In this document: in pieces, positions 1 to 64,000 of the stretch
Position numbering within the stretch: the first letter of the stretch is position 1
Layout: each line of letters begins with the position of its first letter
Assembly: GCF_019303475.1 (NCBI RefSeq)
Contig: NZ_JABLSI010000019.1
Location: forward strand, 62,001-126,000
Reading direction: 5' to 3'
DNA: 64,000 bases
Origin: Streptomyces sp. JJ38
GTDB lineage: Bacteria > Actinomycetota > Actinomycetes > Streptomycetales > Streptomycetaceae
The notes under the pieces: generated by a model
Database searches by the model: none
What the model was told of the DNA's origin: nothing
What the model saw: the letters and a program-made list of their open reading frames with translations, nothing else
Program-made: the position numbers and the translations under genes

Positions 1-231
1 TACAGCACTCTGGAACCCTGCACCGAACGCAAGTCCCGTCCATTTCCGTGCACCGAGTTGATTCTTCACTCACGGATCTCCCGTGTAGTCATCGCATGGG
101 AAGAACCGGCTGTATTCGTTAAAGACTGCACAGGCGTAGAGACATTGCGTTCTGCTGGCATTACTGTCTCGGAGCTCCCCGCGCTGAGGTCAGAGGCCCA
201 GGTCGTGAATAGACACCTACCGGGCATGTGA
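1..231 (+). CDS. RibD-like cytidine/deoxycytidylate deaminase family protein, C-terminal part (cut by left edge)
   Basis: An open frame runs from base 1 to a TGA at 229-231 and gives 76 residues. It begins inside the zinc-binding half of a cytidine-deaminase fold: TLEPC is followed 13 residues later by a second PC pair (FPCTE), the arrangement of the two cysteine ligands in RibD and dCMP deaminases. The stretch VVIAWEEP, then GVETLRSAGITV, matches the usual strand-helix layout after the zinc site in the deaminase domain of RibD. The N-terminal HxE motif lies outside the window. Only the deaminase domain is visible here and the protein stops soon after it, so it may be a stand-alone deaminase rather than a bifunctional riboflavin enzyme. 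Substrate is unknown. It converges with the gene at 274-1428. Confidence 0.7.
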   Translation, partial: YSTLEPCTERKSRPFPCTELILHSRISRVVIAWEEPAVFVKDCTGVETLRSAGITVSELPALRSEAQVVNRHLPGM

Positions 232-273
232 GAGCTATTTAGGCTCCTGAGTCGCTGAATAAGAGGAAATGGC

Positions 274-1428
274 TCAGAGTTGCTCTACCTCGTCCAGAGT
301 GAGCACGGATCTATCAGGCCCAAAGCCCTTAACCTTCATTGTTGCAGGCCGCCCAGGTGGCGTATCCAGGATGCCCGTTACTACTACCCTACGGCGCTCT
401 CCATGGTAGCGGGCGGCCCGCCTGTAGGTGTCTAGATCGAGATCGAAAGAGACAGAGCGAGGTCGTCCCGCGATGAGGGTTTCAAGCGTCACTCGGCCGA
501 TTTGCTCGTTCTTCCTGAGTGACATTTTTCGGATTACGCCGTATAGAACGGTCTCCGACGGCTTCTCGACACCCTTAAGCTCTTCGCCGACCTCCTCGAT
601 AAGCGTTGCTTGCTCTTGGGTGAATTTGATCTGATCCCGCAAATTCCCCGGCGAGGGTGAGGCGGTAGCCCATTTGAACGAGACATCGAACGCGGAGATG
701 CCCCCCGCCCCAATGACCTCCAACACTGCCCTGCAAAGTTCAGTGGAGACACCCTCGTCTACTGAATCGATGACCTCGTCGCGAGAGGGTGCCAGCTCTC
801 GAATCATCGTCATTTCGGCCAGAGTCTCCAGCGATCGAGAAAGAGTTGCAAGCACCCTCCTGTCAAAGTAGGATTCCTCCGATTCGACATGCAGGCGCGG
901 AACTTTCTCTTCGGTCTGAATCGGGTACCCGAAACGCGCGCTGCTAATAATCGGGATTACGTATGACCCTGGGCGAGTCTGGCCGAGTCGCAGGCGGCGC
1001 GCATGTGCATGCGCCGCCTTAGGCATTGATCGCCCATAGTACCCTTGGCGTTGAATTGTTGCAGCAGCAGCAGAGACCATCAGTCGGTTTGCCGAGTTGA
1101 AGAGACTCATACCCGCTTGAAGTGAGATCGTACTCTCAGTAATGTCGTCGTCTGCTGCTCTAAGGTCCGTTACGTCCAGGAATTGGCGTGCAATATCGCG
1201 ATGCACGTCCTCTGGCTTCCGGCGTTCATAACGCGCCACTTCAGATGTAAAGACGCCCAGCGTTCGCTTGAAGTCTTCAGCCTCAGCGTGTCGCGGGACT
1301 AGAACAGAAATTTCTGTATCGTCAGAGGCCTGCCAAAGCTCTGCCAACGCACCTGCGCGTGTGCGTGTCCAGCCGGTACGACTGAGGTACGTGACGAGTT
1401 CCTCAGGTCCTACGTCGGAGGTGATCAT
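274..1428 (-). CDS. Unknown protein coupled to a DUF4365 gene
   Basis: 384 residues with no domain I can name. The protein is soluble and charged, with no signal peptide or membrane segment. Its ATG overlaps the stop of the upstream DUF4365 gene by one base (TGATG), so the two are probably translationally coupled and work together. The C-terminal third has a beta-rich pattern (VSFDLDLDTYRRAARYHG, then VVVTGILDTPP) that could be an OB- or SPOR-like fold, but this is a guess. Base composition is clearly lower in GC than the rest of the window, which suggests later arrival from another host. The coupling to a nuclease-like partner makes a two-gene defence or addiction module possible. Confidence 0.8.
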   Translation of the reverse strand: MITSDVGPEELVTYLSRTGWTRTRAGALAELWQASDDTEISVLVPRHAEAEDFKRTLGVFTSEVARYERRKPEDVHRDIARQFLDVTDLRAADDDITESTISLQAGMSLFNSANRLMVSAAAATIQRQGYYGRSMPKAAHAHARRLRLGQTRPGSYVIPIISSARFGYPIQTEEKVPRLHVESEESYFDRRVLATLSRSLETLAEMTMIRELAPSRDEVIDSVDEGVSTELCRAVLEVIGAGGISAFDVSFKWATASPSPGNLRDQIKFTQEQATLIEEVGEELKGVEKPSETVLYGVIRKMSLRKNEQIGRVTLETLIAGRPRSVSFDLDLDTYRRAARYHGERRRVVVTGILDTPPGRPATMKVKGFGPDRSVLTLDEVEQL

Positions 1429-2147
1429 CAGATGGCCTCCCCCAGTGAAGCATTGGAACCGAAGAGCCTCTGGTCAGCGAAGTCAAACATCACATCGAGC
1501 CCGTATGAATCAAATCTCTGGGGGCTCGGCAGGTGTATTCGCGTCGTCTTGCCAGCAGCAGCAGGTAGATCTTGAATTTGCGCATAACGCCCATGGCAAC
1601 GCATGAGCAGCGCCTCGGCGTCGTGCTCAAGCCAGGTTTCAATATCGCGAGGGACTACTACTAGCCCTAGATATCCAGGTGCTGTTCGACGAGGCCCCCT
1701 GAGTTTGTTATAGGTAGGGATGTCGAGATCGAACGCGTATGTCGTACCGTCGGCCAATATCTGAGGCTCGGAAGTGCACTTCATTTGAAGCTCAACCAAC
1801 TGATGGTCACGCTTAAGTGTTGCGTCGACACCATCCTTGTCAACGTTCCAACTGGCGACGGTCGCCCCTGCCCGAGTGGCCACCGCAGACATGTAGGCGA
1901 GGCTGATCTGCTCCTGCTGCCAGGTTGCAGGGTGCCCCACGCGACCTCCTCGACGCTGTCTGACCACAACATAGCTCAGCGTAGTCGGAATCCACGTGCT
2001 GTTGGTCGTGCGGAGCCGAATTAGTACGTCAGGCGAGGCCCCTGCGCCTGCTGACGGTTGCCTGAACGAGCAGCGTGCGCACATGGCGACCTCCACGGCT
2101 CCAAGCGCGGCACCCAAGCCGCACCATCGACAGAATCGCACACCCAT
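1428..2147 (-). CDS. DUF4365 domain protein with N-terminal zinc ribbon (PD-(D/E)xK-like)
   Basis: 239 residues. Residues 6-26 contain two cysteine pairs (CRWC and CARC), likely a zinc ribbon. From about residue 74 the protein matches the DUF4365 family: ATWQQEQISLAYMSAVATRAG, then WNVDKDGVDATL and ELQMK. The spacing of the Asp residues and the following Glu-x-x-Lys resembles a PD-(D/E)xK nuclease core, a fold DUF4365 is thought to share. The gene is lower in GC than its neighbours and overlaps the 274-1428 gene. A shorter relative lies at 4673-5083, just inside the left boundary of the integrated element. Catalysis is inferred, not shown. Confidence 0.8.
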   Translation of the reverse strand: MGVRFCRWCGLGAALGAVEVAMCARCSFRQPSAGAGASPDVLIRLRTTNSTWIPTTLSYVVVRQRRGGRVGHPATWQQEQISLAYMSAVATRAGATVASWNVDKDGVDATLKRDHQLVELQMKCTSEPQILADGTTYAFDLDIPTYNKLRGPRRTAPGYLGLVVVPRDIETWLEHDAEALLMRCHGRYAQIQDLPAAAGKTTRIHLPSPQRFDSYGLDVMFDFADQRLFGSNASLGEAI

Positions 2148-2212
2148 ACGACACGGTGGGGCCTCGGCGACGCTGCGGGTGCCAACCGAGTGAAAACGGA
2201 GCTCAGCCCCAG

Positions 2213-2977
2213 CTAGGGCTCTGAAGTGATGTGGATTTCATAGGCGACCTCCCAGCGGGAGTCGGGCACGACGACGTCGGCGGTCTCCACCGGGCGGCCA
2301 GTGGTGTCGTAGTAGGTGCGCTCGATCCGAAGGAGGAGTTCGCCGACGTTGATACCCAGGAGGTTGGCCTCCTCCCGTGTGGCGCGGCCGGGGCGCGGGA
2401 CTTCTACGGCTGTGTCCACCGTGACGCCGATGGACCGCATGCGTTCCACCACGCCGACGCCGGCCATCGGGCCCATCTCCGGCAGGAGGATGGGCGTCTG
2501 GTCGGTGAGCGCCATGGGTTCCCAGGACGTTGAGAGCTGTACCGGCTGGCCGTCGGCAAGGAACTCGTAGGCCGTGCGCACGCAGAGGTCGCCGGGGTTG
2601 ATGGCCAGGCGCTGGGCAATGTCGTCCGGGGCTGGCACGCGAGCCTCGGTGTGGCAGTCCCATGATCCACGCTTGCCCTTTTCGTGCATGTCCGCACGGA
2701 AGGGGCTCCCGTTGCGCGACTCACGGTGTCGTGAGCGGACCATGCGCATCCGTTGGCGAGGCTCTCGGACGTAGGTGCCGGAACCGGCGCGGCCTTCGAG
2801 CACCCCTTCGACAATGAGCCGCTCCTGCGCTCTCTGCAGAACGTTCGGGCCGACCTCGTACTCCGCGGCCAGCTTGGCGCGGGATGGGAGGCGCTCGCCA
2901 ACAGCCCACTCACCAGCCGTGATTCGGCGGCGAAGATCATCGGCGACACGCATGTACGGCGGCGGCTCATGACCCAT
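2213..2977 (-). CDS. GntR family transcriptional regulator (UTRA domain)
   Basis: 254 residues. Residues 6-70 form the GntR winged helix (YMRVADDLRRRITAGEW, then LPSRAKLAAEYEVGPNVLQR), and residues from about 100 form a UTRA ligand-binding domain ending in YYDTTGRPVETADVV and DSRWEVAYEI. Regulators of this class (KorSA type) control transfer and maintenance genes of Streptomyces integrative elements. It is divergent from the small genes beginning at 3109, and the intergenic region carries two copies of a CTAAT-N2-ATTAG palindrome that are good candidate operators. The ATG at 2977 gives the expected N-terminus for the family. Confidence 0.9.
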   Translation of the reverse strand: MGHEPPPYMRVADDLRRRITAGEWAVGERLPSRAKLAAEYEVGPNVLQRAQERLIVEGVLEGRAGSGTYVREPRQRMRMVRSRHRESRNGSPFRADMHEKGKRGSWDCHTEARVPAPDDIAQRLAINPGDLCVRTAYEFLADGQPVQLSTSWEPMALTDQTPILLPEMGPMAGVGVVERMRSIGVTVDTAVEVPRPGRATREEANLLGINVGELLLRIERTYYDTTGRPVETADVVVPDSRWEVAYEIHITSEP

Positions 2978-3031
2978 GCTGCGGCTTCCCCGGGTGCGGC
3001 ATCAACGGCTGTGCGGCCCTGACGGACCGCG

Positions 3032-3070
3032 TTGACAAGCTAATCCATCAGGTGCAAGCTAATTCATTAG
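3032..3070 (+). promoter_or_regulatory. Candidate GntR operator pair and promoter
   Basis: A consensus TTGACA at 3032-3037 is followed by two related palindromes: CTAATCCATCAG (3040-3051, one mismatch between arms) and CTAATTCATTAG (3059-3070, perfect arms around a 2-bp centre). The centres are 19 bp apart, close to two helical turns, so two dimers could bind the same face. The sites lie between the divergent GntR gene and the small-gene operon. No clear -10 hexamer is seen at a 17-18 bp spacing. Confidence 0.6.
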
Positions 3071-3108
3071 AACCACGTTACGTGATCGATTGCTCACGAA
3101 GGAGACCT

Positions 3109-3360
3109 GTGGGTTCCCCGACTGCTCGCGCGGCCTCCCTCGCTGCACAGCTTGCCGCTGCGACGGGCCAAGAACCACGCACCTCCTTGGCGGGCGACCG
3201 GCTCCGTATCGAGGTCGACTTACCCGAATCGCTGACGGAGACGGCTTGCCGGGTGGTCCTTATCGCGCTTGGTACCGCCGACCGCTACGGCTACGAGCGC
3301 GTGAACGGTCACCAGTACGTCTGGGCCGATCTTCGCCAGGAGGAGACCGAGCAGCGCTGA
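3109..3360 (+). CDS. Small conserved hypothetical protein, first gene of the GntR-divergent operon
   Basis: 83 residues from a GTG at 3109 that has AAGGAGA five bases upstream. An upstream in-frame ATG-less extension (to 3052) runs through the candidate operators and lacks a ribosome site, so the shorter start is preferred. The protein has an alanine-rich N-terminus, then a compact alpha/beta region (RLRIEVDLPESL, then TACRVVLIALGTADRYGY). I do not recognise a named family. Genes like this recur next to GntR regulators in Streptomyces accessory regions, which suggests a role in element maintenance, but its function cannot be read from the sequence. Confidence 0.65.
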   Translation: MGSPTARAASLAAQLAAATGQEPRTSLAGDRLRIEVDLPESLTETACRVVLIALGTADRYGYERVNGHQYVWADLRQEETEQR

Positions 3361-3403
3361 GAGGTTCTGCCGTCGGTTTCCGCCACTCAAGGAGAGAAGA
3401 TCC

Positions 3404-3736
3404 GTGGTCGGTTTCCTTGCCTGGGTCGCCAGGCGCATGTTCCGGAGCCTGTCACCGCCTTCCGGCCGTCACCGCCGGGCCGTTCCGAGTCCGTACGTGG
3501 TCAGCGGAGGCGGTCGGCACCGGTTGTCTGCGACGGCACCGCGCCGTACCCCTGCCATCGACTTCGAACCGCTGCTCGATCGGCCGCTTGTTCCTGCGTA
3601 CCTCCTCTCCGCGGAGGAGCGGGAAGAGCGGCGCCGGCGGCAGCGACCGCGTCACCTGTACGTCGGCGCGCACGTCAGTCCGCCGTTCTCGCCGCTGGAC
3701 GAACGAGCAGATCAACGTCTCGGAGGGGGCCAGTGA
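3404..3736 (+). CDS. Small basic hypothetical protein
   Basis: 110 residues from a GTG at 3404, with a strong AAGGAGAGAAG ribosome site just upstream. The first 15 residues are mildly hydrophobic (VGFLAWVARRMF) and the rest is arginine- and proline-rich with no recognisable fold. It overlaps the next gene by four bases, consistent with one operon running 3109-4173. No function can be assigned. Confidence 0.55.
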   Translation: MVGFLAWVARRMFRSLSPPSGRHRRAVPSPYVVSGGGRHRLSATAPRRTPAIDFEPLLDRPLVPAYLLSAEEREERRRRQRPRHLYVGAHVSPPFSPLDERADQRLGGGQ

Positions 3737-3948
3737 TGGCACGAACAGCGAAGGAGGTGGCGCTCGATGTCACGGCGGCCACCATCCGGCGAGGAGACCG
3801 TCTCACTGTCGGTGGCCAAGTGATGCGGGTTCGCGATCTCGTGTCTCTTCCCTCCGGAGCGAAGCGCATCCGGTTCAGTACGGGGGAGACGTTGTCGATT
3901 CACTGCGGGACGAAGCTCACCGCATGGCGCGTAGTCCAGGGCTGGTGA
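3733..3948 (+). CDS. Small conserved hypothetical protein
   Basis: 71 residues. Start is the GTG at 3733 or the ATG immediately after it (3736), with GGAGGGGG upstream. The second half (VMRVRDLVSLPSGAKRIRF then SGETLSI-like strands) reads as a small beta-barrel, and similar short proteins occur in other Streptomyces elements next to GntR regulators. It overlaps the preceding gene and is followed without a gap by the 3949 gene, so it belongs to the same operon. Confidence 0.65.
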   Translation: MMARTAKEVALDVTAATIRRGDRLTVGGQVMRVRDLVSLPSGAKRIRFSTGETLSIHCGTKLTAWRVVQGW

Positions 3949-4173
3949 GTGATGTCACCAGTAGCTTCGACATGTATCCGCTGTGGGCAGGGGCACCTCG
4001 AACTCATACTGGTGCAGATCATTGAGGTGGGCTCCGGACCTGGGCGGGGGCTCTACGCCTGCCCGGCGCCGTGCGCCGAGGAGTACGCCCGAGGCCCTTG
4101 GGCCCCGGACTGGCTGCAGGACGATTTGCGTCAACGGGGCTTGCGCGGAGGGAACGAGGCCAGCTCCGGTTAG
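3949..4173 (+). CDS. Small cysteine-containing hypothetical protein
   Basis: 74 residues from a GTG at 3949, directly after the previous stop. CIRCGQGH near the N-terminus and CPAPC about 30 residues later could make a four-cysteine zinc knuckle. Last gene of the small operon; about 170 bp separate it from the left tRNA-derived repeat. No function is assigned. Confidence 0.6.
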   Translation: MMSPVASTCIRCGQGHLELILVQIIEVGSGPGRGLYACPAPCAEEYARGPWAPDWLQDDLRQRGLRGGNEASSG

Positions 4174-4345
4174 TGACGGCCGCCTGCCGTGTGCCGGGCG
4201 CGTAAGTGGCAACTGCCGAGCCTCTAGCGAGTGTCTAACTGAGTGACAACGGGGGCGAACGTCGGCGGACGGCCGCGAACGTCGGCGAATGATTCGCGCA
4301 GGTCAGGGGGCAGGAACCGGGCGGCGGCCCTGGGGCCCGGATTGC

Positions 4346-4390
4346 TTCGGGACGAAGAGGTCGTGGGTTCAAATCCCGCCACCCCGACTG
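4346..4390 (+). repeat. Left att-like direct repeat: 3' part of tRNA-Pro
   Basis: A 45-bp sequence, repeated without mismatch at 40997-41041. It reads as a tRNA 3' part: anticodon loop TTCGGGA (anticodon CGG, proline), the 3' anticodon strand CGAAG, variable loop, T-arm with GGGTTCAAATCCC, and acceptor strand CCACCCCG plus discriminator A. The sequence upstream does not supply a matching 5' strand, D-arm or 5' acceptor strand, so this is a fragment and not a functional tRNA. Tyrosine integrases commonly use tRNA 3' ends as attachment sites, so this is most likely the left boundary of the element and also a junction with an element further left. Confidence 0.85.
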
Positions 4391-4402
4391 AAGGAACACA
4401 GG

Positions 4403-4438
4403 TCAGGGCCACCGACTCACGTGAGTCGGTGGCCCTGA
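4403..4438. terminator. Perfect 36-bp palindrome after the tRNA fragment
   Basis: Two 18-base arms, each a perfect reverse complement of the other with no loop bases (arms meet at CAC|GTG). It lies 12 bp downstream of the tRNA-Pro fragment, where a tRNA terminator would be expected, and there is no T-tract, as is usual in Streptomyces. It could also be part of attP recognition. Confidence 0.6.
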
Positions 4439-4672
4439 GCCGTTCCTGGAGATCGTTTGGGAGAAATCCGGGAGAAGATCTTGGTCGGCGCTCTCCCACA
4501 CGCTGCCGTCTCCCGCGACCACAGCGTGGTGCAGCCGGACCACGGACCCAGTGCGGTCGCCGACCTGACCCGTGAAGCTCGGTATCAGGAACGCCGGATC
4601 GAGCCCGTTTCATGCCCTCCTCCCTCACCCAGTGGGCACGCCTGTCCTCGCGATCACGCGACCAGGGGTGGC

Positions 4673-5083
4673 ATGGTCGCGGACGCTGCGACCTGGCAGA
4701 AGGAACAAGTCAGTCGTGCCTTCGGGCACGCCTTGGCCACACAGGGCGGATACACGATCTGCGACTGGAACGTGGACAAGGACGGAGTGGACGTCACCCT
4801 CCGCTCGCGCGGTCTCATGGTCGACATCCAACTCAAGTGGACACAGAGCCCGCGCGTCGTCCGTAGCGGCTACAGCTTCGACTTGGACATCGAGACCTAC
4901 GACAAGTTGAGTGACCCAGAGTGCTCGGCGCCGGGGCACCTGGCGTTGCTCATCGTTCCGTCCGATTTCGCGAGCTCCGTCGTGGAACCCTTGGGGCGAG
5001 AGGACCAGCGACACGAGAGGAGTCGACGTGCCGAAGGCCAACCGGCAAGGTGCGAACGTGCGGGTACCGGAGGCTCTCCGTAA
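4673..5083 (+). pseudogene. Truncated DUF4365 gene
   Basis: From the ATG at 4673 the first ~100 residues match the DUF4365 protein at 1428-2147 closely: ATWQKEQVSRAFGHALATQG, WNVDKDGVDVTL, DIQLKW, YSFDLDIETYDKL and LALLIVPSDF. After about residue 105 the similarity ends, and the remaining arginine-rich tail to the stop at 5083 looks out of frame. The DUF4365 C-terminal part (about 60 residues in the relative) is missing, and there is no zinc ribbon. The open frame can be extended upstream to 4457 but that part is not conserved. The nuclease-like residues survive, so residual activity cannot be excluded. Confidence 0.65.
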
Positions 5084-5108
5084 GGCTGAGAAGGACCACG
5101 CGGCATGA
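5028..5108 (+). CDS. Possible 26-residue peptide upstream of the APH gene
   Basis: A GTG at 5028 with AGAGGAG upstream opens a 26-residue frame (VPKANRQGANVRVPEALRKA and on) whose TGA overlaps the ATG of the kinase gene at 5105. It may be a small gene, a translational-coupling leader, or a scrap left from the truncation of the DUF4365 gene. Nothing in it is recognisable. Confidence 0.35.
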   Translation: MPKANRQGANVRVPEALRKAEKDHAA

Positions 5109-6007
5109 CGACCGGGGATCGAGGGACCTTCGACGCCGCACGTGCAGAGCACCTGCTGACGAAGGCTTGCGCGCTCGCCGGGGTGCTCCCCCAGGACGTC
5201 GTGCTGCTGCGTCTCGGCGACCACGCGGTGTTCCAGCTCCATGGCGGAGAGGTCGTCTCCCGCATCGGACGCCACCCCGACCGCCTTCCGTCCGTCCGCC
5301 GAGAAGTGGCTGTAGGGCGGTGGCTCGCGACTGAGGGATTCCCGTCGGCGCGGCTCGTCGAGGAGGCGACGCAGCCCGTCGTCGTGGAAGGTCACCCCGT
5401 GACCTTCTGGGAGGGGCTGGCTGATGGCGGAAGGTATGCGAGTACATGTGAGATGGGCGAGCTGCTACGAAGGCTGCACAGTCTGGAGCCGCCGAGCGTT
5501 CGACTGCCCGAGCTGCGTCCCTTCGACAAGGTTGAGCACCGTCTAAGGCGTTCGGTGATACCCGCCGAAACTCGAAGGTACCTCGGTGACCTGGCAGACG
5601 AACTGGCTGCTGAGTACGGGAAGCTGCGGTTCATCCTCCCGCCAGGGCACCTGCATGGTGACTTCAACGTCGGCAACGTCCTGCGAGACGCTCGCGGGCG
5701 GCCAACGGTTATTGATCTTGACGGCTTCGCAACGGGCCCTCGCGAGTGGGATCTCATGCAGACGGCCATGTACTACGACAGCTTCGGCTGGCACACCGAG
5801 GCCGAGTACGCCGCCTTTGCGGACGGCTACGGCTTCGACGTCCGCCAGTGGTCCGGATACACCGTGCTACGGAGCGTCCGCGAACTGTTGATGGTTACCT
5901 GGCTCTCCCAGAACGCAGACGCGGATCCACGCGCGGCCGACGAAGTCGAGAAGCGGGTCAAAACGCTTCGGGCAGGAACATCCCGCAGGAGCTGGGCGCC
6001 GTTCTAA
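5105..6007 (+). CDS. Aminoglycoside phosphotransferase (APH) family protein
   Basis: 300 residues. The catalytic loop HGDFNVGN (about residues 186-193) and the metal-binding VIDLDGF about 18 residues later are the standard APH/choline-kinase motifs. The N-terminal lobe has the expected strands (HAVFQLHGGEVVSRIGRH). Many such proteins in Streptomyces phosphorylate unknown small molecules, so antibiotic resistance should not be assumed. The ATG overlaps the stop of the preceding small frame. The TAA stop at 6005-6007 touches the left end of an IS element, but the length is normal for the family, so the gene is probably intact. Confidence 0.85.
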   Translation: MTTGDRGTFDAARAEHLLTKACALAGVLPQDVVLLRLGDHAVFQLHGGEVVSRIGRHPDRLPSVRREVAVGRWLATEGFPSARLVEEATQPVVVEGHPVTFWEGLADGGRYASTCEMGELLRRLHSLEPPSVRLPELRPFDKVEHRLRRSVIPAETRRYLGDLADELAAEYGKLRFILPPGHLHGDFNVGNVLRDARGRPTVIDLDGFATGPREWDLMQTAMYYDSFGWHTEAEYAAFADGYGFDVRQWSGYTVLRSVRELLMVTWLSQNADADPRAADEVEKRVKTLRAGTSRRSWAPF

Positions 6008-6873
6008 GACCGTGTCCTATGTGGTGAGGCGGTCGTTGAGCTTGGCATGGGGCGGGGTACGTGGAGTTGGATTGTTCCGGACGGGTTGTGGGAGATCGCG
6101 CAGCCGTTGATCCCGCGGTCTCGGGTGCGGCCGCAGGGCGGCGGGACGCAGGACACGCCTGATGAGCAGCTGTTCGCTGCGATCATCTACGTGCTGGTCA
6201 GCGGCTGCGCCTGGCGGGCCTTGCCGCCATGCTTCGGGATATCGAAGTCGACCGCCCATCGCCGGTTCCTGATCTGGTCCAAAGCCGGAGTGTGGGGCCG
6301 ACTGCACGAGGAGATCCTGCACCGCCTCGACGACGCCGGCCTGCTCGACCTGTCACGCGCCGTCCTCGACTCGGCCCACGTGAGGGCGAAAAAGGGGGCG
6401 GACTCACCGGTCCGAGCCCCGTGGACCGGGGCAAAGCGGGTTCCAAGATGCACGTCTTGTCGGACGCGAACGGCTTGCCCCTCGTCGTCGGCGTCTCGGC
6501 CGCCAACACCCACGACAGCCAGGCCTTGAAGCTCATGGTGCTTGGGCACCAAACGAGACACGACCCCCACCGCGGCCGTCACTTCAAGCCCCAGCGCCTG
6601 CACGCCGACAAGGCCCACGACATACCTGAGCTGCGGAAATGGCTCCGCGGCCAACGTATCGGCGTCCGTATCGCCCGCAAGGGCATCGAGTCGTCAGAAC
6701 GACTCGGCCAGCGCAGATGGGTCATCGAGCGGACCATGTCCTGGCTGACCGGCTACCGCCGCCTCAACCACCGCTACGAACGCCACCCCCGCAACTACCT
6801 GGCCTTCCTCGGCCTCGCCGCAGCCCTGTGCTGCTACAAACGACTTCACCGCCTCACCACATAGGACACGGCC
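6008..6873 (+). mobile_element. IS5-family insertion sequence (complete)
   Basis: 866 bp bounded by 26-bp inverted repeats at 6008-6033 and 6848-6873 with one mismatch (outer ends GACCGTGTCC and GGCCGTGTCC read inward). The left flank is CTAA and the right flank TTAA, in keeping with the short TA-centred targets of this IS5 subgroup, although the exact duplication is ambiguous. It carries one transposase in two overlapping frames. Insertion is right at the stop codon of the APH gene. Confidence 0.9.
6047..6864 (+). CDS. IS5-family transposase expressed through a -1 frameshift
   Basis: The first frame (from 6047) gives the DUF4096-type N-terminal half: LWEIAQPLIPRSR, LFAAIIYVLVSGCAWRALP, then VLDSAHVRAKKG with the first catalytic Asp. 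The second frame (to 6864) continues with DRGKAGSKMHVLSDANGLPL, a second Asp, and the C-terminal WVIERTMSWLTGYRRL (DDE Glu). The frames join at a run of five A and five G (6389-6398), a slippery site in the right place for a -1 shift from frame 2 to frame 1, as seen in this IS group. Both halves are open and conserved, so the element may be active. Confidence 0.85.
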
Positions 6874-7350
6874 TTAAGCGGCGTCGTGGCTCCATGTTCA
6901 GCGGGCTCTCGTCTCCAACGCCACACGCGTTGTTGCGGGTACGTCCAACACCTGGACTGCAACAATCCTCTCCGGTCACCTGAAGAGTTCGCTGGGATGA
7001 GAAGAGAAAGCGCAGGTGAGCGCCTCCCACGAAGCGAGGTGGAGCTGCAACCTTCGGCCAACCGTCCAGTGAGCCATCGTGAGGCACATCACTAGCAATA
7101 CTTTTGAGTCTACTAGTGACGGCCTCATGAGCTGGAGCCGACGAACTTGGCTCGGTCCGGTCGCGAAGGCCCGGCAAGATCAGGAATGCACGCTGGTGGA
7201 GCTGGCCCTGGCCGTGTCCCCGAGGCGGTGGCGTATGCCCGTATGGTCCCGCTGATCACCGGGCCCACGAGGTCGCAAGGTGACCGGGCGCTGGCCTTGA
7301 GAGGCCGGAATCAGCGGTGCCCCGCAACGACGTCACGGGGCACCGTGAAG
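6874..7350. other. Non-coding region between IS and integrase
   Basis: About 480 bp with no convincing gene on either strand. It lies downstream of the integrase stop and could hold integrase arm-binding sites. No tRNA-like core was found in it, so the attachment core is assigned to 4346-4390. Confidence 0.5.
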
Positions 7351-8868
7351 CTATCGGACGGCGACTGCGCGCGCCCGCAACAGCGCGTCGAGTGCCCTCA
7401 CCGGTGACGTCGGGCGCATCGTCAGCCGGGCGTCGAGTGCCGTCTCCCACTGCTCGGTCAGCCCGAACCCGAGGCGTTTGCGCATGCCCGGGGTGACGTG
7501 GGCGTAGCGCGCTGAAACGGAGCCGTCGATGTGGCCCATGCGCTCGTCCATGAGGACCTTCTCGGTACCGAGGTCCTCCATCATCGTCCGGTGAGTGTGG
7601 CGCAGGCCATGAGGGGTGAGGCCCTTGGCTATCGGGAGCCAGCAGGCGTCGGCCCGGTCGCTGGCACCGCGTCCCCGGGCCGGGGCTCCGGGCCACGGCT
7701 CACCGAGCAGTGGTACGGGGCGGGCCACCTGGGGTGCCTTCTTCGGGTACCAGCCGGATACGGCCGGGGTGAACAGCCAGGTTGCAAACCCGTTCCTGCG
7801 CCAGGGCGCGGCATGCTCCGGCACGACGCTGCCCCGCACGAAGCCCAGGTCCGCGATGGCCTGCTTCACCTTCGTTCGCGTGGCTTCGGCGACGCGGTCA
7901 GGGCAGTTGAGGACGTTGGACACGGTGCCCGTGGAGACTTCGGCATGGCGGGCGACATCTACGAGTTTCGCGCCGTGGTGGCCGCCGGTGCGAGCCGCGC
8001 CTTGGCCCCGGAAGACGTAGGTCTTGCCGTGCCAGGAGCACGGTGTGGGCTTGGTGCGGGCGATGTGGTTGGCGACCAGGGCCGACAGCCAGTCCATCGA
8101 GTCGATGGTTCGGTAGCTGTCGTCCTTGGGCGGGCAGCGCACCAGTTCTCCCGTGTCGAGTTCGTACAGTTGCCACTCGACACGGACGGCGCCGGGGCGG
8201 ACGAAGGCGGTCTCGAGGCCGACGACTTCGCCCCAGCGCATGCCGGTGTACTCCTTGAGGACGACGGCGACGAACTCGTCGTCGCGGCCGGAGAGCAGGG
8301 CGGCTCGCTCGGCGGTGAGCAGGATGCCGAGCGCGTCGGTGACGACCTTCTCCGGGCCACGGTCGCGGGAGCGGCCGGCTCGCTTGCCGCGCCCTCGTCG
8401 CCTGGCCGCTGGGTTGGACGGGATCAGGCCCTCGTCGATCGCGTCCTCGAAGATCAGGTGGAGCGTGGAGCGCCAGGTCTTGACGCTGGAGGCCGCGTAC
8501 GCAGCCCGCTCCTTCTTCTCCCAGGCATCGACGTCCGTGCGCAGGATGCCCGCGAGCGCCTTGTCCTCGAAGTCGGGCAGCAGGTGTTCCTCGATGTGGC
8601 GCTTGTAGTTCTGCATGGTCGAGGCGGCCAGGTCCTGGGCTTCGTACCAGCGGTTCGCGTACTCGCCGAAGGTCTCCTGGCCGAGCGCCGGATCGCGCCA
8701 GTCGCCGCGCCGGTACTTGTTCTCGGCCTCACTCGCGGCGCGCTGGGCCTCGCCCTTGGTGGCGAACCGGATCGCCTTGCCGTTCTCATCGACGACCGTG
8801 AGGTGCTTGCCCGGGGCGGTCTTGTATCGGCCGCGCCAATAGTTTCCGCGCTTCTCCGCGAAACCCAA
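7351..8868 (-). CDS. int: Tyrosine recombinase (integrase) with an inserted LacI-type helix-turn-helix
   Basis: 505 residues. The N-terminal part holds an AP2-like arm-binding domain (NYWRGRYKTAPGKHL) and a SAM-like core-binding domain (TFGEYANRWYEAQDLAAST). The catalytic residues are visible: Arg211 (YTGMRWGE), His420-Leu-Arg423 (TPHGLRHTH), His446 (RMGHIDG) and nucleophile Tyr455 (SARYAHVTPGM). Residues 300-345 are a clear LacI-family DNA-binding domain (KLVDVARHAEVSTGTVSNVL, then RVAEATRTKVKQAIADLGFV) placed between the Arg and the HxxR motifs, which makes the protein about 100 residues longer than usual. The gene reads toward the left att repeat, and the excisionase is just upstream. Confidence 0.92.
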   Translation of the reverse strand: MGFAEKRGNYWRGRYKTAPGKHLTVVDENGKAIRFATKGEAQRAASEAENKYRRGDWRDPALGQETFGEYANRWYEAQDLAASTMQNYKRHIEEHLLPDFEDKALAGILRTDVDAWEKKERAAYAASSVKTWRSTLHLIFEDAIDEGLIPSNPAARRRGRGKRAGRSRDRGPEKVVTDALGILLTAERAALLSGRDDEFVAVVLKEYTGMRWGEVVGLETAFVRPGAVRVEWQLYELDTGELVRCPPKDDSYRTIDSMDWLSALVANHIARTKPTPCSWHGKTYVFRGQGAARTGGHHGAKLVDVARHAEVSTGTVSNVLNCPDRVAEATRTKVKQAIADLGFVRGSVVPEHAAPWRRNGFATWLFTPAVSGWYPKKAPQVARPVPLLGEPWPGAPARGRGASDRADACWLPIAKGLTPHGLRHTHRTMMEDLGTEKVLMDERMGHIDGSVSARYAHVTPGMRKRLGFGLTEQWETALDARLTMRPTSPVRALDALLRARAVAVR

Positions 8869-8911
8869 GTCCCGCTTCCTCCTCTTGTTCCGCTTCGTTG
8901 GTGGCGGCGCG

Positions 8912-9307
8912 CTACGCGACGGTGTCGTACTGCGTCCGACGCGGTGGACGGGCGCGCAGGCGTGGTGCCGAGGTACCGGGCGACCGGCGAGGTCGCGGGG
9001 GACCGGCTTGAGGGGCCGACATCGAAACCGGCCCTGCCACCGCTGCGACGGCCCGCGGCGGCAGGGTCGGCCGCTCCTCGTAGAGGCGCACGATCTCGGC
9101 GAGATGGTCGGCTGTGAATCGGTAGGCGCGACCGACTCGGGTGTGTGGGATCAGGCGCCGCCGTGCTCGGTCCTTGACCCACCAGGCGGAGCAGCCGAGG
9201 ACCTCGGCGATCTCCTCGGGCCGGTAGAGGCGAGAACGGGCAGCTTCGGCCCCGCTGCCGGGGAGACCGGTCGCAGGGGCAGAGGGCATCGCGGCGTGAC
9301 GCTGCAA
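8912..9307 (-). CDS. xis: Excisionase / helix-turn-helix protein
   Basis: 131 residues. Residues from about 25 to 85 form a MerR-like winged helix of the excisionase type (YRPEEIAEVLGCSAWWVKDR, then HTRVGRAYRFTADHLAEI). It lies 43 bp upstream of the integrase in the same direction, the usual xis-int order of actinobacterial elements. The C-terminal arginine- and proline-rich tail is probably disordered. The start may be the ATG at 9307 or the second Met six residues later. Likely role: direct excision of the 4346-41041 element. Confidence 0.8.
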   Translation of the reverse strand: MQRHAAMPSAPATGLPGSGAEAARSRLYRPEEIAEVLGCSAWWVKDRARRRLIPHTRVGRAYRFTADHLAEIVRLYEERPTLPPRAVAAVAGPVSMSAPQAGPPRPRRSPGTSAPRLRARPPRRTQYDTVA

Positions 9308-9342
9308 GGAGGTGTTTCCTGTCTCGGTGGAGGTGTGCTCGG

Positions 9343-9630
9343 TCAGCGGTGCTGGACGCGCTTCATCAGAGCGCGCCCCGGTCCTGGCAGCAGGACGAGG
9401 TGCGGGGCGAGGAGAGCTTCGATGACGGCGAGGTCATCGACGTCGCAGCAGCGCTGAGCGCGTTCGATGCGGGACATCGTCGTGTCGGGCCTGGATATAC
9501 CCGTGGACGGTCACGAGCTCAGCCAACTGGCCTTCGGACAGGCTGGGTTTGAGGCGGAGAGTTCCGAGGGTTCGGGCGCCCCTGTATTCCTGTTGCCACG
9601 GTTTCCAATATTGGTGCTGTCATGGCTCAC
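9343..9630 (-). pseudogene. Decayed helix-turn-helix regulator with two frameshifts
   Basis: Read on the minus strand, pieces of one protein appear in different frames: a start MTAP (ATG at 9623), then WKPWQQEYRGARTLGTLRLK and SLSEGQLAELVTVHGYIQAR (XRE-like helices), then SRIERAQRCCDVDDLAVIEA and LLAPHLVLLPGPGRALMKRV ending at 9343. Joining them needs about one extra base near 9612 and two missing bases near the ARHDD/SRIER junction; the 281-nt span is 3n-1, in agreement. It sits upstream of xis, so it was probably a regulator of excision. A sequencing error could explain one shift but hardly both. Confidence 0.65.
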
Positions 9631-10131
9631 TTGTAGCGTGCATTCGCCGGTTTGGTTAACCGGCGATCGTGGTCTATGTTCCGCCTGGCGCCGTTCAAGC
9701 GAGTGGTGATCCGGCGATCCTTCAAGGGGCAGGATTCACAATGCTGCGCAACTCCCTGGACGTCTCTGACGTGCGGTGTTGTGTTGTAACTTCGTCGTCG
9801 GCAGCACGTCAACGGCTTGGCGATGTGATGCTTCTGGCTCGGCATTCTGGGCACTTTTTGGTCAGCCGCCGATCGTGCCCTACCGTTTTCGCGCCACCCT
9901 CTTCGGCTCGATTCTCGGCGCCGTTCTGCCGTGAGAGATGCGACCGGATTGGGCTGGACTTGTGCGACCTGGGTGTGGCTGTGTTGAGGGCACCCCCAGA
10001 AATCGCGACCGGCTCTCAGTGCACCCTGCGCCAACAGCCGGGCACCGCCCTGCCCTTACGCCCCGACCGCCCCGATCCACGGTGCGCCGTGGGATCTCCG
10101 CCCACCGGCAACCGAGTGAGGACCGCCCCTC
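9631..10131. other. Control region between the xis/int side and the replication genes
   Basis: About 500 bp without a supported gene. It contains an imperfect palindrome CCGGTTTGGTTAACCGG at 9649-9664 and a related CCGGCGATC near 9711, possible operators for the divergent modules. A GTGAGGA ribosome site precedes the 10132 start. Confidence 0.4.
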
Positions 10132-11061
10132 GTGGCACGAATTCGCACCATCAAGCCCGAAGCCTTCGTTTCCGAATCCCTCGCCGCCGTCACAATCACC
10201 GCCGAGCGCACCTTCTTCGGCCTGCTGACCCAGGCCGACGATCAGGGCCGCCACCGCGACCACGCCGCGATCATCGCCGGCCAGCTGTGGGTTCTGCGCC
10301 CGGACCACACCCCCGCCCACGTCGAGGAGGACCTCGCCCAACTCTCCGACGCGGGCCTCATCTGCCGCTACCAGGGCCCGGACCACAAGCGCTACCTCCA
10401 CATCGTGACCTGGCAGCAGCATCAGAAGATCAACCGGCCCAGCAAGAGCCGTCTCCCCGCCTGCCCACACCACGACGCCCCGGCCGACACCACGCAGATC
10501 ACCGAGCGCGCCACAACGGCCAACGTCACAGAGCCCGCACCGCCGTCTCACGGAACCCTCCGTGAGAGCTCCGGCGAAGCGCGGGAGCACCCGGGGAATC
10601 TCGGCACCGAAGACGAATTTGCAGGTCAGAAGGGCTTCACGGAGCCCTCCGTGAAAGCGCCCGGAGGAGTCCCCGCGATGGCGGTGACGCCTCATCGTCC
10701 GGATCTAGGACCTAGGAACATGGATCTAGGAACTACCCCTTCGGGGGGCGCAAGCGCCCCCGCACCCGACACCGTCTCAGCCCAGCAGCTCATCGCCGAG
10801 TACGCCGCCGCCTGTACCCATCGCCCACCCAGGGACGTCCTGAGCCACCTCGGCCAGCAGGTGCGCAAACTGCTCGACGAGGGCATCACCCCCGCGCACA
10901 TCCGCTCCGGGCTCGAACGGCACCGTGCCAAGGGCCTGCACCCCAGCACCCTGCCGAGCCTGGTGCACGAAGCCATGAACGCCACACCCAACACGTCGCC
11001 TGTCCACAGGCCGTGGACGAACCCCACCGACGTCGCCGCCGCCTACGGAGAAGAGCTCTGA
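10132..11061 (+). CDS. Winged-helix replication protein (actinophage/plasmid type)
   Basis: 309 residues from a GTG. Residues 1-110 follow a pattern common in actinophage and Streptomyces-element replication proteins: ARIRTIKPEAFVSESLAAV, TFFGLLTQADDQGR, then VEEDLAQLSDAGLICRY and a WQQHQKINRPSKSRLP end. This is a winged-helix DNA-binding domain. A proline-rich linker of about 90 residues follows, then a helical C-terminal region (RDVLSHLGQQVRKLLDEGI) that resembles a helicase-loader contact domain. It overlaps the DnaC-like gene next to it, so together they should recruit the host helicase to the element origin. Confidence 0.75.
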   Translation: MARIRTIKPEAFVSESLAAVTITAERTFFGLLTQADDQGRHRDHAAIIAGQLWVLRPDHTPAHVEEDLAQLSDAGLICRYQGPDHKRYLHIVTWQQHQKINRPSKSRLPACPHHDAPADTTQITERATTANVTEPAPPSHGTLRESSGEAREHPGNLGTEDEFAGQKGFTEPSVKAPGGVPAMAVTPHRPDLGPRNMDLGTTPSGGASAPAPDTVSAQQLIAEYAAACTHRPPRDVLSHLGQQVRKLLDEGITPAHIRSGLERHRAKGLHPSTLPSLVHEAMNATPNTSPVHRPWTNPTDVAAAYGEEL

Positions 11062-11753
11062 CCGCCACCCGCACCCGCGCGCCCCAGCACGTCGGCCCAA
11101 TCGCCGACCGGCTCAACCGGATCCTCGCCGACCGCGGCATCGACCCGAGCGCCGCAATCGAGGAGCCACCGGACGAGCCGATCACCGCGCTGGAACTCGC
11201 CGACGCCCGCATCCCCGCCCGCTACCGCCGCGCCCTGGCCGACCACCCACAGGTCACCACCTGGGCCGACCAGGTCGCCCATGCCGGACGCCCCGGCCCC
11301 GGCGGGCCCGGCATCGCGGAAGGCCCGTCGCTGCTGATCGCGGGCCCCACCGGCACCGGCAAGACCCACCAGGCGTACGGCGCCATCCGGGCCCTCCTCG
11401 CCCGTGGCGTCCGCCTGCGCTGGGAAGCCACCACCACCGCCGACCTGCACGCTCGCCTCCGCCCGCGGACCGGGCACGACGCCGAACGCGACCTGGAGAC
11501 GCTGGCTCGGTGCCCGCTGCTGCTCCTGGACGACCTCGGCGCGGCCAAGACCAGCGAGTGGACCGAGGAACTCACCTACCGGCTCATCAACCACCGGTAC
11601 GAGCACCTGCGCCCCACCCTCATCACCACCAACCTCCCCACCGCCGAGCTGCGTACCGCACTCGGCGACCGCGTCGCCTCACGCCTCGCCGAGATGACAG
11701 ATCGCGTCATCCTCACCGGCCCCGACCGACGCCGCACCGCGCCCACCGCTTGA
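11013..11753 (+). CDS. DnaC/IstB-like ATP-binding helicase loader
   Basis: Up to 246 residues. Walker A GPTGTGKT lies near residue 111, Walker B LLLLDDLGAAK near 170, and TLITTNLP is the sensor-1 Asn region, all as in DnaC-type AAA+ loaders. The start is unclear: a GTG at 11013 overlaps the upstream gene by 49 bp, and conserved sequence (HVGPIADRLNRILADRG) begins about 28 residues in; a CTG at 11058 next to the upstream stop is another candidate. Paired with the winged-helix protein, it forms the replication module of the element. Confidence 0.85.
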   Translation: MDEPHRRRRRLRRRALTATRTRAPQHVGPIADRLNRILADRGIDPSAAIEEPPDEPITALELADARIPARYRRALADHPQVTTWADQVAHAGRPGPGGPGIAEGPSLLIAGPTGTGKTHQAYGAIRALLARGVRLRWEATTTADLHARLRPRTGHDAERDLETLARCPLLLLDDLGAAKTSEWTEELTYRLINHRYEHLRPTLITTNLPTAELRTALGDRVASRLAEMTDRVILTGPDRRRTAPTA

Positions 11754-11872
11754 CCGCCCCGCCCGCGCTCACACCTGCACCGAACCGCGCGGGCCCCTCC
11801 TTGTCGAGGGCATCAGGCGACTCCCGCGCCGATCACCCGCGCCTTCTGCTTCCCCGCACCTTGGAGAACCCG

Positions 11873-13246
11873 CTGTCCCCTACCGCCTTCGCGCCCCAGG
11901 CCACCCGGAGCACCGACACCCCTCTCCTCCCGGACTGGGCCACCTCACCCACGACCACCGCGGTGCTTCTTCTGCTCGTCGTCCTGCTCGCCGGATGGGT
12001 GATCCGCCAGCAGCGCCGTCGGCCGTCCGAAGCCAGCCGATGGCGCGGAACGGTCGCAGCGCGAGTCGCTGCCGTGGCCGCGCTGGGCTGCACCGCGTAC
12101 AGCGCGGACACCAGCTGGCGGTTCGCCGCCGACTACCTGGACATGGGCAGCACCGTAGAGCGCGCCTTCATGTTCGCCACCGCGGAGCTGGCTCTGTTCG
12201 CGACAGCCCTGATGGCCCGCCAGAACCTCAACGGTCCGACACGGGCACCGGGGCTGCCCGGAGTCCTGGTGTGGGTGATCACCGCAGTGCAGATCATCCC
12301 CGCCTACGCCGAGTCCGGTCCCGTCGGCGGAACCGTGCGAGCCCTGATCGGACCGGTCATGGCCGCGATGCTGTGGCACTTGGCCATGGGCATCGAGCTG
12401 CGCCACCGGGCACCCGAAGCGGTCTCACGGAGCCTGGTCGCCGTCCTCATGCGCCAAGCGCGCGAACGCCTGCTGGCCCGGCTGAGCATTGCCGACCAGG
12501 ACGCGGACGCCACCCGGCTCATCCGCGGGCGTGCCCTGAGCGAATCCGTTGCCCTGATCCTGCGCGCCGAGTCGATGACCGACCAGCAGCGCGGCAAGCG
12601 GCGGGGACGACGCCTGACAGAGCGCCTCCACGAGGCCCTGGAGCGGGCCGACGTCGACAGCGACCCGCGCCAGGACGAGCTGCTGCTGCGCAAGCTCGCC
12701 ACTCGCAAGCAGGCGCTCGGCCTCGCCTCCATCACGCTGCCGCCGCGCTGGCACGCCCCGACCTCGTACGCCGCCCGTGACTCCGGGCACAAGCACCCGC
12801 GTACCGCCCGCCCGGAACCAGCCCCACGGGCAGAGGAAACTGCCCGCCCGCACCCGTCGGGACCACACGACGATCAGCTGTCCCCGACTGCCCGCCCACA
12901 GTCTGCCCGCCCGACGCCAGCACCGCCCTCACGGGCGGAGCCCGGGCTCCGCCCGCCCGAAGACCGCCCGTCGCTCACGGGCGACGCCTCCGACAGTGTC
13001 CCGGGCAGACGTAAGCGAAATCGGGCGGCCCGGAAGAGCCGGGAGGACAGCAAACCCCGCGCCTCCGACGAGGTCATCCTGACCTTCACCCGCCGTATGT
13101 ACGAGGAGACCGGAAGCGTCGGTCGCGATCGTGTGGAGGACGCCCTGCGCGATGCCGACTACACCGTTTCCAGCGACGACGCCGGACGCGTGGTCCGCGA
13201 GTTCAAGAAGCAACTCACGGCCACGCCCAGCGCCCCCGCTCCCTGA
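11873..13246 (+). CDS. Multi-pass membrane protein of the mobilization/replication operon
   Basis: About 457 residues from a CTG at 11873 that has GGAG seven bases upstream; a TTG at 11861 or 11801 is possible. Five hydrophobic segments are seen in the first ~200 residues (AVLLLLVVLLAGWVI, VAAVAALGCTAYSA, FMFATAELALFATALM, VLVWVITAVQIIPAYA, GPVMAAMLWHLAMG). The second half is soluble, basic and proline-rich, ending in a helical domain (EVILTFTRRMYEETGSVG, then VVREFKKQL) that looks DNA-binding. The layout recalls SpdB-like spread proteins or DUF2637 proteins of Streptomyces plasmids. A role in transfer is inferred from position, just before mobC. Confidence 0.65.
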   Translation: MSPTAFAPQATRSTDTPLLPDWATSPTTTAVLLLLVVLLAGWVIRQQRRRPSEASRWRGTVAARVAAVAALGCTAYSADTSWRFAADYLDMGSTVERAFMFATAELALFATALMARQNLNGPTRAPGLPGVLVWVITAVQIIPAYAESGPVGGTVRALIGPVMAAMLWHLAMGIELRHRAPEAVSRSLVAVLMRQARERLLARLSIADQDADATRLIRGRALSESVALILRAESMTDQQRGKRRGRRLTERLHEALERADVDSDPRQDELLLRKLATRKQALGLASITLPPRWHAPTSYAARDSGHKHPRTARPEPAPRAEETARPHPSGPHDDQLSPTARPQSARPTPAPPSRAEPGLRPPEDRPSLTGDASDSVPGRRKRNRAARKSREDSKPRASDEVILTFTRRMYEETGSVGRDRVEDALRDADYTVSSDDAGRVVREFKKQLTATPSAPAP

Positions 13247-13295
13247 CCCTCACAGCCAACTGCTCCTGTAACCAGGTACTGAGACGGAGGTCCCC

Positions 13296-13931
13296 ATGCG
13301 CGCCCGGCACCGGGAAGAACCCACCACCCACGACGACTCGCCGCCGGTCATCCCAGCCCCGAGCGGAGTGAGCGGAGCAAGGTATGGCATTGGACCGTCC
13401 AAGGGCCGGACCAATGCCGAAGCCTCCGCCCTGGGGGTGGCGGAGGCAGCACCCCGGCGCGAGGGCGCACCGGGGCAGGGGGTCGTGCGTGCCGCCGACG
13501 AGGCCGCGGTGCACCGTGTCGCCCGTCGTCGTGCCCGCCAGGGCGTGCAGCGTACAGAGCGTGTCGATGTTCGCTACGGCGCCGACGAGAAGCCCCTGAT
13601 CCTGGCCGAGGCCCGTCGGCTCGGTCTGGCCGCCGCCCACTACGTCGGCGCTGTCGTCATGGCGCATGTCCGCGGTGACCTCGCCCTGCCCGGCCGACGC
13701 ACAGCGGCCGATGACCTGATTGACGAGCTCGCCTCGCTGCGCACGCAGGTCGCCAGGATCGGCACGAACGTGAACCAGATCGCCCACCGCTTGAACGCGG
13801 GCGGCGATCCACACCCTGGGGACGCGTCCGTGCTCGCCGAGGCCGGACGGATCGTGGCCCTGGTAAAGCAGGCGGTTGCTGCGATCGACACGGCCGCCGA
13901 TGTGGCCGCCACGCACCGCCGGGCGGCCTGA
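13296..13931 (+). CDS. MobC-like relaxosome protein
   Basis: 211 residues. The C-terminal half matches bacterial mobilization protein MobC: RVDVRYGADEKPLILAEARR (ribbon-helix-helix), then LRTQVARIGTNVNQIAHRLN, the family signature. The first ~65 residues are not conserved in character and overlap inverted repeats that may be oriT, so the true start could be further in (for example near the VVRAADEAAVHRV segment). It lies directly before the relaxase gene and would bind oriT and help the relaxase nick. Confidence 0.8.
   Translation: MRARHREEPTTHDDSPPVIPAPSGVSGARYGIGPSKGRTNAEASALGVAEAAPRREGAPGQGVVRAADEAAVHRVARRRARQGVQRTERVDVRYGADEKPLILAEARRLGLAAAHYVGAVVMAHVRGDLALPGRRTAADDLIDELASLRTQVARIGTNVNQIAHRLNAGGDPHPGDASVLAEAGRIVALVKQAVAAIDTAADVAATHRRAA
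13386..13447. other. Candidate oriT: two inverted repeats at the 5' end of mobC
   Basis: GGCATTGGACCG (13386-13397) pairs with CGGACCAATGCC (13407-13418), 11 of 12 bases, and GCCTCCGCC (13422-13430) pairs perfectly with GGCGGAGGC (13439-13447). Neighbouring inverted repeats beside mobC/relaxase genes are typical of transfer origins. The nick site cannot be placed by eye. Confidence 0.4.
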
Positions 13932-15575
13932 TTGATCGCCAACATCGTCAAGCCCGGGCACAAGACCCGGGGTGTCCTCAACTACCTGTACGGGCCCGGC
14001 CGCGCGAACGAGCACACCGACCCCCACCTCGTCGCCTCCTTCGACGGCTTCGCCCCCGACCCCGGCCGCGACCCCGACGCCACATTGGCCCAGCTCACGG
14101 CTGTCCTCGACCTGCGGGTCAAGCAGGCCGGCGACAAGGCGCCGAACGACCACGTGTGGCACTGCTCGATCCGCGCCGCGCCCGAGGACCGAGTCTTGTC
14201 CGACGACGAGTGGGGCATCATCGCCCGCCGGGTGCTGAACGCCACCGGCATCGCTCCGGTAGGCGATCCCGACGCCTGCCGCTGGGTCGCCGTCCGCCAC
14301 GCCGACGATCACATCCACATCGTCGCCACCAAGGTCCGAGGCGACCTCCGCCCGCCCCGCAACTGGAACGACTTCCTGCATGCCGACAACGAACTCGCTG
14401 CTATCGAGGAGCAGTACGGCCTGCGCCAGGTGGTACGCGGTGACCGGACCGCCGCCAAGCGGCCCACCCGTGCCGAGCAGGAGAAGGCCCGCCGCACCGG
14501 AAACGCCCGGACCGCCCGCGAGCGCCTGCGCACCACGGTCCGCACCGCCCTCGCGGCTGCCGCCAGCACCGAGGAGTTCTTCCGCCTTCTCGAAGGCTCC
14601 GGGGTCCTCGTGGACATCCAGTACTTCCCCTCCGGGGATGTCCGCGGGTACAAGGTCGCCGTCGACGGCGACACCAACAAGGACGGCCAGCCCGTCTGGT
14701 TCTCCGGCTCCACCCTCGCACCCGATCTCTCCTACCCCAAGATCGCCGATCGGTTGGAGTCTGTGACGACACCAACGGCGGATCGCACCCAGTCCCCTGC
14801 CTGGCGACGCCTCACCCAGGCCGCCGACCAGACGCCCGACCTCCTCGCAACCATCGACGACGGGACTGGGCAGGCGCACATTGCCGCCCTCGCCGAGACC
14901 CTCAACGCCCTGCCCCTGATCGCACCCGCGGATCTTCGGCCCCAGCTCGTACAGGCAGCAGCCGCCTTCGAACGAGCCAGCCGCTCCCGCATCCGCGCTC
15001 GCCACCAGCAAGCCCGCGCCACCCGGGCCGCCGTCAAGGCGGTCCTGCGTGAACCCGCCCCGAAGGACGGAGCCGTCCTCGCAGCCCTGTTCGACGCCCT
15101 CCTCCTGGCGGTCGTCGCCGCCTGCCACTGGCACCAGGCCCGCCACCACGACCAGCAGGCCGAAGCGGCCGCCCTGACCGCCGAGCACCTCCGCGCCGTC
15201 TACCAGGCAGCCGCAGTCCAGCCGCTGGCAGTGATCCACCGTCGAGGCCGGCGCCTCGCCCTACCGCGGCTTCAACAGCAGGCGACCGTTGTGCGCCAGG
15301 TCCTCCCGGACCTGGCCGACCAGATCGTCGCCGAAACCGGCTGGCCCGCCCTCGCCGCCACCCTCACCGACACCACCGCCGCCGGCCACGACCCCGCCGC
15401 CCTCCTCGCCCAAGCCACCCGACACTGGGAACTCGACACCGCCACCAGCCTCAGCGACGTCCTCACCTGGCGCCTGCGCCGCCTCGCCGACCTCCCCCAG
15501 CACACCCCCGGCGCCACGACCAGCCAAGAGCCGGCCCGGCCTGCCCGTTCCGCCTCGGCGCGCCGTGCGCGCTGA
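13932..15575 (+). CDS. MobA/VirD2-type relaxase
   Basis: 547 residues from a TTG adjoining the mobC stop. Motif I supplies the candidate nicking tyrosines (GVLNYLYGPG, residues ~15-24). Motif III is HADDHIHIVATKVR near residue 123, giving the three-histidine metal site. The relaxase domain covers about residues 1-240; the remainder is helical and alanine-rich with no helicase or primase motif. It should cleave oriT and stay bound to the 5' end during transfer. No TraB/FtsK-type translocase gene is present in the element, so mobilization by a co-resident conjugative element is expected. Confidence 0.88.
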   Translation: MIANIVKPGHKTRGVLNYLYGPGRANEHTDPHLVASFDGFAPDPGRDPDATLAQLTAVLDLRVKQAGDKAPNDHVWHCSIRAAPEDRVLSDDEWGIIARRVLNATGIAPVGDPDACRWVAVRHADDHIHIVATKVRGDLRPPRNWNDFLHADNELAAIEEQYGLRQVVRGDRTAAKRPTRAEQEKARRTGNARTARERLRTTVRTALAAAASTEEFFRLLEGSGVLVDIQYFPSGDVRGYKVAVDGDTNKDGQPVWFSGSTLAPDLSYPKIADRLESVTTPTADRTQSPAWRRLTQAADQTPDLLATIDDGTGQAHIAALAETLNALPLIAPADLRPQLVQAAAAFERASRSRIRARHQQARATRAAVKAVLREPAPKDGAVLAALFDALLLAVVAACHWHQARHHDQQAEAAALTAEHLRAVYQAAAVQPLAVIHRRGRRLALPRLQQQATVVRQVLPDLADQIVAETGWPALAATLTDTTAAGHDPAALLAQATRHWELDTATSLSDVLTWRLRRLADLPQHTPGATTSQEPARPARSASARRAR

Positions 15576-15597
15576 ACTCTGCCCACCTATCCGACAA

Positions 15598-15795
15598 GGA
15601 ATCCTGAAGATCCACCCTCGCCGCCGACATGTTCCCGATGCTCAGCGAGGACGACTGCTCGACCTCACCGAGTCCATCAAGACCGAAGGCCAGCACAGGG
15701 CGATCGCCCTCGACGCCGAGGGCGTCCTCCTCGACGGCCGCAGCCGTCGCACTGCCTACAGGCTCGCCGGCATTGAGCCCCGCTTCGGCGCATGA
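15598..15795 (+). pseudogene. Remnant of a ParB-like protein
   Basis: Pieces of a ParB/Spo0J N-terminal domain occur in shifting frames: LKIHP (15604 on), ADMFPMLSED (around 15626-15652) and LLDLTESIKTEGQHRAIALD plus GVLLDGRSRRTAYRLAGIEP up to a TGA at 15795. At least two frameshifts are needed to join them, and the protein ends about 60 residues in, long before the partition and dimer domains. Probably a broken element-maintenance or regulatory gene left at a recombination junction. Confidence 0.65.
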
Positions 15796-15801
15796 CCCGG
15801 T

Positions 15802-17028
15802 CTACGGGCGAACCTGGAGCAGAGCGTGAGTGCCGCTGGTGCGCCAGGCCGACCCCGACCGTTCGACAGCATCCAGCGTCTCCCGCTCCAGCCCCGCGAT
15901 GACGTCCGACTTCAGCGTGCGGAGCGCTGCGACCGCGCCCGGGAAGTACGCCGTGAGGTCCGCGAACGGGGTCGTCGCGTCCCACATCCGGTCGCCCACA
16001 AGCCGCCGGTAGTTGAGGTCGCCCTTCAGGATGGTCAGTGTGACCGCCGCGAACTCCTCCCGCAGATCCTGCGGCATGTCTTCGTACGGCAGTGGCGCGC
16101 AGAAGAACGGGTGGGCACGCAGCTCCAACCGGCCTGTGGCCATGGCCTCCCAGAGACGCCCGCCGATCCTGCCGGCCGTACCCGGCGCCTGGGTGAGGCG
16201 GCGGAGACAGTCGACGACATCCGCCGTCATCGCGTCGGACACGTAGTACGGGTGGGGCTTGACGTGCAGCACGATCCGCTTGGCGTGCCGATGCACGAGG
16301 AGGTGGTCGATGAGGATGAGGTCCGGGATCAGTTCTCGCCCCGCGTTGTCCGCGACCACGGCGACGGTGGAGCAGGCTCCAGCTGGCAGGAGCTGCCACA
16401 GCTCCGCGCTGTCGTCAGCCACCAGGCCACCTGCAGCGTCGCCGGCCGCCGCCTCCCCCTCCGTGACACGGAAGCCGAGGTCGGCGCGGTTGCCCCAGAG
16501 GGAGGCGTGGAGCAAGGCCGTCGCTCGCTCTTCGGTCGACGCGGTGGCGAGCGCGTCCAGGGCCCGCAGTTCGTCGTCGACCGTCGCACTGCGGAGTTCA
16601 GCCTGCTTGAAGGGGGCGAATGGATCGATCCCCTGCCACGGGCCCGTATCGAAGTACTCGACGGCACCGAGGAGCCTGCGGTAGAAGTAGCTCTCCGCCC
16701 ACAGGAACGGGGCGTCGAACCACGACCGCCCGAAGTGCTCCCGCCCCCAAACCGCCCACTGCTCGTGATCACGCTCCGAGGGAGCGAGCGGCTCGACGAC
16801 GCCGTTGGTGATCTCCTCCAGCAGGGCGTCGAGCGCCTCGTGCTGTCGACGGCCGTACGGGAAGGCGTCTCGCACCTGCTGGATCAGGGCCGGGTGGCGT
16901 TTGGCCAGGACACCCCAGGCGAACGAGCCGGGCTCGTTGCTCAGGATGACCCGTGCGTCGCGTTCGGTGGCCGAGCCGGAGTTGCGGTCGGCCCCTTCGC
17001 CCGAGCTATGGGAGATCTTCTCTGTCAT
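15802..17028 (-). CDS. ARMT1-like damage-control phosphatase family protein (DUF89)
   Basis: 408 residues. Two DUF89 signatures are visible: VVADNAGRELIPDLILIDHL near residue 225, with the metal-binding Asp-Asn, and LKGDLNYRRLVGD near 340. The helical N-terminal region (WFDAPFLWAESYFYRRLL) is also typical. DUF89 enzymes are metal-dependent phosphatases that remove harmful sugar phosphates or nucleotide by-products; the substrate here is unknown. The gene converges with the ParB remnant and is preceded by the anti-sigma-type ATPase gene in the same direction. Confidence 0.82.
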   Translation of the reverse strand: MTEKISHSSGEGADRNSGSATERDARVILSNEPGSFAWGVLAKRHPALIQQVRDAFPYGRRQHEALDALLEEITNGVVEPLAPSERDHEQWAVWGREHFGRSWFDAPFLWAESYFYRRLLGAVEYFDTGPWQGIDPFAPFKQAELRSATVDDELRALDALATASTEERATALLHASLWGNRADLGFRVTEGEAAAGDAAGGLVADDSAELWQLLPAGACSTVAVVADNAGRELIPDLILIDHLLVHRHAKRIVLHVKPHPYYVSDAMTADVVDCLRRLTQAPGTAGRIGGRLWEAMATGRLELRAHPFFCAPLPYEDMPQDLREEFAAVTLTILKGDLNYRRLVGDRMWDATTPFADLTAYFPGAVAALRTLKSDVIAGLERETLDAVERSGSAWRTSGTHALLQVRP

Positions 17029-17131
17029 GGTGACCGAGCCTTTCGTTTCGCGTGTCGCTCGTTCAAGCCACCGGCTGCCGTGTGGGTCCCGAGGTAGCTG
17101 TCCGTCATCCGGTCCGCTCGGACAAGGTGCC

Positions 17132-17596
17132 TCACGAAGCTGAACTCGCCATGGCCAGGACGATCCAAGCGGCCTTTGTTCCCTGCTCGGTAAAGCGGAA
17201 TCCCCACTGGCCCTTGGCCAGTTCGTGAACGATGCGGAGGCCCCGCCCGCGTTCGATCAACGGCTCGTCCAATGCCCGTTCTCCTGTACGGCCTTGCCAC
17301 GGAGACACGCATGCCGTGTAGAGGTGTGTGGGGAGCATGGGATCCCCGTCGTGGATCTCGCAGATGTACCTCCCCGCAGCCGAGCGCATGCGCACCTCGT
17401 ACGGGCCGCAGGCGTGCTCGTGCGCGTTCGCTACGAGCTCCGAGACCGCCAGGGCTCCGTCACTGATGACGTCGCTTGGCAGGCCCAGGTCCCTGAGGAC
17501 ACATCGCAGAATCGCTCGGGCTTCGCCTGTCGGGTTGATGGTGTGGTCGGTCCAGCGGTACACGAGGCCGAGAGCGGCGGACGGCGCGCTGATCAT
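17132..17596 (-). CDS. RsbW-like ATP-binding protein (HATPase_c_2)
   Basis: 154 residues from the ATG at 17596, which has AGGAGG upstream; an open extension to 17707 lacks a ribosome site. ALAVSELVANAHEHA is the N-box, EIHDGDP the G1 box and ERGRGLRIVHELAKGQWG the G2 region. Streptomyces carries many of these small kinase-like proteins, usually with anti-anti-sigma partners or as free-standing regulators; no partner gene is adjacent. Binding of a sigma factor is family knowledge and not shown here. Confidence 0.82.
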   Translation of the reverse strand: MISAPSAALGLVYRWTDHTINPTGEARAILRCVLRDLGLPSDVISDGALAVSELVANAHEHACGPYEVRMRSAAGRYICEIHDGDPMLPTHLYTACVSPWQGRTGERALDEPLIERGRGLRIVHELAKGQWGFRFTEQGTKAAWIVLAMASSAS

Positions 17597-17914
17597 CGGG
17601 CGGCGAACCTCCTGTGGGTGACATCGGTGGCCTTCTCCCGGAGCTCTGATGTGGTTCGCGACAGTGCCGCAGCACGCCGCCGAGAGGCGTACCGTCGCGG
17701 GCAGCACCCTGGCTTTGGGCGTCGGCGGACCCGGGAGGGTCGTGGCTCAAGCCCCCAACCGCGAGTCCGGTCGCGAGTCACGCATTCAACGATGGCCGCC
17801 GGTGTCCCTGATGCTCATGGGCGTTTATGAGCGCGCGGGCGAGCGGCCGGGCCAGGCTGCCGACTCACCCCCGGGCTTCACCTTCGCCCGTCTGGACACT
17901 GAGAGCATGGGCGG
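17597..17914. other. Intergenic region between divergent genes, with a shared operator-like motif
   Basis: About 320 bp without a supported gene. It contains the 20-bp palindromic motif at 17813-17832 described separately. Confidence 0.5.
17813..17832 (-). promoter_or_regulatory. Operator-like motif, copy 1
   Basis: On the minus strand it reads GCTCATAAACGCCCATGAGC, with GCTCAT/ATGAGC arms. It matches the motif at 21687-21706 in 16 of 20 positions, including the first ten. It lies 83 bp upstream of the nucleotidyltransferase gene at 17915. Probably a binding site for the XRE regulator at 20072-21643. Confidence 0.5.
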
Positions 17915-18538
17915 GTGAGTGCTGACGTGCTGGGACGCTGGGTGCCGGAACACCCCGAGGGCGCGGCTACGGTCTTCGCCAAGGCGGACTTCCCGTGGTG
18001 GATCGCCGGCGGATACGCGATCGAGCTCGCGGTCGGCCGTGAACTGCGCCCGCACGGTGATCTCGACATCCTTATCCTCCGGCGCGACCAAGTCCTCGTA
18101 CGTGATCTCCTCGCTGGCTGGGACCTGTACGTGGCGGACCCACCCGGCCAGGGGGAGCTGCGACCATGGCGTCCTGGAGAGCTCCTTCAGCCACCGCTCC
18201 ACGACATCTGGTGCCGCCGCGCGCCGAATACGCCCTGGTCCATGCAGCTCATGCTGGACGAGGCCGAAGGCACCCAGTGGGTCTCGCGGCGTACGCCGGA
18301 GATCCGGCTCCCGATCGACCGACTCGGGCGGACGAGCGAGACGGGCATCCCGTATCTCGCCCCCGAGGTGCAGCTCTTCTACAAGGCCAAGGCGACCCGG
18401 GAGAAGGACGAGACCGACTTCGAAGCTGTGCTGCCGCTGCTTGACGCTCCAGCACGCGCTTGGCTGGCGAAAGCGATCAACGTGATCGCGCCCGATCACC
18501 CCTGGATTCGCCGGCTCCTGCCGGTCAGCCGAACGTGA
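17915..18538 (+). CDS. Aminoglycoside adenylyltransferase-like nucleotidyltransferase
   Basis: 207 residues from a GTG. WWIAGGYAIELAVGRELRPH then GDLDILILRRDQ carries the Gly-Gly turn and the Asp-x-Asp metal pair of the ANT(2'')/LinB-type fold. The C-terminal EVQLFYKAKATREKDETDFE is the usual third-carboxylate and helix region. Length is normal for the family. Substrate is unknown; such genes are common near biosynthetic clusters. Its 3' end overlaps the convergent PPC-domain gene by 14 bp. The upstream motif links it to the regulator of the 21.8-30.8 kb operon. Confidence 0.8.
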   Translation: MSADVLGRWVPEHPEGAATVFAKADFPWWIAGGYAIELAVGRELRPHGDLDILILRRDQVLVRDLLAGWDLYVADPPGQGELRPWRPGELLQPPLHDIWCRRAPNTPWSMQLMLDEAEGTQWVSRRTPEIRLPIDRLGRTSETGIPYLAPEVQLFYKAKATREKDETDFEAVLPLLDAPARAWLAKAINVIAPDHPWIRRLLPVSRT

Positions 18539-18983
18539 GCAGCGGGACGTCGTAGAGGTCAGGGTTCCGGGGGCGGGTCATGATGGGCGACGTGACCTCC
18601 ACGACCATCAGTTCGCTGAGGAACTGGACCTTGGCGCTGAGGAGATGGCTCGTGCGACCGTCGGCCGACTGGGCCTTCAGGCCGGCGGAGACATGGATGT
18701 GGGGAAGGATCCCGCCGGTGGCCGGGTCATGGGCGAGAGTACCGGCGCCGAACGCTTCGACGTTGGTGACGTACGTCTTCGCCCAGACCGGTGCGTCCGG
18801 GTCGGCCAGCTTCTCGCAGGCGCCCACGATCTCGGCCTCCGTGAAGGCTCCGATGAACGCAGGGATGTAGCCCTGCCGTACGCCGTTGTCCCGGCAGAAG
18901 GCGGACAGTGCCTCGAAGAAGTCTTCCCCGTGGTCGAAGGTGACGCCGAAGGTACGGCCGACGGTCAGCTCGTGAGCACGCAT
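18525..18983 (-). CDS. PPC (DUF296) domain protein
   Basis: 152 residues. The whole protein is one PPC domain: FDHGEDFFEALSAFCRDNGV, IPAFIGAFTEAEI, and the metal-site motif LPHIHVSAGL near residue 95. In bacteria these occur as small trimeric proteins with unclear function; in plants the same fold is joined to AT-hooks. It is 27 bp from the asparaginase gene upstream in the same direction, so the two probably form one transcript. Confidence 0.85.
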   Translation of the reverse strand: MRAHELTVGRTFGVTFDHGEDFFEALSAFCRDNGVRQGYIPAFIGAFTEAEIVGACEKLADPDAPVWAKTYVTNVEAFGAGTLAHDPATGGILPHIHVSAGLKAQSADGRTSHLLSAKVQFLSELMVVEVTSPIMTRPRNPDLYDVPLLTFG

Positions 18984-19010
18984 GTGCGGGTGTCTCCTGA
19001 TGAGGTGGGA

Positions 19011-20012
19011 TCAGCGGGCGGAGGCGGTGGTGAAGGTCTCGCGGACCATCGCTCCGTCGGCGCCTTGGGCGAGCAGGGCGTGCAGGAGGAGCCGCGCCTG
19101 GTACGGGCCGAGGTCTCCGGCGCCGATGAGCCCTCGGCCGAGGAGGTCCTTCTCGGAGCCGGGGAAGCCGTACGTGTCGGACAGGACGGGCCCGTTGCCG
19201 ATGCGGGATGCGAGGACCACGGGGATGCGGGACGCGAGCTTGGTGAGCCCTTCGACGAGGCGCTCCGGGACGTGGCCGACGCCGAAGGCCGCGACCACGA
19301 GTCCGTCACAGTTGCCGTCCCACAGGTCGAGCAGGGTGCCGTCGTCGCCGAGGGTGACGGTGTAGAGCCCGACGCGCGCCTCGCGGGTGGGGGCGCCGAT
19401 CAGCGGTCCGCGGGGCGGTAGGCCGCCTACCATCCGCACCCGGTTCTCCGCGATCCGCGCGATCGGGCCGCTTGCTGGTGAGGTGAAGGCGCCTGGGCTG
19501 GTGGTGTGGGACTTGCGGACGGTCCGTGCCGAGTGGATCTCGTCGCCGAGTACGACGAGGCAGCCAGCGCCGGCGAGTCCGGGGTCGGCTGCGGTCAGGA
19601 CGGCGGCGTGGAGGTTGGCCGGGCCATCGGCGCCGGGCAGGGTGGGGTTGCGCATCGCGCCCGTGACGACGATCGGCTGCTCGTGACCGTGGTAGAGGTC
19701 GAGGAGGAACGCGGTCTCCTCGATGGTGTCGGTGCCCTGGGTAACCACGACGCCGTCGACGTCTCCGGTCTCCAGCTCCGCCGTGATCGCGGCGGACAGT
19801 GCGGTGAGGTCCTCGAAGGCCAGGGAGGCGCCGGGCAGGCGCCGGAAGTCCCGAACCTTGAGGCCGATGCCGCTCGTGGCCAGGGCGGGTACCGCGGCGA
19901 GGAGCTCGTGGGCCGAGAGCGCGGGTACGACGCCTCCGGTGGCGGGATCCGTGGTCATGGCGATCGTGCCGCCGAGGGAGAGGACCGCCACGTTCCTGAC
20001 CGACTCCGTCAT
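19011..20012 (-). CDS. L-asparaginase/glutaminase family amidohydrolase
   Basis: 333 residues. The two asparaginase signatures are present: VLSLGGTIAM with nucleophile Thr16, and VVVTQGTDTIEETAFLLDL with the second Thr and Asp. VTGAMR, then DGPANLHAAV, supports the type. No signal peptide is seen, so the enzyme is cytoplasmic. In this setting it may act on a pathway amide rather than in general nitrogen metabolism, but no evidence favours that. It lies between the PPC gene and the XRE regulator, all in one direction. Confidence 0.9.
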   Translation of the reverse strand: MTESVRNVAVLSLGGTIAMTTDPATGGVVPALSAHELLAAVPALATSGIGLKVRDFRRLPGASLAFEDLTALSAAITAELETGDVDGVVVTQGTDTIEETAFLLDLYHGHEQPIVVTGAMRNPTLPGADGPANLHAAVLTAADPGLAGAGCLVVLGDEIHSARTVRKSHTTSPGAFTSPASGPIARIAENRVRMVGGLPPRGPLIGAPTREARVGLYTVTLGDDGTLLDLWDGNCDGLVVAAFGVGHVPERLVEGLTKLASRIPVVLASRIGNGPVLSDTYGFPGSEKDLLGRGLIGAGDLGPYQARLLLHALLAQGADGAMVRETFTTASAR

Positions 20013-20071
20013 ATCCCCTGCTCCCCTGTCCGGACGCCGCCGAGCGCGGCCTCACGAGTGGTTCACGCAGG

Positions 20072-21643
20072 CTATCGGGTCGGCGCCGTCCGGGTACGCG
20101 GAATGATCACCAGCTGCTCGGCCACGAACCGGCAGGCGGCCTCAAGCCCTTCGAGGCCGAGCAACCGGCTGCGTGGCCGGGCCAGCCGCTCCGTACCGGC
20201 TGCCGACAAATGTGCGCACCGGCGACCGAGCCAGGAGGTGTCGAGGCCGAGGTAATCCGCGGTCGCCGCCAGGCGCTGTCCGGCCTGTTCGGCCGCCGTG
20301 GCCGAGCGGTGGCTGACGTGGCCGGTCACATCGGCGAACGTCCGCAGGGCTCCCGGCCGCGCGGTGACCGCGAGGTGGGAGGCCCCCTCGGTCCGTACCC
20401 ATGTGGCGACGACGGCCCGGCGCCCCGGGGAGAGGGCGAAGCCGTCGGTGTGAGCGAAGCCTCCGTCGTCGGTCACCCAGGTGCGGATGCCGAAGGACTC
20501 CATGAGCGCGATGGCGAGGAAGAGCAGAACGCGCTCGTACGCGGGCGAGGAGGCCACGGCCGTCTCGGGGACGCAGAACCCCCGGCCGCTGGTACCACCC
20601 GGACGCCTGGGCGCCATTCGTTCCAGGTACTGGTACTTGTGCCGGAAGAACAGCCACGTGGCGGCTTCCTCACCACGCTGTTCCCTGGTCCAGAAGACAG
20701 GAGCGTCGCCCAGGTGGTCACGGTGGCCCAGGATGTACCGAGCCGCGGTCTCCGAGCCGATCAGCATCCTGGAGACTTCGGTCAGGCCGTGGTCAGAGGC
20801 CAGAGGTGAGCCTGGGGAAGCGGTGAGCGACGCTGGCGAGTTGTACAGGACTTGGTCATCGCCGAGGAGCGCCGCCTCGAAACCAGACACGGCCCACAGG
20901 ATGCCGTAGGTCAGATCGTCCAGTTCGTACGCGGCGGGGATGTCGACCGGGGCTGAGGCGACGGCGCGTACGTCGCTCGGTCGGGCGTCGGTGACGAACT
21001 GTCGGACCGCCCCGTCCACCGTGCGGTTCGCGACGACGAGCGCGCGCATCGGCATGGTGCGCCAGGCATCCAGCTCGGGGCGGGAGTCGAGTCGCAGGCT
21101 GTCCCCGAGAAAGGAGGCGGCAGGAAGGGTCAGTACAGGAAGCGCCGTCGTCGAGACGGACCGGCCGGCGGGTAACAGAAGCTGACCCGGCCCTTCGGGC
21201 AGCGCCGCGTACCCACGGGCTCCGGTGTCCCCCGTTCCCGGTCGTCCCGTGGAGCCCGGGGTGTGCGGATCGGCCGTGGGCAGGAGCCCGATCAGTTCCT
21301 CCGGAACTCCCAATGCATCAGTCCATTGGACGAACTGCCGTCGGTCGCGGATCTGTTTGAGCCCTCGTTCCAGTCTGCTGACTTCGGCCTGGTCGATGCT
21401 GACCATCCGCGCCACGCCGGCCTGGGAGAGGCCCGTGTGCTTCCTGAACAGCTTGACGACGGGGCCGAGTTCCCATGCGACCACGGCTCGCCGGACCGTC
21501 GGATCACGCCAGAAGGCCGGGTCGGCCCGTCGGGCGGTCGGCCCGTCCTGGCACGAGGCGCATCGTGTACCGGCGTTGAAGCGGCTGAGAAGGGCACCGC
21601 AGCGCGTGCACCGCCGCTGTCCGCTGTCGACCATGGTCGGCAT
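20072..21643 (-). CDS. Zinc-ribbon/XRE family regulator of the adjacent cluster
   Basis: 523 residues. Residues 11-34 contain CTRCG and CASC, a zinc ribbon. Residues ~60-115 are an XRE helix-turn-helix (LFRKHTGLSQAGVARMVSID, then AEVSRLERGLKQIRDR). The remaining ~400 residues are mainly helical with no named domain. Large XRE regulators of this layout usually sit at the head of Streptomyces specialised-metabolite clusters. It is divergent from the operon starting at 21791, and the gap contains an operator-like motif also found before the 17915 gene, which suggests autoregulation and control of both. Confidence 0.8.
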   Translation of the reverse strand: MPTMVDSGQRRCTRCGALLSRFNAGTRCASCQDGPTARRADPAFWRDPTVRRAVVAWELGPVVKLFRKHTGLSQAGVARMVSIDQAEVSRLERGLKQIRDRRQFVQWTDALGVPEELIGLLPTADPHTPGSTGRPGTGDTGARGYAALPEGPGQLLLPAGRSVSTTALPVLTLPAASFLGDSLRLDSRPELDAWRTMPMRALVVANRTVDGAVRQFVTDARPSDVRAVASAPVDIPAAYELDDLTYGILWAVSGFEAALLGDDQVLYNSPASLTASPGSPLASDHGLTEVSRMLIGSETAARYILGHRDHLGDAPVFWTREQRGEEAATWLFFRHKYQYLERMAPRRPGGTSGRGFCVPETAVASSPAYERVLLFLAIALMESFGIRTWVTDDGGFAHTDGFALSPGRRAVVATWVRTEGASHLAVTARPGALRTFADVTGHVSHRSATAAEQAGQRLAATADYLGLDTSWLGRRCAHLSAAGTERLARPRSRLLGLEGLEAACRFVAEQLVIIPRTRTAPTR

Positions 21644-21686
21644 TCTCCCTCGCTCTGCGACCGCGCGGACACGTTCCGCTGGTCGG

Positions 21687-21706
21687 GCTCATAAACACTC
21701 ATAGGC
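21687..21706 (+). promoter_or_regulatory. Operator-like motif, copy 2
   Basis: GCTCATAAACACTCATAGGC, with CTCATA repeated at a 10-bp interval (21688 and 21698). It is 44 bp upstream of the XRE regulator start and 85 bp upstream of the 21791 gene, so it could control both directions. See copy 1 at 17813-17832. Confidence 0.5.
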
Positions 21707-21790
21707 GTGGGCCTTCGTGGCGGCCATCGTGGTGGAGCACCACCGACCGGAGCCGCGTGACGCGACTCCCCGGACGTGAGGATCCGACCT

Positions 21791-22552
21791 GTGACCTCCT
21801 TGACCCTGCCGCCCCGGCCTCCCGGGTCGCCGCCGCTGGCCCATGCCTGGCAGACGCTGGCGGACGGGCTGCTGACCCAGCGGCTTCATCTCCATCTCGA
21901 CGAATGGCGGGCTGCTGTCGCCGAGGAGAAGGCGCTGTCGGACGTGCCGGGCGCCGATATCTCCGTGCTGGCCCAGCGCCCGTCGCCGCTGCCGGTGGGC
22001 GACGGGTCCGCGATGGCGCTGCTGGAGGACGCCGGGCTTGGCTTCTGGTGGGAGCTGCCCCAGCGGCACGGAGCGGAGTCGCGGAACCAGTGCGGGACGC
22101 TTCACCGCGCCGCCGACACCGCTGCCCAGAGCCTCCTCGCGGAGGAGTCCGGGGCGGCCTGGTCCGACGCCGTGACCGCCGTCAGCGCCGCCGCCGCGTG
22201 GTGGGTGGGCTTCTTCACGGTCATCCGCCACCGCGGGGTGCACCACATCACGCTGGAGCCGCACCAGGGCCCGCTCCATGAGCAGGCCCTGGGCACCGCG
22301 GTCAGCGTCGTGGCCCACGGCATGGCCACGCGAGTGCTGGAGGCGGCGCTGCACGACTCCGACGACGACCCGGCCCTCCGCGCCGCGTACTGCCGGGCCG
22401 TCGAGGCCGGCATCTGCGCCGAGCCCGAGCTGCCCCAACTGGTAGACGAGTTGGCGGAGCTGCGGCTGGTGGACCTGGTGTCCACGACGGCCCGCTGGCG
22501 GGGCCGCTTCACCAAGTACGCCGGTGGCACGGGGGCGGGGCAGGTCGAATGA
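21791..22552 (+). CDS. Unknown protein, first gene of the radical SAM operon
   Basis: 253 residues from the GTG at 21791, chosen because GTGAGGAT lies at ribosome-site distance upstream; a GTG at 21776 is also in frame. The protein is helical with a central hydrophobic stretch (AVSAAAAWWVGFFTVI) and a His-rich segment (RHRGVHHITLEPHQG). No domain is recognised. It overlaps the kinase-like gene by four bases, so it belongs to the operon. Confidence 0.7.
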   Translation: MTSLTLPPRPPGSPPLAHAWQTLADGLLTQRLHLHLDEWRAAVAEEKALSDVPGADISVLAQRPSPLPVGDGSAMALLEDAGLGFWWELPQRHGAESRNQCGTLHRAADTAAQSLLAEESGAAWSDAVTAVSAAAAWWVGFFTVIRHRGVHHITLEPHQGPLHEQALGTAVSVVAHGMATRVLEAALHDSDDDPALRAAYCRAVEAGICAEPELPQLVDELAELRLVDLVSTTARWRGRFTKYAGGTGAGQVE

Positions 22553-23235
22553 ACCACCGTTATCCGTTCATCGTCATCGAGGGGCTCGACGGCACGGGCA
22601 AGACGACGCTGCGCAAGGGCCTGTTCCGGCTCTGGGAGGGGCTCTACGGCGTCACCCCGCTGTGCGTGCTCACCACCAACTTCCTCGCCGCCGGCCAGGC
22701 CGCCGCCATCGTCACCGGCAAGTCCCAGCCGAACGCCGGGAACCGTGACGCCCACCTGTCCGCGATCGCGGCGGACAAGCGGGCCACGCTGGATCGCCTC
22801 GTGCTCCCCCAGCGACCGGCCCGGCCCGTGATCGCGGATCGCTGGCTGCTCAGCGAGCTGGCCTTCTTCGCCGTGAAGCACGGCATGAGGGCGTCGGAGA
22901 CCTACGAGACGCTGGCCGCGCACCTCACCGTGGCCCCCGATCTCACGCTCGTCCTGGACCTGGAGACCGACGTCTCGATGAGCCGGGCGCAGGCCCGCCA
23001 AGGTGACGCCGTCCGGGCCGACTGGGACGTACACGACGTCCAGAGCCGGGTTCGCGAGACCTACGAGGCCGTGGTCACGAAGCCCGACGCGTTCCCGCTC
23101 CTCGGCGACGTGGTCCGCCTGGACGCCCGCCGGTCCCGGTCCGAGATGTTGCTCGCCGCCTGGGACGTACTGCGCGAACGGCAGCTGGTGCCGTCGCTTG
23201 CCGCCCATGCGGAAGGAGGAGAGATCCATGGCTGA
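22549..23235 (+). CDS. Thymidylate-kinase-like P-loop kinase
   Basis: 228 residues. IVIEGLDGTGKTTLRKGLF is the P-loop of the dTMP kinase family, VIADRWLLSELAF matches the DR(Y/W) motif, and RAQARQGDAVRADWD fits the LID. The essential dTMP kinase of Streptomyces is normally elsewhere, so this cluster copy probably phosphorylates a pathway nucleotide or other monophosphate. Overlaps both neighbours, including eight bases with the PEP-mutase-like gene. Confidence 0.82.
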   Translation: MNHRYPFIVIEGLDGTGKTTLRKGLFRLWEGLYGVTPLCVLTTNFLAAGQAAAIVTGKSQPNAGNRDAHLSAIAADKRATLDRLVLPQRPARPVIADRWLLSELAFFAVKHGMRASETYETLAAHLTVAPDLTLVLDLETDVSMSRAQARQGDAVRADWDVHDVQSRVRETYEAVVTKPDAFPLLGDVVRLDARRSRSEMLLAAWDVLRERQLVPSLAAHAEGGEIHG

Positions 23236-24097
23236 CGACACGAAGGCGACGCGTCTGCGTGAGGCCCTCGACGACAGCGAGCGGAAGCACCCGCTCCTGG
23301 CGATCGGTGCGGTGAACGCACTCGCCGCGCACGTCGCGGCGGAGGCGGGCTTCGATGCCCTGTGGGTGAGCGGTCTGGAGGTGTCCGCGGCCTCCGGGCT
23401 GCCGGACGCCAACGTCCTGGGCCCCCGGGACCTGTCCGACGTGGTCGCCTCGCTCGGCCGTGTCACCGAGCTGCCCGTCATCGTGGACATCGACAACGCG
23501 GGCGGCTCGGGGCGCACGGCGGAGCGGTTCGCGTACGACCTGATGCGCGCCGGAGCCGCGGCAGTGTGTGTCGAGGACAGCGCGTACCCCAAGTGCAACA
23601 GCTTCGCGGCCCACCGGGCCCAGAGCCTCGCCGACCGGGACCTGTTGTGCGAGCAGGTGGGGCGCATACGGAAGCTCGCTGGTGACGGCCTCGTGGTCGT
23701 GGCCCGCACCGAGGCCCTGATCGCAGGCGAGGACATGGCTACGGCGATCGCCCGCGCCGAGGCGTACGCCGAGGCCGGAGCGGATGCGATCCTCATCCAC
23801 TCCAAGGACGCGACCGGTGATCAGGCGCGGGTCGTCGGGCGTGCGTGGAGCCACGGCGCGCCGCTGGTCAGCGTGCCCACGGCGTTCCCCGGCCTGAGCG
23901 CTGCCGAGCTCGACGAGGCCGGCTTCCACCTCTGCATCTACGCGAACCAGCTCAGCCGTGCCGCCCTCGCGGGTATGCGCACCGCCGCCCGTCAGTTCCG
24001 GCGCGGAGGGAGTTTCCGCTCCACCGTCGCGGGGTCCCTCGCGGAGGTCGGCGACCTGATGCGCGTCGGCGAACCGGAGGCGCTGTCGTGCCTCTGA
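23228..24097 (+). CDS. PEP mutase/isocitrate lyase family protein with altered active site
   Basis: 289 residues from an ATG with AAGGAGGAGAG upstream. It follows PEP mutase along most of its length: HPLLAIGAVNALAAHVAAEA, WVSGLEVSAASGLPD, VVVARTEALIAGEDMATAIA and AGADAILIHSKD. The diagnostic PepM motif EDK-x5-NS is EDSAYPKCNS here, so the Lys is Ser, and the usual DxDTGYG loop is VDIDNAGGSG. A true P-C bond-forming mutase is therefore uncertain; a lyase, a hydrolase or a different mutase is possible. No phosphonopyruvate decarboxylase is nearby. Position in an overlapping operon shows it belongs to the pathway. Confidence 0.82.
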   Translation: MADDTKATRLREALDDSERKHPLLAIGAVNALAAHVAAEAGFDALWVSGLEVSAASGLPDANVLGPRDLSDVVASLGRVTELPVIVDIDNAGGSGRTAERFAYDLMRAGAAAVCVEDSAYPKCNSFAAHRAQSLADRDLLCEQVGRIRKLAGDGLVVVARTEALIAGEDMATAIARAEAYAEAGADAILIHSKDATGDQARVVGRAWSHGAPLVSVPTAFPGLSAAELDEAGFHLCIYANQLSRAALAGMRTAARQFRRGGSFRSTVAGSLAEVGDLMRVGEPEALSCL

Positions 24098-24558
24098 CGC
24101 CCGAACTGCCTCGGATCAGTGTCTCCGTGAAGGCGGCGATCGTACGCGACGGCACCGTCCTGCTGCTGTCGTACGACGACGAAGCCGGGTTCCACTACAA
24201 CCTCCCGGGCGGCAAGGCCCAGGTCGGCGAGGACCTGCGCCAGGCCGTGAACCGCAAGGTCGCGCAGGAGACCGGCCTGCAGGTCGTGGCCCGGCGTCTG
24301 CTGTGTGTCGTCGAGTACGTCCCCGAGTCGTGGCAGGGCGAGTTCGGAGACGTACAGAAGGTTCAGTTCAACTTCCTCGCGGAGCAGGTGGACGACGCCG
24401 AGCCGCGCATGCCGGAACCGCCGGACCCCCTCCAGGTGGGCTACGAGTGGGTTCCGCTGGAACGTATGAGCGACGTGTACCTGCTGCCCCGGATCAACCG
24501 CCCGCTGTCGGCGGCGTTGAGAGGGGAACTCGCCGACCCCTTCGTGGACAGGTGGTGA
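24088..24558 (+). CDS. Nudix-fold protein with a degenerate Nudix box
   Basis: 156 residues from a GTG at 24088 inside the end of the previous gene. ISVSVKAAIVRDGTVLLLSY is the first strand pair, and the box begins GKAQVGEDLRQAVN with Gly and Glu in place. The catalytic REuxEExGu part reads RKVAQETGL: the first Glu is Lys and the next is Gln, so metal binding should be weakened. It may bind rather than cleave a nucleotide-linked intermediate. Fold assignment is firm, catalysis doubtful. Confidence 0.8.
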   Translation: MPLTPELPRISVSVKAAIVRDGTVLLLSYDDEAGFHYNLPGGKAQVGEDLRQAVNRKVAQETGLQVVARRLLCVVEYVPESWQGEFGDVQKVQFNFLAEQVDDAEPRMPEPPDPLQVGYEWVPLERMSDVYLLPRINRPLSAALRGELADPFVDRW

Positions 24559-24563
24559 CCTTC

Positions 24564-25229
24564 ATGGATCCGACGTTGAAGGATCTGCGGGAGTGGCTGT
24601 TGCGGGAGCACTCCGGAACGGTCTGTGCCGACCGGCTCCGGGTGATCGCCGACGAACTCGCCGACATGACCGCCCGCGGTCTGCCGGGAGCCGTGGTCGA
24701 ACTCGGCTGCTACAGGGGCGCGATGGCCCTCTGGACCCGTAGCGTGCTCGACTCGCTGGGCGACCGCGACCGCGAGATCCACGTCTACGACTCCTTCCAG
24801 GGCATGCCCGCGCCCGGCGCCGAGGACTCGGACCATCTGTCGGCGGGCGAGCTCCGGTCATCCCCGGACGACGTGCGAGCCACGCATGCGGCCTGGGGCA
24901 GGTCGGCGCCGGTCATCCATCCGGGGTGGTTCGACGAGACCCTTCCCAAGGAGTTGCCCGACGAGATCGCGTTCGCCTACCTGGACGGCGACTTCCACGA
25001 CGCGACCCTCACGGGACTCACGCACTGCGTCACCCGCCTGGTGCCGACGGGCGTGTCGCTCGTCGACGACTACGCGGACACGGCGGTCAATCCACGGGCC
25101 TGGGACGGGCTCCCGGGGGTGAAGCGCGCCTGCGACGCGTACTTCGGCGCGCCTTCGCCCGTGACCGTCGTCGTCGGCGAGGGTGATCTGGCCTTTGGCC
25201 GGTACGAGAAGCCGGGGTCCCTCGGATGA
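24564..25229 (+). CDS. TylF/MycF-type O-methyltransferase family protein
   Basis: 221 residues from the ATG at 24564; an in-frame GTG at 24555 overlapping the upstream stop is also possible. VVELGCYRGAMALWTRSVLD is the SAM site, IHVYDSFQGMP follows as in macrocin O-methyltransferases, and IAFAYLDGDFHDATLTGL plus SLVDDYAD give the metal-binding Asp residues. These enzymes methylate sugar or small-molecule hydroxyls with Mg2+. It supports a non-peptide component in the product or a modified side chain. Confidence 0.85.
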   Translation: MDPTLKDLREWLLREHSGTVCADRLRVIADELADMTARGLPGAVVELGCYRGAMALWTRSVLDSLGDRDREIHVYDSFQGMPAPGAEDSDHLSAGELRSSPDDVRATHAAWGRSAPVIHPGWFDETLPKELPDEIAFAYLDGDFHDATLTGLTHCVTRLVPTGVSLVDDYADTAVNPRAWDGLPGVKRACDAYFGAPSPVTVVVGEGDLAFGRYEKPGSLG

Positions 25230-26149
25230 GCGCAGTCCTCGTGGTGCGCGGAGCGGCGGATGCGGGTGCGATCCGCCGCGCGCTGCCCGGCGTTCTCGTG
25301 CACGACTTAGTGGACCTGAACTCGCCCCTGCCCTCCGACACGGCTGTGGTTGTCCTGCGTTCCGGTGTCCGACTCGGCGAGCGGGAGCTCGACGCACTGC
25401 CCCGCCTGCGGCACGTCGTACGGACCGGCTCCGGCATCGACCACATCGACGTAAGCGCCCTCCAACGCCGTGGCATCACGCTGCACCGCAACGCCGAGGC
25501 CGGCGCTGGCGCCGTGGGAGAGTGGGTCCTCGCCGCTGCCCTCGCCCTGGCCCGGCGGATCCCCCTGGGGCAGCACGCGCTGCTGCTCGGCCAGCACGAG
25601 AAGCACGCGTGCATGGGAGCAGCACTCGGCACCCTGGCCGCGGGTATCTGGGGCGCGGGCCCGGTGGGGCTGGCCGCCGAGTGGGCCCTCGCTCCCTACG
25701 TGGACCGCACGGCCTTCGCCACGTGGCCGTCGAACCCTCCCGGTCTGCGTGAGCTGTCGCAGACAGCGCTCATGGAGCAGTCGCAGGTGCACGTGATCGT
25801 TCTGCCGCTGCGCCCCACGACCGAACATCTCATCGGCGAGGACTTCCTCGCACGCGTCTCTCCGCAGAGCCCTCTGCTGATCTGCGCAGGGCGCCTGGAG
25901 ACCCTCGACGTCGCCGCCTGCCTGCGGGCACTGGCAGACGGGAGGCTCTCGGGCCTCGCCCTCGATCCGGTCGAGCGGGAGCACCTGCCGCTCCTCACCG
26001 GCTCCGAGACGCCGCTCAACCTCCTGGCCTCGCCCCACATCGGCGCCCAGCGCACCGACGTGCGCAGCGCGCTCGACCGATGGGCCATCGCTCTCCTCAA
26101 GGAGATCACCGCTGACGACAAGATCCTGATCGAAGGAGGCCACCGGTGA
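25226..26149 (+). CDS. D-isomer-specific 2-hydroxyacid dehydrogenase-like protein
   Basis: 307 residues. Substrate-domain strand VVRTGSGIDHIDVSALQRRG, then nucleotide-binding AAGIWGAGPVGLAAEWALAP with GxGxxG, and IVLPLRPTTEHLIG. The catalytic Arg region is ICAGRLETLD, Glu is in ALDPVEREHLP, and the His is in ASPHIGAQRT. The Rossmann part after GxGxxG is short and the acidic residue that usually binds the NAD ribose is not evident. ATGA overlap with the methyltransferase and GTGA overlap with the next gene place it firmly in the operon. It probably reduces or oxidises a 2-oxo/2-hydroxy acid. Confidence 0.82.
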   Translation: MSAVLVVRGAADAGAIRRALPGVLVHDLVDLNSPLPSDTAVVVLRSGVRLGERELDALPRLRHVVRTGSGIDHIDVSALQRRGITLHRNAEAGAGAVGEWVLAAALALARRIPLGQHALLLGQHEKHACMGAALGTLAAGIWGAGPVGLAAEWALAPYVDRTAFATWPSNPPGLRELSQTALMEQSQVHVIVLPLRPTTEHLIGEDFLARVSPQSPLLICAGRLETLDVAACLRALADGRLSGLALDPVEREHLPLLTGSETPLNLLASPHIGAQRTDVRSALDRWAIALLKEITADDKILIEGGHR

Positions 26150-27012
26150 ACCCATCGGCACGACTGCGCCGGGAGATCGCCGACAGAGTCGCCCACGAGC
26201 TGATCGCGTCCGGCGAGGCCCGCGAGGTCTGGCTGGAGGGAGCCCTCGCCTGCGGCTTCGCCCACGCGGCGAGCGACGTCGACCTGCGCGGCATCGTGGA
26301 CGGCGCCCTTCCGGCGTGGGAGTCGCGCATCGTGGACGGCGTCCGTGTCGACCTCCAGGCGGCGGCGCCGCAGCGGGCGGAGGAACTCCGTCATCTGCTC
26401 CGCTCCTTCGACGTCCGCCGCGACGACCTCGGATCGTTCCGCCGGGTACGCGCCTCGATGCACGACCTCATGTGTCTGCGCACCGCTCTCTCGTACGGCT
26501 CCGGACGCTGGGATCCGGTGCTCGATCCCGGGGAGCGCCGGGGCTACCGACGCTGGGCGGTCGCCGACCAGGCCGAGATCGCGGCGAGTCTCGCCGAGGA
26601 CCTGACCGGTCTCGTCGAGGACGGCATGGCCGAACCCGTCGGCGTCGTGTGCCGGAAGCTGGAGATCTGCCTCACCGCGCTCGAGTGCGCGGCGGCCGGC
26701 CATCCGGTCCTGGGCGACAAGTGGCTGCCGCTGCTTGCCGACGCTCCGTTCGGTCCGCCGATCCACCCGGCCCGCGCGGAGACGTGGGAGTGGTTCCGTC
26801 CGGTTCAGCGACGCGTGGCCAGAGCGCTCCTGGACTGCTGGCCCGTCGACGACCCGCTGCAGAAGCCTCCCAACCTGACTGCCCCCGACGCCGGCTGGCT
26901 GCCCCAGCGGTACGCCGACGGGTGGTTCCTTCGCCGCGGCGACGTCCACATCCCCATCACCGGCGGACAGCTTCTCGGGTGGCTGTCCATGGTCTCCACC
27001 GATGGCGCGTAG
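26146..27012 (+). CDS. Nucleotidyltransferase-fold protein
   Basis: 288 residues from a GTG. EVWLEGALACGFAHAASDVD has the layout of a polymerase-beta-type nucleotidyltransferase (Gly-Ser-like turn then Ser-Asp-x-Asp). The usual GS pair is EG, so the donor site is not canonical. A helical C-terminal domain (MAEPVGVVCRKLEICLTALE) follows, as in KNTase-like proteins. It may adenylylate or cytidylylate a pathway acid or phosphate. Overlaps the dehydrogenase gene by four bases, with 30 bp to the radical SAM gene. Confidence 0.75.
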   Translation: MNPSARLRREIADRVAHELIASGEAREVWLEGALACGFAHAASDVDLRGIVDGALPAWESRIVDGVRVDLQAAAPQRAEELRHLLRSFDVRRDDLGSFRRVRASMHDLMCLRTALSYGSGRWDPVLDPGERRGYRRWAVADQAEIAASLAEDLTGLVEDGMAEPVGVVCRKLEICLTALECAAAGHPVLGDKWLPLLADAPFGPPIHPARAETWEWFRPVQRRVARALLDCWPVDDPLQKPPNLTAPDAGWLPQRYADGWFLRRGDVHIPITGGQLLGWLSMVSTDGA

Positions 27013-27042
27013 ACCGCGCCTCTCCTCCTCAGGAGTCCTCTG

Positions 27043-28902
27043 ATGCCCCTCACCCGCACCGCCCCCATAGACCTGAAGACTCTCCACGCCCCGCTGTCGA
27101 ACACCGGGCCGGACACGGCCGTCTCCGTCATCCTCAAGCTCCGCGGGGAGACCTGCGACATCGACTGCCTGTACTGCTTCGAGAAGCGCAAGGAGTCGCC
27201 GGGCGGCGCCCGGATCAGCGCCGCACAGGTCCACCGCCTCGGTTCGATCTTCTCCGGGCGTCCGCTCAGCGTCGAACTCCACGGCGGAGAGCCCCTGACC
27301 GCCGGCCGGGAACGGATCACGGAGATCCTGGACGCGCTCGCCACACAGCCGAACGTCATCCGCGTGAGCCTCCAGACCAACGGCCTCCAGCTCGACGACG
27401 CCTGGTTGGACCTGTTCGAGCGGCACTGTCCGGAGCTGGAGATCGGCATCTCCCTCGACGGGGACGCGCTTGGGAACTCGTGGCGCGTCGGGTACGACGG
27501 CCGCCCCACGTACCCCCGAGTAATCGAAGCCCTGGAACTCCTCGGCCGTCGGGAACGCCGCGTCGGCGTCATCTGCGCCGTCACCCCCTACGTCCTCGGC
27601 CGGGCCTCCGAGGTCATGGAGCACCTCGCCTCCTTTCCCGCCGTGACGACGGTCAGCCTGGTGCCGTGCTTCGACGCGGCGGTCACCCGGTCGACTACGG
27701 TGGCTGGATCCCGTGCGCCGACCAGTCGGGCACTCCAGCGACGAGCCATCGGCCCCACCGGCCCGGCCTGGGCCGTCACGCCACGCCAGTACGCTGACTT
27801 CGTGCTGGAGTCCGCCCACCACTGGGTCGCCAGCGGCATGTTCCGCCACGTCAAACTGGAACCGGTCGTCTCGGTCATCCGCCGCCTGAGGGGCCTGCGC
27901 ACCCGCTCCTGTCACTTCTCCGACCTGAAGTGCGACCACGTCCTCACCCTCTACCCCGATGAGCGCCTGGGAAGCTGTGACGAGTTGCCCTGGCCGCAGG
28001 CCGGCCTCGACTCCCTCGGCGACGTCCACACCGAGGCGGACGTGGCCAGTGCCCAGGGCGGCTCTCGCTTGCTTCAACAGGCACGCTCCCTGGCCACGAA
28101 GTGCACGACCTGCGACTACCGCGACACCTGCGGCGCGGGCTGCCCGGCGGTCCGCCTCCGCTTCGCCGCTGCGGGCGACGAAGACGCGTACTGCGACCAC
28201 CGCATACGCCTGATCGACGGCGTCGCCGCCCTCCTCGCCCAACCGGAACTCCCGCCCGGCGCCTCCTGTTCCCGGCTTCACTGGCGTCCCATCCGCCCCA
28301 ACGACATGCACCACGTCGCGGCGTTCCTGGCCCGGTGGGACGACCCGGCGGCGCCCCGTCCGCCCGCGCGCCTTCAGGTCAGCGCCCACTGCAACATCAA
28401 CAGGGTCGGCCTCCCCGGCGTGCAAGAGGCAGACGATCTCGACCCCCACCATCCCCAGTGGCACGAAGGCATCGAGCCCGGTATCCGCCCGGTCATCGAC
28501 GCGCTCACCTCAGGCTGGAACACCGTCACCTATGACAGCTGCCAGGGCCACGCCTATGCCGACCTCCCCGGAGCCGAGTCCCGGTTCCTCTCGGTCGGCA
28601 TCCTGCCACGCGACCGCGCCGAGTACGCACGTACAGCGGCGCGCCTGTGCCGCGCCGCCAGCCGAGCCGAGTCCTCCCTGCCCGGGGCGTGCTCGCTGGT
28701 CCTCGGTCGCAGCGAACTCACGTGCCGCAGCACCGGCAGGATCTATCCGACGCTCGACCTCCATCTCGTGCCCGCTGCCGGCACCACGTCGGCCGAGTAC
28801 TTCGGGGACCTCGCCCAAGCGGTGCACGTACTCACGGTGGCCCTGGCCGAAGCCGCCTCTGTCCCGCCCTCCACCCCCTGCGCGTGCGGAGGCGAGCAAT
28901 GA
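27043..28902 (+). CDS. Radical SAM/SPASM protein with an extra C-terminal domain
   Basis: 619 residues. The cluster motif is Cys38-x3-Cys42-x2-Cys45 (CDIDCLYCFEKRK), followed by SVELHGGEPLTAG (GGE motif) and VSLQTNGLQLDD. Residues ~285-390 hold SPASM cysteines: SCHFSDLKCDH, GSCDELPW, then CTTCDYRDTCGAGCPAVRL and YCDHR. This layout is typical of RiPP maturases that form C-C or C-X crosslinks. From about residue 405 there is an additional ~210-residue domain (RLQVSAHCNINRVGLPG, VTYDSCQGHAYADLPG, FLSVGILPRDRAEYA) that I cannot assign. It overlaps the oxygenase gene by four bases. Confidence 0.9.
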   Translation: MPLTRTAPIDLKTLHAPLSNTGPDTAVSVILKLRGETCDIDCLYCFEKRKESPGGARISAAQVHRLGSIFSGRPLSVELHGGEPLTAGRERITEILDALATQPNVIRVSLQTNGLQLDDAWLDLFERHCPELEIGISLDGDALGNSWRVGYDGRPTYPRVIEALELLGRRERRVGVICAVTPYVLGRASEVMEHLASFPAVTTVSLVPCFDAAVTRSTTVAGSRAPTSRALQRRAIGPTGPAWAVTPRQYADFVLESAHHWVASGMFRHVKLEPVVSVIRRLRGLRTRSCHFSDLKCDHVLTLYPDERLGSCDELPWPQAGLDSLGDVHTEADVASAQGGSRLLQQARSLATKCTTCDYRDTCGAGCPAVRLRFAAAGDEDAYCDHRIRLIDGVAALLAQPELPPGASCSRLHWRPIRPNDMHHVAAFLARWDDPAAPRPPARLQVSAHCNINRVGLPGVQEADDLDPHHPQWHEGIEPGIRPVIDALTSGWNTVTYDSCQGHAYADLPGAESRFLSVGILPRDRAEYARTAARLCRAASRAESSLPGACSLVLGRSELTCRSTGRIYPTLDLHLVPAAGTTSAEYFGDLAQAVHVLTVALAEAASVPPSTPCACGGEQ

Positions 28903-29636
28903 TCCACATCGCCGAGACTCTGTCCACCCGTACTGTGGAGGGCTTCCTCAAGCCGGACGAGATCGAGCGACTCAACCTCGTCATGGACGACACGCTCGGC
29001 TCCCTCGGGCGCGACCGGCACGGCACGGCCCGCCGCACCACCATCCACGAGATCCCCGGTCACTCCCCCGCCGAGGCGCAGGACGTATACGAGCCGGCCG
29101 GCCGGATCGAGATGACCGACATCCCGTACGAGGCGACCACCGTCCTCGACCAGGCCCTGACGCTCCACATGTCCGCGATCACGCGCGCGCTGCCATCGGT
29201 CACCGGCCACCGGCCGTGGATCTACCTGGAGTACGGCCCCGGCCAGTACATCACCCCGCATGCCGATGGCATCGCCCCCGACCCCGTCACCCGTCCCCGC
29301 CAGATCGCCGCCGCGACGGTCACGCTCACGGACATCCACGACACCGGCGGCGCGTTCTACGTGGAGACCACGGGCAGCGACGCCGTCTGGACCGCCGACG
29401 AGGCACCGATCGGATCGGGTTACGCCCAGGGAATGCGCTTCGCACTCGACGGGACTGACATGTCCTCCCCCTGGTTCCGAACCATGCCCCGCACCCGATG
29501 GAGCGTCGCACCCGCTCCCGGCACGCTCGTGGTCTTCGGAAGCCAACTCGTCCACGGCACCGAACCTGTCCGCACCGGCCGCGTACGCAAGTTCCTCACG
29601 CTCTTCGTCTCTGACCAGGGAGCCCCGCCACCATGA
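28899..29636 (+). CDS. 2OG-Fe(II) oxygenase
   Basis: 245 residues from the ATG at 28899. The iron ligands are His and Asp in QYITPHADGIAPDP and His in QLVHGTEPVRTGRVRKFL, where an Arg follows for 2-oxoglutarate. Preceding text PWIYLEYGPGQYI is the typical strand of prolyl-4-hydroxylase-like folds. It should hydroxylate an unactivated carbon on a peptide or small acid. Position between a peptide maturase and a short peptide gene suggests peptide hydroxylation. Confidence 0.88.
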   Translation: MIHIAETLSTRTVEGFLKPDEIERLNLVMDDTLGSLGRDRHGTARRTTIHEIPGHSPAEAQDVYEPAGRIEMTDIPYEATTVLDQALTLHMSAITRALPSVTGHRPWIYLEYGPGQYITPHADGIAPDPVTRPRQIAAATVTLTDIHDTGGAFYVETTGSDAVWTADEAPIGSGYAQGMRFALDGTDMSSPWFRTMPRTRWSVAPAPGTLVVFGSQLVHGTEPVRTGRVRKFLTLFVSDQGAPPP

Positions 29637-29707
29637 CCGGACCCCGTAGCCCGCCCGAACCCGCCCATCCCACAACCCACGGCCCCGATCAGAGGAGAGA
29701 GCGAGCA

Positions 29708-29869
29708 GTGGCAGAAGACAAGACGTTCGACGAGTTCCTGGAGGCGGTCGCGTCCCTGCGCGACAGCGACACCGTGCGCACCACCGCGCACACCTCCAAC
29801 GCGGCCACCGAGACCTGGCTTGCCAACACGGCGGAGCCCGGCACCACCAAGCCCACCAGCACCTCCTGA
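29708..29869 (+). CDS. 53-residue candidate precursor peptide
   Basis: Starts at a GTG (29708) with AGAGGAGAG upstream. The N-terminal half is acidic and helical (MAEDKTFDEFLEAVASLR), as in leader peptides. The C-terminal half is rich in Thr, Ser, Ala and Asn with one Trp (ATETWLANTAEP, then GTTKPTSTS). It sits between the oxygenase and the HExxH gene and is followed six bases later by a strong hairpin. It has no Cys, so it is not a lanthipeptide or sactipeptide. Trp41-Leu-Ala-Asn could be the site of radical crosslinking or hydroxylation. Assignment as substrate is inferred from position, size and composition. Confidence 0.65.
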   Translation: MAEDKTFDEFLEAVASLRDSDTVRTTAHTSNAATETWLANTAEPGTTKPTSTS

Positions 29870-29875
29870 CCGCCA

Positions 29876-29905
29876 CGGGGCCGGCCCATCCAGGGGCCGG
29901 CCCCG
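29876..29905 (+). terminator. Hairpin after the precursor peptide gene
   Basis: 12-bp GC-only arms CGGGGCCGGCCC and GGGCCGGCCCCG around six bases. It lies between the 53-residue peptide gene and the HExxH gene. Probably a partial terminator or RNA stabiliser that raises the amount of peptide mRNA over the downstream gene, an arrangement common after RiPP precursor genes. Confidence 0.65.
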
Positions 29906-29926
29906 TCCCGCACCCCTGGAGCTCAG

Positions 29927-30829
29927 ATGAGCGCTCTCTCCCCGGAAGCTCTGGTCACCCTCGACGGCATCGCTGACTACCAGCACCGCCGGACCAGCCG
30001 CATCGCGGCCGTACTCGGCAACCGCCTCTGCTCGTCCGCCCTTGACTACGCCGTGGCCCACCACCTGCTCGAAGGCGCCGAACACGCGGCGCGCGCCCGG
30101 GACGCGGACCGCCTCGCCTGGTACTGCAAGACGACGACGCGAGACCTGCCCCGCCTGTCCGCCGACCCGCACATCGTGCTCAACCCGCGCTCCGCGGACC
30201 TCCTCCACTCGGAGATCTCCGAAACCGCGTACTACCTCGTTGGCCCCGACACCAGCCCCGCCCCACCCGAGGTCCTTGGCCTCGTTCGTGCCGCCATCGC
30301 CTCCGCGACCGAGCACGGCTTCGGGACCCTGCTCACCCAGCACGCCCCCGTCATCTGCCTGCTCAACCGTCGCCGACTCGACGAGACCCTCCACAGCTGG
30401 GCCCTCACCCGCCTCCCGGGCACCGTCTTCACCGACTACACCGCCCACCCCGAGGTCCTGGCCCGCGACCTGATCCACGAGGCCGCCCACAACTGGCTCA
30501 ACGACACCCTGGCCGCGTACGACGTGGAGCTTCCCGCCGACGTCACCTTCTTCTCGCCCTGGCGGGGAACTCCCCGTCCCCTATACGGCTTTCTTCACGC
30601 CTGCTGGGCCTTCTCCCTCACCGTGCTGTACGTACGGGAGGCGCGGTGCAGCGCCACGGGCGCCGTCGTACCCTTCCTCGACGCCCACCTGCGCCAGCAG
30701 GCTGTCCAGTTCGCTGCCGCTGCCGCTGCCGCTGCCGAGTGCTTGGATCAGGCCCTCTCGTACGTGTCAGCAAACGAAATCCGTGATCGCATCGGCCGCG
30801 CAGTCGGCGAGGTCGTGGGTCCCGCATAG
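29927..30829 (+). CDS. HExxH-type peptide beta-hydroxylase-like protein
   Basis: 300 residues. His184-Glu-Ala-Ala-His188 (DLIHEAAHNWLNDTL) is followed by FFSPWRGTPRPLYGFLHACW, the downstream signature of the HEXXH domain found beside radical SAM RiPP maturases. Members of this family have been described as 2-oxoglutarate-dependent peptide beta-hydroxylases rather than proteases. The N-terminal half is helical (SSALDYAVAHHLLEGAEHAA). The C-terminal helix has a run of Ala residues. It is the last gene of the operon and would be the second hydroxylase acting on the peptide. Confidence 0.8.
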   Translation: MSALSPEALVTLDGIADYQHRRTSRIAAVLGNRLCSSALDYAVAHHLLEGAEHAARARDADRLAWYCKTTTRDLPRLSADPHIVLNPRSADLLHSEISETAYYLVGPDTSPAPPEVLGLVRAAIASATEHGFGTLLTQHAPVICLLNRRRLDETLHSWALTRLPGTVFTDYTAHPEVLARDLIHEAAHNWLNDTLAAYDVELPADVTFFSPWRGTPRPLYGFLHACWAFSLTVLYVREARCSATGAVVPFLDAHLRQQAVQFAAAAAAAAECLDQALSYVSANEIRDRIGRAVGEVVGPA

Positions 30830-31150
30830 CAACCGCCTGAGTTCGGTGGGGACCCTGCGGTGCTCAGGATTCGGCTGCCTCAGCGTGCATCTTGAAGCCC
30901 TGAGGACCACGCTCCTGGGTCAGTTCGGTCTCATTCGCTCCCGTCCGGCGCAGTCCAAGACCGCTGCCACCACCCGCTCCGCCCCAGGTCAGAACGACGG
31001 TACTCCTGCAACGGCTGGAGGCGCACAGTCCTTTCCGTCCGTCCGCGAGTGCCGCCAACATCTGCAGGAACTGTCCGACTCCGTTTGATGTCGACCGCCT
31101 GACCACCGAGGACGAGCCCGCATCGGTGAAGAGACTGCAAGACTGCAGGG
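30830..31150. other. Non-coding junction between the biosynthetic operon and the defence island
   Basis: About 320 bp in which I see no gene, repeat or RNA. Short reading frames exist on both strands but none has a ribosome site and plausible composition together. Confidence 0.45.
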
Positions 31151-31357
31151 ATGGCCGACATGACGACGATCTACGTTGAGGTGGCGCCCGAGTTCGAGCC
31201 GGTGCGGGCGGCGTTCAAGGAGAACTTCACCCGGCACGGGGACCTCGGGGCGGCGGTGTGCGTGTACCGGAACGGCCGACCGGTGGTCGACCTGTGGGGC
31301 GGCGTGACCGACGCCGAAACCGGTCGTCCCTGGACGCGGGACACGCTGCAACTGGTC
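31151..31357 (+). pseudogene. 5' fragment of a class C beta-lactamase-like serine hydrolase gene
   Basis: About 69 residues match the N-terminus of EstA/beta-lactamase-class-C proteins: FEPVRAAFKENFTRHGDLGA, AAVCVYRNGRPVVDLWGGVT and PWTRDTLQLVYS. The expected next residues (the SxxK nucleophile region, usually S-T-T-K) are absent, because from here the sequence is the antisense of the endonuclease remnant. The hydrolase was apparently cut by arrival of the restriction genes. I did not find its other half in the window. Confidence 0.75.
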
Positions 31358-31926
31358 TACTCGGCGTACCGGATGTTGTACGGAAGCGTCGTCCTGAGCG
31401 ACTTCAACAGGGCGAGCAGGTTTGTCTCGCCTGCCACGAGGCCCTCGACCGGTCGGTCGAGATCGATCGGCTTACAGGGCGTCGAAATGGGTGGGCTTGA
31501 GCGGTGTGGTCCCGCTGCTGACCGGGAGCCCTATTTGCCGAAGCTGTCGTTGTTCCACGGGATCTCGCCCAGGTTCTTGCGGTGGTTGATGAGCAACTGC
31601 TCCGGCGCCAGGGCGAGAAGTCCTCCGCCACGTAGAGACAGGAGAAGGTCATGCCATTCGGCGTGATCCCACGCCGGCCCGAAGTCTTCTTGAGGTGCTG
31701 TCGAAGTCGCATCGGCAGGGACTTCTCGGCCTTCCCCACGTAGACGAAATCGTCGTGCAGGTAGAGCTGGTAGACACCGGGGCGCTGCAACAGCTGCTTG
31801 ATGCTCACGTCACTCAAGAGGGTCCTGGTCAGCTTGGCGAGATCCGCCGCGAGCTGATCGCCGAGTGCCTTCGGGTGAAGCTTCGGGGGAATGTCGGCTC
31901 CTCCGGCCCCCTGCTGTCGCCGTCAT
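31357..31926 (-). pseudogene. Decayed Eco29kI-family (GIY-YIG) restriction endonuclease
   Basis: Minus-strand pieces in changing frames make one protein: KLHPKALGDQLAADLAKLTR, SDVSIKQLLQRPGVYQLYLH, DDFVYVGKAEKSLPMRLRQH (GIY-YIG core, with GVY and YVG), MTFSCLYVAED, then APEQLLINHRKNLGEIPWNN, KPTHFDAL and PIDLDRPVEGLVAGETNLLA ending at a TAG at 31357. Three or four frameshifts are needed. The longest intact part opens at a TTG (31817); an ATG at 31926 is a possible original start. Family members are about 200 residues, matching the 570-bp span. It is divergent from the cytosine methyltransferase, its likely former partner. Confidence 0.8.
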
Positions 31927-32060
31927 GGCCCCCGTCGCCCTCCTCGTGCTTCTGCCGCTGTGGAGCGTACGACCTCACACGAGTTTCTGCGGCACATGGG
32001 TCGCGATGAGCACTACTCCGCGGTATGGTTCTGGCTGCACTGAACTGCTAGGGGTGGAAA

Positions 32061-33410
32061 ATGCAACGGACGTCGGTGGAGCTCTTCGCGGGCGGGGGCG
32101 GGCTGGTCCAAGCCAGCACAAACACCGGCTTCCGGCACCTGCTACTGAACGAGTTCGCGAAGAGGGCGTGCGAGACGCTTGAGAGCAATCGCTTCGAGGC
32201 GTTTCCGGCGGACGTCGATTCCGATGTGCTGGCCAAGTGGCTGGACGAGATCGATAAGCAACGCGCGTTGGGTTTCGAAGCCGCAGGCGCCGCTGAGCGG
32301 CCCCAATACCCTCCCCTGATCACCGGCGACGTCCGAGGGTTGGACATGCGCTTCCTCAGGGAGCGAGATGTTGACCTTCTGGCCGGCGGGCCACCATGCC
32401 AGCCGTTCAGCCTTGGGGGAGTCGCGAAGGGTGACGAGGACGAGCGGAACATGTTCCCGGAGATGTTCCGGGCGGTTCGTGAGATTCGTCCCAAGGCCGT
32501 CATCTGTGAGAACGTCCGCGGGCTCCTTCGTCCGTCCTTCAATCCCTACTTCGAGTACATCAAGCGCGAACTGTCCCTGCCGTTCGTGAAGCGCCGACGG
32601 GGTGCCACGTGGCAGGAGCACGACCACGCGCTGCGGGAGCGACTCGACGCGAAGGACACCGATCCGGTGGAGACCTACGAGGTCACCCAACACGCCGTGA
32701 ACGCCGCTGACTACGGGGTGCCGCAGATCCGCAACCGGGTGATCCTCCTGGCGTTCCGCGCTGACCTGGGCGTGGACCCGGATCTGGTCAAGCGCGCTGT
32801 CGCGCGCACCCACTCCCATGCGGCCCTCGCGCGGACGATCCTCGATGGCTCCTACTGGGACCGCCACAAGCAGGCAGGCGCCAAGATCCCGAAGCGCGTC
32901 ATCGATCTGGTGACCTCGCGCTACGCGAATGAGCAGCTGTCGTTCGAGAGCGGGGATGAGGAGCTCCAGCCATGGCTCACCCTTCGAGACGCGGTAATGG
33001 GGCTCCCCAAGATCAACACCAGCATGTTGGACAAGACGACGGAACAGGGCGGATTCCCCGACCATGTCGGGTGGCCCGGAGCCAGGATCTACGACGGACA
33101 CACGCCCAACGAACTCGACCGACCGGCCAAGACCGTCAAGGCCGGGGTGCACGGTGTGCCCGGTGGCGAGTCGGTCATGCAGCTCGACAACTTGGTGCGT
33201 GACGAGAAGACCGGCCATTTGCGCCCCGAGCACCGCTACATGACCGTGCGCGAGACTGCCCGGGTCATGACATTCGGCGATGACTGGAGCATGGCGGGCC
33301 CGCGTGGTGAACGCATGAGGCAGCTGGGCAACGCGGTTCCCGTGAAGCTGGGCGAGGTGTTCACCAGCGCCGTCGCGAAAGCCCTCGACGACGCGGAACG
33401 GCGCTCATGA
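32061..33410 (+). CDS. DNA (cytosine-5) methyltransferase
   Basis: 449 residues. C5-methylase motifs appear in order: I SVELFAGGGGLVQ (residues 5-17), IV AGGPPCQPFS with catalytic Cys113, VI ICENVRGL (149 on), VIII PQIRNRVILL, IX RYMTVRETARVM and X RQLGNAVPVKLG. The variable region between VIII and IX sets specificity. Adjacent remains of an Eco29kI-like nuclease suggest the recognition sequence could be CCGCGG, but this is inference. With the nuclease dead, the enzyme may serve as an orphan methylase or mark self-DNA for the genes that follow. The Vsr gene overlaps it by four bases. Confidence 0.93.
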   Translation: MQRTSVELFAGGGGLVQASTNTGFRHLLLNEFAKRACETLESNRFEAFPADVDSDVLAKWLDEIDKQRALGFEAAGAAERPQYPPLITGDVRGLDMRFLRERDVDLLAGGPPCQPFSLGGVAKGDEDERNMFPEMFRAVREIRPKAVICENVRGLLRPSFNPYFEYIKRELSLPFVKRRRGATWQEHDHALRERLDAKDTDPVETYEVTQHAVNAADYGVPQIRNRVILLAFRADLGVDPDLVKRAVARTHSHAALARTILDGSYWDRHKQAGAKIPKRVIDLVTSRYANEQLSFESGDEELQPWLTLRDAVMGLPKINTSMLDKTTEQGGFPDHVGWPGARIYDGHTPNELDRPAKTVKAGVHGVPGGESVMQLDNLVRDEKTGHLRPEHRYMTVRETARVMTFGDDWSMAGPRGERMRQLGNAVPVKLGEVFTSAVAKALDDAERRS

Positions 33411-34204
33411 ACGACGCCGCCGAATCCCGGCAAATGGGCTGGAGGGACAAGCCGCCGCCCGAGAGGGCCTGGCGGGGACGGCAGGGACGGACGAGGAAGG
33501 CGATCGTCGCCGAACAGGATCGTGCCGCGGGTGGTCGGGAGGGCCGCTATGTCAAGCGCAAAGACGGCGACTACGCGCTGGCCTCGATCACGCTGAAATT
33601 GTTGCCCAGGACTCGTCGGATCAGGGCCTATCTCCGCTGGTCGGAGGACGGGCGTTCGCCCGCTCTGTATGTCGGGGAAGTGGAGCACCTGACGCGTGCG
33701 GCGAATCTCGAACAGGCTTGGCGGATCGCCAAGGACCGGGGATTGGTTGGAGAGCGTCCTCTCCCGGAAGGGTCGTGGGCGTCGTCCCCTGCCACGCGGT
33801 CAACAATGCGCGGGAACCGAGGCCGCGACACGGCACCGGAACTACGTATCCGCTCACTGCTGCACCGCGAGGGTCTGCGCTACCGAGTATCGGCGCGGCC
33901 GCTTCCCGGGCTGCGGCGAACCGCCGACCTCGTGTTCACCCGCGCCCGTGTCGCCGTCTTCGTGGACGGGTGCTTCTGGCACGGGTGCCCCGATCACTGC
34001 CGCCCAGCACGCACGAACAGTGACTTCTGGCGCGCCAAGATCGACGCAAACCGGGCCAGGGATGCCCAGACCGACCAGTTCCTGGCAGAGGCGGGATGGC
34101 GCGCCATCAGAATTTGGGAGCACGAGGATCCCGTACAAGCGGCGGGCCGGGTCGCCGCAGCCGTTCGCGACTTTGCGGCACGGAGTGATCACAACGTTCC
34201 GTGA
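33407..34204 (+). CDS. Vsr-type endonuclease with an extra N-terminal region
   Basis: 265 residues. Residues 135-260 match the very-short-patch repair nuclease: RGNRGRDTAPELRIRSLLHR, RTADLVFTRARVAVFVDGCF, WHGCPDHC and the C-terminal GWRAIRIWEHED. Asp174 is the candidate metal ligand, and the Cys/His residues form the structural zinc site. The first ~125 residues (YALASITLKLLPRTRRIRAY, ALYVGEVEHLTRAANLEQAW) form a separate domain not found in ordinary Vsr. Vsr proteins nick T:G mismatches made by deamination at methylated cytosines; in this context it may also be the nuclease of the defence system. Overlaps the methyltransferase gene. Confidence 0.88.
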   Translation: MNDAAESRQMGWRDKPPPERAWRGRQGRTRKAIVAEQDRAAGGREGRYVKRKDGDYALASITLKLLPRTRRIRAYLRWSEDGRSPALYVGEVEHLTRAANLEQAWRIAKDRGLVGERPLPEGSWASSPATRSTMRGNRGRDTAPELRIRSLLHREGLRYRVSARPLPGLRRTADLVFTRARVAVFVDGCFWHGCPDHCRPARTNSDFWRAKIDANRARDAQTDQFLAEAGWRAIRIWEHEDPVQAAGRVAAAVRDFAARSDHNVP

Positions 34205-34473
34205 TTCAGAAGATCGTCGATGGCGTCGGAGGCCCGGCGCAGGACGATACGCCCGTCGCCGTCGCTGAACGCGAGCAGGTCGTCCCCAACGTTGATGCCG
34301 GCCTCGGCCAACAGCCCCAACGGTAGTTCGACGCGTCCATCGGGCTCTACGGATACCTCGGCGGGTTCACGGATCACGGGAGGAGTCTCCCAAGGACCGT
34401 CGGCGTCTGCCACCGACACTGCGGATCGTCGGGGGACCTTGCGATTGCGACGGTTGGCGGCTGGATCCCGCAA
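34189..34473 (-). CDS. AbrB/MazE-like small DNA-binding protein
   Basis: 94 residues from a TTG at 34473; a GTG further in (start VSVADADGPW) is possible. The C-terminal half is a looped-hinge-helix fold: EVSVEPDGRVELPLGLLAEA, then INVGDDLLAFSDGDGRIVLR. No toxin partner is adjacent. It lies convergent to the Vsr gene (overlap 16 bp) and divergent from the MORC-like ATPase gene, so it may repress the second half of the defence island. Confidence 0.72.
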   Translation of the reverse strand: MRDPAANRRNRKVPRRSAVSVADADGPWETPPVIREPAEVSVEPDGRVELPLGLLAEAGINVGDDLLAFSDGDGRIVLRRASDAIDDLLNHGTL

Positions 34474-34651
34474 CGTGCCGTAGACCCCTCAAGTGGATGG
34501 AGTGGCAGGGGGAACTTACCGCCGATTGTCAGTGGCGCCCTCTACCCTCTTCATCACGCGTACGGCTCTACCCGAGCCGCGCGCCGAAACGCTGCCCGCG
34601 GCAGGGCTTCCTTCGGCGTGCCCGCGCGAGACGAGGACAGGGGGTCCACGT

Positions 34652-37027
34652 ATGAAGATCACTCCTTCCGCGCGTGTGCTGCGCATGCTCGGTGAGATCG
34701 AGTTCGACGAGTGGCAGTGCATCGCGGAGCTGATCGACAACGCCTTCGACGACTTCACGGAGATCCATCGATCCGGGACCCCCTGGGCGGGCGGATATCG
34801 CGTCAGCGTCGAGCTCCCCGACTCCGCGCAGGGCCAGCTCGTGATCACCGACACCGGTCGCGGCATGACGTACGACCGGCTGGAGCGGGCCGTGCGGGCC
34901 GGCTGGTCGGGCAACGACATGCACGACAAGCTCGGCCTCTTCGGCATGGGGTTCAACGTCTCGACGGCGCGGCTCGGCAAGCGCACGCGCGTCCTTACCA
35001 CGCGCCAGGGCGACACCGAGTGGATCGGTGTGGAGATCGACCTGGACCGCATCGGGGACGACTTCGAGGCCGAGGACATCACGGAGCCGAAGGCCGATCC
35101 CAACGAGCACGGCACGCGTATCGTCATCAGCCGCCTGCATCCCACGCGCGCTCGATGGCTGCAGAAGAACGGCTCGGCCCTGCGTAACATCCTGGGACAG
35201 GTCTACTCCTGGATCTTCCTGAACCGTCCGTTCGAGCTGTGGGTCGGCGGCTTCCAGGTGAAGCCTGTCCGGCACTGCCGTTGGGGAGACGACCGCTCGG
35301 TCCTCTACAACAACAAGGAGCGCATTCCCGCCTACATCGAGATCGACCAGAAGCTGGAGAACGGTCTCGCCTGTGGTGACTGCGGACAGTGGCAGCTCAC
35401 TGATCGCGACGCCTGCGAGGACTGCGGGAGCGATCGGCTCACCGTTCGTGAGCGCCGGGTGCACGGGTGGCTCGGCATCCAGCGTTACATGCACAAGCAC
35501 GATTATGGGATCGACTTCCTGCGCAACGGCCGCAAGATCCTCCGCTGGGACAAGCAGCTGTTCACCTGGCGCAACCCTGACGGAGCGGTGGGCAACGAGG
35601 AGCCGGAATATCCGGTGGACCTCGCCCACCAGGGCGGCCGCATCATCGGGGAGATCCACCTCGACCACGTCCCGGTCACGTACCAGAAGGACGCCTTCGA
35701 GTACGGCGACCGCAGCTGGCGCTCGGCCGTCGAGATCGTGAGGGGGGTCGCGCCGCTGCTGCCCCAGCGCGCGGCGAACCTTGAGTACGAGGAGAACACC
35801 AGCCCGCTCGCGCTCCTTTTCAAGGGATACCGTCGTAACGACGCCGGTCTGCGGTACCTGGTCCCGGGAGACGGCCGCAAGCCGATCCACGACGACACCC
35901 GTCGGTGGGGACATGAGTTCCACCGGGGCAACCCTGACTACCAGACCGATGAGCGCTGGTGGCAGGCGGTCGAGGACCACGAGGCGACCAAGAGCAGGGG
36001 CAAGAACGCGAAGGCGGCCGCCGTCACCCCGGGAAAGCCCGACGAGGCGGCCGTGATGGAGGCGCTTGGTTTCGACGGCGCGGAGATCGGCAGTCCGAGT
36101 TCCCCCGCGACCGGTCCGGACGAGACGAAGCCCGGTGCCCAGGCGCAGCCCCCGGAGGACGGCGAGTCCGCTCCCGCCGCGCCGACCCCGGAGAAGCGTA
36201 AGGAGACGCGGCAGGAACGCGTCACGCGCTACATGGAGAACTCGACCACCTACCCGGGCTTGAGCCGTTCCTTCGGCCACCCGCGCGTCGGCTTCGTCGA
36301 GGTCGAGGCGCGTCGGCTCACGGTGGGAAGCCTGACCGACGAGAACCTCCACCCCACTCCCGTCCTGCTGGACCAGCGCGGCGGCAACACTCTCGTAGCG
36401 TTCCTCGACCTCGATCATCCGATCTTCCAGAGGTTCGGAGCGGACCCGGCAGATCTGCTGCTCGCGGAGATCGCCGTGCTGCTCAGGGTGCAGACGAGTT
36501 CGGAGTGGAGCCACTCGGAGCTCATCGCGGCGATCCGGGCGGAGTCGCTGCCCGCCAGCGCTCTGGACGCCGAGATGATCAGTGCCGAGGCCAAGGAACT
36601 GCTGGCTGAGGTCCGCCGCCGGATGGCGTCCGAGCTGGACCGCGCCGGCGAGCCGGAGAAGGCGTTTCAGTTTCTCTCGCCCGATGAACTCACCCACACC
36701 GAGCACACCATGATCGCCAACGGCAAGGTCACCCGTACGACCGACCTCGGTGCGAGCGGTGAGTTCCTGCTGCACGTGCCCGCCCTTTTCCTGGTTCGTC
36801 TCGTCGAGTCGCTGCCGTCGCTGTTCATGGACAACCGCGTCTTCCAGGGTGTCTACGAGGGTGTCGCCTCCGCGTCCGCGCGGCGGCTCAGCCTCGCGCG
36901 CACGGTCGGCTACCTCTCCGACGTCGCGACGCAGGCGACCTACGCCGGGGCCAGCCTTCCGGACCAGCTGCTGCGGACGAGGCTGAGTATTCGTCTGCTG
37001 GCCGACGACCTCGCGGAGGAGAAGTGA
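34652..37027 (+). CDS. MORC-like GHKL ATPase of a defence operon
   Basis: 791 residues from the ATG at 34652 with GGACAGGGGG upstream. N-terminal GHKL boxes: CIAELIDNAFDDF (N-box), VITDTGRGMTYDRL (G1) and KLGLFGMGFNVSTA (G2), as in MORC/MutL/Hsp90 ATPases. A zinc ribbon occurs near residues 235-260 (CGDCGQWQLTDRDACEDCG). A charged Pro/Ala linker at ~450-510 separates a helical C-terminal part. Prokaryotic MORC-like ATPases have been described by comparative genomics in restriction-like operons with methylases, Vsr nucleases and SF2 helicases, which matches this neighbourhood. It probably clamps or loops DNA. Overlaps the helicase gene by four bases. Confidence 0.88.
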   Translation: MKITPSARVLRMLGEIEFDEWQCIAELIDNAFDDFTEIHRSGTPWAGGYRVSVELPDSAQGQLVITDTGRGMTYDRLERAVRAGWSGNDMHDKLGLFGMGFNVSTARLGKRTRVLTTRQGDTEWIGVEIDLDRIGDDFEAEDITEPKADPNEHGTRIVISRLHPTRARWLQKNGSALRNILGQVYSWIFLNRPFELWVGGFQVKPVRHCRWGDDRSVLYNNKERIPAYIEIDQKLENGLACGDCGQWQLTDRDACEDCGSDRLTVRERRVHGWLGIQRYMHKHDYGIDFLRNGRKILRWDKQLFTWRNPDGAVGNEEPEYPVDLAHQGGRIIGEIHLDHVPVTYQKDAFEYGDRSWRSAVEIVRGVAPLLPQRAANLEYEENTSPLALLFKGYRRNDAGLRYLVPGDGRKPIHDDTRRWGHEFHRGNPDYQTDERWWQAVEDHEATKSRGKNAKAAAVTPGKPDEAAVMEALGFDGAEIGSPSSPATGPDETKPGAQAQPPEDGESAPAAPTPEKRKETRQERVTRYMENSTTYPGLSRSFGHPRVGFVEVEARRLTVGSLTDENLHPTPVLLDQRGGNTLVAFLDLDHPIFQRFGADPADLLLAEIAVLLRVQTSSEWSHSELIAAIRAESLPASALDAEMISAEAKELLAEVRRRMASELDRAGEPEKAFQFLSPDELTHTEHTMIANGKVTRTTDLGASGEFLLHVPALFLVRLVESLPSLFMDNRVFQGVYEGVASASARRLSLARTVGYLSDVATQATYAGASLPDQLLRTRLSIRLLADDLAEEK

Positions 37028-38694
37028 GCGCCGTCTTCCTCTCGGCGGACGAGTTGCTGAGGGGAGGGCCAGTGGGTCTCACGCATGCCGTCGAACGGGC
37101 CCTCTGGTACCTCGGCTTCAACGACGTGCGTGTCATCGACGGCGCCGGCGACCAGGGCGCGGATCTCTTGGCGGTACGCGGTCGGGAGCAGTGGGTCTTC
37201 CAGTGCAAGTGGAAGGCTGGAGGGAAGGTCGACCGGAGCGGTGTCGACGACCTTGAGCGCGCGCGTACGCGCTACCGCGCGGACAAGGCCATCCTGGTCA
37301 CCAACACCGACATCAACGCGGCGGCGGAGGCCCGCCGCGTGGCGCTCAACGGAGTCGGAGTGCCGATCACCGTCTGGCACGGGGCGACCCTGCGGTCGAT
37401 CGGGGACCGCATGCCCGAGACCGTTCCCGCGAAGTACGCCCTGCGCCCGTACCAGGCCGAGGCGGCGGACGCGGTGGTCCGGGACCTCGACGCCAACGGC
37501 ACCGCGCTACTCGTCCTCGCGACGGGTCTGGGGAAGACGGTGGTGGGCGGGGAGATCATCAGCCGTCACCTCAAGACCAATCCGAACGCCAGGATTCTCG
37601 TCGTCGCGCACATGAAGGACCTCGTCGCGCAGCTCGAGAAGGCGATGTGGCGGCACATCCCCAATTACGTTCCCACGCGCCTGCTCACGGGAGAAAGCCG
37701 ACCCGAAAGCCTCGACGGAGTCGTGGTCGGAACGGTCGAATCCGTTCTCAGTGCCGTACGCGTGGGCTACCGACCCGACCTCATCATGATCGATGAGACG
37801 CATCACGTGGCCGAGACCGGCAGGTTTGCGGAATTGCTCGACCTGTGTGGGAATGCTGAGCAGTTCGGCGTGACGGCGACACCCTGGCGCGGCGACAAGT
37901 TCGACATCACCTCCCGCTTCGGATATCCGAGCTTCAAGATGGGCATCGCGGAAGGCATGGCCGCCGGCTTCCTCTCCGCTGTCGACTACCGGCTGTACGT
38001 CGACAACGTCGACTGGAACGTCGTCCGGGACGCCAGCGTGCACGGTCAGTCGATCAAGGACCTCAACAAGTCCCTGTTCCTGCCGCAGCGCGACGAGGAG
38101 ATCATCGAGCACTTCCGTGAGGCGTGGCGGACCACGACGGAACCGAGGGCCATCGTCTTCTGTCAGACCATCGAGCACGCCGAGCACATGGCCCGGTTGT
38201 TCGCCTCGTCCGACGCGGCGTGGGCCAACGCGTCCTTCCTGCACAGCGCACTCCCGCGGCAGCGACGCCAGATCCTGCTGAACGAGTTCCGGCTCGGCCG
38301 GGTGCCAGTGATCACATGTGTCGATGTCTTCAACGAGGGCGTCGACGTCCCGGACGTGAACCTCATCGCCTTCCTGCGGGTCACACACAGCCGGCGGATC
38401 TTCGTCCAGCAACTCGGCCGCGGACTCCGACTCAGCCCCGGCAAGGAGGCCCTGAGGGTCCTCGACTTCGTGACCGACATCCGCAGGGTGGCGGCGACCT
38501 TGGACCTCCGGCGATCGCTGGAGGCCCAGGAGAGCGAGCACCTGCGCGTACGAATGCCGCACGCCTCCCGTATCCAATTCAGCGACGAGACCGTCGGGTC
38601 GCTGATGGACCACTGGATCCAGGACGCGGCGGACCTTGAGACCAAGGCGGACGAGGTCCGCCTTCAGTTCCCTCTGACGACTGGAATCGAATGA
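37024..38694 (+). CDS. Mrr-like nuclease fused to an SF2 helicase
   Basis: 556 residues from a GTG. Residues 20-115 form a restriction-endonuclease-like domain: DGAGDQGADLLAVRG, then QWVFQCKWK, giving the Asp and Gln-x-Lys residues of the Mrr type. Residues ~135-500 form a superfamily II helicase: YQAEAADAVV, Walker A VLATGLGKTVV, DEAH-like MIDETHHVAET, TATPWRG, and the motif VI region QLGRGLRLSPGK. It should translocate on or remodel invading DNA and cut it. Overlaps the ATPase gene upstream and the unknown gene downstream. Confidence 0.9.
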   Translation: MSAVFLSADELLRGGPVGLTHAVERALWYLGFNDVRVIDGAGDQGADLLAVRGREQWVFQCKWKAGGKVDRSGVDDLERARTRYRADKAILVTNTDINAAAEARRVALNGVGVPITVWHGATLRSIGDRMPETVPAKYALRPYQAEAADAVVRDLDANGTALLVLATGLGKTVVGGEIISRHLKTNPNARILVVAHMKDLVAQLEKAMWRHIPNYVPTRLLTGESRPESLDGVVVGTVESVLSAVRVGYRPDLIMIDETHHVAETGRFAELLDLCGNAEQFGVTATPWRGDKFDITSRFGYPSFKMGIAEGMAAGFLSAVDYRLYVDNVDWNVVRDASVHGQSIKDLNKSLFLPQRDEEIIEHFREAWRTTTEPRAIVFCQTIEHAEHMARLFASSDAAWANASFLHSALPRQRRQILLNEFRLGRVPVITCVDVFNEGVDVPDVNLIAFLRVTHSRRIFVQQLGRGLRLSPGKEALRVLDFVTDIRRVAATLDLRRSLEAQESEHLRVRMPHASRIQFSDETVGSLMDHWIQDAADLETKADEVRLQFPLTTGIE

Positions 38695-39290
38695 CCAAGT
38701 ATGCGATCCCCTCGGACCTGGAAGAAGAAGTCGTGCGTCTCCTCTACAGGCGGGCCGCCGACCTCAACTGGACCTATCTCACGGACACCGAGCGCACCCG
38801 TCACTATCAGGCGTGGACCTCCGACCCCGAGGTGGGAGGACGGCTCCTCCCGTTCATCGGGAAGCCGGAGAACATCCGGCCGTGGCTCAAGGACAGGCCC
38901 ATGAAGGAGTACATCCGGGCGACTTACGGGGTGGGCAAGTGGGCTCCGCTCGTGGCCAAGCCAGCCACTCCGGTCAGCGCTCTCGTCGACAAGGCCCTCG
39001 GTCACGGCTGGAACGTCGACCTTGAGACGCTCGACATCAAGCCGCTCTGCGTGACGATTCGCCACGAGGACGACGAGGAGATGGAGCGGCGCTTCGCCTG
39101 GGCGCCCATGCGCGACTTCAAGCATCTCGCGTGGGCGGCCATCGCGTCGCAGGCCGGCGGCGACCCTCTGCCGTGGGTCATCTGCACGGTGGACTCGTTC
39201 GTTCGGAAGATCACCCCGGAGCAGAAGGCGACCAATGAGCGGATCGCGAAGCGGCTTGGTCTGATCAGCGCGCACGTTACCGATGGCTGA
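38691..39290 (+). CDS. Unknown protein of the MORC defence operon
   Basis: 199 residues, soluble, with no recognised domain. Aromatic and charged segments such as DLNWTYLTDTERTRHYQAW and FAWAPMRDFKHLAWAAIASQ give a mixed alpha/beta pattern. ATGA overlap with the helicase gene and an eight-base overlap with the next gene mark it as a constant part of the operon. It could be a specificity or structural subunit. Confidence 0.75.
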   Translation: MTKYAIPSDLEEEVVRLLYRRAADLNWTYLTDTERTRHYQAWTSDPEVGGRLLPFIGKPENIRPWLKDRPMKEYIRATYGVGKWAPLVAKPATPVSALVDKALGHGWNVDLETLDIKPLCVTIRHEDDEEMERRFAWAPMRDFKHLAWAAIASQAGGDPLPWVICTVDSFVRKITPEQKATNERIAKRLGLISAHVTDG

Positions 39291-40671
39291 ACGGGGCTCC
39301 GCCATGACGAGGGACGCCGACTGGCTTCAAGCTGCTTTCGGTGCGCTTCCCGCCCGGTCACGTCGCATGATCGAGGATCGTGCCGACGGGAAGACCCTCG
39401 GAAGTATCGGGCAGGAGCATGAGGTGAGCCGCGAACGGGTCCGCCAGTTGCTCCTGAAGGCGCAGGAGCATCTCTGTCTTGTCGCCGACGCCTTCGTGGA
39501 TGACTGGCGTGATCGGCTCACCACCCTCACCGAGCGCTCGGCCGTGCCCCAGTCCGAGGTGTCGGCGTTGTTGGGCGTACGTGACCAGGTGGCCGTGGAG
39601 GCTCTTGTCGAAGCGGTCGGGGCTGAGCACCCATTGACGTGGGCTGGTCGTCTGCGCGGCTGGTGGACCCGCAGCCCTGGCGCACTGGAAGTGCTGCTTC
39701 GGCGAGGAGTGGAGGAGGCGCCGCTGCGTGGGGAGGACGTAGCGGTGACCTTTGCGGCTGCCGGAGTACCGGACGAGGTCCCCTTGCTGGATCTGCTCGG
39801 ACATCCGGATAGCCCTCTGGTGCCTGGCTTCGGGGGAACTTGGCTGCGCCGTCGCGCCCGCGGAAGGGACGCGGCCTACCTCTTCCTCCTGGCGAATGGC
39901 GAACCCTGCCGCGCGGAGGAGTTGCTGGCGCCGACCGGGATCAGGCGGAAGTCCGCCGTCGCCGAGGCGCTCAGGCGGGACGAGAGGTTCGTGCAGCTCC
40001 GTCTGGAGGGTAAGTGGGCGCTGGCCGAATGGCCTCAACTGAATGTCACTCCGTATCCGAACGCTATGGAAGCCCTCGTTGCTGTGCTGACCGAACTGGG
40101 GCCGCTGCCCAAGGACGCTCTCTTCGTGAAGGTCGGCGAGCGCTACCCGGTGACCCTGTGGCGCCTGCACCAATGCCTGCTGGACGACAGGGTGGGCATC
40201 ACGGAGGATGGCTTGATCGAGCTGGTCGCGCGAGGTGCTACCCCAATCGAGGAGAGCGAGCCGGCACGGCCGGCGAGGATGGCCGTCGATCCTGCGGGAA
40301 ACGTCTTTGGCGTCCGGCTCACGGTGGACAAGGACATCCTTCGGGGTAGCGGCGTCGTCGTCAGCAGCTGGCTCACATGGCAGCTCGGAATGCGACAGGC
40401 CCCTATGGTCAGGACCTTCTCCATCGCCGGTCACCCCACACCGATCGTCCTCAAGCGGGCGACGAGCGCGGCCCAGATCTCCAGCCTGCGGGTGCTGGTG
40501 AAGGAGAACGGAATGGTGGGCGGCTGCGAATTCGTCCTCTTCCTCCGCACGGACGACTCGACGGCCCGCATCGAGCACGCGTGCACCCTACACATCTGCC
40601 CTGCGGCGATCGGGTCTGCCAGGACAGATGTGAGACCGCCGGGCGACTCCGCTCTTGAGCTGTCGCCGTAG
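39283..40671 (+). CDS. Sigma-region-4-like DNA-binding protein of the defence operon
   Basis: 462 residues; the start is the ATG at 39283 or the one at 39304. Residues ~20-65 are a sigma-70 region 4 helix-turn-helix (LPARSRRMIEDRADGKTLGS, IGQEHEVSRERVRQLLLKAQ). There is no region 2, so it is not a working sigma factor. The C-terminal ~390 residues contain repeated winged-helix-like segments (AAYLFLLANGEPCRAEELLA, ALVAVLTELGPLPKDALFVK). It may be the DNA-recognition subunit of the system or a regulator. It is the last gene before the right att repeat. Confidence 0.82.
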   Translation: MAERGSAMTRDADWLQAAFGALPARSRRMIEDRADGKTLGSIGQEHEVSRERVRQLLLKAQEHLCLVADAFVDDWRDRLTTLTERSAVPQSEVSALLGVRDQVAVEALVEAVGAEHPLTWAGRLRGWWTRSPGALEVLLRRGVEEAPLRGEDVAVTFAAAGVPDEVPLLDLLGHPDSPLVPGFGGTWLRRRARGRDAAYLFLLANGEPCRAEELLAPTGIRRKSAVAEALRRDERFVQLRLEGKWALAEWPQLNVTPYPNAMEALVAVLTELGPLPKDALFVKVGERYPVTLWRLHQCLLDDRVGITEDGLIELVARGATPIEESEPARPARMAVDPAGNVFGVRLTVDKDILRGSGVVVSSWLTWQLGMRQAPMVRTFSIAGHPTPIVLKRATSAAQISSLRVLVKENGMVGGCEFVLFLRTDDSTARIEHACTLHICPAAIGSARTDVRPPGDSALELSP

Positions 40672-40996
40672 GAGTTCGGTGAACCCCTGACGAGGGGCCG
40701 CATGGGGCAACGGGAGAAACGATGATGGCGGCCGTGCAGGTTAGGCTCTTCCTCTCGGGAGCCCGGAGGGTCGGGCTCTGCTGCAACAGGCTGTCAAACG
40801 TCCAGCGCGTTAGCGGACGGGATGGCACGGACCGGGTCTGGCTGGCATTGAGGCAGTCGACGGGACTCAGCCTGGGAGCCATCTGGGAGCCAACCCACTC
40901 CCCGAGTCCCCTCCAAGCCACGTGACACCAACCGATACCACGCTTCCGACCTGCGGAAATGCCATCGAAGCTGGCAGGCTCACCAACCGAACCTCA
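40672..40996. other. Non-coding end of the element
   Basis: About 325 bp between the last defence gene and the right repeat. A 67-residue frame at 40722-40925 has no domain and is not called. No terminator is obvious. Confidence 0.45.
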
Positions 40997-41041
40997 TTCG
41001 GGACGAAGAGGTCGTGGGTTCAAATCCCGCCACCCCGACTG
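40997..41041 (+). repeat. Right att-like direct repeat: 3' part of tRNA-Pro
   Basis: Identical over 45 bp to 4346-4390. The upstream bases do not complete the anticodon stem or the 5' half of a tRNA, so this is a fragment. Sequence to its right carries a terminator-like hairpin in the same relative place as at the left copy. It marks the right junction with the chromosome. Confidence 0.85.
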
Positions 41042-41052
41042 TGAAGTAGCAG

Positions 41053-41091
41053 GTGAGGGCCGGTTTCCCAACTCGGGAATCCGGCCCTCAC
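41053..41091. terminator. Hairpin downstream of the right tRNA fragment
   Basis: 16-bp arms GTGAGGGCCGGTTTCC and GGAATCCGGCCCTCAC with one mismatch and a 7-base loop. Its distance from the repeat and its form fit the original tRNA-Pro terminator. The short sequence CTAACTGAGTGAC follows at 41104-41116 and also occurs at 4235-4247 left of the other repeat. Confidence 0.65.
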
Positions 41092-41229
41092 GGCGTTGGG
41101 TGGCTAACTGAGTGACCACGTTCTCGGCCTCAGCCTGTGGCTGGAGGCTCCGCCCCATCGCCGTCGTCCGGGCCGGATCACTGGCGCTCCCGCTGCGCCT
41201 GGCCTCACTGAGAAGTGGCGGTTCGTGGT

Positions 41230-41676
41230 TCACGCCTCGCGGGGGCCGTCGTGCTTCGCTGTCGGGTCCCAGAGCCCCCGGGCCCTGCCGTGAGCAACGT
41301 GTTCGGCGTAGACGCGGACCTTCCCGGCGATGACGGAACGGCACTCCTCCAGCGCCGCGATCTGTGCCTCGACGCGCCGCTGGTGGGCGTCGAGGAGTTG
41401 CAGGCGTCCCGCCTCGTTGCCCGGCCCCTGCCTCACCAGTTCGGCGAACCGCCTGAGCTCGGTCAGTGGCATTCCGGACTCGCGGAGCTTGACACAGATC
41501 GACAGCCAGTCGATGTCGACGGTGGTGTACCGTCGCCGCCCGCCAGCGGTGCGCTCGACCGGCCCGACCAGCAATCCCTCGCGTTCGTAGAACCGCAGCG
41601 TGTGCACGCTGAGCCCGATCCGTGCGGCTGCCTCGCCGATGCTCAGTGTCTCCTCGGGAGGTCCGGCCGTCGTCAT
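41230..41676 (-). CDS. MerR family transcriptional regulator
   Basis: 148 residues from the ATG at 41676. LSIGEAAARIGLSVHTLRFY then EREGLLVGPVERTAGGRRRY is the MerR winged helix, followed by the dimer coiled coil (RLQLLDAHQRRVEAQIAALE). There are no conserved metal-binding cysteines, so the signal is probably a small molecule. It is divergent from the SDR gene at 41732 and the spacing of the promoter between them is that of MerR-activated genes. Confidence 0.9.
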   Translation of the reverse strand: MTTAGPPEETLSIGEAAARIGLSVHTLRFYEREGLLVGPVERTAGGRRRYTTVDIDWLSICVKLRESGMPLTELRRFAELVRQGPGNEAGRLQLLDAHQRRVEAQIAALEECRSVIAGKVRVYAEHVAHGRARGLWDPTAKHDGPREA

Positions 41677-41693
41677 GACGCGAAGTCTAGGGC

Positions 41694-41724
41694 TTGATCT
41701 AGACCTTGCTCTAGATCGTAGCGT
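41694..41724 (+). promoter_or_regulatory. MerR-type promoter with 19-bp spacer
   Basis: A -35 TTGATC (41694-41699) and a -10 TAGCGT (41719-41724) are 19 bp apart, the stretched spacing that MerR proteins correct. The palindrome ATCTAGA-N6-TCTAGAT (41697-41716) lies between them. The SDR start codon at 41732 is about 8 bp after the -10, so the transcript should be leaderless or nearly so. Confidence 0.7.
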
Positions 41725-41731
41725 CGGCGAC

Positions 41732-42703
41732 ATGACTTCCACTCAGCAGCAGCCTCTCGACTCGTCCTTCACCGCAGCGAGTACGGCTGTGGACGTGATG
41801 GCCGGTCACGACCTCTCCGGGGTGACCGCCGTCGTGACCGGGGGCTACTCCGGGCTTGGTCTGGAGACCACCCGGAGCCTGACAGCCGCCGGGGCCCGGG
41901 TCATCGTTCCTGCGAGACGACCCGACCTCGCCCGTACCGCGCTCGCGGACGTGGGGCGCTGCGAGATCATCCCCATGGATTTGGCCGACCCCGGAAGCGT
42001 TCGCGCCGCCGCCCTGCGGATCAGGCGCTCGGCCGAGCGGCTCGACCTCCTGATGGCCCTCGGGGGCGTCATGGCAACCCCGGAGCGGCGTGTGGGGCCC
42101 GGCTGGGAGGGCCAGCTCGCGGTCAACCATTTCGGGCACTTCGTGCTCGCCTGCGAGCTCTACCCGCTCCTGGCGGCCGCCGACGGCGCACGCGTCGTGG
42201 TCAACAGCTCCGCCGGACACGTCCTGACCGATATCCGTTGGCACGACCCGCACTTCCGTACCGGCTACGACAAGTGGCTGGCCTACGGGCAGGCCAAGAC
42301 CGCCAACATCCTGTTCGCCGTACAGCTCGACATTCTCGGGCGCGACGACGGCATCCGGGCCTTCGCTCTTCACCCAGGCAAGATCATGACCGGGCTGCAG
42401 CGAGAGATGACGCTCCGGGAGCAGGTAGACCGGGGATGGGTGGACGAGCACGGCAACGTGATCGGTGCCGACTTCAAGTCGCCTTCCCAGGGTGCTGCCA
42501 CCGGCCTGTGGGCGGCCACCTCTCCGCTGCTCGACGGCCTGGGCGGGCTCTATCTCGAGGACTGCGATGTCTCGCGTGTCGCTGCCCCCGGTCAGCCCAT
42601 GGATGAGGGCGGCGTCCGCGCATACGGCATCGACCCCGGCTCGGCTTCCCGGCTCTGGGAGTCGTCTCTCACGGCCACGGGGGCGCCCCCCGTCCACGGC
42701 TGA
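41732..42703 (+). CDS. Short-chain dehydrogenase/reductase
   Basis: 323 residues from the ATG at 41732. The NAD(P) site is AVVTGGYSGLGLETT (TGxxxGxG), catalytic Ser is in VVVNSSAGH, and Tyr/Lys are in YGQAKTAN. The C-terminal half (FALHPGKIMTGL, DEHGNVIGADFKSPSQGAAT) is like retinol-dehydrogenase-type SDRs. ARRPD after the second strand suggests NADP. It is probably controlled by the adjacent MerR protein. Converges with the molybdenum hydroxylase operon across a strong terminator. Confidence 0.92.
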   Translation: MTSTQQQPLDSSFTAASTAVDVMAGHDLSGVTAVVTGGYSGLGLETTRSLTAAGARVIVPARRPDLARTALADVGRCEIIPMDLADPGSVRAAALRIRRSAERLDLLMALGGVMATPERRVGPGWEGQLAVNHFGHFVLACELYPLLAAADGARVVVNSSAGHVLTDIRWHDPHFRTGYDKWLAYGQAKTANILFAVQLDILGRDDGIRAFALHPGKIMTGLQREMTLREQVDRGWVDEHGNVIGADFKSPSQGAATGLWAATSPLLDGLGGLYLEDCDVSRVAAPGQPMDEGGVRAYGIDPGSASRLWESSLTATGAPPVHG

Positions 42704-42762
42704 CGTCCGAGCCCGGGGAGCCGGGGGACGTTTCCGCCGTGCTCGGTGGAAGCGGTCAGCGG

Positions 42763-42798
42763 CCGGGCCCGGGCGCGGGGAGGGCGGCCCGGGCCCGG
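42763..42798. terminator. Bidirectional terminator hairpin
   Basis: Perfect 12-bp arms CCGGGCCCGGGC and GCCCGGGCCCGG with a 12-base loop, between the convergent SDR and xanthine dehydrogenase-type genes. Confidence 0.75.
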
Positions 42799-42808
42799 GC
42801 CGATGGGG

Positions 42809-45025
42809 TCAGAGGAGCTTGTCCGGGGTCAGGGGGAGGGTGCGGACGCGGTGGCCGGTGGCGTGGAAGACGGCGTTGGCGACGGCGGGGGCGACGCCGA
42901 CGGCGCAGATCTCGCCGAGCCCCTTGGCGCCCAGCGGGTTGACGTCGGTTTCGGCCTGGCCGACGAAGCGGGCGTCGATGGTGCCGATGTCGGCGTGGAC
43001 GGGGACGTGGTAGTCGGTGAGTGCGGGGTTGACCATGCGGCCGGAGACGGGGTCGAGGGTGAGCTTCTCCATGAGGGCGGCGCCGAGGGCGTAGATGATG
43101 CCGCCCTGGGCCTGGTTGCGGGCGGTCTTGGCGTTGAGGACGAGGCCGCAGTCGAAGACGGCGACGTGACGGGTGACGCGGACGCGGGGGAGGTCGCGGT
43201 CGATGCGGACCTCGGTGAAGTGGGCGCCGAAGGTGGACAGGGCGTGGGGTGAGTCGGCGGCGGGGTTGTAGTCGCCCTCGCCGCGGAGGGTGCGTTTGCC
43301 GTGGCGGGACATGAGGGCCTCGTAGGTCTCGCCCCGGTCCCGGTCGTCGCGGTGGAAGAGGCGGCCGCTCTCGGCGTCGACGTCCTCCTCGGCGAGGCCG
43401 TGCAGCGGTGAGCCGGGGTCGGCGACGGCGAGGCGTACGGCAATGCGGCGGGCGTCGGCGGCGGCGAGGTGGACGGCGCTGCCGGTGCTGCCGGAGGTGC
43501 GGGAGCCGAAGGTGGGCGCGGTTTCGGGGAGATCGGTGTCGCCGGCGCGGATGCTGACGCGGGCGGGGTCGATGCCGAGGCCGGAGGCGGCGACCTGGAC
43601 GAGGGTGGTGAGGGTACCGCCGCCGATCTCGACGGTGCCGGCCCGGACTTCGGCGGTGCCGTCGCGCCGGATCTCGACCACGGACCGGGCGCGGGCGCGG
43701 TGTTCGACGCGGATGGCGGAGGCCATGCCCCAGCCGACGAGGTCGTCGCCGTCCCGCATGGAGCCGGGGCTGTGGTCGCGCCGGTCCCAGCCGAAGACGC
43801 GGGCGCCGAGGTCGTAGCACTCCAGGAGCCGGTTGCCGGCCCAGGGTTTGCCGTCGGACGGGCGGACCTCGGCGTAGTTGCGGCGGCGCAGCTCGACGGG
43901 GTCGAGGCGGGTGGCGTGGGCCAGTTCGTCCATGGCGGACTCGAGGGCGAACATGCCGGGGCTGTCGCCGGGGGTGCGCATGGCGCCGGAGGTGCTGGTG
44001 TTGACCTTGGCGACCCTGGTCGTCGTCCGCAGGTGCGGGACGGGGTACATGACGCGGGTGCAGGCCGTCGTCGTCTCGTGGCGGTCGACGACGAAGGAGG
44101 TCGGGTTGACGCTGTCGTGGGTGAGGGCGCGTACGCGGCCGTCGCGGTCGGCGCCGATGCGGACGGTCTGGAGGGTCTCGGGCATGTGTCCGGTGCCGGT
44201 GAAGACCTGCTTGCGGTCGATGGTGAGCCGGACGGGGCGGCGTACGGCCTGGGCGGCGAGGGGCGCGAGGTAGGTGTGCGCCCAGACGAAGGACTTGTTG
44301 CCGAAGCCGCCGCCGACGTACGAGGAGACGAGGCGGACCCGGTCGAGGGGGAGGCCGAAGGCGGTGGCGATGGCGGGGCGGTGGCGGAAGACGCCCTGGC
44401 TGGAGTCGTAGAGGGTGAGTTGGTCGGGCTTCTCCCAGACGGCGAGGGTGGAGGAGGGCTCCATGGGGGTGTGCGAGATCGTGGACGTCCGGTACTCGGC
44501 GGCCACCGTGACCGGGGCGTCGCCGAGTTCGCGCTCGGGCTTTCCGCGCAGGGAGTCGGGGTCGCCGAGGACGAGGTAGGGGCCGGTGGGCGTGTAGGCG
44601 TCGGGGAGCGCGTCGTCGAGGGTGGGGACGGGCTTCCGGGTGCGGTAGTGGACGCGGACGAGGGCGGCGGCGCGCCGGGCCTGCTCCAGGCTCTCGGCGA
44701 CGACGAGGGCGAGGGGCTGTCCGGCGTGGAGGACGCGGCCGTCCTCCAGGGGCATGCGCGGCTCGGCGCTGTAGGGGATGTCGGGGGTGCCCTTCCACGC
44801 GGGCCGGTCGCGGTGGGTGAGGACGGCGAGGACGCCGTCGGCGGCGAGGGCGGCACGGGTGTCGATGCGCCGGATCCGGCCCGCGGACTCGGTGCTGGTG
44901 ACCATGACGGCGTGCGCCATGCCGGGCACCTTGACGTCGCCGGAGTAGACGGCGCGTCCGGTGACCTTGTCGCGTCCCTCGACCCGGTCGAGCGCCGCGC
45001 CGAGCGGCTCTTCCCACGTGGCCAT
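42809..45025 (-). CDS. Xanthine dehydrogenase family molybdopterin-binding subunit
   Basis: 738 residues. The ATG overlaps the FAD-subunit stop by one base. Typical segments: GRAVYSGDVKVPGMAHAVMV at the N-terminus, SSYVGGGFGNKSF (molybdopterin loop), MRTPGDSPGMFALESAMDEL, and the C-terminal GAKGLGEICAVGVAPAVANA with the catalytic Glu. Chains of this length belong to the YagR/PaoC-like group. The usual RAPG motif reads RTPG, so the substrate is not predicted. It forms a heterotrimer with the next two gene products. Confidence 0.93.
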   Translation of the reverse strand: MATWEEPLGAALDRVEGRDKVTGRAVYSGDVKVPGMAHAVMVTSTESAGRIRRIDTRAALAADGVLAVLTHRDRPAWKGTPDIPYSAEPRMPLEDGRVLHAGQPLALVVAESLEQARRAAALVRVHYRTRKPVPTLDDALPDAYTPTGPYLVLGDPDSLRGKPERELGDAPVTVAAEYRTSTISHTPMEPSSTLAVWEKPDQLTLYDSSQGVFRHRPAIATAFGLPLDRVRLVSSYVGGGFGNKSFVWAHTYLAPLAAQAVRRPVRLTIDRKQVFTGTGHMPETLQTVRIGADRDGRVRALTHDSVNPTSFVVDRHETTTACTRVMYPVPHLRTTTRVAKVNTSTSGAMRTPGDSPGMFALESAMDELAHATRLDPVELRRRNYAEVRPSDGKPWAGNRLLECYDLGARVFGWDRRDHSPGSMRDGDDLVGWGMASAIRVEHRARARSVVEIRRDGTAEVRAGTVEIGGGTLTTLVQVAASGLGIDPARVSIRAGDTDLPETAPTFGSRTSGSTGSAVHLAAADARRIAVRLAVADPGSPLHGLAEEDVDAESGRLFHRDDRDRGETYEALMSRHGKRTLRGEGDYNPAADSPHALSTFGAHFTEVRIDRDLPRVRVTRHVAVFDCGLVLNAKTARNQAQGGIIYALGAALMEKLTLDPVSGRMVNPALTDYHVPVHADIGTIDARFVGQAETDVNPLGAKGLGEICAVGVAPAVANAVFHATGHRVRTLPLTPDKLL

Positions 45026-46011
45026 CAGCGGCCTCCCGCCTCGGTCAGGGCCCGCCGGACGCAGCGGCGCAGCAGTTCCACTTTGTACGCGTTGTCGGGT
45101 TGCGGCCGGGCCTCCGCGGCGGCGGCCTCGGCGGCGGCCGTGACGGCCGCGTCGGTCAGCCGCGCGCCGGTGAGTTCGCGTTCGGCGGCGCGGGAGCGCC
45201 AGGGTTTGGGCGCGACGCCGCCCAGGGCGACGCGGGCGTGCCGCACCGTCCCGCCGCGGACGTCGAGGACGGCGGCGACGGAGACGAGGGCGAAGGCGAA
45301 GGAGGCCCGGTCGCGGAACTTGAGGTAGTGCGAGCGCCGCCCCTTCGGCTGGGCCGGCAGCTCCACCGACTCGATCAGTTCGCCGTGCCTCAGGGCGTGT
45401 TCGCGGTGCGGGGTGTTGCCGGGGAGCCGGTGCAGCTCGTCGATGGGGATGCCGCGCCGCCGTCCGCCGCGGCCCACGAGGCGCACGGTGGCGTCGAGTG
45501 CCTGGAGGGCGACGGCGAGGTCGGAGGGGTGGACGGCGACGCAGCGGGAGCTGGTGCCGAGGACGGCGTGGTGGGAGCTGTCGCCGTCGAGGGCGGCGCA
45601 GCCGGACCCGGGGTCGCGCCGGTTGCAGGCGTACTCGGGCAGCCGGAAGTAGGGACACCGCACGCCCTGGAGGAGGTTGCCGCCGAAGGTGGCCATGTTG
45701 CGGATCTGCGGTGAGGCGCCGGAGGCGAGGGCCTGAGCCAGCAGCGGGTACCGCTCGCGCAGCGCGGAGTCGAGGGGCGCGTTGGGGTGGAGGGCGCCGA
45801 TGCGGACGCCGCCGTCGGGCAGCCACTCGGCCTCGTCGAGGGGCAGGCCGCCGATGTCGACGAGGTGGGACGGGGCGCGGACGCCGTCCCGGACGAGGGT
45901 CACGAGGTCGGTGCCGCCCGCGACGACGCGGGCGTCGGGTTCCGCGGAGAGGAGGGTGACCGCCTCCGCCACGTCGCGTGGCCGGGAGTAGTGGAACAGC
46001 CGCACGGTCAC
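45025..46011 (-). CDS. FAD-binding subunit of the molybdenum hydroxylase
   Basis: 328 residues from a GTG at 46011. ARVVAGGTDLVTLVRDGVRA is the FAD pyrophosphate loop, SPQIRNMATFGGNLLQGVRC the second FAD loop, and CPYFRLPEYACNRRDPGSGC carries extra cysteines that in PaoB-like proteins bind an additional iron-sulfur cluster. Overlaps the 2Fe-2S gene by four bases. Confidence 0.92.
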   Translation of the reverse strand: MTVRLFHYSRPRDVAEAVTLLSAEPDARVVAGGTDLVTLVRDGVRAPSHLVDIGGLPLDEAEWLPDGGVRIGALHPNAPLDSALRERYPLLAQALASGASPQIRNMATFGGNLLQGVRCPYFRLPEYACNRRDPGSGCAALDGDSSHHAVLGTSSRCVAVHPSDLAVALQALDATVRLVGRGGRRRGIPIDELHRLPGNTPHREHALRHGELIESVELPAQPKGRRSHYLKFRDRASFAFALVSVAAVLDVRGGTVRHARVALGGVAPKPWRSRAAERELTGARLTDAAVTAAAEAAAAEARPQPDNAYKVELLRRCVRRALTEAGGR

Positions 46012-46745
46012 ATCTCCTTCCGCGCTTGGGCGATGGCGTCGGCGATATGGGGGTAGGCGGCGCAGCGGCAGAGGTTGCCGCTCATCAGCTCGGGCACCTG
46101 CTCGGCGGGGACGTCGGGGGACTCGGCGAGCAGCCCCGCGGCCGACACGATCTGGCCCGGTGTGCAGAACCCGCACTGGAAACCGTCCTGTTCGACGAAC
46201 GCCTTCTGCAGCGGGTGCGGCCGGCCGTTCGCGGCCAGGCCCTCGACGGTGGTGACCTCGCGGCCCTCGTACATGACGGCGAAGGTCAGGCAGGACACGG
46301 TGCGCCTGCCGTCGACGAGGACGGTGCAGGCCCCGCAGGCACCCTGGTCGCAGCCCTTCTTGGGTCCGGTGAGCTTGAGCCGTTCTCGCAGCGCGTCCAG
46401 CAGGCTGGTGTGGATGTCGACGTCGACGTCGCGGGTGCGCCCGTTGACGGTGAGGGTCACGGTGGCCGTGCGGGGCGGTTCGCCTCTGCCGCCGCTCTCC
46501 CCGTCGTCGTCCCGGTCGCGGGCGGCGGCCTCCGCCGGGGAGAGCAGCGCGGCGGCGCCGGCCACGCCGGCGCCTACGGACGCCCCGGCGACCAGGACGG
46601 TCCGGCGGTCCACGCCGTCCGGCGGCGGGGCGGAGCCCATGCCGTCGGCGTCGGCCGCTTCCGTCGCCTCCGCGGTTTCCGCGGGCGGTGGCGGGTCCTC
46701 CGTCTGCGTCCGGCTGTTCGAGTTCTCCGTGTGCTGTAACGCCAT
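46008..46745 (-). CDS. 2Fe-2S subunit of the molybdenum hydroxylase, with Tat-like N-terminus
   Basis: 245 residues. The plant-type cluster is GCDQGACGACTVLVDG with a distal Cys in TVSCLTF; the second cluster is GFQCGFCTPGQI and GNLCRCAAYPHI. The N-terminus is extended by ~85 residues with DRRTVLVAGASVGAGVAGAA, a twin-arginine-like signal, as in PaoA-type periplasmic aldehyde oxidoreductases. This suggests the complex is exported folded. First gene of the operon. Confidence 0.92.
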   Translation of the reverse strand: MALQHTENSNSRTQTEDPPPPAETAEATEAADADGMGSAPPPDGVDRRTVLVAGASVGAGVAGAAALLSPAEAAARDRDDDGESGGRGEPPRTATVTLTVNGRTRDVDVDIHTSLLDALRERLKLTGPKKGCDQGACGACTVLVDGRRTVSCLTFAVMYEGREVTTVEGLAANGRPHPLQKAFVEQDGFQCGFCTPGQIVSAAGLLAESPDVPAEQVPELMSGNLCRCAAYPHIADAIAQARKEM

Positions 46746-46869
46746 AGAGCATCCCCACAGGTTTCACGGTCGCCCGGCATTCACGGCGGGCGAGCAGCAC
46801 TCACACAGTAGCCTGCGTTCTACTTAAGGCCAATACTCTGTTGATGTGCTCGGTGAGTACTATGCGGCC

Positions 46870-47361
46870 ATGCAGATGCCAGTCACGGAACGCCTGGGGC
46901 ACCACGTCAAACGGGTCGAGCAGGAGCTCATCGCGCTCAAGCAGGCGGCGCTGAAACCCGCAGGGCTGACGGTCGCCCAGTACACGGTTCTGGTGGTGCT
47001 GGCGCAGAACCCGGGCGCGTCGGCGGCGGCCCTGGCCCGCCTCTGCCTCGTCACGCCGCAGACGGTCGCGACGATCCTGTCCAACCTGGAGGGCAAGGGG
47101 CTCGTAGTCCGGACCCCGCACCCCTACCACCGCAACGCCACGGAGACCCGGCTCACCGAGGCCGGCGAGGAGACCCTCGCCACCGCCGACGCGGCCGCGG
47201 TGCGCATCGAACGCCGGCTCGGGGACGCCTTCACCGCCGAGGAGCGCGGCCTGCTGATCGAACTCCTCGGCCGCTGCTCCACCACCTTCCACACGATGGC
47301 GGAGGAGGTCGACGGGGGCCGGAGCGTCCTCGCGCCGTTCCGGGGGGCCTCGGCGACCTGA
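46870..47361 (+). CDS. MarR family transcriptional regulator
   Basis: 163 residues from the ATG at 46870 (a GTG at 46846 is also in frame). LTVAQYTVLVVLAQNPGASA, ARLCLVTPQTVATILSNLEG and RNATETRLTEAGEETL form the winged helix with its wing. It is divergent from the molybdenum hydroxylase operon, 125 bp apart, and is the likely regulator of it. The intergenic part has TACTTAAGGCCAATACTC at about 46823-46840, AT-rich for this region and a possible promoter/operator. Confidence 0.9.
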   Translation: MQMPVTERLGHHVKRVEQELIALKQAALKPAGLTVAQYTVLVVLAQNPGASAAALARLCLVTPQTVATILSNLEGKGLVVRTPHPYHRNATETRLTEAGEETLATADAAAVRIERRLGDAFTAEERGLLIELLGRCSTTFHTMAEEVDGGRSVLAPFRGASAT

Positions 47362-47565
47362 CGGGCGGATCGCCGCCCAGGCACGGATCACGCGAGTCGG
47401 AGAGAATCTCCACTCTGGCTGCCTCGAGTGGTCGGACAGCGTGTCAGGAACGGAATCGCCGAACCCTGGGAACAAGCTCCCCGGGGCCCCAGCTCCCAGG
47501 GCTGCCTCGCTGCGCCCTTCGACGGGCTGTGCCGTGTAGTGAACCAGCCCACACCACCGGCCCGT

Positions 47566-48528
47566 TCATCCGGCGGACCGCGCCGCCTCGCCGATCCGGG
47601 CGCTGCCGCCCAGACAGATGCGCGGGCCCCACGGCCCCGGCACCGCCGAGGCCGTGATCGTCGCCGGGCTGCCGAGCGCGTCACCCATGTCCACGGCGAT
47701 CTCGGTGACGCCCCGCCCGGCGAGGTGGGCCGCGAGACAGGCGGTGCTGTTGGCGTTGGCGATGTCCTCGGGCACGCCGATCGACGGCGCGAACATGCGC
47801 GCGGCCAGCCGGCCCGCGCCGGACGGCGGGGAGTGCACGTAGGCGCCCAGCAGGCCGAGCCGGTCGCAGCCCTCGCGGAGACGGTCGAGATCCGGCCGCA
47901 GGGCCGCCAGGGCCGCACGCGTGGGCACCGGCACCAGCAGCCGCTCCCGGCCCACGCCGGCCACCCGCATGCCCCACCCCGGCTCCCGGGACGCCTGCGG
48001 TGCCGCGTCCCGCCCCGCCTGTCCGGACGGGATACCCAGCGCGGACAGGGCGAGTTCGCGCTCGTCGTCGGTGGGCCCGCGCAGGCCGACCGGGCCCGGG
48101 TCGAAGGCGGCGGTGACGCGGTCGCCGTCCCGTACGGACCAGCCCTCGAACGCGCGCCGCGCCGTGCGGACGGTGGCCCGGAGCCGTCCCCCGGGCCCGG
48201 CGCGGTCGGCGAGGAAGGCCAGCGCGGCCACCGTTCCGTGGCCGCACGCGGGCAGCTCCCCCTCGGCGGTGAAGAAGCGCAGGTCCACCGTGGGCTCCCG
48301 GGACGCCTCGTGCCGTACCCGGAGGAAGACGGCGTGCGAGGCACCGCTCTCCGCGGGAACGCGGCGGCGCGCCGCGTCCGGCCACTCCTCCTCGTCGACC
48401 ACCACGGCGGTGGGGCTGCCGCCCGCGCCGTCGCGCAGACAGGTGTGCACGAGCGTCACGGAGGGTGCGAGCGTCACGGAGGGTGCGGGCGTCGCGGAGG
48501 GTGCGGGCGGTTCGGGTGTTGTGTTCAT
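47566..48528 (-). CDS. PhzF family isomerase/epimerase
   Basis: 320 residues from the ATG at 48528. SHAVFLRV in place of the first strand pair, RFFTAEGELPACGHGTVAAL (the PhzF signature with CGHGT), and IANANSTACLAAHLAG near the C-terminus. The catalytic Glu of PhzF is expected in the first ~60 residues; ESGASHAVF supplies a candidate. The N-terminus has a Ser/Pro/Ala-rich repeat (APSATPAPSVTLAPSVTLVH) caused by a short DNA duplication. Substrate unknown. Confidence 0.85.
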   Translation of the reverse strand: MNTTPEPPAPSATPAPSVTLAPSVTLVHTCLRDGAGGSPTAVVVDEEEWPDAARRRVPAESGASHAVFLRVRHEASREPTVDLRFFTAEGELPACGHGTVAALAFLADRAGPGGRLRATVRTARRAFEGWSVRDGDRVTAAFDPGPVGLRGPTDDERELALSALGIPSGQAGRDAAPQASREPGWGMRVAGVGRERLLVPVPTRAALAALRPDLDRLREGCDRLGLLGAYVHSPPSGAGRLAARMFAPSIGVPEDIANANSTACLAAHLAGRGVTEIAVDMGDALGSPATITASAVPGPWGPRICLGGSARIGEAARSAG

Positions 48529-48599
48529 CGGTGGCCCCTGGCGTCTCGGTTTCTTGCGGTGGTGCTCACTGGCCCTTCTCCGTCGTCGAGCCCGGGCCC

Positions 48600-49259
48600 T
48601 CAGCCCGGCAGGGTCTGGGTGACGCGCCACAGCCTGCGGGGCAGTTCGCCCTCCTCGAAGGCGTGCACCTCGTCGAGGCGCCAGCCTTCGGCGAGGGTGT
48701 CGACCAGGGCCCGGTCGAAGAAGTGCACCGCGAAGCCGCCGTGCTCGAAGATGCCGCCGCCGTGGGCGGTGCCGGTGCCGTAGTGCGCGTCGCCGGTGTG
48801 CCGGACGGTGTAGACGAACGTGCCGCCGGGGCGCAGGACGCGGCCGATCTCGCCCACGAGCCGCACGAGTTCGTCCGTGGTCAGGGCCATGCACAGCAGC
48901 ATGTGCGCGAAGACGCCGTCGACCGCGTCGTCCGCGAGGGGCAGCCGGTCGCGGACGTCGTGGACGCTCGTGGTCACCGACCCGGCCAGGCCGAGGGCGT
49001 CGGCGCCGTCCGCCAGCTGGTCCAGGCCGGTGGGGCTGAAGTCCGTGGCGTGCACGGCGAACCCCTCCCGCGCGAGGAAGAGGGCGTCGCGGCCGTGGCC
49101 CGCGCCGAGCTCCAGCACTCGCCGGGCGCCCGCGGCGCGGAAGACGGCGGCGGCGTACCGGCCGGGTGCGGAGGGCTCGTCGCCGTACATGCCGGGGTGG
49201 TCGGCGTACGTCCGCCGCCAGTGCTCGCGCTGCGCCGCGGCCAGCTCCTCGTCCCGCAT
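48600..49259 (-). CDS. Class I SAM-dependent methyltransferase
   Basis: 219 residues from the ATG at 49259; an extension to 49304 is possible. ARRVLELGAGHGRDALFLA is motif I, HATDFSPTGLDQL motif II, VHDVRDRLPLADDAVDGVFA and VGEIGRVLRPGGTFVYTVRH complete the fold. Of the UbiE/tellurite-resistance-like type. Substrate unknown. Confidence 0.88.
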   Translation of the reverse strand: MRDEELAAAQREHWRRTYADHPGMYGDEPSAPGRYAAAVFRAAGARRVLELGAGHGRDALFLAREGFAVHATDFSPTGLDQLADGADALGLAGSVTTSVHDVRDRLPLADDAVDGVFAHMLLCMALTTDELVRLVGEIGRVLRPGGTFVYTVRHTGDAHYGTGTAHGGGIFEHGGFAVHFFDRALVDTLAEGWRLDEVHAFEEGELPRRLWRVTQTLPG

Positions 49260-49404
49260 CTCCGCTCCCGTGGTTTCCCCCGCGGCCGGCCCCGCTGTGG
49301 GCACGGTGCCACCCTACGGCTCGGGTGTGACGACGCCCGGCATGGCGCGAACGGTGGGGTGGATGTCGTTGACGCCATCAGCCGGGGCGGGCGACGGTTG
49401 GGGG

Positions 49405-50409
49405 GTGAATCAGCGCCGCATCGTCTTCGTGGTCTTCGACGGCTTCCAGCCGCTCGACCTCGTGGGCCCGCACGAGGTGTTCCAGCACGCCGCCGCGCGG
49501 TCGGGGGCGTACGAGTGCGCGGTCGTCTCGGCCCGCGCCGGCGCCGTGCGGTCGAGCAGCGGGCTGCTCCTGCACACCGGGCACGGGGTGGGCGAGCTCG
49601 ACCCGACCGGGACGGACACCCTCGTCGTCGTCGGCGGGGAGGGCGTCGACCGGGCGCGGGACGACGCGGCACTGGTCGGCTGGATCGCCGCGGCCGCGGC
49701 CGGTGCCCGCCGGGTCACCTCGGTGTGCAGCGGGGCGTTCCTGCTCGCCGCCGCGGGGCTGCTCGACGGGCGCCGTGCCACCACGCACTGGGCCCGTGAG
49801 CACCAGCTGGCCCGGGAGTACCCGGCCGTCCACGTCGACTGCGATCCCGTCTTCGTCCGGGACGGCGACGTGTGGACGTCGGCCGGGGTGACGGCCGGAA
49901 TGGATCTGGCGCTCGCCCTCGTCGAGGACGACCTCGGCCGTGACGCCGCCCACGCCGCCGCCCGCGAGCTGGTGCTCTTCCTCCGCCGCCCGGGCAACCA
50001 GTCCCAGTTCAGCCTGGCCCTGTGGTCGCGCCAGCCCGCGACCGAACCGCTGCGGGCCGCGCTCGCCGCCGTCCACGCCGACCCCGGCGCCCGGCACGGC
50101 ATCGCCGAGCTCGCCGCCGTCGCCGGGCTGAGCCCCCGTCACCTGCAACGCAGGTTCACCGCCGAGCTCGGCGTCCCGCCCGGCACCTACGTCGAGCGGG
50201 TGCGCGTCGAGGCGGCGCAGCGCGCCCTCGCCGAGGGCGACGAACCGGTCGAGGCCATCGCCCGCCGCCACGGCTTCGGCACGGCCGAGACCCTGCGCCG
50301 GGCGTTCCACCGCCGGATCGGCGTCGCGCCCTCCGAGTACCGGGAGCGATTCCGGTCCACCCTCGCCCCCGAGCCCGTCCACCCCGCCAACGAGAGGACC
50401 TCCGCATGA
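49405..50409 (+). CDS. GlxA-type regulator (DJ-1/PfpI domain plus AraC helix-turn-helix)
   Basis: 334 residues from a GTG with GGGG upstream. Residues 1-180 are a DJ-1/PfpI domain: RRIVFVVFDGFQPLDLVGPH and VTSVCSGAFLLAAAGLL, with the nucleophile-elbow Cys. Residues 225-320 are an AraC domain (GIAELAAVAGLSPRHLQRRF, then IARRHGFGTAETLRRAFHRR). Divergent from the methyltransferase gene and overlapping the PfpI gene by four bases, which is probably co-regulated. Confidence 0.92.
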   Translation: MNQRRIVFVVFDGFQPLDLVGPHEVFQHAAARSGAYECAVVSARAGAVRSSSGLLLHTGHGVGELDPTGTDTLVVVGGEGVDRARDDAALVGWIAAAAAGARRVTSVCSGAFLLAAAGLLDGRRATTHWAREHQLAREYPAVHVDCDPVFVRDGDVWTSAGVTAGMDLALALVEDDLGRDAAHAAARELVLFLRRPGNQSQFSLALWSRQPATEPLRAALAAVHADPGARHGIAELAAVAGLSPRHLQRRFTAELGVPPGTYVERVRVEAAQRALAEGDEPVEAIARRHGFGTAETLRRAFHRRIGVAPSEYRERFRSTLAPEPVHPANERTSA

Positions 50410-51008
50410 CCACGTACGGCGTACTCGTCTTCGACGATGCCGAGGAACTGGACTTCACCGGCCCCTGGGAGGTCTTCCACACGTCCGCCGTCCTCCGCGG
50501 AGAGGGCGACGCCGCGGTGCTCGTCGCCGAGGGCAGCGGCCCCGTGCGCTGCAGGCGCGGCATGCGGATCCTGCCCGACCACAGCCTGGACGACCACCCG
50601 CCGCTGGACGTCCTTCTCGTTCCCGGCGGGGAGGGCGCGCGCCTGACGCAGCCGCACAACCCCGTCGTCACCGAGTGGATCGCCAAGACCGCCGAACAGG
50701 TGGACTGGGTGCACGGCGTGTGCACCGGCGCCTTCCTGCTGCACGCGGCGGGCCCGGCGCAGGGGCGCCGCGTGGCCACGCACTGGGCGCACGAGGACGA
50801 ACTCGAGGGGCTCGGCGACGTGACGGTCGTGCGGGACGCCCGCTACGTCGTGGACGGCAACCTGCTCACCAGCCAGGGCGTGTCCGCGGGCATCGACAGC
50901 GCCCTGTGGCTCGTCGGGCGCCTGTACGGGCGGGAGCACGCCCGCGCCGTGCGCCGCGCCATCCAGTACGACCCCGCCCCGCCGTACGTCGCCGACGCGC
51001 CCTGCTGA
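50406..51008 (+). CDS. DJ-1/PfpI family protein
   Basis: 200 residues. YGVLVFDDAEELDFTGPWEV, then DVLLVPGGEGARL and WVHGVCTGAFLLHAAGP with the elbow Cys. It resembles isonitrile hydratase (InhA)-type and other DJ-1-like enzymes. Translationally coupled to the GlxA-type regulator, a common pairing. Confidence 0.9.
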   Translation: MTTYGVLVFDDAEELDFTGPWEVFHTSAVLRGEGDAAVLVAEGSGPVRCRRGMRILPDHSLDDHPPLDVLLVPGGEGARLTQPHNPVVTEWIAKTAEQVDWVHGVCTGAFLLHAAGPAQGRRVATHWAHEDELEGLGDVTVVRDARYVVDGNLLTSQGVSAGIDSALWLVGRLYGREHARAVRRAIQYDPAPPYVADAPC

Positions 51009-51060
51009 CGCGCGGGGAATCCGGTGGCGGCGCGGCGGCGGCCCGGGGAAGGGTGGCCGC

Positions 51061-51654
51061 ATGAGCGAGGCCATACGTGAGATACGGGCGGTCCACACGG
51101 CCGACACCGTCACCGTCCACCAGGCGTACGCGCCGCACATCGGCGTCCCGGCGGCGCGGGACGGCCGCTTCCCGGCGAGCTGGAAGCGGGATCGGATGAC
51201 GTGGGTCAAGCCCTCGTTCCTGTGGATGATGTACCGCTGCGGCTGGGGCGCCAAGGCGGGCCAGGAGACCGTGCTCGCGGTGGAGATCACGCGCGCGGGC
51301 TTCGAGTGGGCGCTGCGGGAGGCGTGCCTGTCGCACCACGCCGCCGGGCTGCACGGGGACCGCGCGTCGTGGCGGCGCGCGTTGGCGGCGGCACCGACAC
51401 GGGTGCAGTGGGACCCGGAACGCGACGTCCACCTGCGCCCACTGCCGTACCGTTCGCTGCAGCTGGGCCTGTCGGGGGAGGCGGTGCGGCGCTACGCGGA
51501 CGAGTGGATCGTCGGCATCCGCGACGTCACCCCGCTCGCCCGGGAGGCACACGCCCGGGTGCGGGGCGGGGACGTGGAGGGCGCGCGGGCGCTGCTGCCC
51601 GACGAGCGGCCGTACCCGACGCCGCCGGGGCTGCTGTCCCACCTCGGCGGCTGA
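51061..51654 (+). CDS. DUF4291 family protein
   Basis: 197 residues. Signature segments REIRAVHTADTVTVHQAYAP, DRMTWVKPSFLWMMYRCGWG and VQWDPERDVHLRPLPYRSLQ cover the family. Function unknown; the fold may be related to ADP-ribosyltransferase-like or RNA-binding domains, which I cannot confirm. Follows the PfpI gene by about 50 bp. Confidence 0.9.
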   Translation: MSEAIREIRAVHTADTVTVHQAYAPHIGVPAARDGRFPASWKRDRMTWVKPSFLWMMYRCGWGAKAGQETVLAVEITRAGFEWALREACLSHHAAGLHGDRASWRRALAAAPTRVQWDPERDVHLRPLPYRSLQLGLSGEAVRRYADEWIVGIRDVTPLAREAHARVRGGDVEGARALLPDERPYPTPPGLLSHLGG

Positions 51655-51733
51655 ACGCCCCGGGCCGGCCGTCGCGGGGCGATGCGCGGAGCCGCTGCGG
51701 GCGGCCCCGGCGGGCGCCGGTCGGGGCGTGGGG

Positions 51734-51907
51734 TCAGCGGGTGCCGCGGTGCTTGACGGTGGCCTTCTGCGTCTTGCCGTGGTGCTTGGCGCTGCCGCCG
51801 CCCCCCGCCTCGCGCATCGCCTGCCGGGTGCGCTGCTGGAAGGCGGTGTTCTTCGAGTTCTCCTGCTCGGTGAAGCCGTCGCGGTTCTGCCGGTGCTTCT
51901 TGGACAT
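51734..51907 (-). CDS. Small basic Streptomyces protein
   Basis: 57 residues from the ATG at 51907 with GAGGAGGGGCAGG upstream. The sequence MSKKHRQNRDGFTEQENSKN, then FQQRTRQAMREAG, is lysine-, arginine- and glutamine-rich and looks unstructured. Similar short proteins are common in Streptomyces; function unknown. Convergent with the DUF4291 gene. Confidence 0.75.
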   Translation of the reverse strand: MSKKHRQNRDGFTEQENSKNTAFQQRTRQAMREAGGGGSAKHHGKTQKATVKHRGTR

Positions 51908-52021
51908 GGCCTGCCCCTCCTCGTCGTCCCTCCACTGTCCCCCGAACGGAGCAGTCCGGCATCTCGGGTCATTTCGCTCGCACGCTCGAATCTTCGGGCC
52001 CCGGGGTCGTACGATCCGCCC

Positions 52022-52888
52022 ATGGCGAACAACGGCCGGAACGGCCAGTGGTACCCGGCGTCGTGGCCGGAGCGCATCCGCGCCCACCAGCGTGGCGAGC
52101 TCACCCCCGTCGAGCCGAAGCGGGCCGCGACCGTGATGCTGCTGCGGGACGGGGCCGAGGGCCCGCAGGTCCACATGATCCGGCGCCGCACCTCGATGGC
52201 CTTCGCGGGCGGCGCCTACGCCTACCCCGGCGGTGCTGTGGACCCGCGGGACGAGGCGGAGATCCGCTTTGGCGGACCGGACCGCGCGTGGTGGGCCGGG
52301 CGGCTCGGCGTGAGCCCTGCGGAGGCCCAGGCCATCGTGTGCGCGGCGGTGCGGGAGACGTTCGAGGAGGCCGGCGTGCTGCTGGCGGGCCCGGACGCCG
52401 AGTCCGTCGTCGCCGACACCACCGGGGAGGACTGGGAGGCCGACCGCCGCGCCCTCGTCGCCCGGGAGCTGTCCTTCGCCGACTTCCTGGCCCGCCGCGA
52501 CCTCGTGCTGCGCGGCGACCTGCTCGGCGCCTGGGCGCGCTGGGTCACGCCGGAGTTCGAGGAGCGGCGCTACGACACCTGGTTCTTCGCCGCCGTCCTG
52601 CCGAAGGGCCAGCGCACCCGCAACGCGTCGAGCGAGGCCGACCGGACGGTGTGGACCACCCCCGCCGAGGCCGCGGCCGGCTACGACCGGGGCGAGCTGC
52701 TGATGATGCCGCCCACCATCGCCACCCTGCGCGACCTGGCCGTGCTCGGCTCGGCCGACGAGGCCCTCCCCGCCGCGGCCGGACGCGATCTGACGCCGGT
52801 GCTGGCCCGGGCCACACTGGACGGAGAGGAGATCGTGCTCTCCTGGCCGGGGCACGAGGAGTTCGAGAAGAGGATCTTCCGGGTATGA
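52022..52888 (+). CDS. Nudix hydrolase (NUDT19/RppH-unrelated long type)
   Basis: 288 residues. RAATVMLLRDGAEGPQVHMI begins the fold; FAGGAYAYPGGAVDPRDE starts a box interrupted by a ~35-residue insert, and VRETFEEAGVLL completes REuxEExGu. The insert is typical of NUDT19-like enzymes that act on CoA derivatives. Overlaps the metallo-hydrolase gene by four bases. Confidence 0.9.
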   Translation: MANNGRNGQWYPASWPERIRAHQRGELTPVEPKRAATVMLLRDGAEGPQVHMIRRRTSMAFAGGAYAYPGGAVDPRDEAEIRFGGPDRAWWAGRLGVSPAEAQAIVCAAVRETFEEAGVLLAGPDAESVVADTTGEDWEADRRALVARELSFADFLARRDLVLRGDLLGAWARWVTPEFEERRYDTWFFAAVLPKGQRTRNASSEADRTVWTTPAEAAAGYDRGELLMMPPTIATLRDLAVLGSADEALPAAAGRDLTPVLARATLDGEEIVLSWPGHEEFEKRIFRV

Positions 52889-53715
52889 CGAACGCCGCCG
52901 AGCTTCCCGGGCAGCCGCGCGGAGCCGTGGTCACCGGCCCCGTCACCGAACGGGCGACCTGCGTGCTCGCGCCCAACCCCTCCGCGATGACGCTGGACGG
53001 TACGAACACCTGGATTCTCGCCGAGCCGGACGCCCGCGACGCCGTCGTCGTCGACCCGGGGCCGCTGGACGAGGGGCATCTGCGCGAGGTCGTCGCCATG
53101 ACCGAGCGGGCGGGGAAGCGGGTCGCGCTCACGCTGCTGACCCACGGCCACCCCGACCACGCGGAGGGCGCCGCCCGCTTCGCCGAGCTGACCGGGACGA
53201 ACGTCCGCGCCCTCGACCCCGCGCTGCGCCTGGGCGGCGAGGGGCTGGGCGTCGGGGACGTGGTGACCACCGGCGGCCTGGAGCTGCACGTCGTGCCCAC
53301 GCCGGGGCACACGATGGACTCGCTGAGCTTCCATCTGCCGGCCGACGCGGCCGTCCTCACCGGCGACACCGTGCTGGGTCGCGGGACGACGGTCGTCGCG
53401 CACCCGGACGGCCGGCTCGGTGACTACCTGGACTCGCTGCGCCGGCTGCGCTCCCTGGCCGTGGACGACGGCGTGACGACGATCCTGCCGGGGCACGGCC
53501 CGGCCCTGGAGGACGCGCAGGGCGCCGTCGACTACTACCTGGTGCATCGCGCGAAGCGGCTGGCCCAGGTGGAGACCGCCGTGGAGAACGGTTTCCGCAC
53601 GGCGCCGGAGGTCGTCGCGCAGGTCTACGCGGACGTCGACCGCAGCCTGTGGCCCGCGGCCGAGCTCTCCGTCCGGGCGCAGCTCGACTACCTGGCCGAG
53701 CACGGGCTGATCTGA
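52885..53715 (+). CDS. Metallo-beta-lactamase-fold hydrolase
   Basis: 276 residues. LTLLTHGHPDHAEGAARFAE is HxHxDH, HVVPTPGHTMDSL the next His, VLTGDTVLG the bridging Asp, and TILPGHGPAL the last His. LACTB2-like in length and C-terminal helical domain. Coupled to the Nudix gene; this pair next to crp and nth is common in Streptomyces. Confidence 0.93.
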   Translation: MTNAAELPGQPRGAVVTGPVTERATCVLAPNPSAMTLDGTNTWILAEPDARDAVVVDPGPLDEGHLREVVAMTERAGKRVALTLLTHGHPDHAEGAARFAELTGTNVRALDPALRLGGEGLGVGDVVTTGGLELHVVPTPGHTMDSLSFHLPADAAVLTGDTVLGRGTTVVAHPDGRLGDYLDSLRRLRSLAVDDGVTTILPGHGPALEDAQGAVDYYLVHRAKRLAQVETAVENGFRTAPEVVAQVYADVDRSLWPAAELSVRAQLDYLAEHGLI

Positions 53716-53793
53716 CCGCGGCGCCCGTTCCGCGCGTCTGACGGGTGGCGTCCGTCCCGCGGGAGTCGGCCGCCTGTCAGCCGGGCGTCCGGC

Positions 53794-54468
53794 TCAGCGG
53801 GAGCGCTTGGCCAGCCGCTCGACGTCCAGCAGGATCACCGCACGGGCCTCCAGCCGCAGCCAGCCACGGCTGGCGAAGTCGGCGAGCGCCTTGTTGACCG
53901 TCTCCCGGGAAGCGCCGACGAGCTGCGCCAGCTCCTCCTGCGTGAGGTCGTGCACGACGTGGATGCCCTCTTCGGACTGCACGCCGAAGCGCCGGGAGAG
54001 GTCCAGCAGCGCCTTGGCGACGCGGCCGGGCACGTCGGAGAAGACGAGGTCCGACATGGAGTCGTTGGTGCGCCGCAGCCGACGGGCCACCGCGCGCAGC
54101 AGGGCGGAGGCCACCTCGGGGCGCACGTTCAGCCAGGGCTGGAGGTCGCCGTGGCCCAGGCCGAGCAGCTTCACCTCGGTGAGCGCGCTGGCCGTGGCCG
54201 TACGGGGGCCGGGGTCGAAGAGGGACAGCTCGCCGATCAGCTCGCCGGGCCCGAGGACCGCGAGCATGTTCTCCCGGCCGTCGGGGGAGCTGCGGTGCAG
54301 CTTCACCTTGCCCTCGGTGACGACGTAGAGCCGGTCACCGGGGTCGCCCTCGTGGAAAAGGGCCTCTCCGCGGGCCAGCGTCGTCTCGGTCATGGAGGCA
54401 CGCAGCTCAGCCGCCTGCTCCTCATCGAGCGCCGCGAAAAGCGGGGCGCGCCGCAGAACGTCGTCCAC
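53794..54468 (-). CDS. crp: cAMP receptor protein (Crp)
   Basis: 224 residues from the GTG at 54468, chosen for the AAGGAGA upstream; the frame is open to an ATG at 54495. Cyclic-nucleotide domain: ALFHEGDPGDRLYVVTEGKV and GELIGELSLFDPGPRTATAS (the phosphate-binding cassette). C-terminal winged helix: DLTQEELAQLVGASRETVNK. Length and sequence fit Streptomyces Crp, a regulator of germination and antibiotic production. Confidence 0.95.
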   Translation of the reverse strand: MDDVLRRAPLFAALDEEQAAELRASMTETTLARGEALFHEGDPGDRLYVVTEGKVKLHRSSPDGRENMLAVLGPGELIGELSLFDPGPRTATASALTEVKLLGLGHGDLQPWLNVRPEVASALLRAVARRLRRTNDSMSDLVFSDVPGRVAKALLDLSRRFGVQSEEGIHVVHDLTQEELAQLVGASRETVNKALADFASRGWLRLEARAVILLDVERLAKRSR

Positions 54469-54693
54469 GAGTTTTCTCCTTGTCGACCTGCGCATGAGGG
54501 TACGGGCCCATGATGCCGGACGTCTGAAACAGTGCGATCAATCACAAGTTTGACGCACCGGGCCTTCACAGTGTGAGGCAGGGGTGTGAACGGGCAGGGA
54601 TCGACCCGGGCCACCGGCGAATGTCGGCGCGTCCCCGTAGGCTGGCCGGGTGGTCAGCAGCCCAGCCAGAGCACAGGAGAGGGGGCCGGACGG

Positions 54694-55563
54694 GTGAGCG
54701 CTTCCGGTGATTCCGCCGTGGGCGAACGCGGCACCGCCAACCGGGGGAGGGCGGGGAGCCGCCGCACGAAGCCGGAGACGCGGCTCGGGATGGTGCGCCG
54801 GGCGCGTCGCATCAACCGCGAGCTGGCCGACGTCTACTACTACGCCCATCCCGAGCTGGATTTCGAGAACCCGTTCCAGCTCCTCGTGGCCACCGTGCTC
54901 TCCGCCCAGACGACCGACCTGCGCGTCAACCAGACGACGCCCGCCGTCTTCGCCGCCTACCCCACGCCGGAGGACATGGCGGCGGCCGACCCCGAGATGC
55001 TGGAGGAGCTCGTCCGCCCCACCGGCTTCTTCCGGAACAAGACGAAGTCCCTCATCGGCCTCTCCGCCGCCCTGCGGGACCGCTTCGACGGCGAGGTCCC
55101 CGGCCGGCTGGAGGACCTGGTCAGCCTGCCCGGCGTCGGCCGCAAGACGGCCTTCGTCGTCCTCGGGAACGCCTTCGGGGTCCCCGGGCTCACGGTGGAC
55201 ACCCACTTCGGGCGGCTCGTACGCCGCTGGGGCCTCACCGAGCAGACCGACCCGGAGCGCGTCGAGGCCGAGATCGCCGAGATCATCCCGAAGAAGGAGT
55301 GGACGGACTTCTCGCACCGCACGATCTTCCACGGCCGCCGTGTCTGCCACTCCCGGCGCCCCGCCTGCGGGGTCTGCCCCATCACCGCCCTGTGCCCCGC
55401 CTACGGCGAGGGCGAGACGGACCCGGAGAAGGCGCGGAAGCTGCTGAAGTACGAGCTCGGCGGCCAGCCCGGCCAGCGGCTGCGCCCCCCGGCCGACTAC
55501 CCGGGGCAGCCCGCGCCCGGCCCCTCCGCCGAGCGGGCCGCCCGGCCGCGGGAGGCGCGGTGA
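54694..55563 (+). CDS. nth: Endonuclease III
   Basis: 289 residues from a GTG at 54694 with AGGAGAGGGGG upstream. The helix-hairpin-helix with catalytic Lys is [14 protein letters not shown]; catalytic Asp is in [10 protein letters not shown]; the 4Fe-4S ligands are [17 protein letters not shown] (C-x6-C-x2-C-x5-C). N-terminal ~30 and C-terminal ~35 residues are extra and basic/proline-rich, as in other Streptomyces. Removes oxidised pyrimidines. Overlaps the Nudix gene by four bases. Confidence 0.96.
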
Positions 55564-56264
55564 GGGTACCCGGCACGGATGGCGCGCCCGTCGTCGTCAG
55601 CTCGGACGGCATCCCGCGGTGGCTCACGCCCGTCGCGGACGCCGCCGCCTCCCTGCGACCCGAACAGCTCAGCCGCTTCCTGCCGCCGCCCACCGGAGGG
55701 CGGCAGTCGGCCGTGCTGGTGCTGTTCGGCGAGGTCTCGGACGCCGACGGGCGGCCCGGCCCCGAGCTGCTGCTGATGGAGCGGGCCGGGAGCCTGCGCT
55801 CGCACGCGGGCCAGCCGTCCTTCCCCGGCGGTGCCCTCGATCCGGAGGACGGCGACCCGCTGGGGGACGGCCCCGTGCGCGCCGCCCTGCGCGAGGCCGA
55901 GGAGGAGACGGGGCTCGACCCGGCGGGCGTCCAGGTCTTCGGGGTGCTGCCCAAGCTCTACATTCCGGTCAGCGGATTCGTCGTCACCCCGGTGCTCGGC
56001 TGGTGGCGCGAGCGCAGCCCGGTGCAGGTGGTGGACGTCGGCGAGACGGCACGGGTGTTCACCGTCCCCGTCGCCGAGCTGGTGGATCCGGCCAACCGCG
56101 CCACGGCCCTGCACCCCAGCGGCTACCGTGGCCCCTGTTTCCAGGTGCGCGACAGCCTCGTGTGGGGCTTCACGGCGGGCGTCATCGACCGCATCCTCCA
56201 CTTCGCCGGCTGGGAGCGCCCCTGGGACCGCACGCGCGGCATACCGCTCGACTGGCGCTCCTGA
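55560..56264 (+). CDS. CoA pyrophosphatase-type Nudix hydrolase
   Basis: 234 residues from a GTG overlapping the nth stop. [20 protein letters not shown] precedes [14 protein letters not shown], the full Nudix box, and the upstream [15 protein letters not shown] matches the UPF0035/NudL signature that marks coenzyme A pyrophosphatases. Coupling to nth is usual in actinobacteria. Confidence 0.92.
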
Positions 56265-56479
56265 ACGGTCCGCCGCACCCGCACGCCCGCCTTCGGCCGC
56301 CGAGGGCCCCGGGCCCCGGCCTCCCGGCCCTGGCCCCGGGCCTGGTCCGGCCGGGCTCCGGGTTCGGTGCCCGGGGCTCGCGATGCAGCGGTGCCCGATG
56401 ATGCTTACGGTGCTGCTGATGCGAAGACCACCGACGAACGGCAACCGGCCGATACGGCGAACGAGGCGAGGGTGATGCG

Positions 56480-57679
56480 GTGAACGTGCTGGACATCCTG
56501 CTGTTGCTCGCGGCGCTGTGGTTCGCCGTCATCGGCTACCGCCAGGGCTTCGTCGTGGGCGTGCTGTCGGTGGCCGGGTTCCTCGGCGGCGGGCTCGTCG
56601 CCGTCGTGCTGCTGCCGCCGCTGTGGAGCGAGCTCAGCGACGGCGCCGCCGCCGGCACCTGGCAGGCCATCGCCGCCGTCGTCATCGTCATCGTCTGCGC
56701 GTCCATCGGGCAGGCGTTCACCACGCACCTGGGCAACCGGCTGCGCGGCCACATCACCTGGTCCCCCGCGCGGGCCCTGGACGCCACGGGCGGCGCGTTC
56801 GTCAACGTCGTGGCCATGCTCTTCGTCGCCTGGCTGCTCGGCTCGGCCCTGGCGACGACGTCCCTGCCCACGCTCGGCCGCGAGGTCCGCAGCTCCGCCG
56901 TGCTCCAGGGCGTCTCCCGCGCCATGCCCGGCCAGGCGACCACCTGGTTCACCGGCTTCGGCTCCGTCCTCACGCAGAACGGCTTCCCGCAGGTCTTCTC
57001 GCCCTTCACCGCCGAGCCGATCACCAACGTCCCCTCACCTGACCCCGCGCTGGCCGCCGGCCCCGCCGTGGCCGAGGCGAAGGAGTCCATCGTCAAGATC
57101 ACCGGGACGGCCCCGAGCTGCGGCAAGTCCCTGGAGGGCACCGGCTTCGTCTTCCACGACGACCGGGTGATGACCAACGCGCACGTTGTCGGCGGCGTCG
57201 ACGAGCCCACCGTGCAGGTGGGCGGCGAGGGACGGCTCTACGACGCGAGCGTCGTCCTGTACGACTGGGAGCGCGACATCGCCGTCCTCCACGTGCCCGG
57301 CCTGGACGCCCCCGCGCTGGAGCTGGCCGACGGCGACGCCACCACCGGAGACGGCGCCGTCGTCGCCGGCTTTCCCGAGAACGGCGGCTTCGACGCCCGC
57401 TCCGCCCGCGTGCGCGGCCGGGTCCAGGCCGACGGCCCCGACATCTACCACCGCGGCACCGTCCGCCGCGACGTCTACTCCCTCTACACCGTCGTCCGGC
57501 AGGGCAACTCGGGCGGCCCGCTGCTCACTCCGGAGGGCGAGGTGTACGGCGTCGTCTTCGCCAAGTCGCTGGACGACCCGGACACCGGCTACGCGCTCAC
57601 GCTCGACGAGGTGCGCGAGAACATCACCCGGGGGCGCGCCGTGCAGAAGCCCGTGGACAGCCAGGGCTGCGCGATGTGA
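56480..57679 (+). CDS. MarP-like membrane serine protease
   Basis: 399 residues from a GTG. Four transmembrane helices in the first ~130 residues form a CvpA-type domain (LDILLLLAALWFAVIGYRQG and on). The protease domain has His in RVMTNAHVVGG, Asp in WERDIAVLHV and Ser in RQGNSGGPLL. Cysteines in TAPSCGKSLEG and at the C-terminal GCAM end could form the disulfide known from MarP. The protease would lie outside the membrane and take part in acid or oxidative stress. Follows nth and nudL as in other Streptomyces. Confidence 0.93.
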   Translation: MNVLDILLLLAALWFAVIGYRQGFVVGVLSVAGFLGGGLVAVVLLPPLWSELSDGAAAGTWQAIAAVVIVIVCASIGQAFTTHLGNRLRGHITWSPARALDATGGAFVNVVAMLFVAWLLGSALATTSLPTLGREVRSSAVLQGVSRAMPGQATTWFTGFGSVLTQNGFPQVFSPFTAEPITNVPSPDPALAAGPAVAEAKESIVKITGTAPSCGKSLEGTGFVFHDDRVMTNAHVVGGVDEPTVQVGGEGRLYDASVVLYDWERDIAVLHVPGLDAPALELADGDATTGDGAVVAGFPENGGFDARSARVRGRVQADGPDIYHRGTVRRDVYSLYTVVRQGNSGGPLLTPEGEVYGVVFAKSLDDPDTGYALTLDEVRENITRGRAVQKPVDSQGCAM

Positions 57680-58184
57680 CGCCGGGCTCCCGCCCTGCCG
57701 CGCCGCCCGTGGGTGTGGGCATGGACGCCGCCGTGTGGCTGCTCGGGCGCTCTACCGCGTGTCAGGCTCTTGGGCGCCCTTCGGGCGTGCTCAGGTGCGC
57801 GGATGCCGTAGCCGGGCACCGACCCAGCGGGCCCGGCGCCCGAGAATGCGCGGAATCCCGATGCCCGGCGCCTGCCCGGGCTGTGGCTCGCGGAACGCGC
57901 GCGGATGATGCGCGGAACGTGCGGCCAGCCGGGAACCGGCTACCCTGCCGCGGATGTTGCGAGACACGTCGCGTTGGTCCTGTGTCCAGCCCATACCCCG
58001 GACTGTGCCCGCGCCCGGGGGCCGGTAACCGCTCAACGACCACCCAATCGGCTCATGCTCCGGGCACATGTGCGACGCATGTGGCCGCCGGGGCGCGTCG
58101 GGCACCCCCTGCCGGGGACGCGTCGTCCGGCCGTCACCGGGGTGCTCCGGCGGGGGCGCCGCCCGGCCGCTCCGCCGGGGGCGG
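57680..58184. other. Non-coding region
   Basis: About 505 bp between convergent genes. All open frames here lack ribosome sites and have the composition of unconstrained high-GC DNA. No RNA structure stands out. Confidence 0.5.
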
Positions 58185-59123
58185 CTAGCGGTCCGGCTCG
58201 GGGTCCCTGAGCCAGTCGATCAGCTCGGTGTTGAAGGCGGCCGGGTCCTCCTCGTGCGGGAAGTGCCCGAGGCCGTCGAACAGCCGCCAGCGGTACGGCG
58301 CTTCCACGTACTGGCCCGAACCGGCCGCGCTTCTGGCCCGCACGACCGGGTCGAGCGAGCCGTGCAGATGCAGGGTCGGCACCCGCACGAGCCGCTTCAT
58401 CCGGCGGTAGAACTGCACGCCGTCCGGCCGGGCCAGCGAACGCACCAGCCAGCGGTACGGCTCCACCGAGCAGTGCGCGGTCGAGGGGATGCACATGGCC
58501 CGCCGGTAGATGTCGAGGACCTCGTCGTCGAACGCCTCGAAGACCCGCGGCCCGGACCACTCCCGTACGAACCGGGCCACCAGCGCGCCCTCGTCCGCGA
58601 CGAGTTGCCGCTCCGGAACCCAGGGCCGCTGGAACCCCCAGACGTGTGAACCGGCGGCGCTCTGCTTGACGTCACGCAGCATCGCCGCCCGCCAGCGCCG
58701 GGGGTGCGGCATCGAGACGACGGCGAGCCGCCGGATCAGCTTGGGCCGCATCACCGCCGCCGTCCAGCCCAGATAGCCGCCCAGATCGTGGCCGACCAGC
58801 GCCGCGTCCGGCTCGCCGAGCGACCGCACGACACCGGTGATGTCGAGCGCGAGGTTCGCCGGGTCGTAGCCGCGCGGTGTGCGGTCGCTGCCCCCCACGC
58901 CCCGCAGGTCCATGGCGACGGCCCGGTACCCGGCCTCCGCCGCGGCCGTCAGCTGGTGGCGCCAGGTCCACCAGAACTGGGGGAAGCCGTGCACGAACAG
59001 CACCAGCGGGCCCTCGCCCAGCTCGGCGATGTGGAAGCGGGCGCCGTTGGCGGCGACGTCCCGGTGTGTCCAGGGACCGTCGAGCGCTGGGACGGACGGG
59101 CCGGGTGATGCGGGGGCGGTCAT
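58185..59123 (-). CDS. Epoxide hydrolase-like alpha/beta hydrolase
   Basis: 312 residues. VLFVHGFPQFWWTWRHQL is the oxyanion HGxP motif, AALVGHDLGGYLGWTAAV gives an Asp nucleophile, and GLGHFPHEEDPAAF the His. An Asp rather than Ser nucleophile points to epoxide hydrolase or haloalkane dehalogenase; HGFPxxWxxW favours the former. In the Streptomyces core this gene commonly accompanies the MarP-like gene. Confidence 0.92.
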   Translation of the reverse strand: MTAPASPGPSVPALDGPWTHRDVAANGARFHIAELGEGPLVLFVHGFPQFWWTWRHQLTAAAEAGYRAVAMDLRGVGGSDRTPRGYDPANLALDITGVVRSLGEPDAALVGHDLGGYLGWTAAVMRPKLIRRLAVVSMPHPRRWRAAMLRDVKQSAAGSHVWGFQRPWVPERQLVADEGALVARFVREWSGPRVFEAFDDEVLDIYRRAMCIPSTAHCSVEPYRWLVRSLARPDGVQFYRRMKRLVRVPTLHLHGSLDPVVRARSAAGSGQYVEAPYRWRLFDGLGHFPHEEDPAAFNTELIDWLRDPEPDR

Positions 59124-59136
59124 GGGGACGAGTCTG

Positions 59137-59655
59137 TCACTTCCCGGACGACTTCCCGCCCGTCCCGGCCGGAAGGGCGGATTCCCGCTCCGGCTCCCGC
59201 TGGGCCGAGGTGAGGGACGCCGCCTCCCGCGAGGACCGCGCCGAGCCCGCGGGCCGCGGGTGCGGCTTGGCCTTCGTCAGCACCGACGCCGACTCCCGGG
59301 CCGAGGCCATGGAGCGCTTCGGCGCCTGGATCTTCTTCAGCAGCGACTTCGCCGCCAGCCCGCACAGGACGGCGAACAGCAGCATCAGACCGCCCACGAT
59401 GGCCATCGCCACCGCCAGCGGGATCTTCCACCACGCCTCCAGCCAGTACGCGAGCGCGAAACTGAACACCGGAAGCGAGAAGAGCGCCAGCACGCCCGCG
59501 ACGAGGATCGCGCCGCTGCCCGCGACGCCGCGCGAGACGGACTGCCTCATCTCCGTCTTCGCCAGCGCGATCTCCTCGTGCACCAGCGCCGACAACTCGG
59601 TTGCGGCCGAGGCGACCAACTCACCGAGGCTGCGTTCGTCCTGGGCACCGCTCAT
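59137..59655 (-). CDS. Phage-holin-family (DUF1469) membrane protein
   Basis: 172 residues. LGELVASAATELSALVHEEI and ALAKTEMRQSVSRGVAGSGA, then two transmembrane helices (ILVAGVLALFSLPVFSFALA, PLAVAMAIVGGLMLLFAVLC), are the Phage_holin_3_6 pattern. The basic C-terminal tail is disordered. Chromosomal members are not phage holins in practice; function unknown. 13 bp upstream of the hydrolase gene, same strand. Confidence 0.9.
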   Translation of the reverse strand: MSGAQDERSLGELVASAATELSALVHEEIALAKTEMRQSVSRGVAGSGAILVAGVLALFSLPVFSFALAYWLEAWWKIPLAVAMAIVGGLMLLFAVLCGLAAKSLLKKIQAPKRSMASARESASVLTKAKPHPRPAGSARSSREAASLTSAQREPERESALPAGTGGKSSGK

Positions 59656-60018
59656 CGCTCACTCCCTCTGGCTGACTTCTCAGCGTGTCGACTCGTCAGG
59701 CGGGCCCGCCGCTACCGCGCAGTACCCGGGTATCAGCATGCCGGACGGGGCCGCCGGCCGATGCGTCCGGGCTCCGCGTTTCGGCACGCCGACGAAGCCG
59801 GGACGGCGGGCCCGGGGGGCCCGCGTCCACCCGTACCGCCCGGAAACCGGTCAATCCGGAACCCTTCCGGAGCTCGTCCGACCCGCTTGCGGAGCGCGGG
59901 CGAAACGCCGGCGAACGCGGGCGGGGTGTCCGGAGCGCGGACACCCCGGACACCCCGGTGACGCAGCCGACGCCGCCCTCCAGCCGGGGAGGCCTGCGGT
60001 GGCAGCGGCGGTCGCGGT
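59656..60018. other. Intergenic region with a terminator-like hairpin
   Basis: About 360 bp with no gene. Contains a hairpin of 10-bp arms GGGGTGTCCG and CGGACACCCC (59923-59947), placed as the terminator of acsA, and a nearby second CACCCCGG copy. Confidence 0.6.
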
Positions 60019-61980
60019 TCAGTCCTCGCTGGCCGCGCTCGGCAGCTTCGACTGGATGAGCTGCATGACCGAGGGGTCGGTCAGCGTGGTGGTGTCGCCC
60101 AGGTCGCGGTCCTCCGCGATGTCCCGCAGGAGCCGCCGCATGATCTTCCCGGAGCGGGTCTTCGGCAGCTCGCCGACGGCCATGATGCGCTTCGGCTTGG
60201 CGATCGGGCCGAGCTCGTGGGCCACGTGGGCCCGCAGCTCGCCGACGAGGCCCTCGCTCTCGGCCGCCGAGCCGCGCAGGATGACGAACGCGCAGATGGC
60301 CTGCGTCGTCTGCGGGTCGGTGGCCCCGACGACGGCGGCCTCGGCCACGGCGGGGTGCGAGACGAGTGCCGACTCCACCTCGGTGGTGGAGATGTTGTGC
60401 CCGGACACGAGCATGACGTCGTCCACCCGGCCCAGCAGCCAGATGTCGCCGTCCTCGTCCTTCTTCGCGCCGTCGCCCGCGAAGTAGCGGTTCTCGAAGC
60501 GGGACCAGTAGGTGTCCAGGTAGCGCTGGTCGTCGCCCCAGATGGTGCGCAGCATCGACGGCCACGGCTCGGTCAGCACGAGGTAGCCGCCGCTGCCGTC
60601 GGGCACCTCGGCCGCCTCGTCGTCCACGACCGTCGCCGCGATGCCCGGCAGCGGCACCTGGGCGGATCCCGGCTTCGTGGCGGTGACCCCGGGGAGCGGG
60701 CTGATCATCATGCTGCCCGTCTCCGTCTGCCACCACGTGTCCACGATCGGCGTGCGGCCGGCGCCGATGTGCTCGCGGTACCAGATCCAGGCCTCCGGGT
60801 TGATCGGCTCGCCGACCGAGCCGAGGATGCGGAGCGAGGACAGGTCGAACTTGGCCGGGATGTCGTCGCCCCACTTCATGCAGGCGCGGATCGCCGTGGG
60901 AGCCGTGTAGAAGATCGTGACGCCGTACTTCTGCACGATCTCCCACCAGCGGCCCTTGTGCGGGGAGTCGGGGGTGCCCTCGTACATCACCTGCGTGGCG
61001 CCGTTCGCCAGCGGGCCGTACACGATGTAGGAGTGGCCCGTCACCCAGCCGATGTCGGCGGTGCACCAGAAGACGTCGGTCTCGGGCTTGAGGTCGAACA
61101 CCGCGTGGTGGGTGTAGGCCGTCTGGGTGAGGTAGCCGCCGCTGGTGTGCAGGATGCCCTTCGGCTTCCCCGTGGTGCCGGAGGTGTAGAGGATGAACAG
61201 CGGCTGCTCGGCGTTGAACGGCTGGGGCGTGTGCTGCTCGCTCTGCCCGTCCACCAGCTCGTGCCACCACAGGTCGCGTCCCTCGGTCCAGCCGACGTCC
61301 TGGCCGGTGCGGCGGACCACGACGACCCGCTCGACGCCCTCCGTGCCGGGGCGCGTCAGCGCCTCGTCCACGGCGGGCTTCAGCGCGCTGGCCGCGCCCT
61401 TGCGGTAGCCGCCGTCGGAGGTGATGACGACGCGGGCGTCGGCGTCCTGGATGCGGGTGGCCAGCGCGTCGGCGGAGAAGCCGCCGAACACGACGGAATG
61501 CGGTGCGCCGATGCGGGCGCAGGCCAGCATCGCGTACACGGCCTCCGGGATCATCGGCAGGTAGACGGCCACCCGGTCGCCCGCGCGCACGCCGAGCTCG
61601 GTGAGCGCGTTGGCCGCCTTGGAGACCTCGCGCTGGAGCTCGGCGTAGGTGATCGCGCGGCTGTCCCCGGGCTCGCCCTCGAAGTGGATGGCGACGCGCT
61701 CCCCGTGCCCGGCCTCCACGTGCCGGTCCACGCAGTTGTAGGCGACGTTGAGCTCGCCGTCCTTGAACCACTTCGCGAACGGCGGGTTCGACCAGTCGAG
61801 CGTCTCGGTCGGCTCGGTGGCCCAGCTCAGCCTGCGGGCCTGCTCCGCCCAGAACCCCAGCCGGTCGCGCCGCGCCTGCTCGTAGGCCTCTGCGGTCACG
61901 TTCGCGGCTGCGGCCAGCTCGGCCGGGGGCTCGAATCGGCGCCTCTCGTGGAGCAGATTCGCCAGGCTCTCGTTGCTCAC
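60019..61980 (-). CDS. acsA: Acetyl-CoA synthetase
   Basis: 653 residues from the GTG at 61980, chosen for GGGAGA seven bases upstream; an ATG-less extension to 62022 is open. AMP-binding motifs: LFILYTSGTTGKPKGILHTS, then VDTWWQTETGSMM and DDVMLVSGHNISTTEVESAL. The C-terminal PKTRSGKIMRRLLRDIA contains the Lys that is acetylated to switch the enzyme off. Makes acetyl-CoA from acetate, ATP and CoA. Confidence 0.96.
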   Translation of the reverse strand: MSNESLANLLHERRRFEPPAELAAAANVTAEAYEQARRDRLGFWAEQARRLSWATEPTETLDWSNPPFAKWFKDGELNVAYNCVDRHVEAGHGERVAIHFEGEPGDSRAITYAELQREVSKAANALTELGVRAGDRVAVYLPMIPEAVYAMLACARIGAPHSVVFGGFSADALATRIQDADARVVITSDGGYRKGAASALKPAVDEALTRPGTEGVERVVVVRRTGQDVGWTEGRDLWWHELVDGQSEQHTPQPFNAEQPLFILYTSGTTGKPKGILHTSGGYLTQTAYTHHAVFDLKPETDVFWCTADIGWVTGHSYIVYGPLANGATQVMYEGTPDSPHKGRWWEIVQKYGVTIFYTAPTAIRACMKWGDDIPAKFDLSSLRILGSVGEPINPEAWIWYREHIGAGRTPIVDTWWQTETGSMMISPLPGVTATKPGSAQVPLPGIAATVVDDEAAEVPDGSGGYLVLTEPWPSMLRTIWGDDQRYLDTYWSRFENRYFAGDGAKKDEDGDIWLLGRVDDVMLVSGHNISTTEVESALVSHPAVAEAAVVGATDPQTTQAICAFVILRGSAAESEGLVGELRAHVAHELGPIAKPKRIMAVGELPKTRSGKIMRRLLRDIAEDRDLGDTTTLTDPSVMQLIQSKLPSAASED

Positions 61981-62152
61981 GGCATCTCCCTTTCCCGGGG
62001 TGTGCGCTGTGTCCCAGCTCATACCTCAGCAGGTGGCCAGGTGGTGTGACAAGGGTTTCCCGGAAATTGGTTTAGACCTCTTGCGCCAAGTGGTCGAGCG
62101 GCCCGGCCGAACGGTCCGCGGACGGTCGCCCGGCGGCGTGAGGGCGGCCTCT

Positions 62153-64000
62153 TCACTCCGCCCGCACCGGCGTGAAGACCGCCGCCCGCCCCGTCGTGCC
62201 GTCCGTCGCGTCCAGTACGTAGGCCTGGGCGTCGCCGACGTGGAAGTACATGCCGTGCAGCTCCAGCGCCCCCTCGGCGACGCGCTGCGCCACGCACGCG
62301 TGGGCTCGCAGGTGGTGGAGCTGCTGGACGATGTTGGTGAGGCACAGCGACTCCAGCTCGTCCGCCACGGGCCGGTCCGCCAGGCGCGGTGCCGAACCGT
62401 TCTGCGCGGCCAGCCGCTCCAGACTCGGCTGCCCGTGCCGCAGCCAGTGCGCGAGCGCGCCGGGCGGCGTGTCGGCGTCCTCGGCGGTGGCGCCGGTGTG
62501 GAGCGCCTGCATGGCTCCGCAGCCGGAGTGCCCGCAGACGGTGATGGCCCCGACGCGGAGCACGTGGACCGCGTACTCCAGGGCGGCGGCCACCGAGTGA
62601 TCCCCGGCCGCGCCCTGGGCCGCGGTTCCGGGCAGCGGAACGAGGTTGCCGATGTTCCGCACGGTGAACAGGTCACCCGGACCGCTGGACGTGATCATGC
62701 TGGTGACCAGACGGGAGTCGGCGCAGGTCAGGAACAGTTGGGAGGGGCGCTGTCCGTCCCGGGCCAGCCGGGCCAGCTCCGCTCGGACGAGTGGGGCGGT
62801 CGTCCGCTGGAAGTTGCGCACGCCGCCCAGCAGCTGCCCGTGCCGCTTGGGCGGGCCTCCCGCGCCCGGGTGCTCCGGGCCGGGGCGGGTGCACTGATGG
62901 TTGCGCCACGGCGTCCACGGTGTGCAGTGGTGGGTGGCGGACGGCTCGGCGATCCGGGCCCCGGCACGGCCGGCGATCTCCACCGTTCCGCCGTGCGCCT
63001 CGTGGCTCGCCCGCCAGTCCTGCAGGGCCTCGTAGGCGGCGTGGTCCATGAACGAGCCGTCGAGCTCTACCCGGACGTCGGCGCCCGGCGGTACCTGGGC
63101 CAGCGTCCGGCTCAGCCGGGGCACGGCGAGGAACGTCAGCTGGCCCCGGACGGTGATCAGGTGCGTCCGGCCGGGCTCCTCGCCCCGGCAGCCGCGCGTG
63201 GCACCGCACGCGCCGCTTCCGTCCCCGCCCCGTTCGCCGTCGCGGCCTGCGTCCGCGTCGTCGCCGTGGGCCGCGTCGCCGTGGGCCGCGTCGCCGTGGG
63301 CCGCGTCGCCGAGGGCCGCGTCGCCGTGGGCCGCGTCGCCAAGGGCCGCGTCGCCCCGGGCTGCGTCGCCCCGGGCCGGGTCCTCCGGGACGCCGGGGCC
63401 GGAGTGGATGATCCGCGTGCGCGTCAGCCGGTGGAGGGCGACGCCGACGGCCACGGCGATGCCGATACCCACCCCCTCGAGGACGCCGAGAAGCGCCACC
63501 CCCGCCACGGTGGGGAGGTAGACGACGACCTCCCGGTGCCGGGTGACGGTCCGCAGATGCGTGATGTTCACCATCTGCACACCGACGACCATGACCAGCG
63601 CGGCCAGCGAGGCGAGCGGGATCGGCTCCAGCAGCCCGCCCAGGAACGCTGCGGCCAGGGCGATCCAGCAGCCGTGCAGGATGGTGGAGTTGCGGCTGAC
63701 GGCACCGGCCTGGATGTTGGCCGTGCTGCGCACGGCGACGCCGGCGATCGGCAGCCCGCCGAGGGACCCGGAGACGATGTTGGCCGCACCCTGGCCGCGC
63801 AGCTCCCGGTCGAGATCGGCGCGGGGCAGGGGGCGCTCGCCGGTGCGCCGGACGCGCGCGGTGGCCAGCTTGTCGGCGGCGCAGGCCGAGAGCAGTGAGG
63901 CGACGCTCCCCACGAGGGTGACGGTGAGGACCGCCGCGAGCAGGCCGAGCACCGGACCCTGCGGCAGCTCGGGCAGGGCGTGGCTGCGCCAGGACGGCAG
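62153..64000 (-). CDS. SulP transporter-carbonic anhydrase fusion (start beyond right edge)
   Basis: At least 615 residues; the gene continues past base 64000. Visible order: end of the SulP membrane domain (AANIVSGSLGGLPIAGVAVR, then helices LAALVMVVGVQMV and VVYLPTVAGVALLGVLEGVG), a linker with a tandem GDAA repeat, a STAS domain (HLITVRGQLTFLAVPRLSRT), and a beta-carbonic anhydrase: CADSRLV (Cys, Asp, Arg) and VCGHSGCGAMQALH (zinc His and Cys). It should move bicarbonate coupled to CO2 hydration. Fusions of this type are common in Streptomyces. No start can be given. Confidence 0.92.
   Translation of the reverse strand: MPSWRSHALPELPQGPVLGLLAAVLTVTLVGSVASLLSACAADKLATARVRRTGERPLPRADLDRELRGQGAANIVSGSLGGLPIAGVAVRSTANIQAGAVSRNSTILHGCWIALAAAFLGGLLEPIPLASLAALVMVVGVQMVNITHLRTVTRHREVVVYLPTVAGVALLGVLEGVGIGIAVAVGVALHRLTRTRIIHSGPGVPEDPARGDAARGDAALGDAAHGDAALGDAAHGDAAHGDAAHGDDADAGRDGERGGDGSGACGATRGCRGEEPGRTHLITVRGQLTFLAVPRLSRTLAQVPPGADVRVELDGSFMDHAAYEALQDWRASHEAHGGTVEIAGRAGARIAEPSATHHCTPWTPWRNHQCTRPGPEHPGAGGPPKRHGQLLGGVRNFQRTTAPLVRAELARLARDGQRPSQLFLTCADSRLVTSMITSSGPGDLFTVRNIGNLVPLPGTAAQGAAGDHSVAAALEYAVHVLRVGAITVCGHSGCGAMQALHTGATAEDADTPPGALAHWLRHGQPSLERLAAQNGSAPRLADRPVADELESLCLTNIVQQLHHLRAHACVAQRVAEGALELHGMYFHVGDAQAYVLDATDGTTGRAAVFTPVRAE
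63261..63380 (-). repeat. Eight tandem 15-bp repeats in the SulP-carbonic anhydrase linker
   Basis: Unit TCGCCGTGGGCCGCG repeated eight times without gaps, with changes mostly at positions 6-7. It keeps the frame and encodes an acidic 5-residue repeat GDAAx (x is H, L or R) between the membrane and STAS domains. Copy number is likely to vary between strains. Confidence 0.9.

Follow-up and report, generated by a model that had tools for sequence, protein, structure and literature searches.

Do the peptide-tailoring genes and the PEP-mutase genes that lie side by side in Streptomyces sp. JJ38 belong to one pathway? Ribosomal-peptide tailoring and C-P acid synthesis are normally separate chemistries, and RiPP and phosphonate pathways, both sources of antibiotics, follow unrelated logic. 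We analysed a 64,000-nucleotide stretch of DNA from this strain (the window), in which eleven coding sequences on the + strand, the peptide gene included, fill positions 21791-30829 (genes A to K, Table 1). Every gene named in the first-pass annotation was found in its place on that strand (matches in Table 1). Ten mostly overlapping genes had been described; neighbours do overlap at 6 of the 10 junctions, but there are eleven coding sequences, and gene A with its near-invariant tail had gone unmentioned. No description of this gene set (PEP-mutase module plus ribosomal peptide plus radical SAM maturase) was found in the titles and abstract openings of the literature searched.

Table 1. Position, strand and supporting match of genes A to K and the divergent regulator in the window.
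Feature	Position	Strand	Evidence
XRE-type regulator	20072..21643	-	HTH_31 36.1 bits; divergent from A-K
A: helical protein, no known family, near-invariant C-terminal tail	21791..22552	+	no family match
B: thymidylate-kinase-like kinase	22549..23235	+	PF02223 (Thymidylate_kin) 47 bits
C: PEP-mutase-family enzyme, EDS variant	23228..24097	+	PF13714 (PEP_mutase) 148.5 bits
D: NUDIX-family protein, altered box	24088..24558	+	PF00293 45.2 bits
E: TylF-type methyltransferase	24564..25229	+	PF05711 96.5 bits
F: D-isomer-specific 2-hydroxyacid dehydrogenase	25226..26149	+	PF02826 (2-Hacid_dh_C) 65.0 bits, PF00389 38.3 bits
G: predicted nucleotidyltransferase, kanamycin-nucleotidyltransferase/ANT fold	26146..27012	+	predicted-structure match, S-D-x-D
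H: radical SAM/SPASM peptide maturase	27043..28902	+	Radical_SAM 34.9 bits, SPASM TIGR04085 29.1 bits
I: 2OG-Fe(II) oxygenase	28899..29636	+	PF13640 (2OG-FeII_Oxy_3) 32.7 bits, cut-off 27
J: 53-residue precursor peptide, GTG start	29708..29869	+	conserved core in alignment
K: aKG-HExxH-type peptide hydroxylase	29927..30829	+	mod_HExxH TIGR04267 64 bits, cut-off 40

Conservation of the gene row

We collected 59 loci through the radical SAM enzyme H, and all counts out of 59 refer to this set. Three contig pairs (L129/L107, L123/L050 and L018/L032) each look like one contig seen twice, and the counts use one contig set only. In 28 of the 59 loci (type 1) genes A-G accompany the peptide enzymes in the same order from A to K; 27 of these include J and K, and L033 stops before both at a contig end. 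The joint presence of both enzyme sets in homologous loci, chosen beforehand as the point on which the proposal could fail, was thus observed. The type 1 order persists down to about 40-65% protein identity, and its hosts are Streptomyces, Kitasatospora, Actinomadura, Micromonospora and one Actinomycetota MAG. dN/dS was 0.19-0.62 for genes A-I and K (against three orthologues of the 28). An order kept in 28 loci, together with these ratios, lies far beyond chance and supports the A-K row as one conserved unit, not a set of accidental neighbours. Five of the 28 type 1 loci have genes split into two or three pieces, through sequencing error or decay (K in L035; E and I in L037; I in L042; F and K in L043; A in L083).

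A further 25 of the 59 loci (type 2) keep the peptide, maturases, kinase and NUDIX protein and have no PEP-mutase module, which is therefore a discrete add-on. The kinase and the NUDIX protein had been assigned to the small-molecule set; their presence with the peptide enzymes in these 25 loci speaks against that assignment. The tree of H (rows shorter than 560 residues omitted) comprised 28 type 1 rows including the window, 26 type 2 rows including L106, 2 type 3 rows, L049, L107 and one outgroup, and the type 1 enzymes formed a single clade (98/96). Locus L049 lacks C and carries an F, A-like proteins and an enzyme with weak likeness to G, which means that A, F and G can function in the absence of PEP mutase. 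Protein X of type 2 loci showed no profile similarity to A, G, H, I or K and was rejected as a counterpart of any of them.

The peptide and its maturases

Residues were compared in alignments of 17 (A), 12 and 7 (C), 12 and 15 (G), 9 (F), 10 (H), 20 (J), 19 (K) and 16 (I) rows. Peptide J was present in 55 of the 59 loci, 54 by pattern plus L087; of the other four, L033 is cut off ahead of J, and L081, L085 and L088 contain just a fragment of H. F10, T26-A27-H28-T29 and W37 are invariant in 20/20 aligned rows drawn from types 1, 2 and 3 and L049, so that the conservation of the peptide claimed earlier was borne out in its TAHTS...W core; the J peptides of L087 and L107 stand outside this alignment and depart from its invariant pattern. 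The sequence after the core varies freely, and the core has no cysteine. A RiPP cluster of the radical SAM type is marked by a short gene-encoded precursor that has a conserved core and recognition part and lies beside the maturase, and J has these features; none of four peptides tested matched an NCBIfam precursor model above cut-off.

In H the cluster motif C38-x3-C42-x2-C45 is invariant in 10 rows, the SPASM match exceeds its cut-off of 27 bits, and an extra C-terminal domain of ~200 residues follows. We set aside the idea that H is a viperin-like nucleotide enzyme: the PADLOC viperin match is weak (31.5 bits), whereas H contains a SPASM domain and is accompanied by a precursor peptide. The iron triad H121, D123, H219 of I is invariant in 16/16 rows, as is H184-E185-x2-H188 of K in 19/19. 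Methyltransferase E occurs in 30 of the 59 loci, every one also with I; the two are adjacent in the type 3 locus L054, and three K. cathayae-type genomes have neither. The TylF enzyme thus tracks the 2OG oxygenase rather than PEP mutase, and its earlier grouping with the small-molecule genes was abandoned.

These peptide enzymes resemble the aKG-HExxH/radical SAM cyclophane RiPP systems (FxsB, ChlB-type), in which a SPASM radical SAM maturase and an HExxH hydroxylase also accompany a short precursor. In contrast to FxsB, H scores 95.3 bits with TIGR04269 (cut-off 370), and unlike in the FxSxx-COOH system 0/20 aligned J rows end in FxSxx. The C-terminal domain of H and seven further cluster genes also set the locus apart from FxsB/ChlB-type systems. 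According to the introduction of PMC12636437, a radical SAM-HExxH fusion installs beta-hydroxyl groups and needs a preinstalled cyclophane. A protein-kinase-fold enzyme of the type 2 locus L053 weakly matches the lanthipeptide-type kinases LanL (26.5 bits) and LanKC (21.7 bits); both scores are far under the cut-offs, and, unlike lanthipeptide systems, the J core is cysteine-free.

The PEP-mutase module and gene A

PEP mutase has the signature EDK-x5-NS. C scores 200 bits with the PEP mutase equivalog TIGR02320, below the cut-off of 319.55, and carries EDS-x5-NS instead in 12/12 rows; EDS is also found in L107, L126 and L130. The active-site residues of mussel PEP mutase are D58, D85, D87, E114, K120, N122, S123, R159 and H190, and their equivalents in C (D60, D87, D89, E116, K122, N124, S125, R160 and H191) are invariant in 12 rows. 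By profile the nearest solved structures are PEP phosphomutase 5unc (199.8 bits) and then phosphonopyruvate hydrolase (193.5 bits). K122, N124 and S125 are as in PEP mutase, and the hydrolase has T for the N. D-2-hydroxyacid dehydrogenases are marked by an NAD-binding GxGxxG and catalytic Arg/His; the corresponding G143, G145, G148, R223 and H271 of F are invariant in 9/9 rows. Neither a decarboxylase nor an aminotransferase turned up in the cluster.

Three loci carry an EDS-type C in the absence of the peptide (L125, L126 and L130). There it adjoins a split phosphonopyruvate decarboxylase in L125/L126 (the L126 halves score 63.5 and 58.1 bits with TIGR03297) and an F-type 2-hydroxyacid dehydrogenase in L130. 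Because of these peptide-free neighbourhoods, the acid is most likely made by the route from PEP through phosphonopyruvate to phosphonolactate, as judged from sequence. A 2-hydroxyacid dehydrogenase is a named PepM partner yielding phosphonolactate in PMC12871164, and the PEP-derived acid proposed in the first-pass annotation is accordingly likely. Phosphonolactate-route pathways share the PEP-mutase-family and 2-hydroxyacid dehydrogenase genes (PMC12871164) and differ from the present cluster, which is joined to a ribosomal peptide and a radical SAM maturase and has EDS for EDK.

Kinase B scores 66 bits with TIGR00041, below the cut-off of 83.25. It also occurs in loci of types 2 and 3 and stands with the peptide in all 56 non-fragment loci; D is in all 56 except the two type 3 loci. 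The NUDIX hydrolase box is GX5EX7REUXEEXGU. The box of D is not canonical: RE is RK in the window and in 27/28 type 1 rows and RT in L080, and in the window Q replaces the first E of EE. With this altered box type 1 D may not hydrolyse. G gave nothing above cut-off with Pfam. Its predicted structure (pLDDT 90.7) matches kanamycin nucleotidyltransferase/ANT over 219-225 residues (Z 9.7-10.1), Foldseek placed HalB, a nucleotidyltransferase, first (E 7.7e-5) and ANT-4 next (1.8e-4), and S43-D44-x-D46 is invariant in 15/15 rows. By predicted fold and metal-binding acids G is probably ANT-like, sharing both with the aminoglycoside nucleotidyltransferases (kanamycin nucleotidyltransferase, ANT(4')); unlike them, it sits in a conserved biosynthetic operon, and identity is 7-9% in the top five rows.

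Gene A had no match in Pfam or NCBIfam. In its tail WRGRFTKYAGGTGAGQVE, 13 of the last 18 positions are invariant in 30/30 sequences, with synonymous codon changes. The predicted model has a pLDDT of 85 and its tail blocks fall below 60; the C-terminal tail is apparently disordered. The best structural match was SjiH-Ni (Z 5.4, rmsd 3.8, 146 aligned), in a score range common for helical models, Foldseek returned nothing at E <= 0.001, and PDB sequences searched by profile gave nothing at E <= 1. On this modelling A would be a protein family with no clear fold relative. An inactive HExxH paralogue was rejected (0.1% probability in profile comparison with K). Retention of the tail merely for the ribosome-binding site of B is ruled out by the synonymous codon variation, and is also contradicted by loci with no A/B overlap (L059) and by the two A-like proteins of L024, which retain much of the tail. 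Matches to A were found in 13 of 391 genomes of the order, and H is missing beside only two of them, neither of which shows A travelling alone: one is a decayed remnant (G008/L104; A and B almost complete, C shortened), and the other is a weak match (G148, E 6.4e-4) with none of 15 window proteins within 15 kb around.

Proposed pathway and alternatives

Our preferred explanation, held at about even odds, is that A-K is one biosynthetic operon that combines a new RiPP type with a small phosphonate pathway. Gene set, order and conservation are observations, and from them we infer every reaction of the following scheme. J would have FL-x-AV-x2-LR as its recognition part and T-A-H-T-S...W as its core. 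Judging by their families, H would cross-link the core by radical chemistry, or alter it in some comparable way, and I and K would hydroxylate it; a hydroxyl made by I could then be methylated by E. In parallel, C would convert PEP to phosphonopyruvate and F would reduce this to phosphonolactate, pulling the unfavourable C reaction, as suggested by their families, active sites and genomic neighbours in other loci. The ANT-fold G may place a nucleotidyl group on a hydroxyl, whether that of the acid or one on the hydroxylated peptide; B and D would handle phosphoryl groups, and A with its near-invariant tail may be the carrier or adaptor where acid and peptide meet. The joining of acid to peptide is the most conjectural step. 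On the complete reading, the dedicated PEP-mutase/dehydrogenase pair would make a C-P acid, either phosphonolactate or something derived from it, which would be activated by the ANT-fold enzyme and covalently joined to the radical-SAM-modified peptide, with the A tail as carrier or docking element. This would give the first RiPP-phosphonate hybrids; we hold it tentatively, at somewhat less than an even chance. Points counted against the operon reading were the sub-cut-off score and EDS of C, the lack of a decarboxylase or aminotransferase in the cluster, the altered D box, L049, the peptide-free C loci and the broken type 1 genes.

A hybrid cluster could also arise if C were a PEP-mutase-superfamily lyase or hydrolase giving a carboxylic acid with no C-P bond; F would then reduce a 2-oxo acid, and the hydroxy acid would decorate the peptide. 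The sub-cut-off score, EDS for EDK and a hydrolase score nearly equal to that of PEP phosphomutase favour this. The match of K122, N124 and S125 to PEP mutase, with T for N in the hydrolase, and the EDS variant beside phosphonopyruvate decarboxylase in L126 argue against it, and we consider it unlikely. The operon could also house two independent pathways whose products, a RiPP and a small molecule, stay separate (e.g., two co-made antibiotics). This would agree with the 25 type 2 loci and with the peptide-free EDS enzymes of L125, L126 and L130; the fixed order places the kinase and NUDIX genes, peptide partners elsewhere, amid the PEP-mutase genes, and loci with the full module fall in a single clade of the radical SAM enzyme, which makes this reading rather improbable.

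In PQQ-like pathways a small molecule is excised from a modified peptide core. J may likewise be a scaffold rather than an acceptor, with PEP-derived carbon added during or after excision. The near-constant company of B and D with the peptide would suit a small phosphorylated product, and a Beta-lactamase-family gene follows K in the type 2 locus L053; 19 of the remaining 24 type 2 loci have comparable reading frames. Family searches with the type 1 genes returned no peptidase, and the freely varying sequence past the core fits a removable follower and is silent on excision; we find this explanation equally improbable.

If, as in the preferred reading, the operon unites RiPP and phosphonate pathways, it would yield a new compound class accessible through ordinary expression and offer a test of whether C-P acids are coupled to ribosomal peptides in nature, e.g., for uptake. 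Should the acid have no C-P bond, types 1, 2 and 3 still form a TAHTS-core family of RiPP clusters, and A is still a family with a near-invariant tail. Of 13 other type 1 loci set against L047, 8 had a match to the XRE-type regulator upstream of A, and two of the 13, L046 and L080, have little sequence in that region; the regulator is associated with the row and is not universal.

Gene content and limits of the unit

Eleven coding sequences were read from the + strand at 21791-30829 and named A to K in order; the host genome is 5.9 Mb. Since six of the ten junctions show an overlap of a few bases by coordinates, the genes are likely co-translated. L047, a type 1 locus (A-G plus the peptide enzymes), shares A to I and K with 13/13 further loci of this type with which it was compared, of which three are close to the window. 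The short J was recovered by BLAST in seven of these loci and by pattern in all of them. An XRE-type regulator, which in the window lies upstream and divergent from A-K, was found in 8/13 and asparaginase and PCC genes in 7/13; downstream of K, no gene was common to at least four of the 13. By this comparison the unit ends at A and K.

Genes of the cluster, neighbouring features of the window and side features of homologous loci (L-numbers)
Feature	Position	Strand	Assignment
A	first gene	+	no family matched
B	second gene	+	thymidylate-kinase-like (family match)
C	third gene	+	PEP-mutase family (family match)
D	fourth gene	+	NUDIX (family match)
E	fifth gene	+	TylF methyltransferase (family match)
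F	sixth gene	+	2-hydroxyacid dehydrogenase (family match)
G	seventh gene	+	nucleotidyltransferase (motif and predicted fold)
H	eighth gene	+	radical SAM/SPASM (family match)
I	ninth gene	+	2OG oxygenase (family match)
J	tenth gene	+	53-residue peptide
K	eleventh gene	+	HExxH hydroxylase (family match)
Relaxase match	13932-15575		MobA/VirD2-type, 27.7 bits
Upstream genes	15802-21643		ARMT1-like phosphatase, PCC-domain, asparaginase, XRE
Adenylyltransferase match, near cluster	17915-18538		Aminoglycoside-2''-adenylyltransferase, PF10706, 33.6 bits
Fragment downstream of K	31151-31663		short, Beta-lactamase family, 45.3 bits over residues 22-82
Defence-like block	32061-39290		C5 cytosine DNA methylase, Vsr endonuclease, HATPase protein, PADLOC-matched protein (type IV restriction enzyme model 114.5 bits, PbeA 91 bits)
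L049 locus	973-13389		two A-like proteins, two peptides, weakly G-like nucleotidyltransferase; no PEP mutase
X of L053	11884-12507		Cys/His-rich; X present in 25/25 type 2 loci
L104 locus	11264-13039		type 1 remnant: A and B nearly whole, C shortened, radical SAM gene absent
L126 block	6705-10654		also has P-loop-like protein
L130 locus	4646-9637		different phosphonate-type cluster; also weak cytidylyltransferase and F420 ligase family matches

Locus types and the tree of the radical SAM enzyme

Among 391 genomes from the order, 15 matched H, the window's own included (E <= 1e-50); in a phylum-wide set of 396 genomes the sole match to its profile was the window's own (E <= 1e-60). A genome scan with alignment A1 gave 59 loci, typed by profile scores, from Streptomyces, Kitasatospora, Actinomadura, Nocardiopsis, Nocardia, Micromonospora, Actinospica and other actinobacteria. 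By these scores C, E, I, A, F, G, B, D and K were all present in 27/59; L033 has all of these except K, its contig stopping before J and K. A single gene order on a single strand was seen in 28/28 type 1 loci, five of which have fragmented genes (L035, K; L037, E and I; L042, I; L043, F and K; L083, A). The gene set described in the first-pass annotation is real and strongly conserved (28/59 loci, one order). Its hybrid pathway, open to refutation on whether peptide and small-molecule enzymes occur together, was not refuted, as both are found in type 1 loci. The two halves are certainly linked at the level of genes and likely at the level of the pathway; a link by a chemical bond is hypothetical.

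Type 2 loci (25/59; I, B, D and K only) share NUDIX, H, X, I, B, Y, J and K, each present in 24/24 other type 2 loci. Y has a protein-kinase fold (L053, L106), and X (about 208 residues) matched neither Pfam nor NCBIfam models above cut-off. In L053 a Beta-lactamase-family gene of 443 residues follows K, with similar reading frames in 19/24 other type 2 loci. The two type 3 loci (2/59; E, I, B and K; L054 and L064) both have the kinase and no NUDIX match by profile scores; E and I of L054 are adjacent, on the other strand. The six genes first assigned to small-molecule chemistry are all present, but kinase and NUDIX also accompany the peptide, not the PEP-mutase module (C and its partners) alone, because type 2 loci share both. 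A fourth arrangement has A, B, C, D, F, G, H, J and K without E and I (L127, L128 and L107, a Kitasatospora cathayae plasmid; L129 and L107 are one contig, judged by length), and its core is RFTMHSSREGADDW, versus TAHTS...W. L049 combines I, F, B, D and K with two distant A-like proteins. L081, L085 and L088 hold an incomplete H and a NUDIX match only.

In a 59-row tree of H, all 28 rows of type 1, the window's among them, formed one branch with support of 98/96, and 0/500 label shuffles were as low as the observed type 1 grouping. The complete A-K set has remained with a single radical SAM lineage. L107, which carries C, F, G and A and lacks E and I, falls outside this branch, at a fork that the tree does not resolve; the PEP-mutase module may therefore predate the type 1 clade or have been transferred.

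Small-molecule enzymes

By profile, C ranked PEP phosphomutase 5unc (199.8 bits) first, ahead of 2dua, a phosphonopyruvate hydrolase (193.5), and 1m1b, the mussel PEP mutase (173.8). PEP mutases carry the signature EDK; C has the motif EDS-x5-NS instead, with K122, N124 and S125 invariant, and falls under the NCBIfam cut-off. This variant was matched in 14/394 genomes of the family (E <= 1e-70), six of which were in the set from the start; the other eight comprised two of type 1, three of the K. cathayae type and three without peptide enzymes. In L126 the EDS enzyme precedes a pair of genes corresponding to the two halves of phosphonopyruvate decarboxylase (TIGR03297 scores of 63.5 and 58.1 bits), both TPP domains by Pfam and neither reaching the whole-protein cut-off of 312.5; a TauD-type oxygenase lies further along. 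L125 resembles L126 (80% DNA identity across 6.6 kb). In L130 the EDS enzyme (252 bits to TIGR02320) precedes a dehydrogenase scoring 222 bits with the F profile. PepM is pulled forward by a decarboxylase, aminotransferase or 2-hydroxyacid dehydrogenase, according to PMC12871164, and the last leads to phosphonolactate. Because of that precedent we infer that C and F could form a phosphonolactate module.

E was present in 30/59 loci, with I alongside every time, and I occurred without E in 26 (profile scores). As E is never found without I, the simplest reading is that E would methylate a hydroxyl installed by I. Over 219-225 residues the G model (pLDDT 90.7) aligned with structures of ANT(4') and kanamycin nucleotidyltransferase; the top four rows had an rmsd of 5.7-5.9 and a Z of 9.7-10.1, exceeding the Z of 8 below which likeness can be chance. 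Foldseek placed HalB, another nucleotidyltransferase, first (E 7.7e-5) and ANT-4 second (1.8e-4). S43, D44 and D46 do not vary, and D69 hardly does; a natural guess is a putative O-nucleotidyltransferase acting on a hydroxyl.

A of divergent type 1 loci is 44-61% identical to the window protein over its whole length. Thirteen of its last 18 residues are identical in 30/30 sequences while their codons change synonymously, and L024 has two A-like proteins ending in QRFAKYTDGGGAGQH and RQFAKYRTGTGAGQGAD. The predicted model is confident apart from the tail and first residues, and structure comparisons gave no outstanding fold relative. Being both conserved and flexible, the tail may serve as a carrier, as a docking peptide or as a lid that covers the active site of a partner.

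Peptide, maturases and flanks

In 20 aligned rows of J, F10, T26-A27-H28-T29 and W37 are invariant, bearing out the peptide conservation on which the first proposal also hung; L11, A13, V14, L17, R18 and S30 are nearly so, and the C-terminal part is variable. Outside these rows, the L087 peptide has A27 to R and that of L107 A27 to M and T29 to S. The dN/dS of J was 0.55-1.24 (close pairs, 53 codons) and that of the remaining ten genes 0.19-0.62; conservation of J rests on the deep alignment, not on dN/dS.

H keeps an invariant C38-x3-C42-x2-C45 and its SPASM match exceeds the cut-off; the peptide-maturase equivalogs listed all fell under theirs. Its extra C-terminal domain gave no family match at E <= 0.1, and in G328, a genome where the two lie apart, the match to this domain is on the strand opposite to the radical SAM part. 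I retains its H-x-D...H triad, and K its HExxH followed by SPWR or SPWK. According to PMC12636437, relatives of the HExxH type hydroxylate residues of peptides and are also able to cut the backbone.

No cluster combining PEP mutase or phosphonate with RiPP or radical SAM genes was described in titles and abstract starts of the PMC papers returned, and the J core motif was not found there as text. Novelty is provisional, since this search misses most subscription papers. The clusters may be mobile, as suggested by the nearby relaxase match and by linear plasmids carrying a related cluster (L107) and a type 2 cluster (L106).
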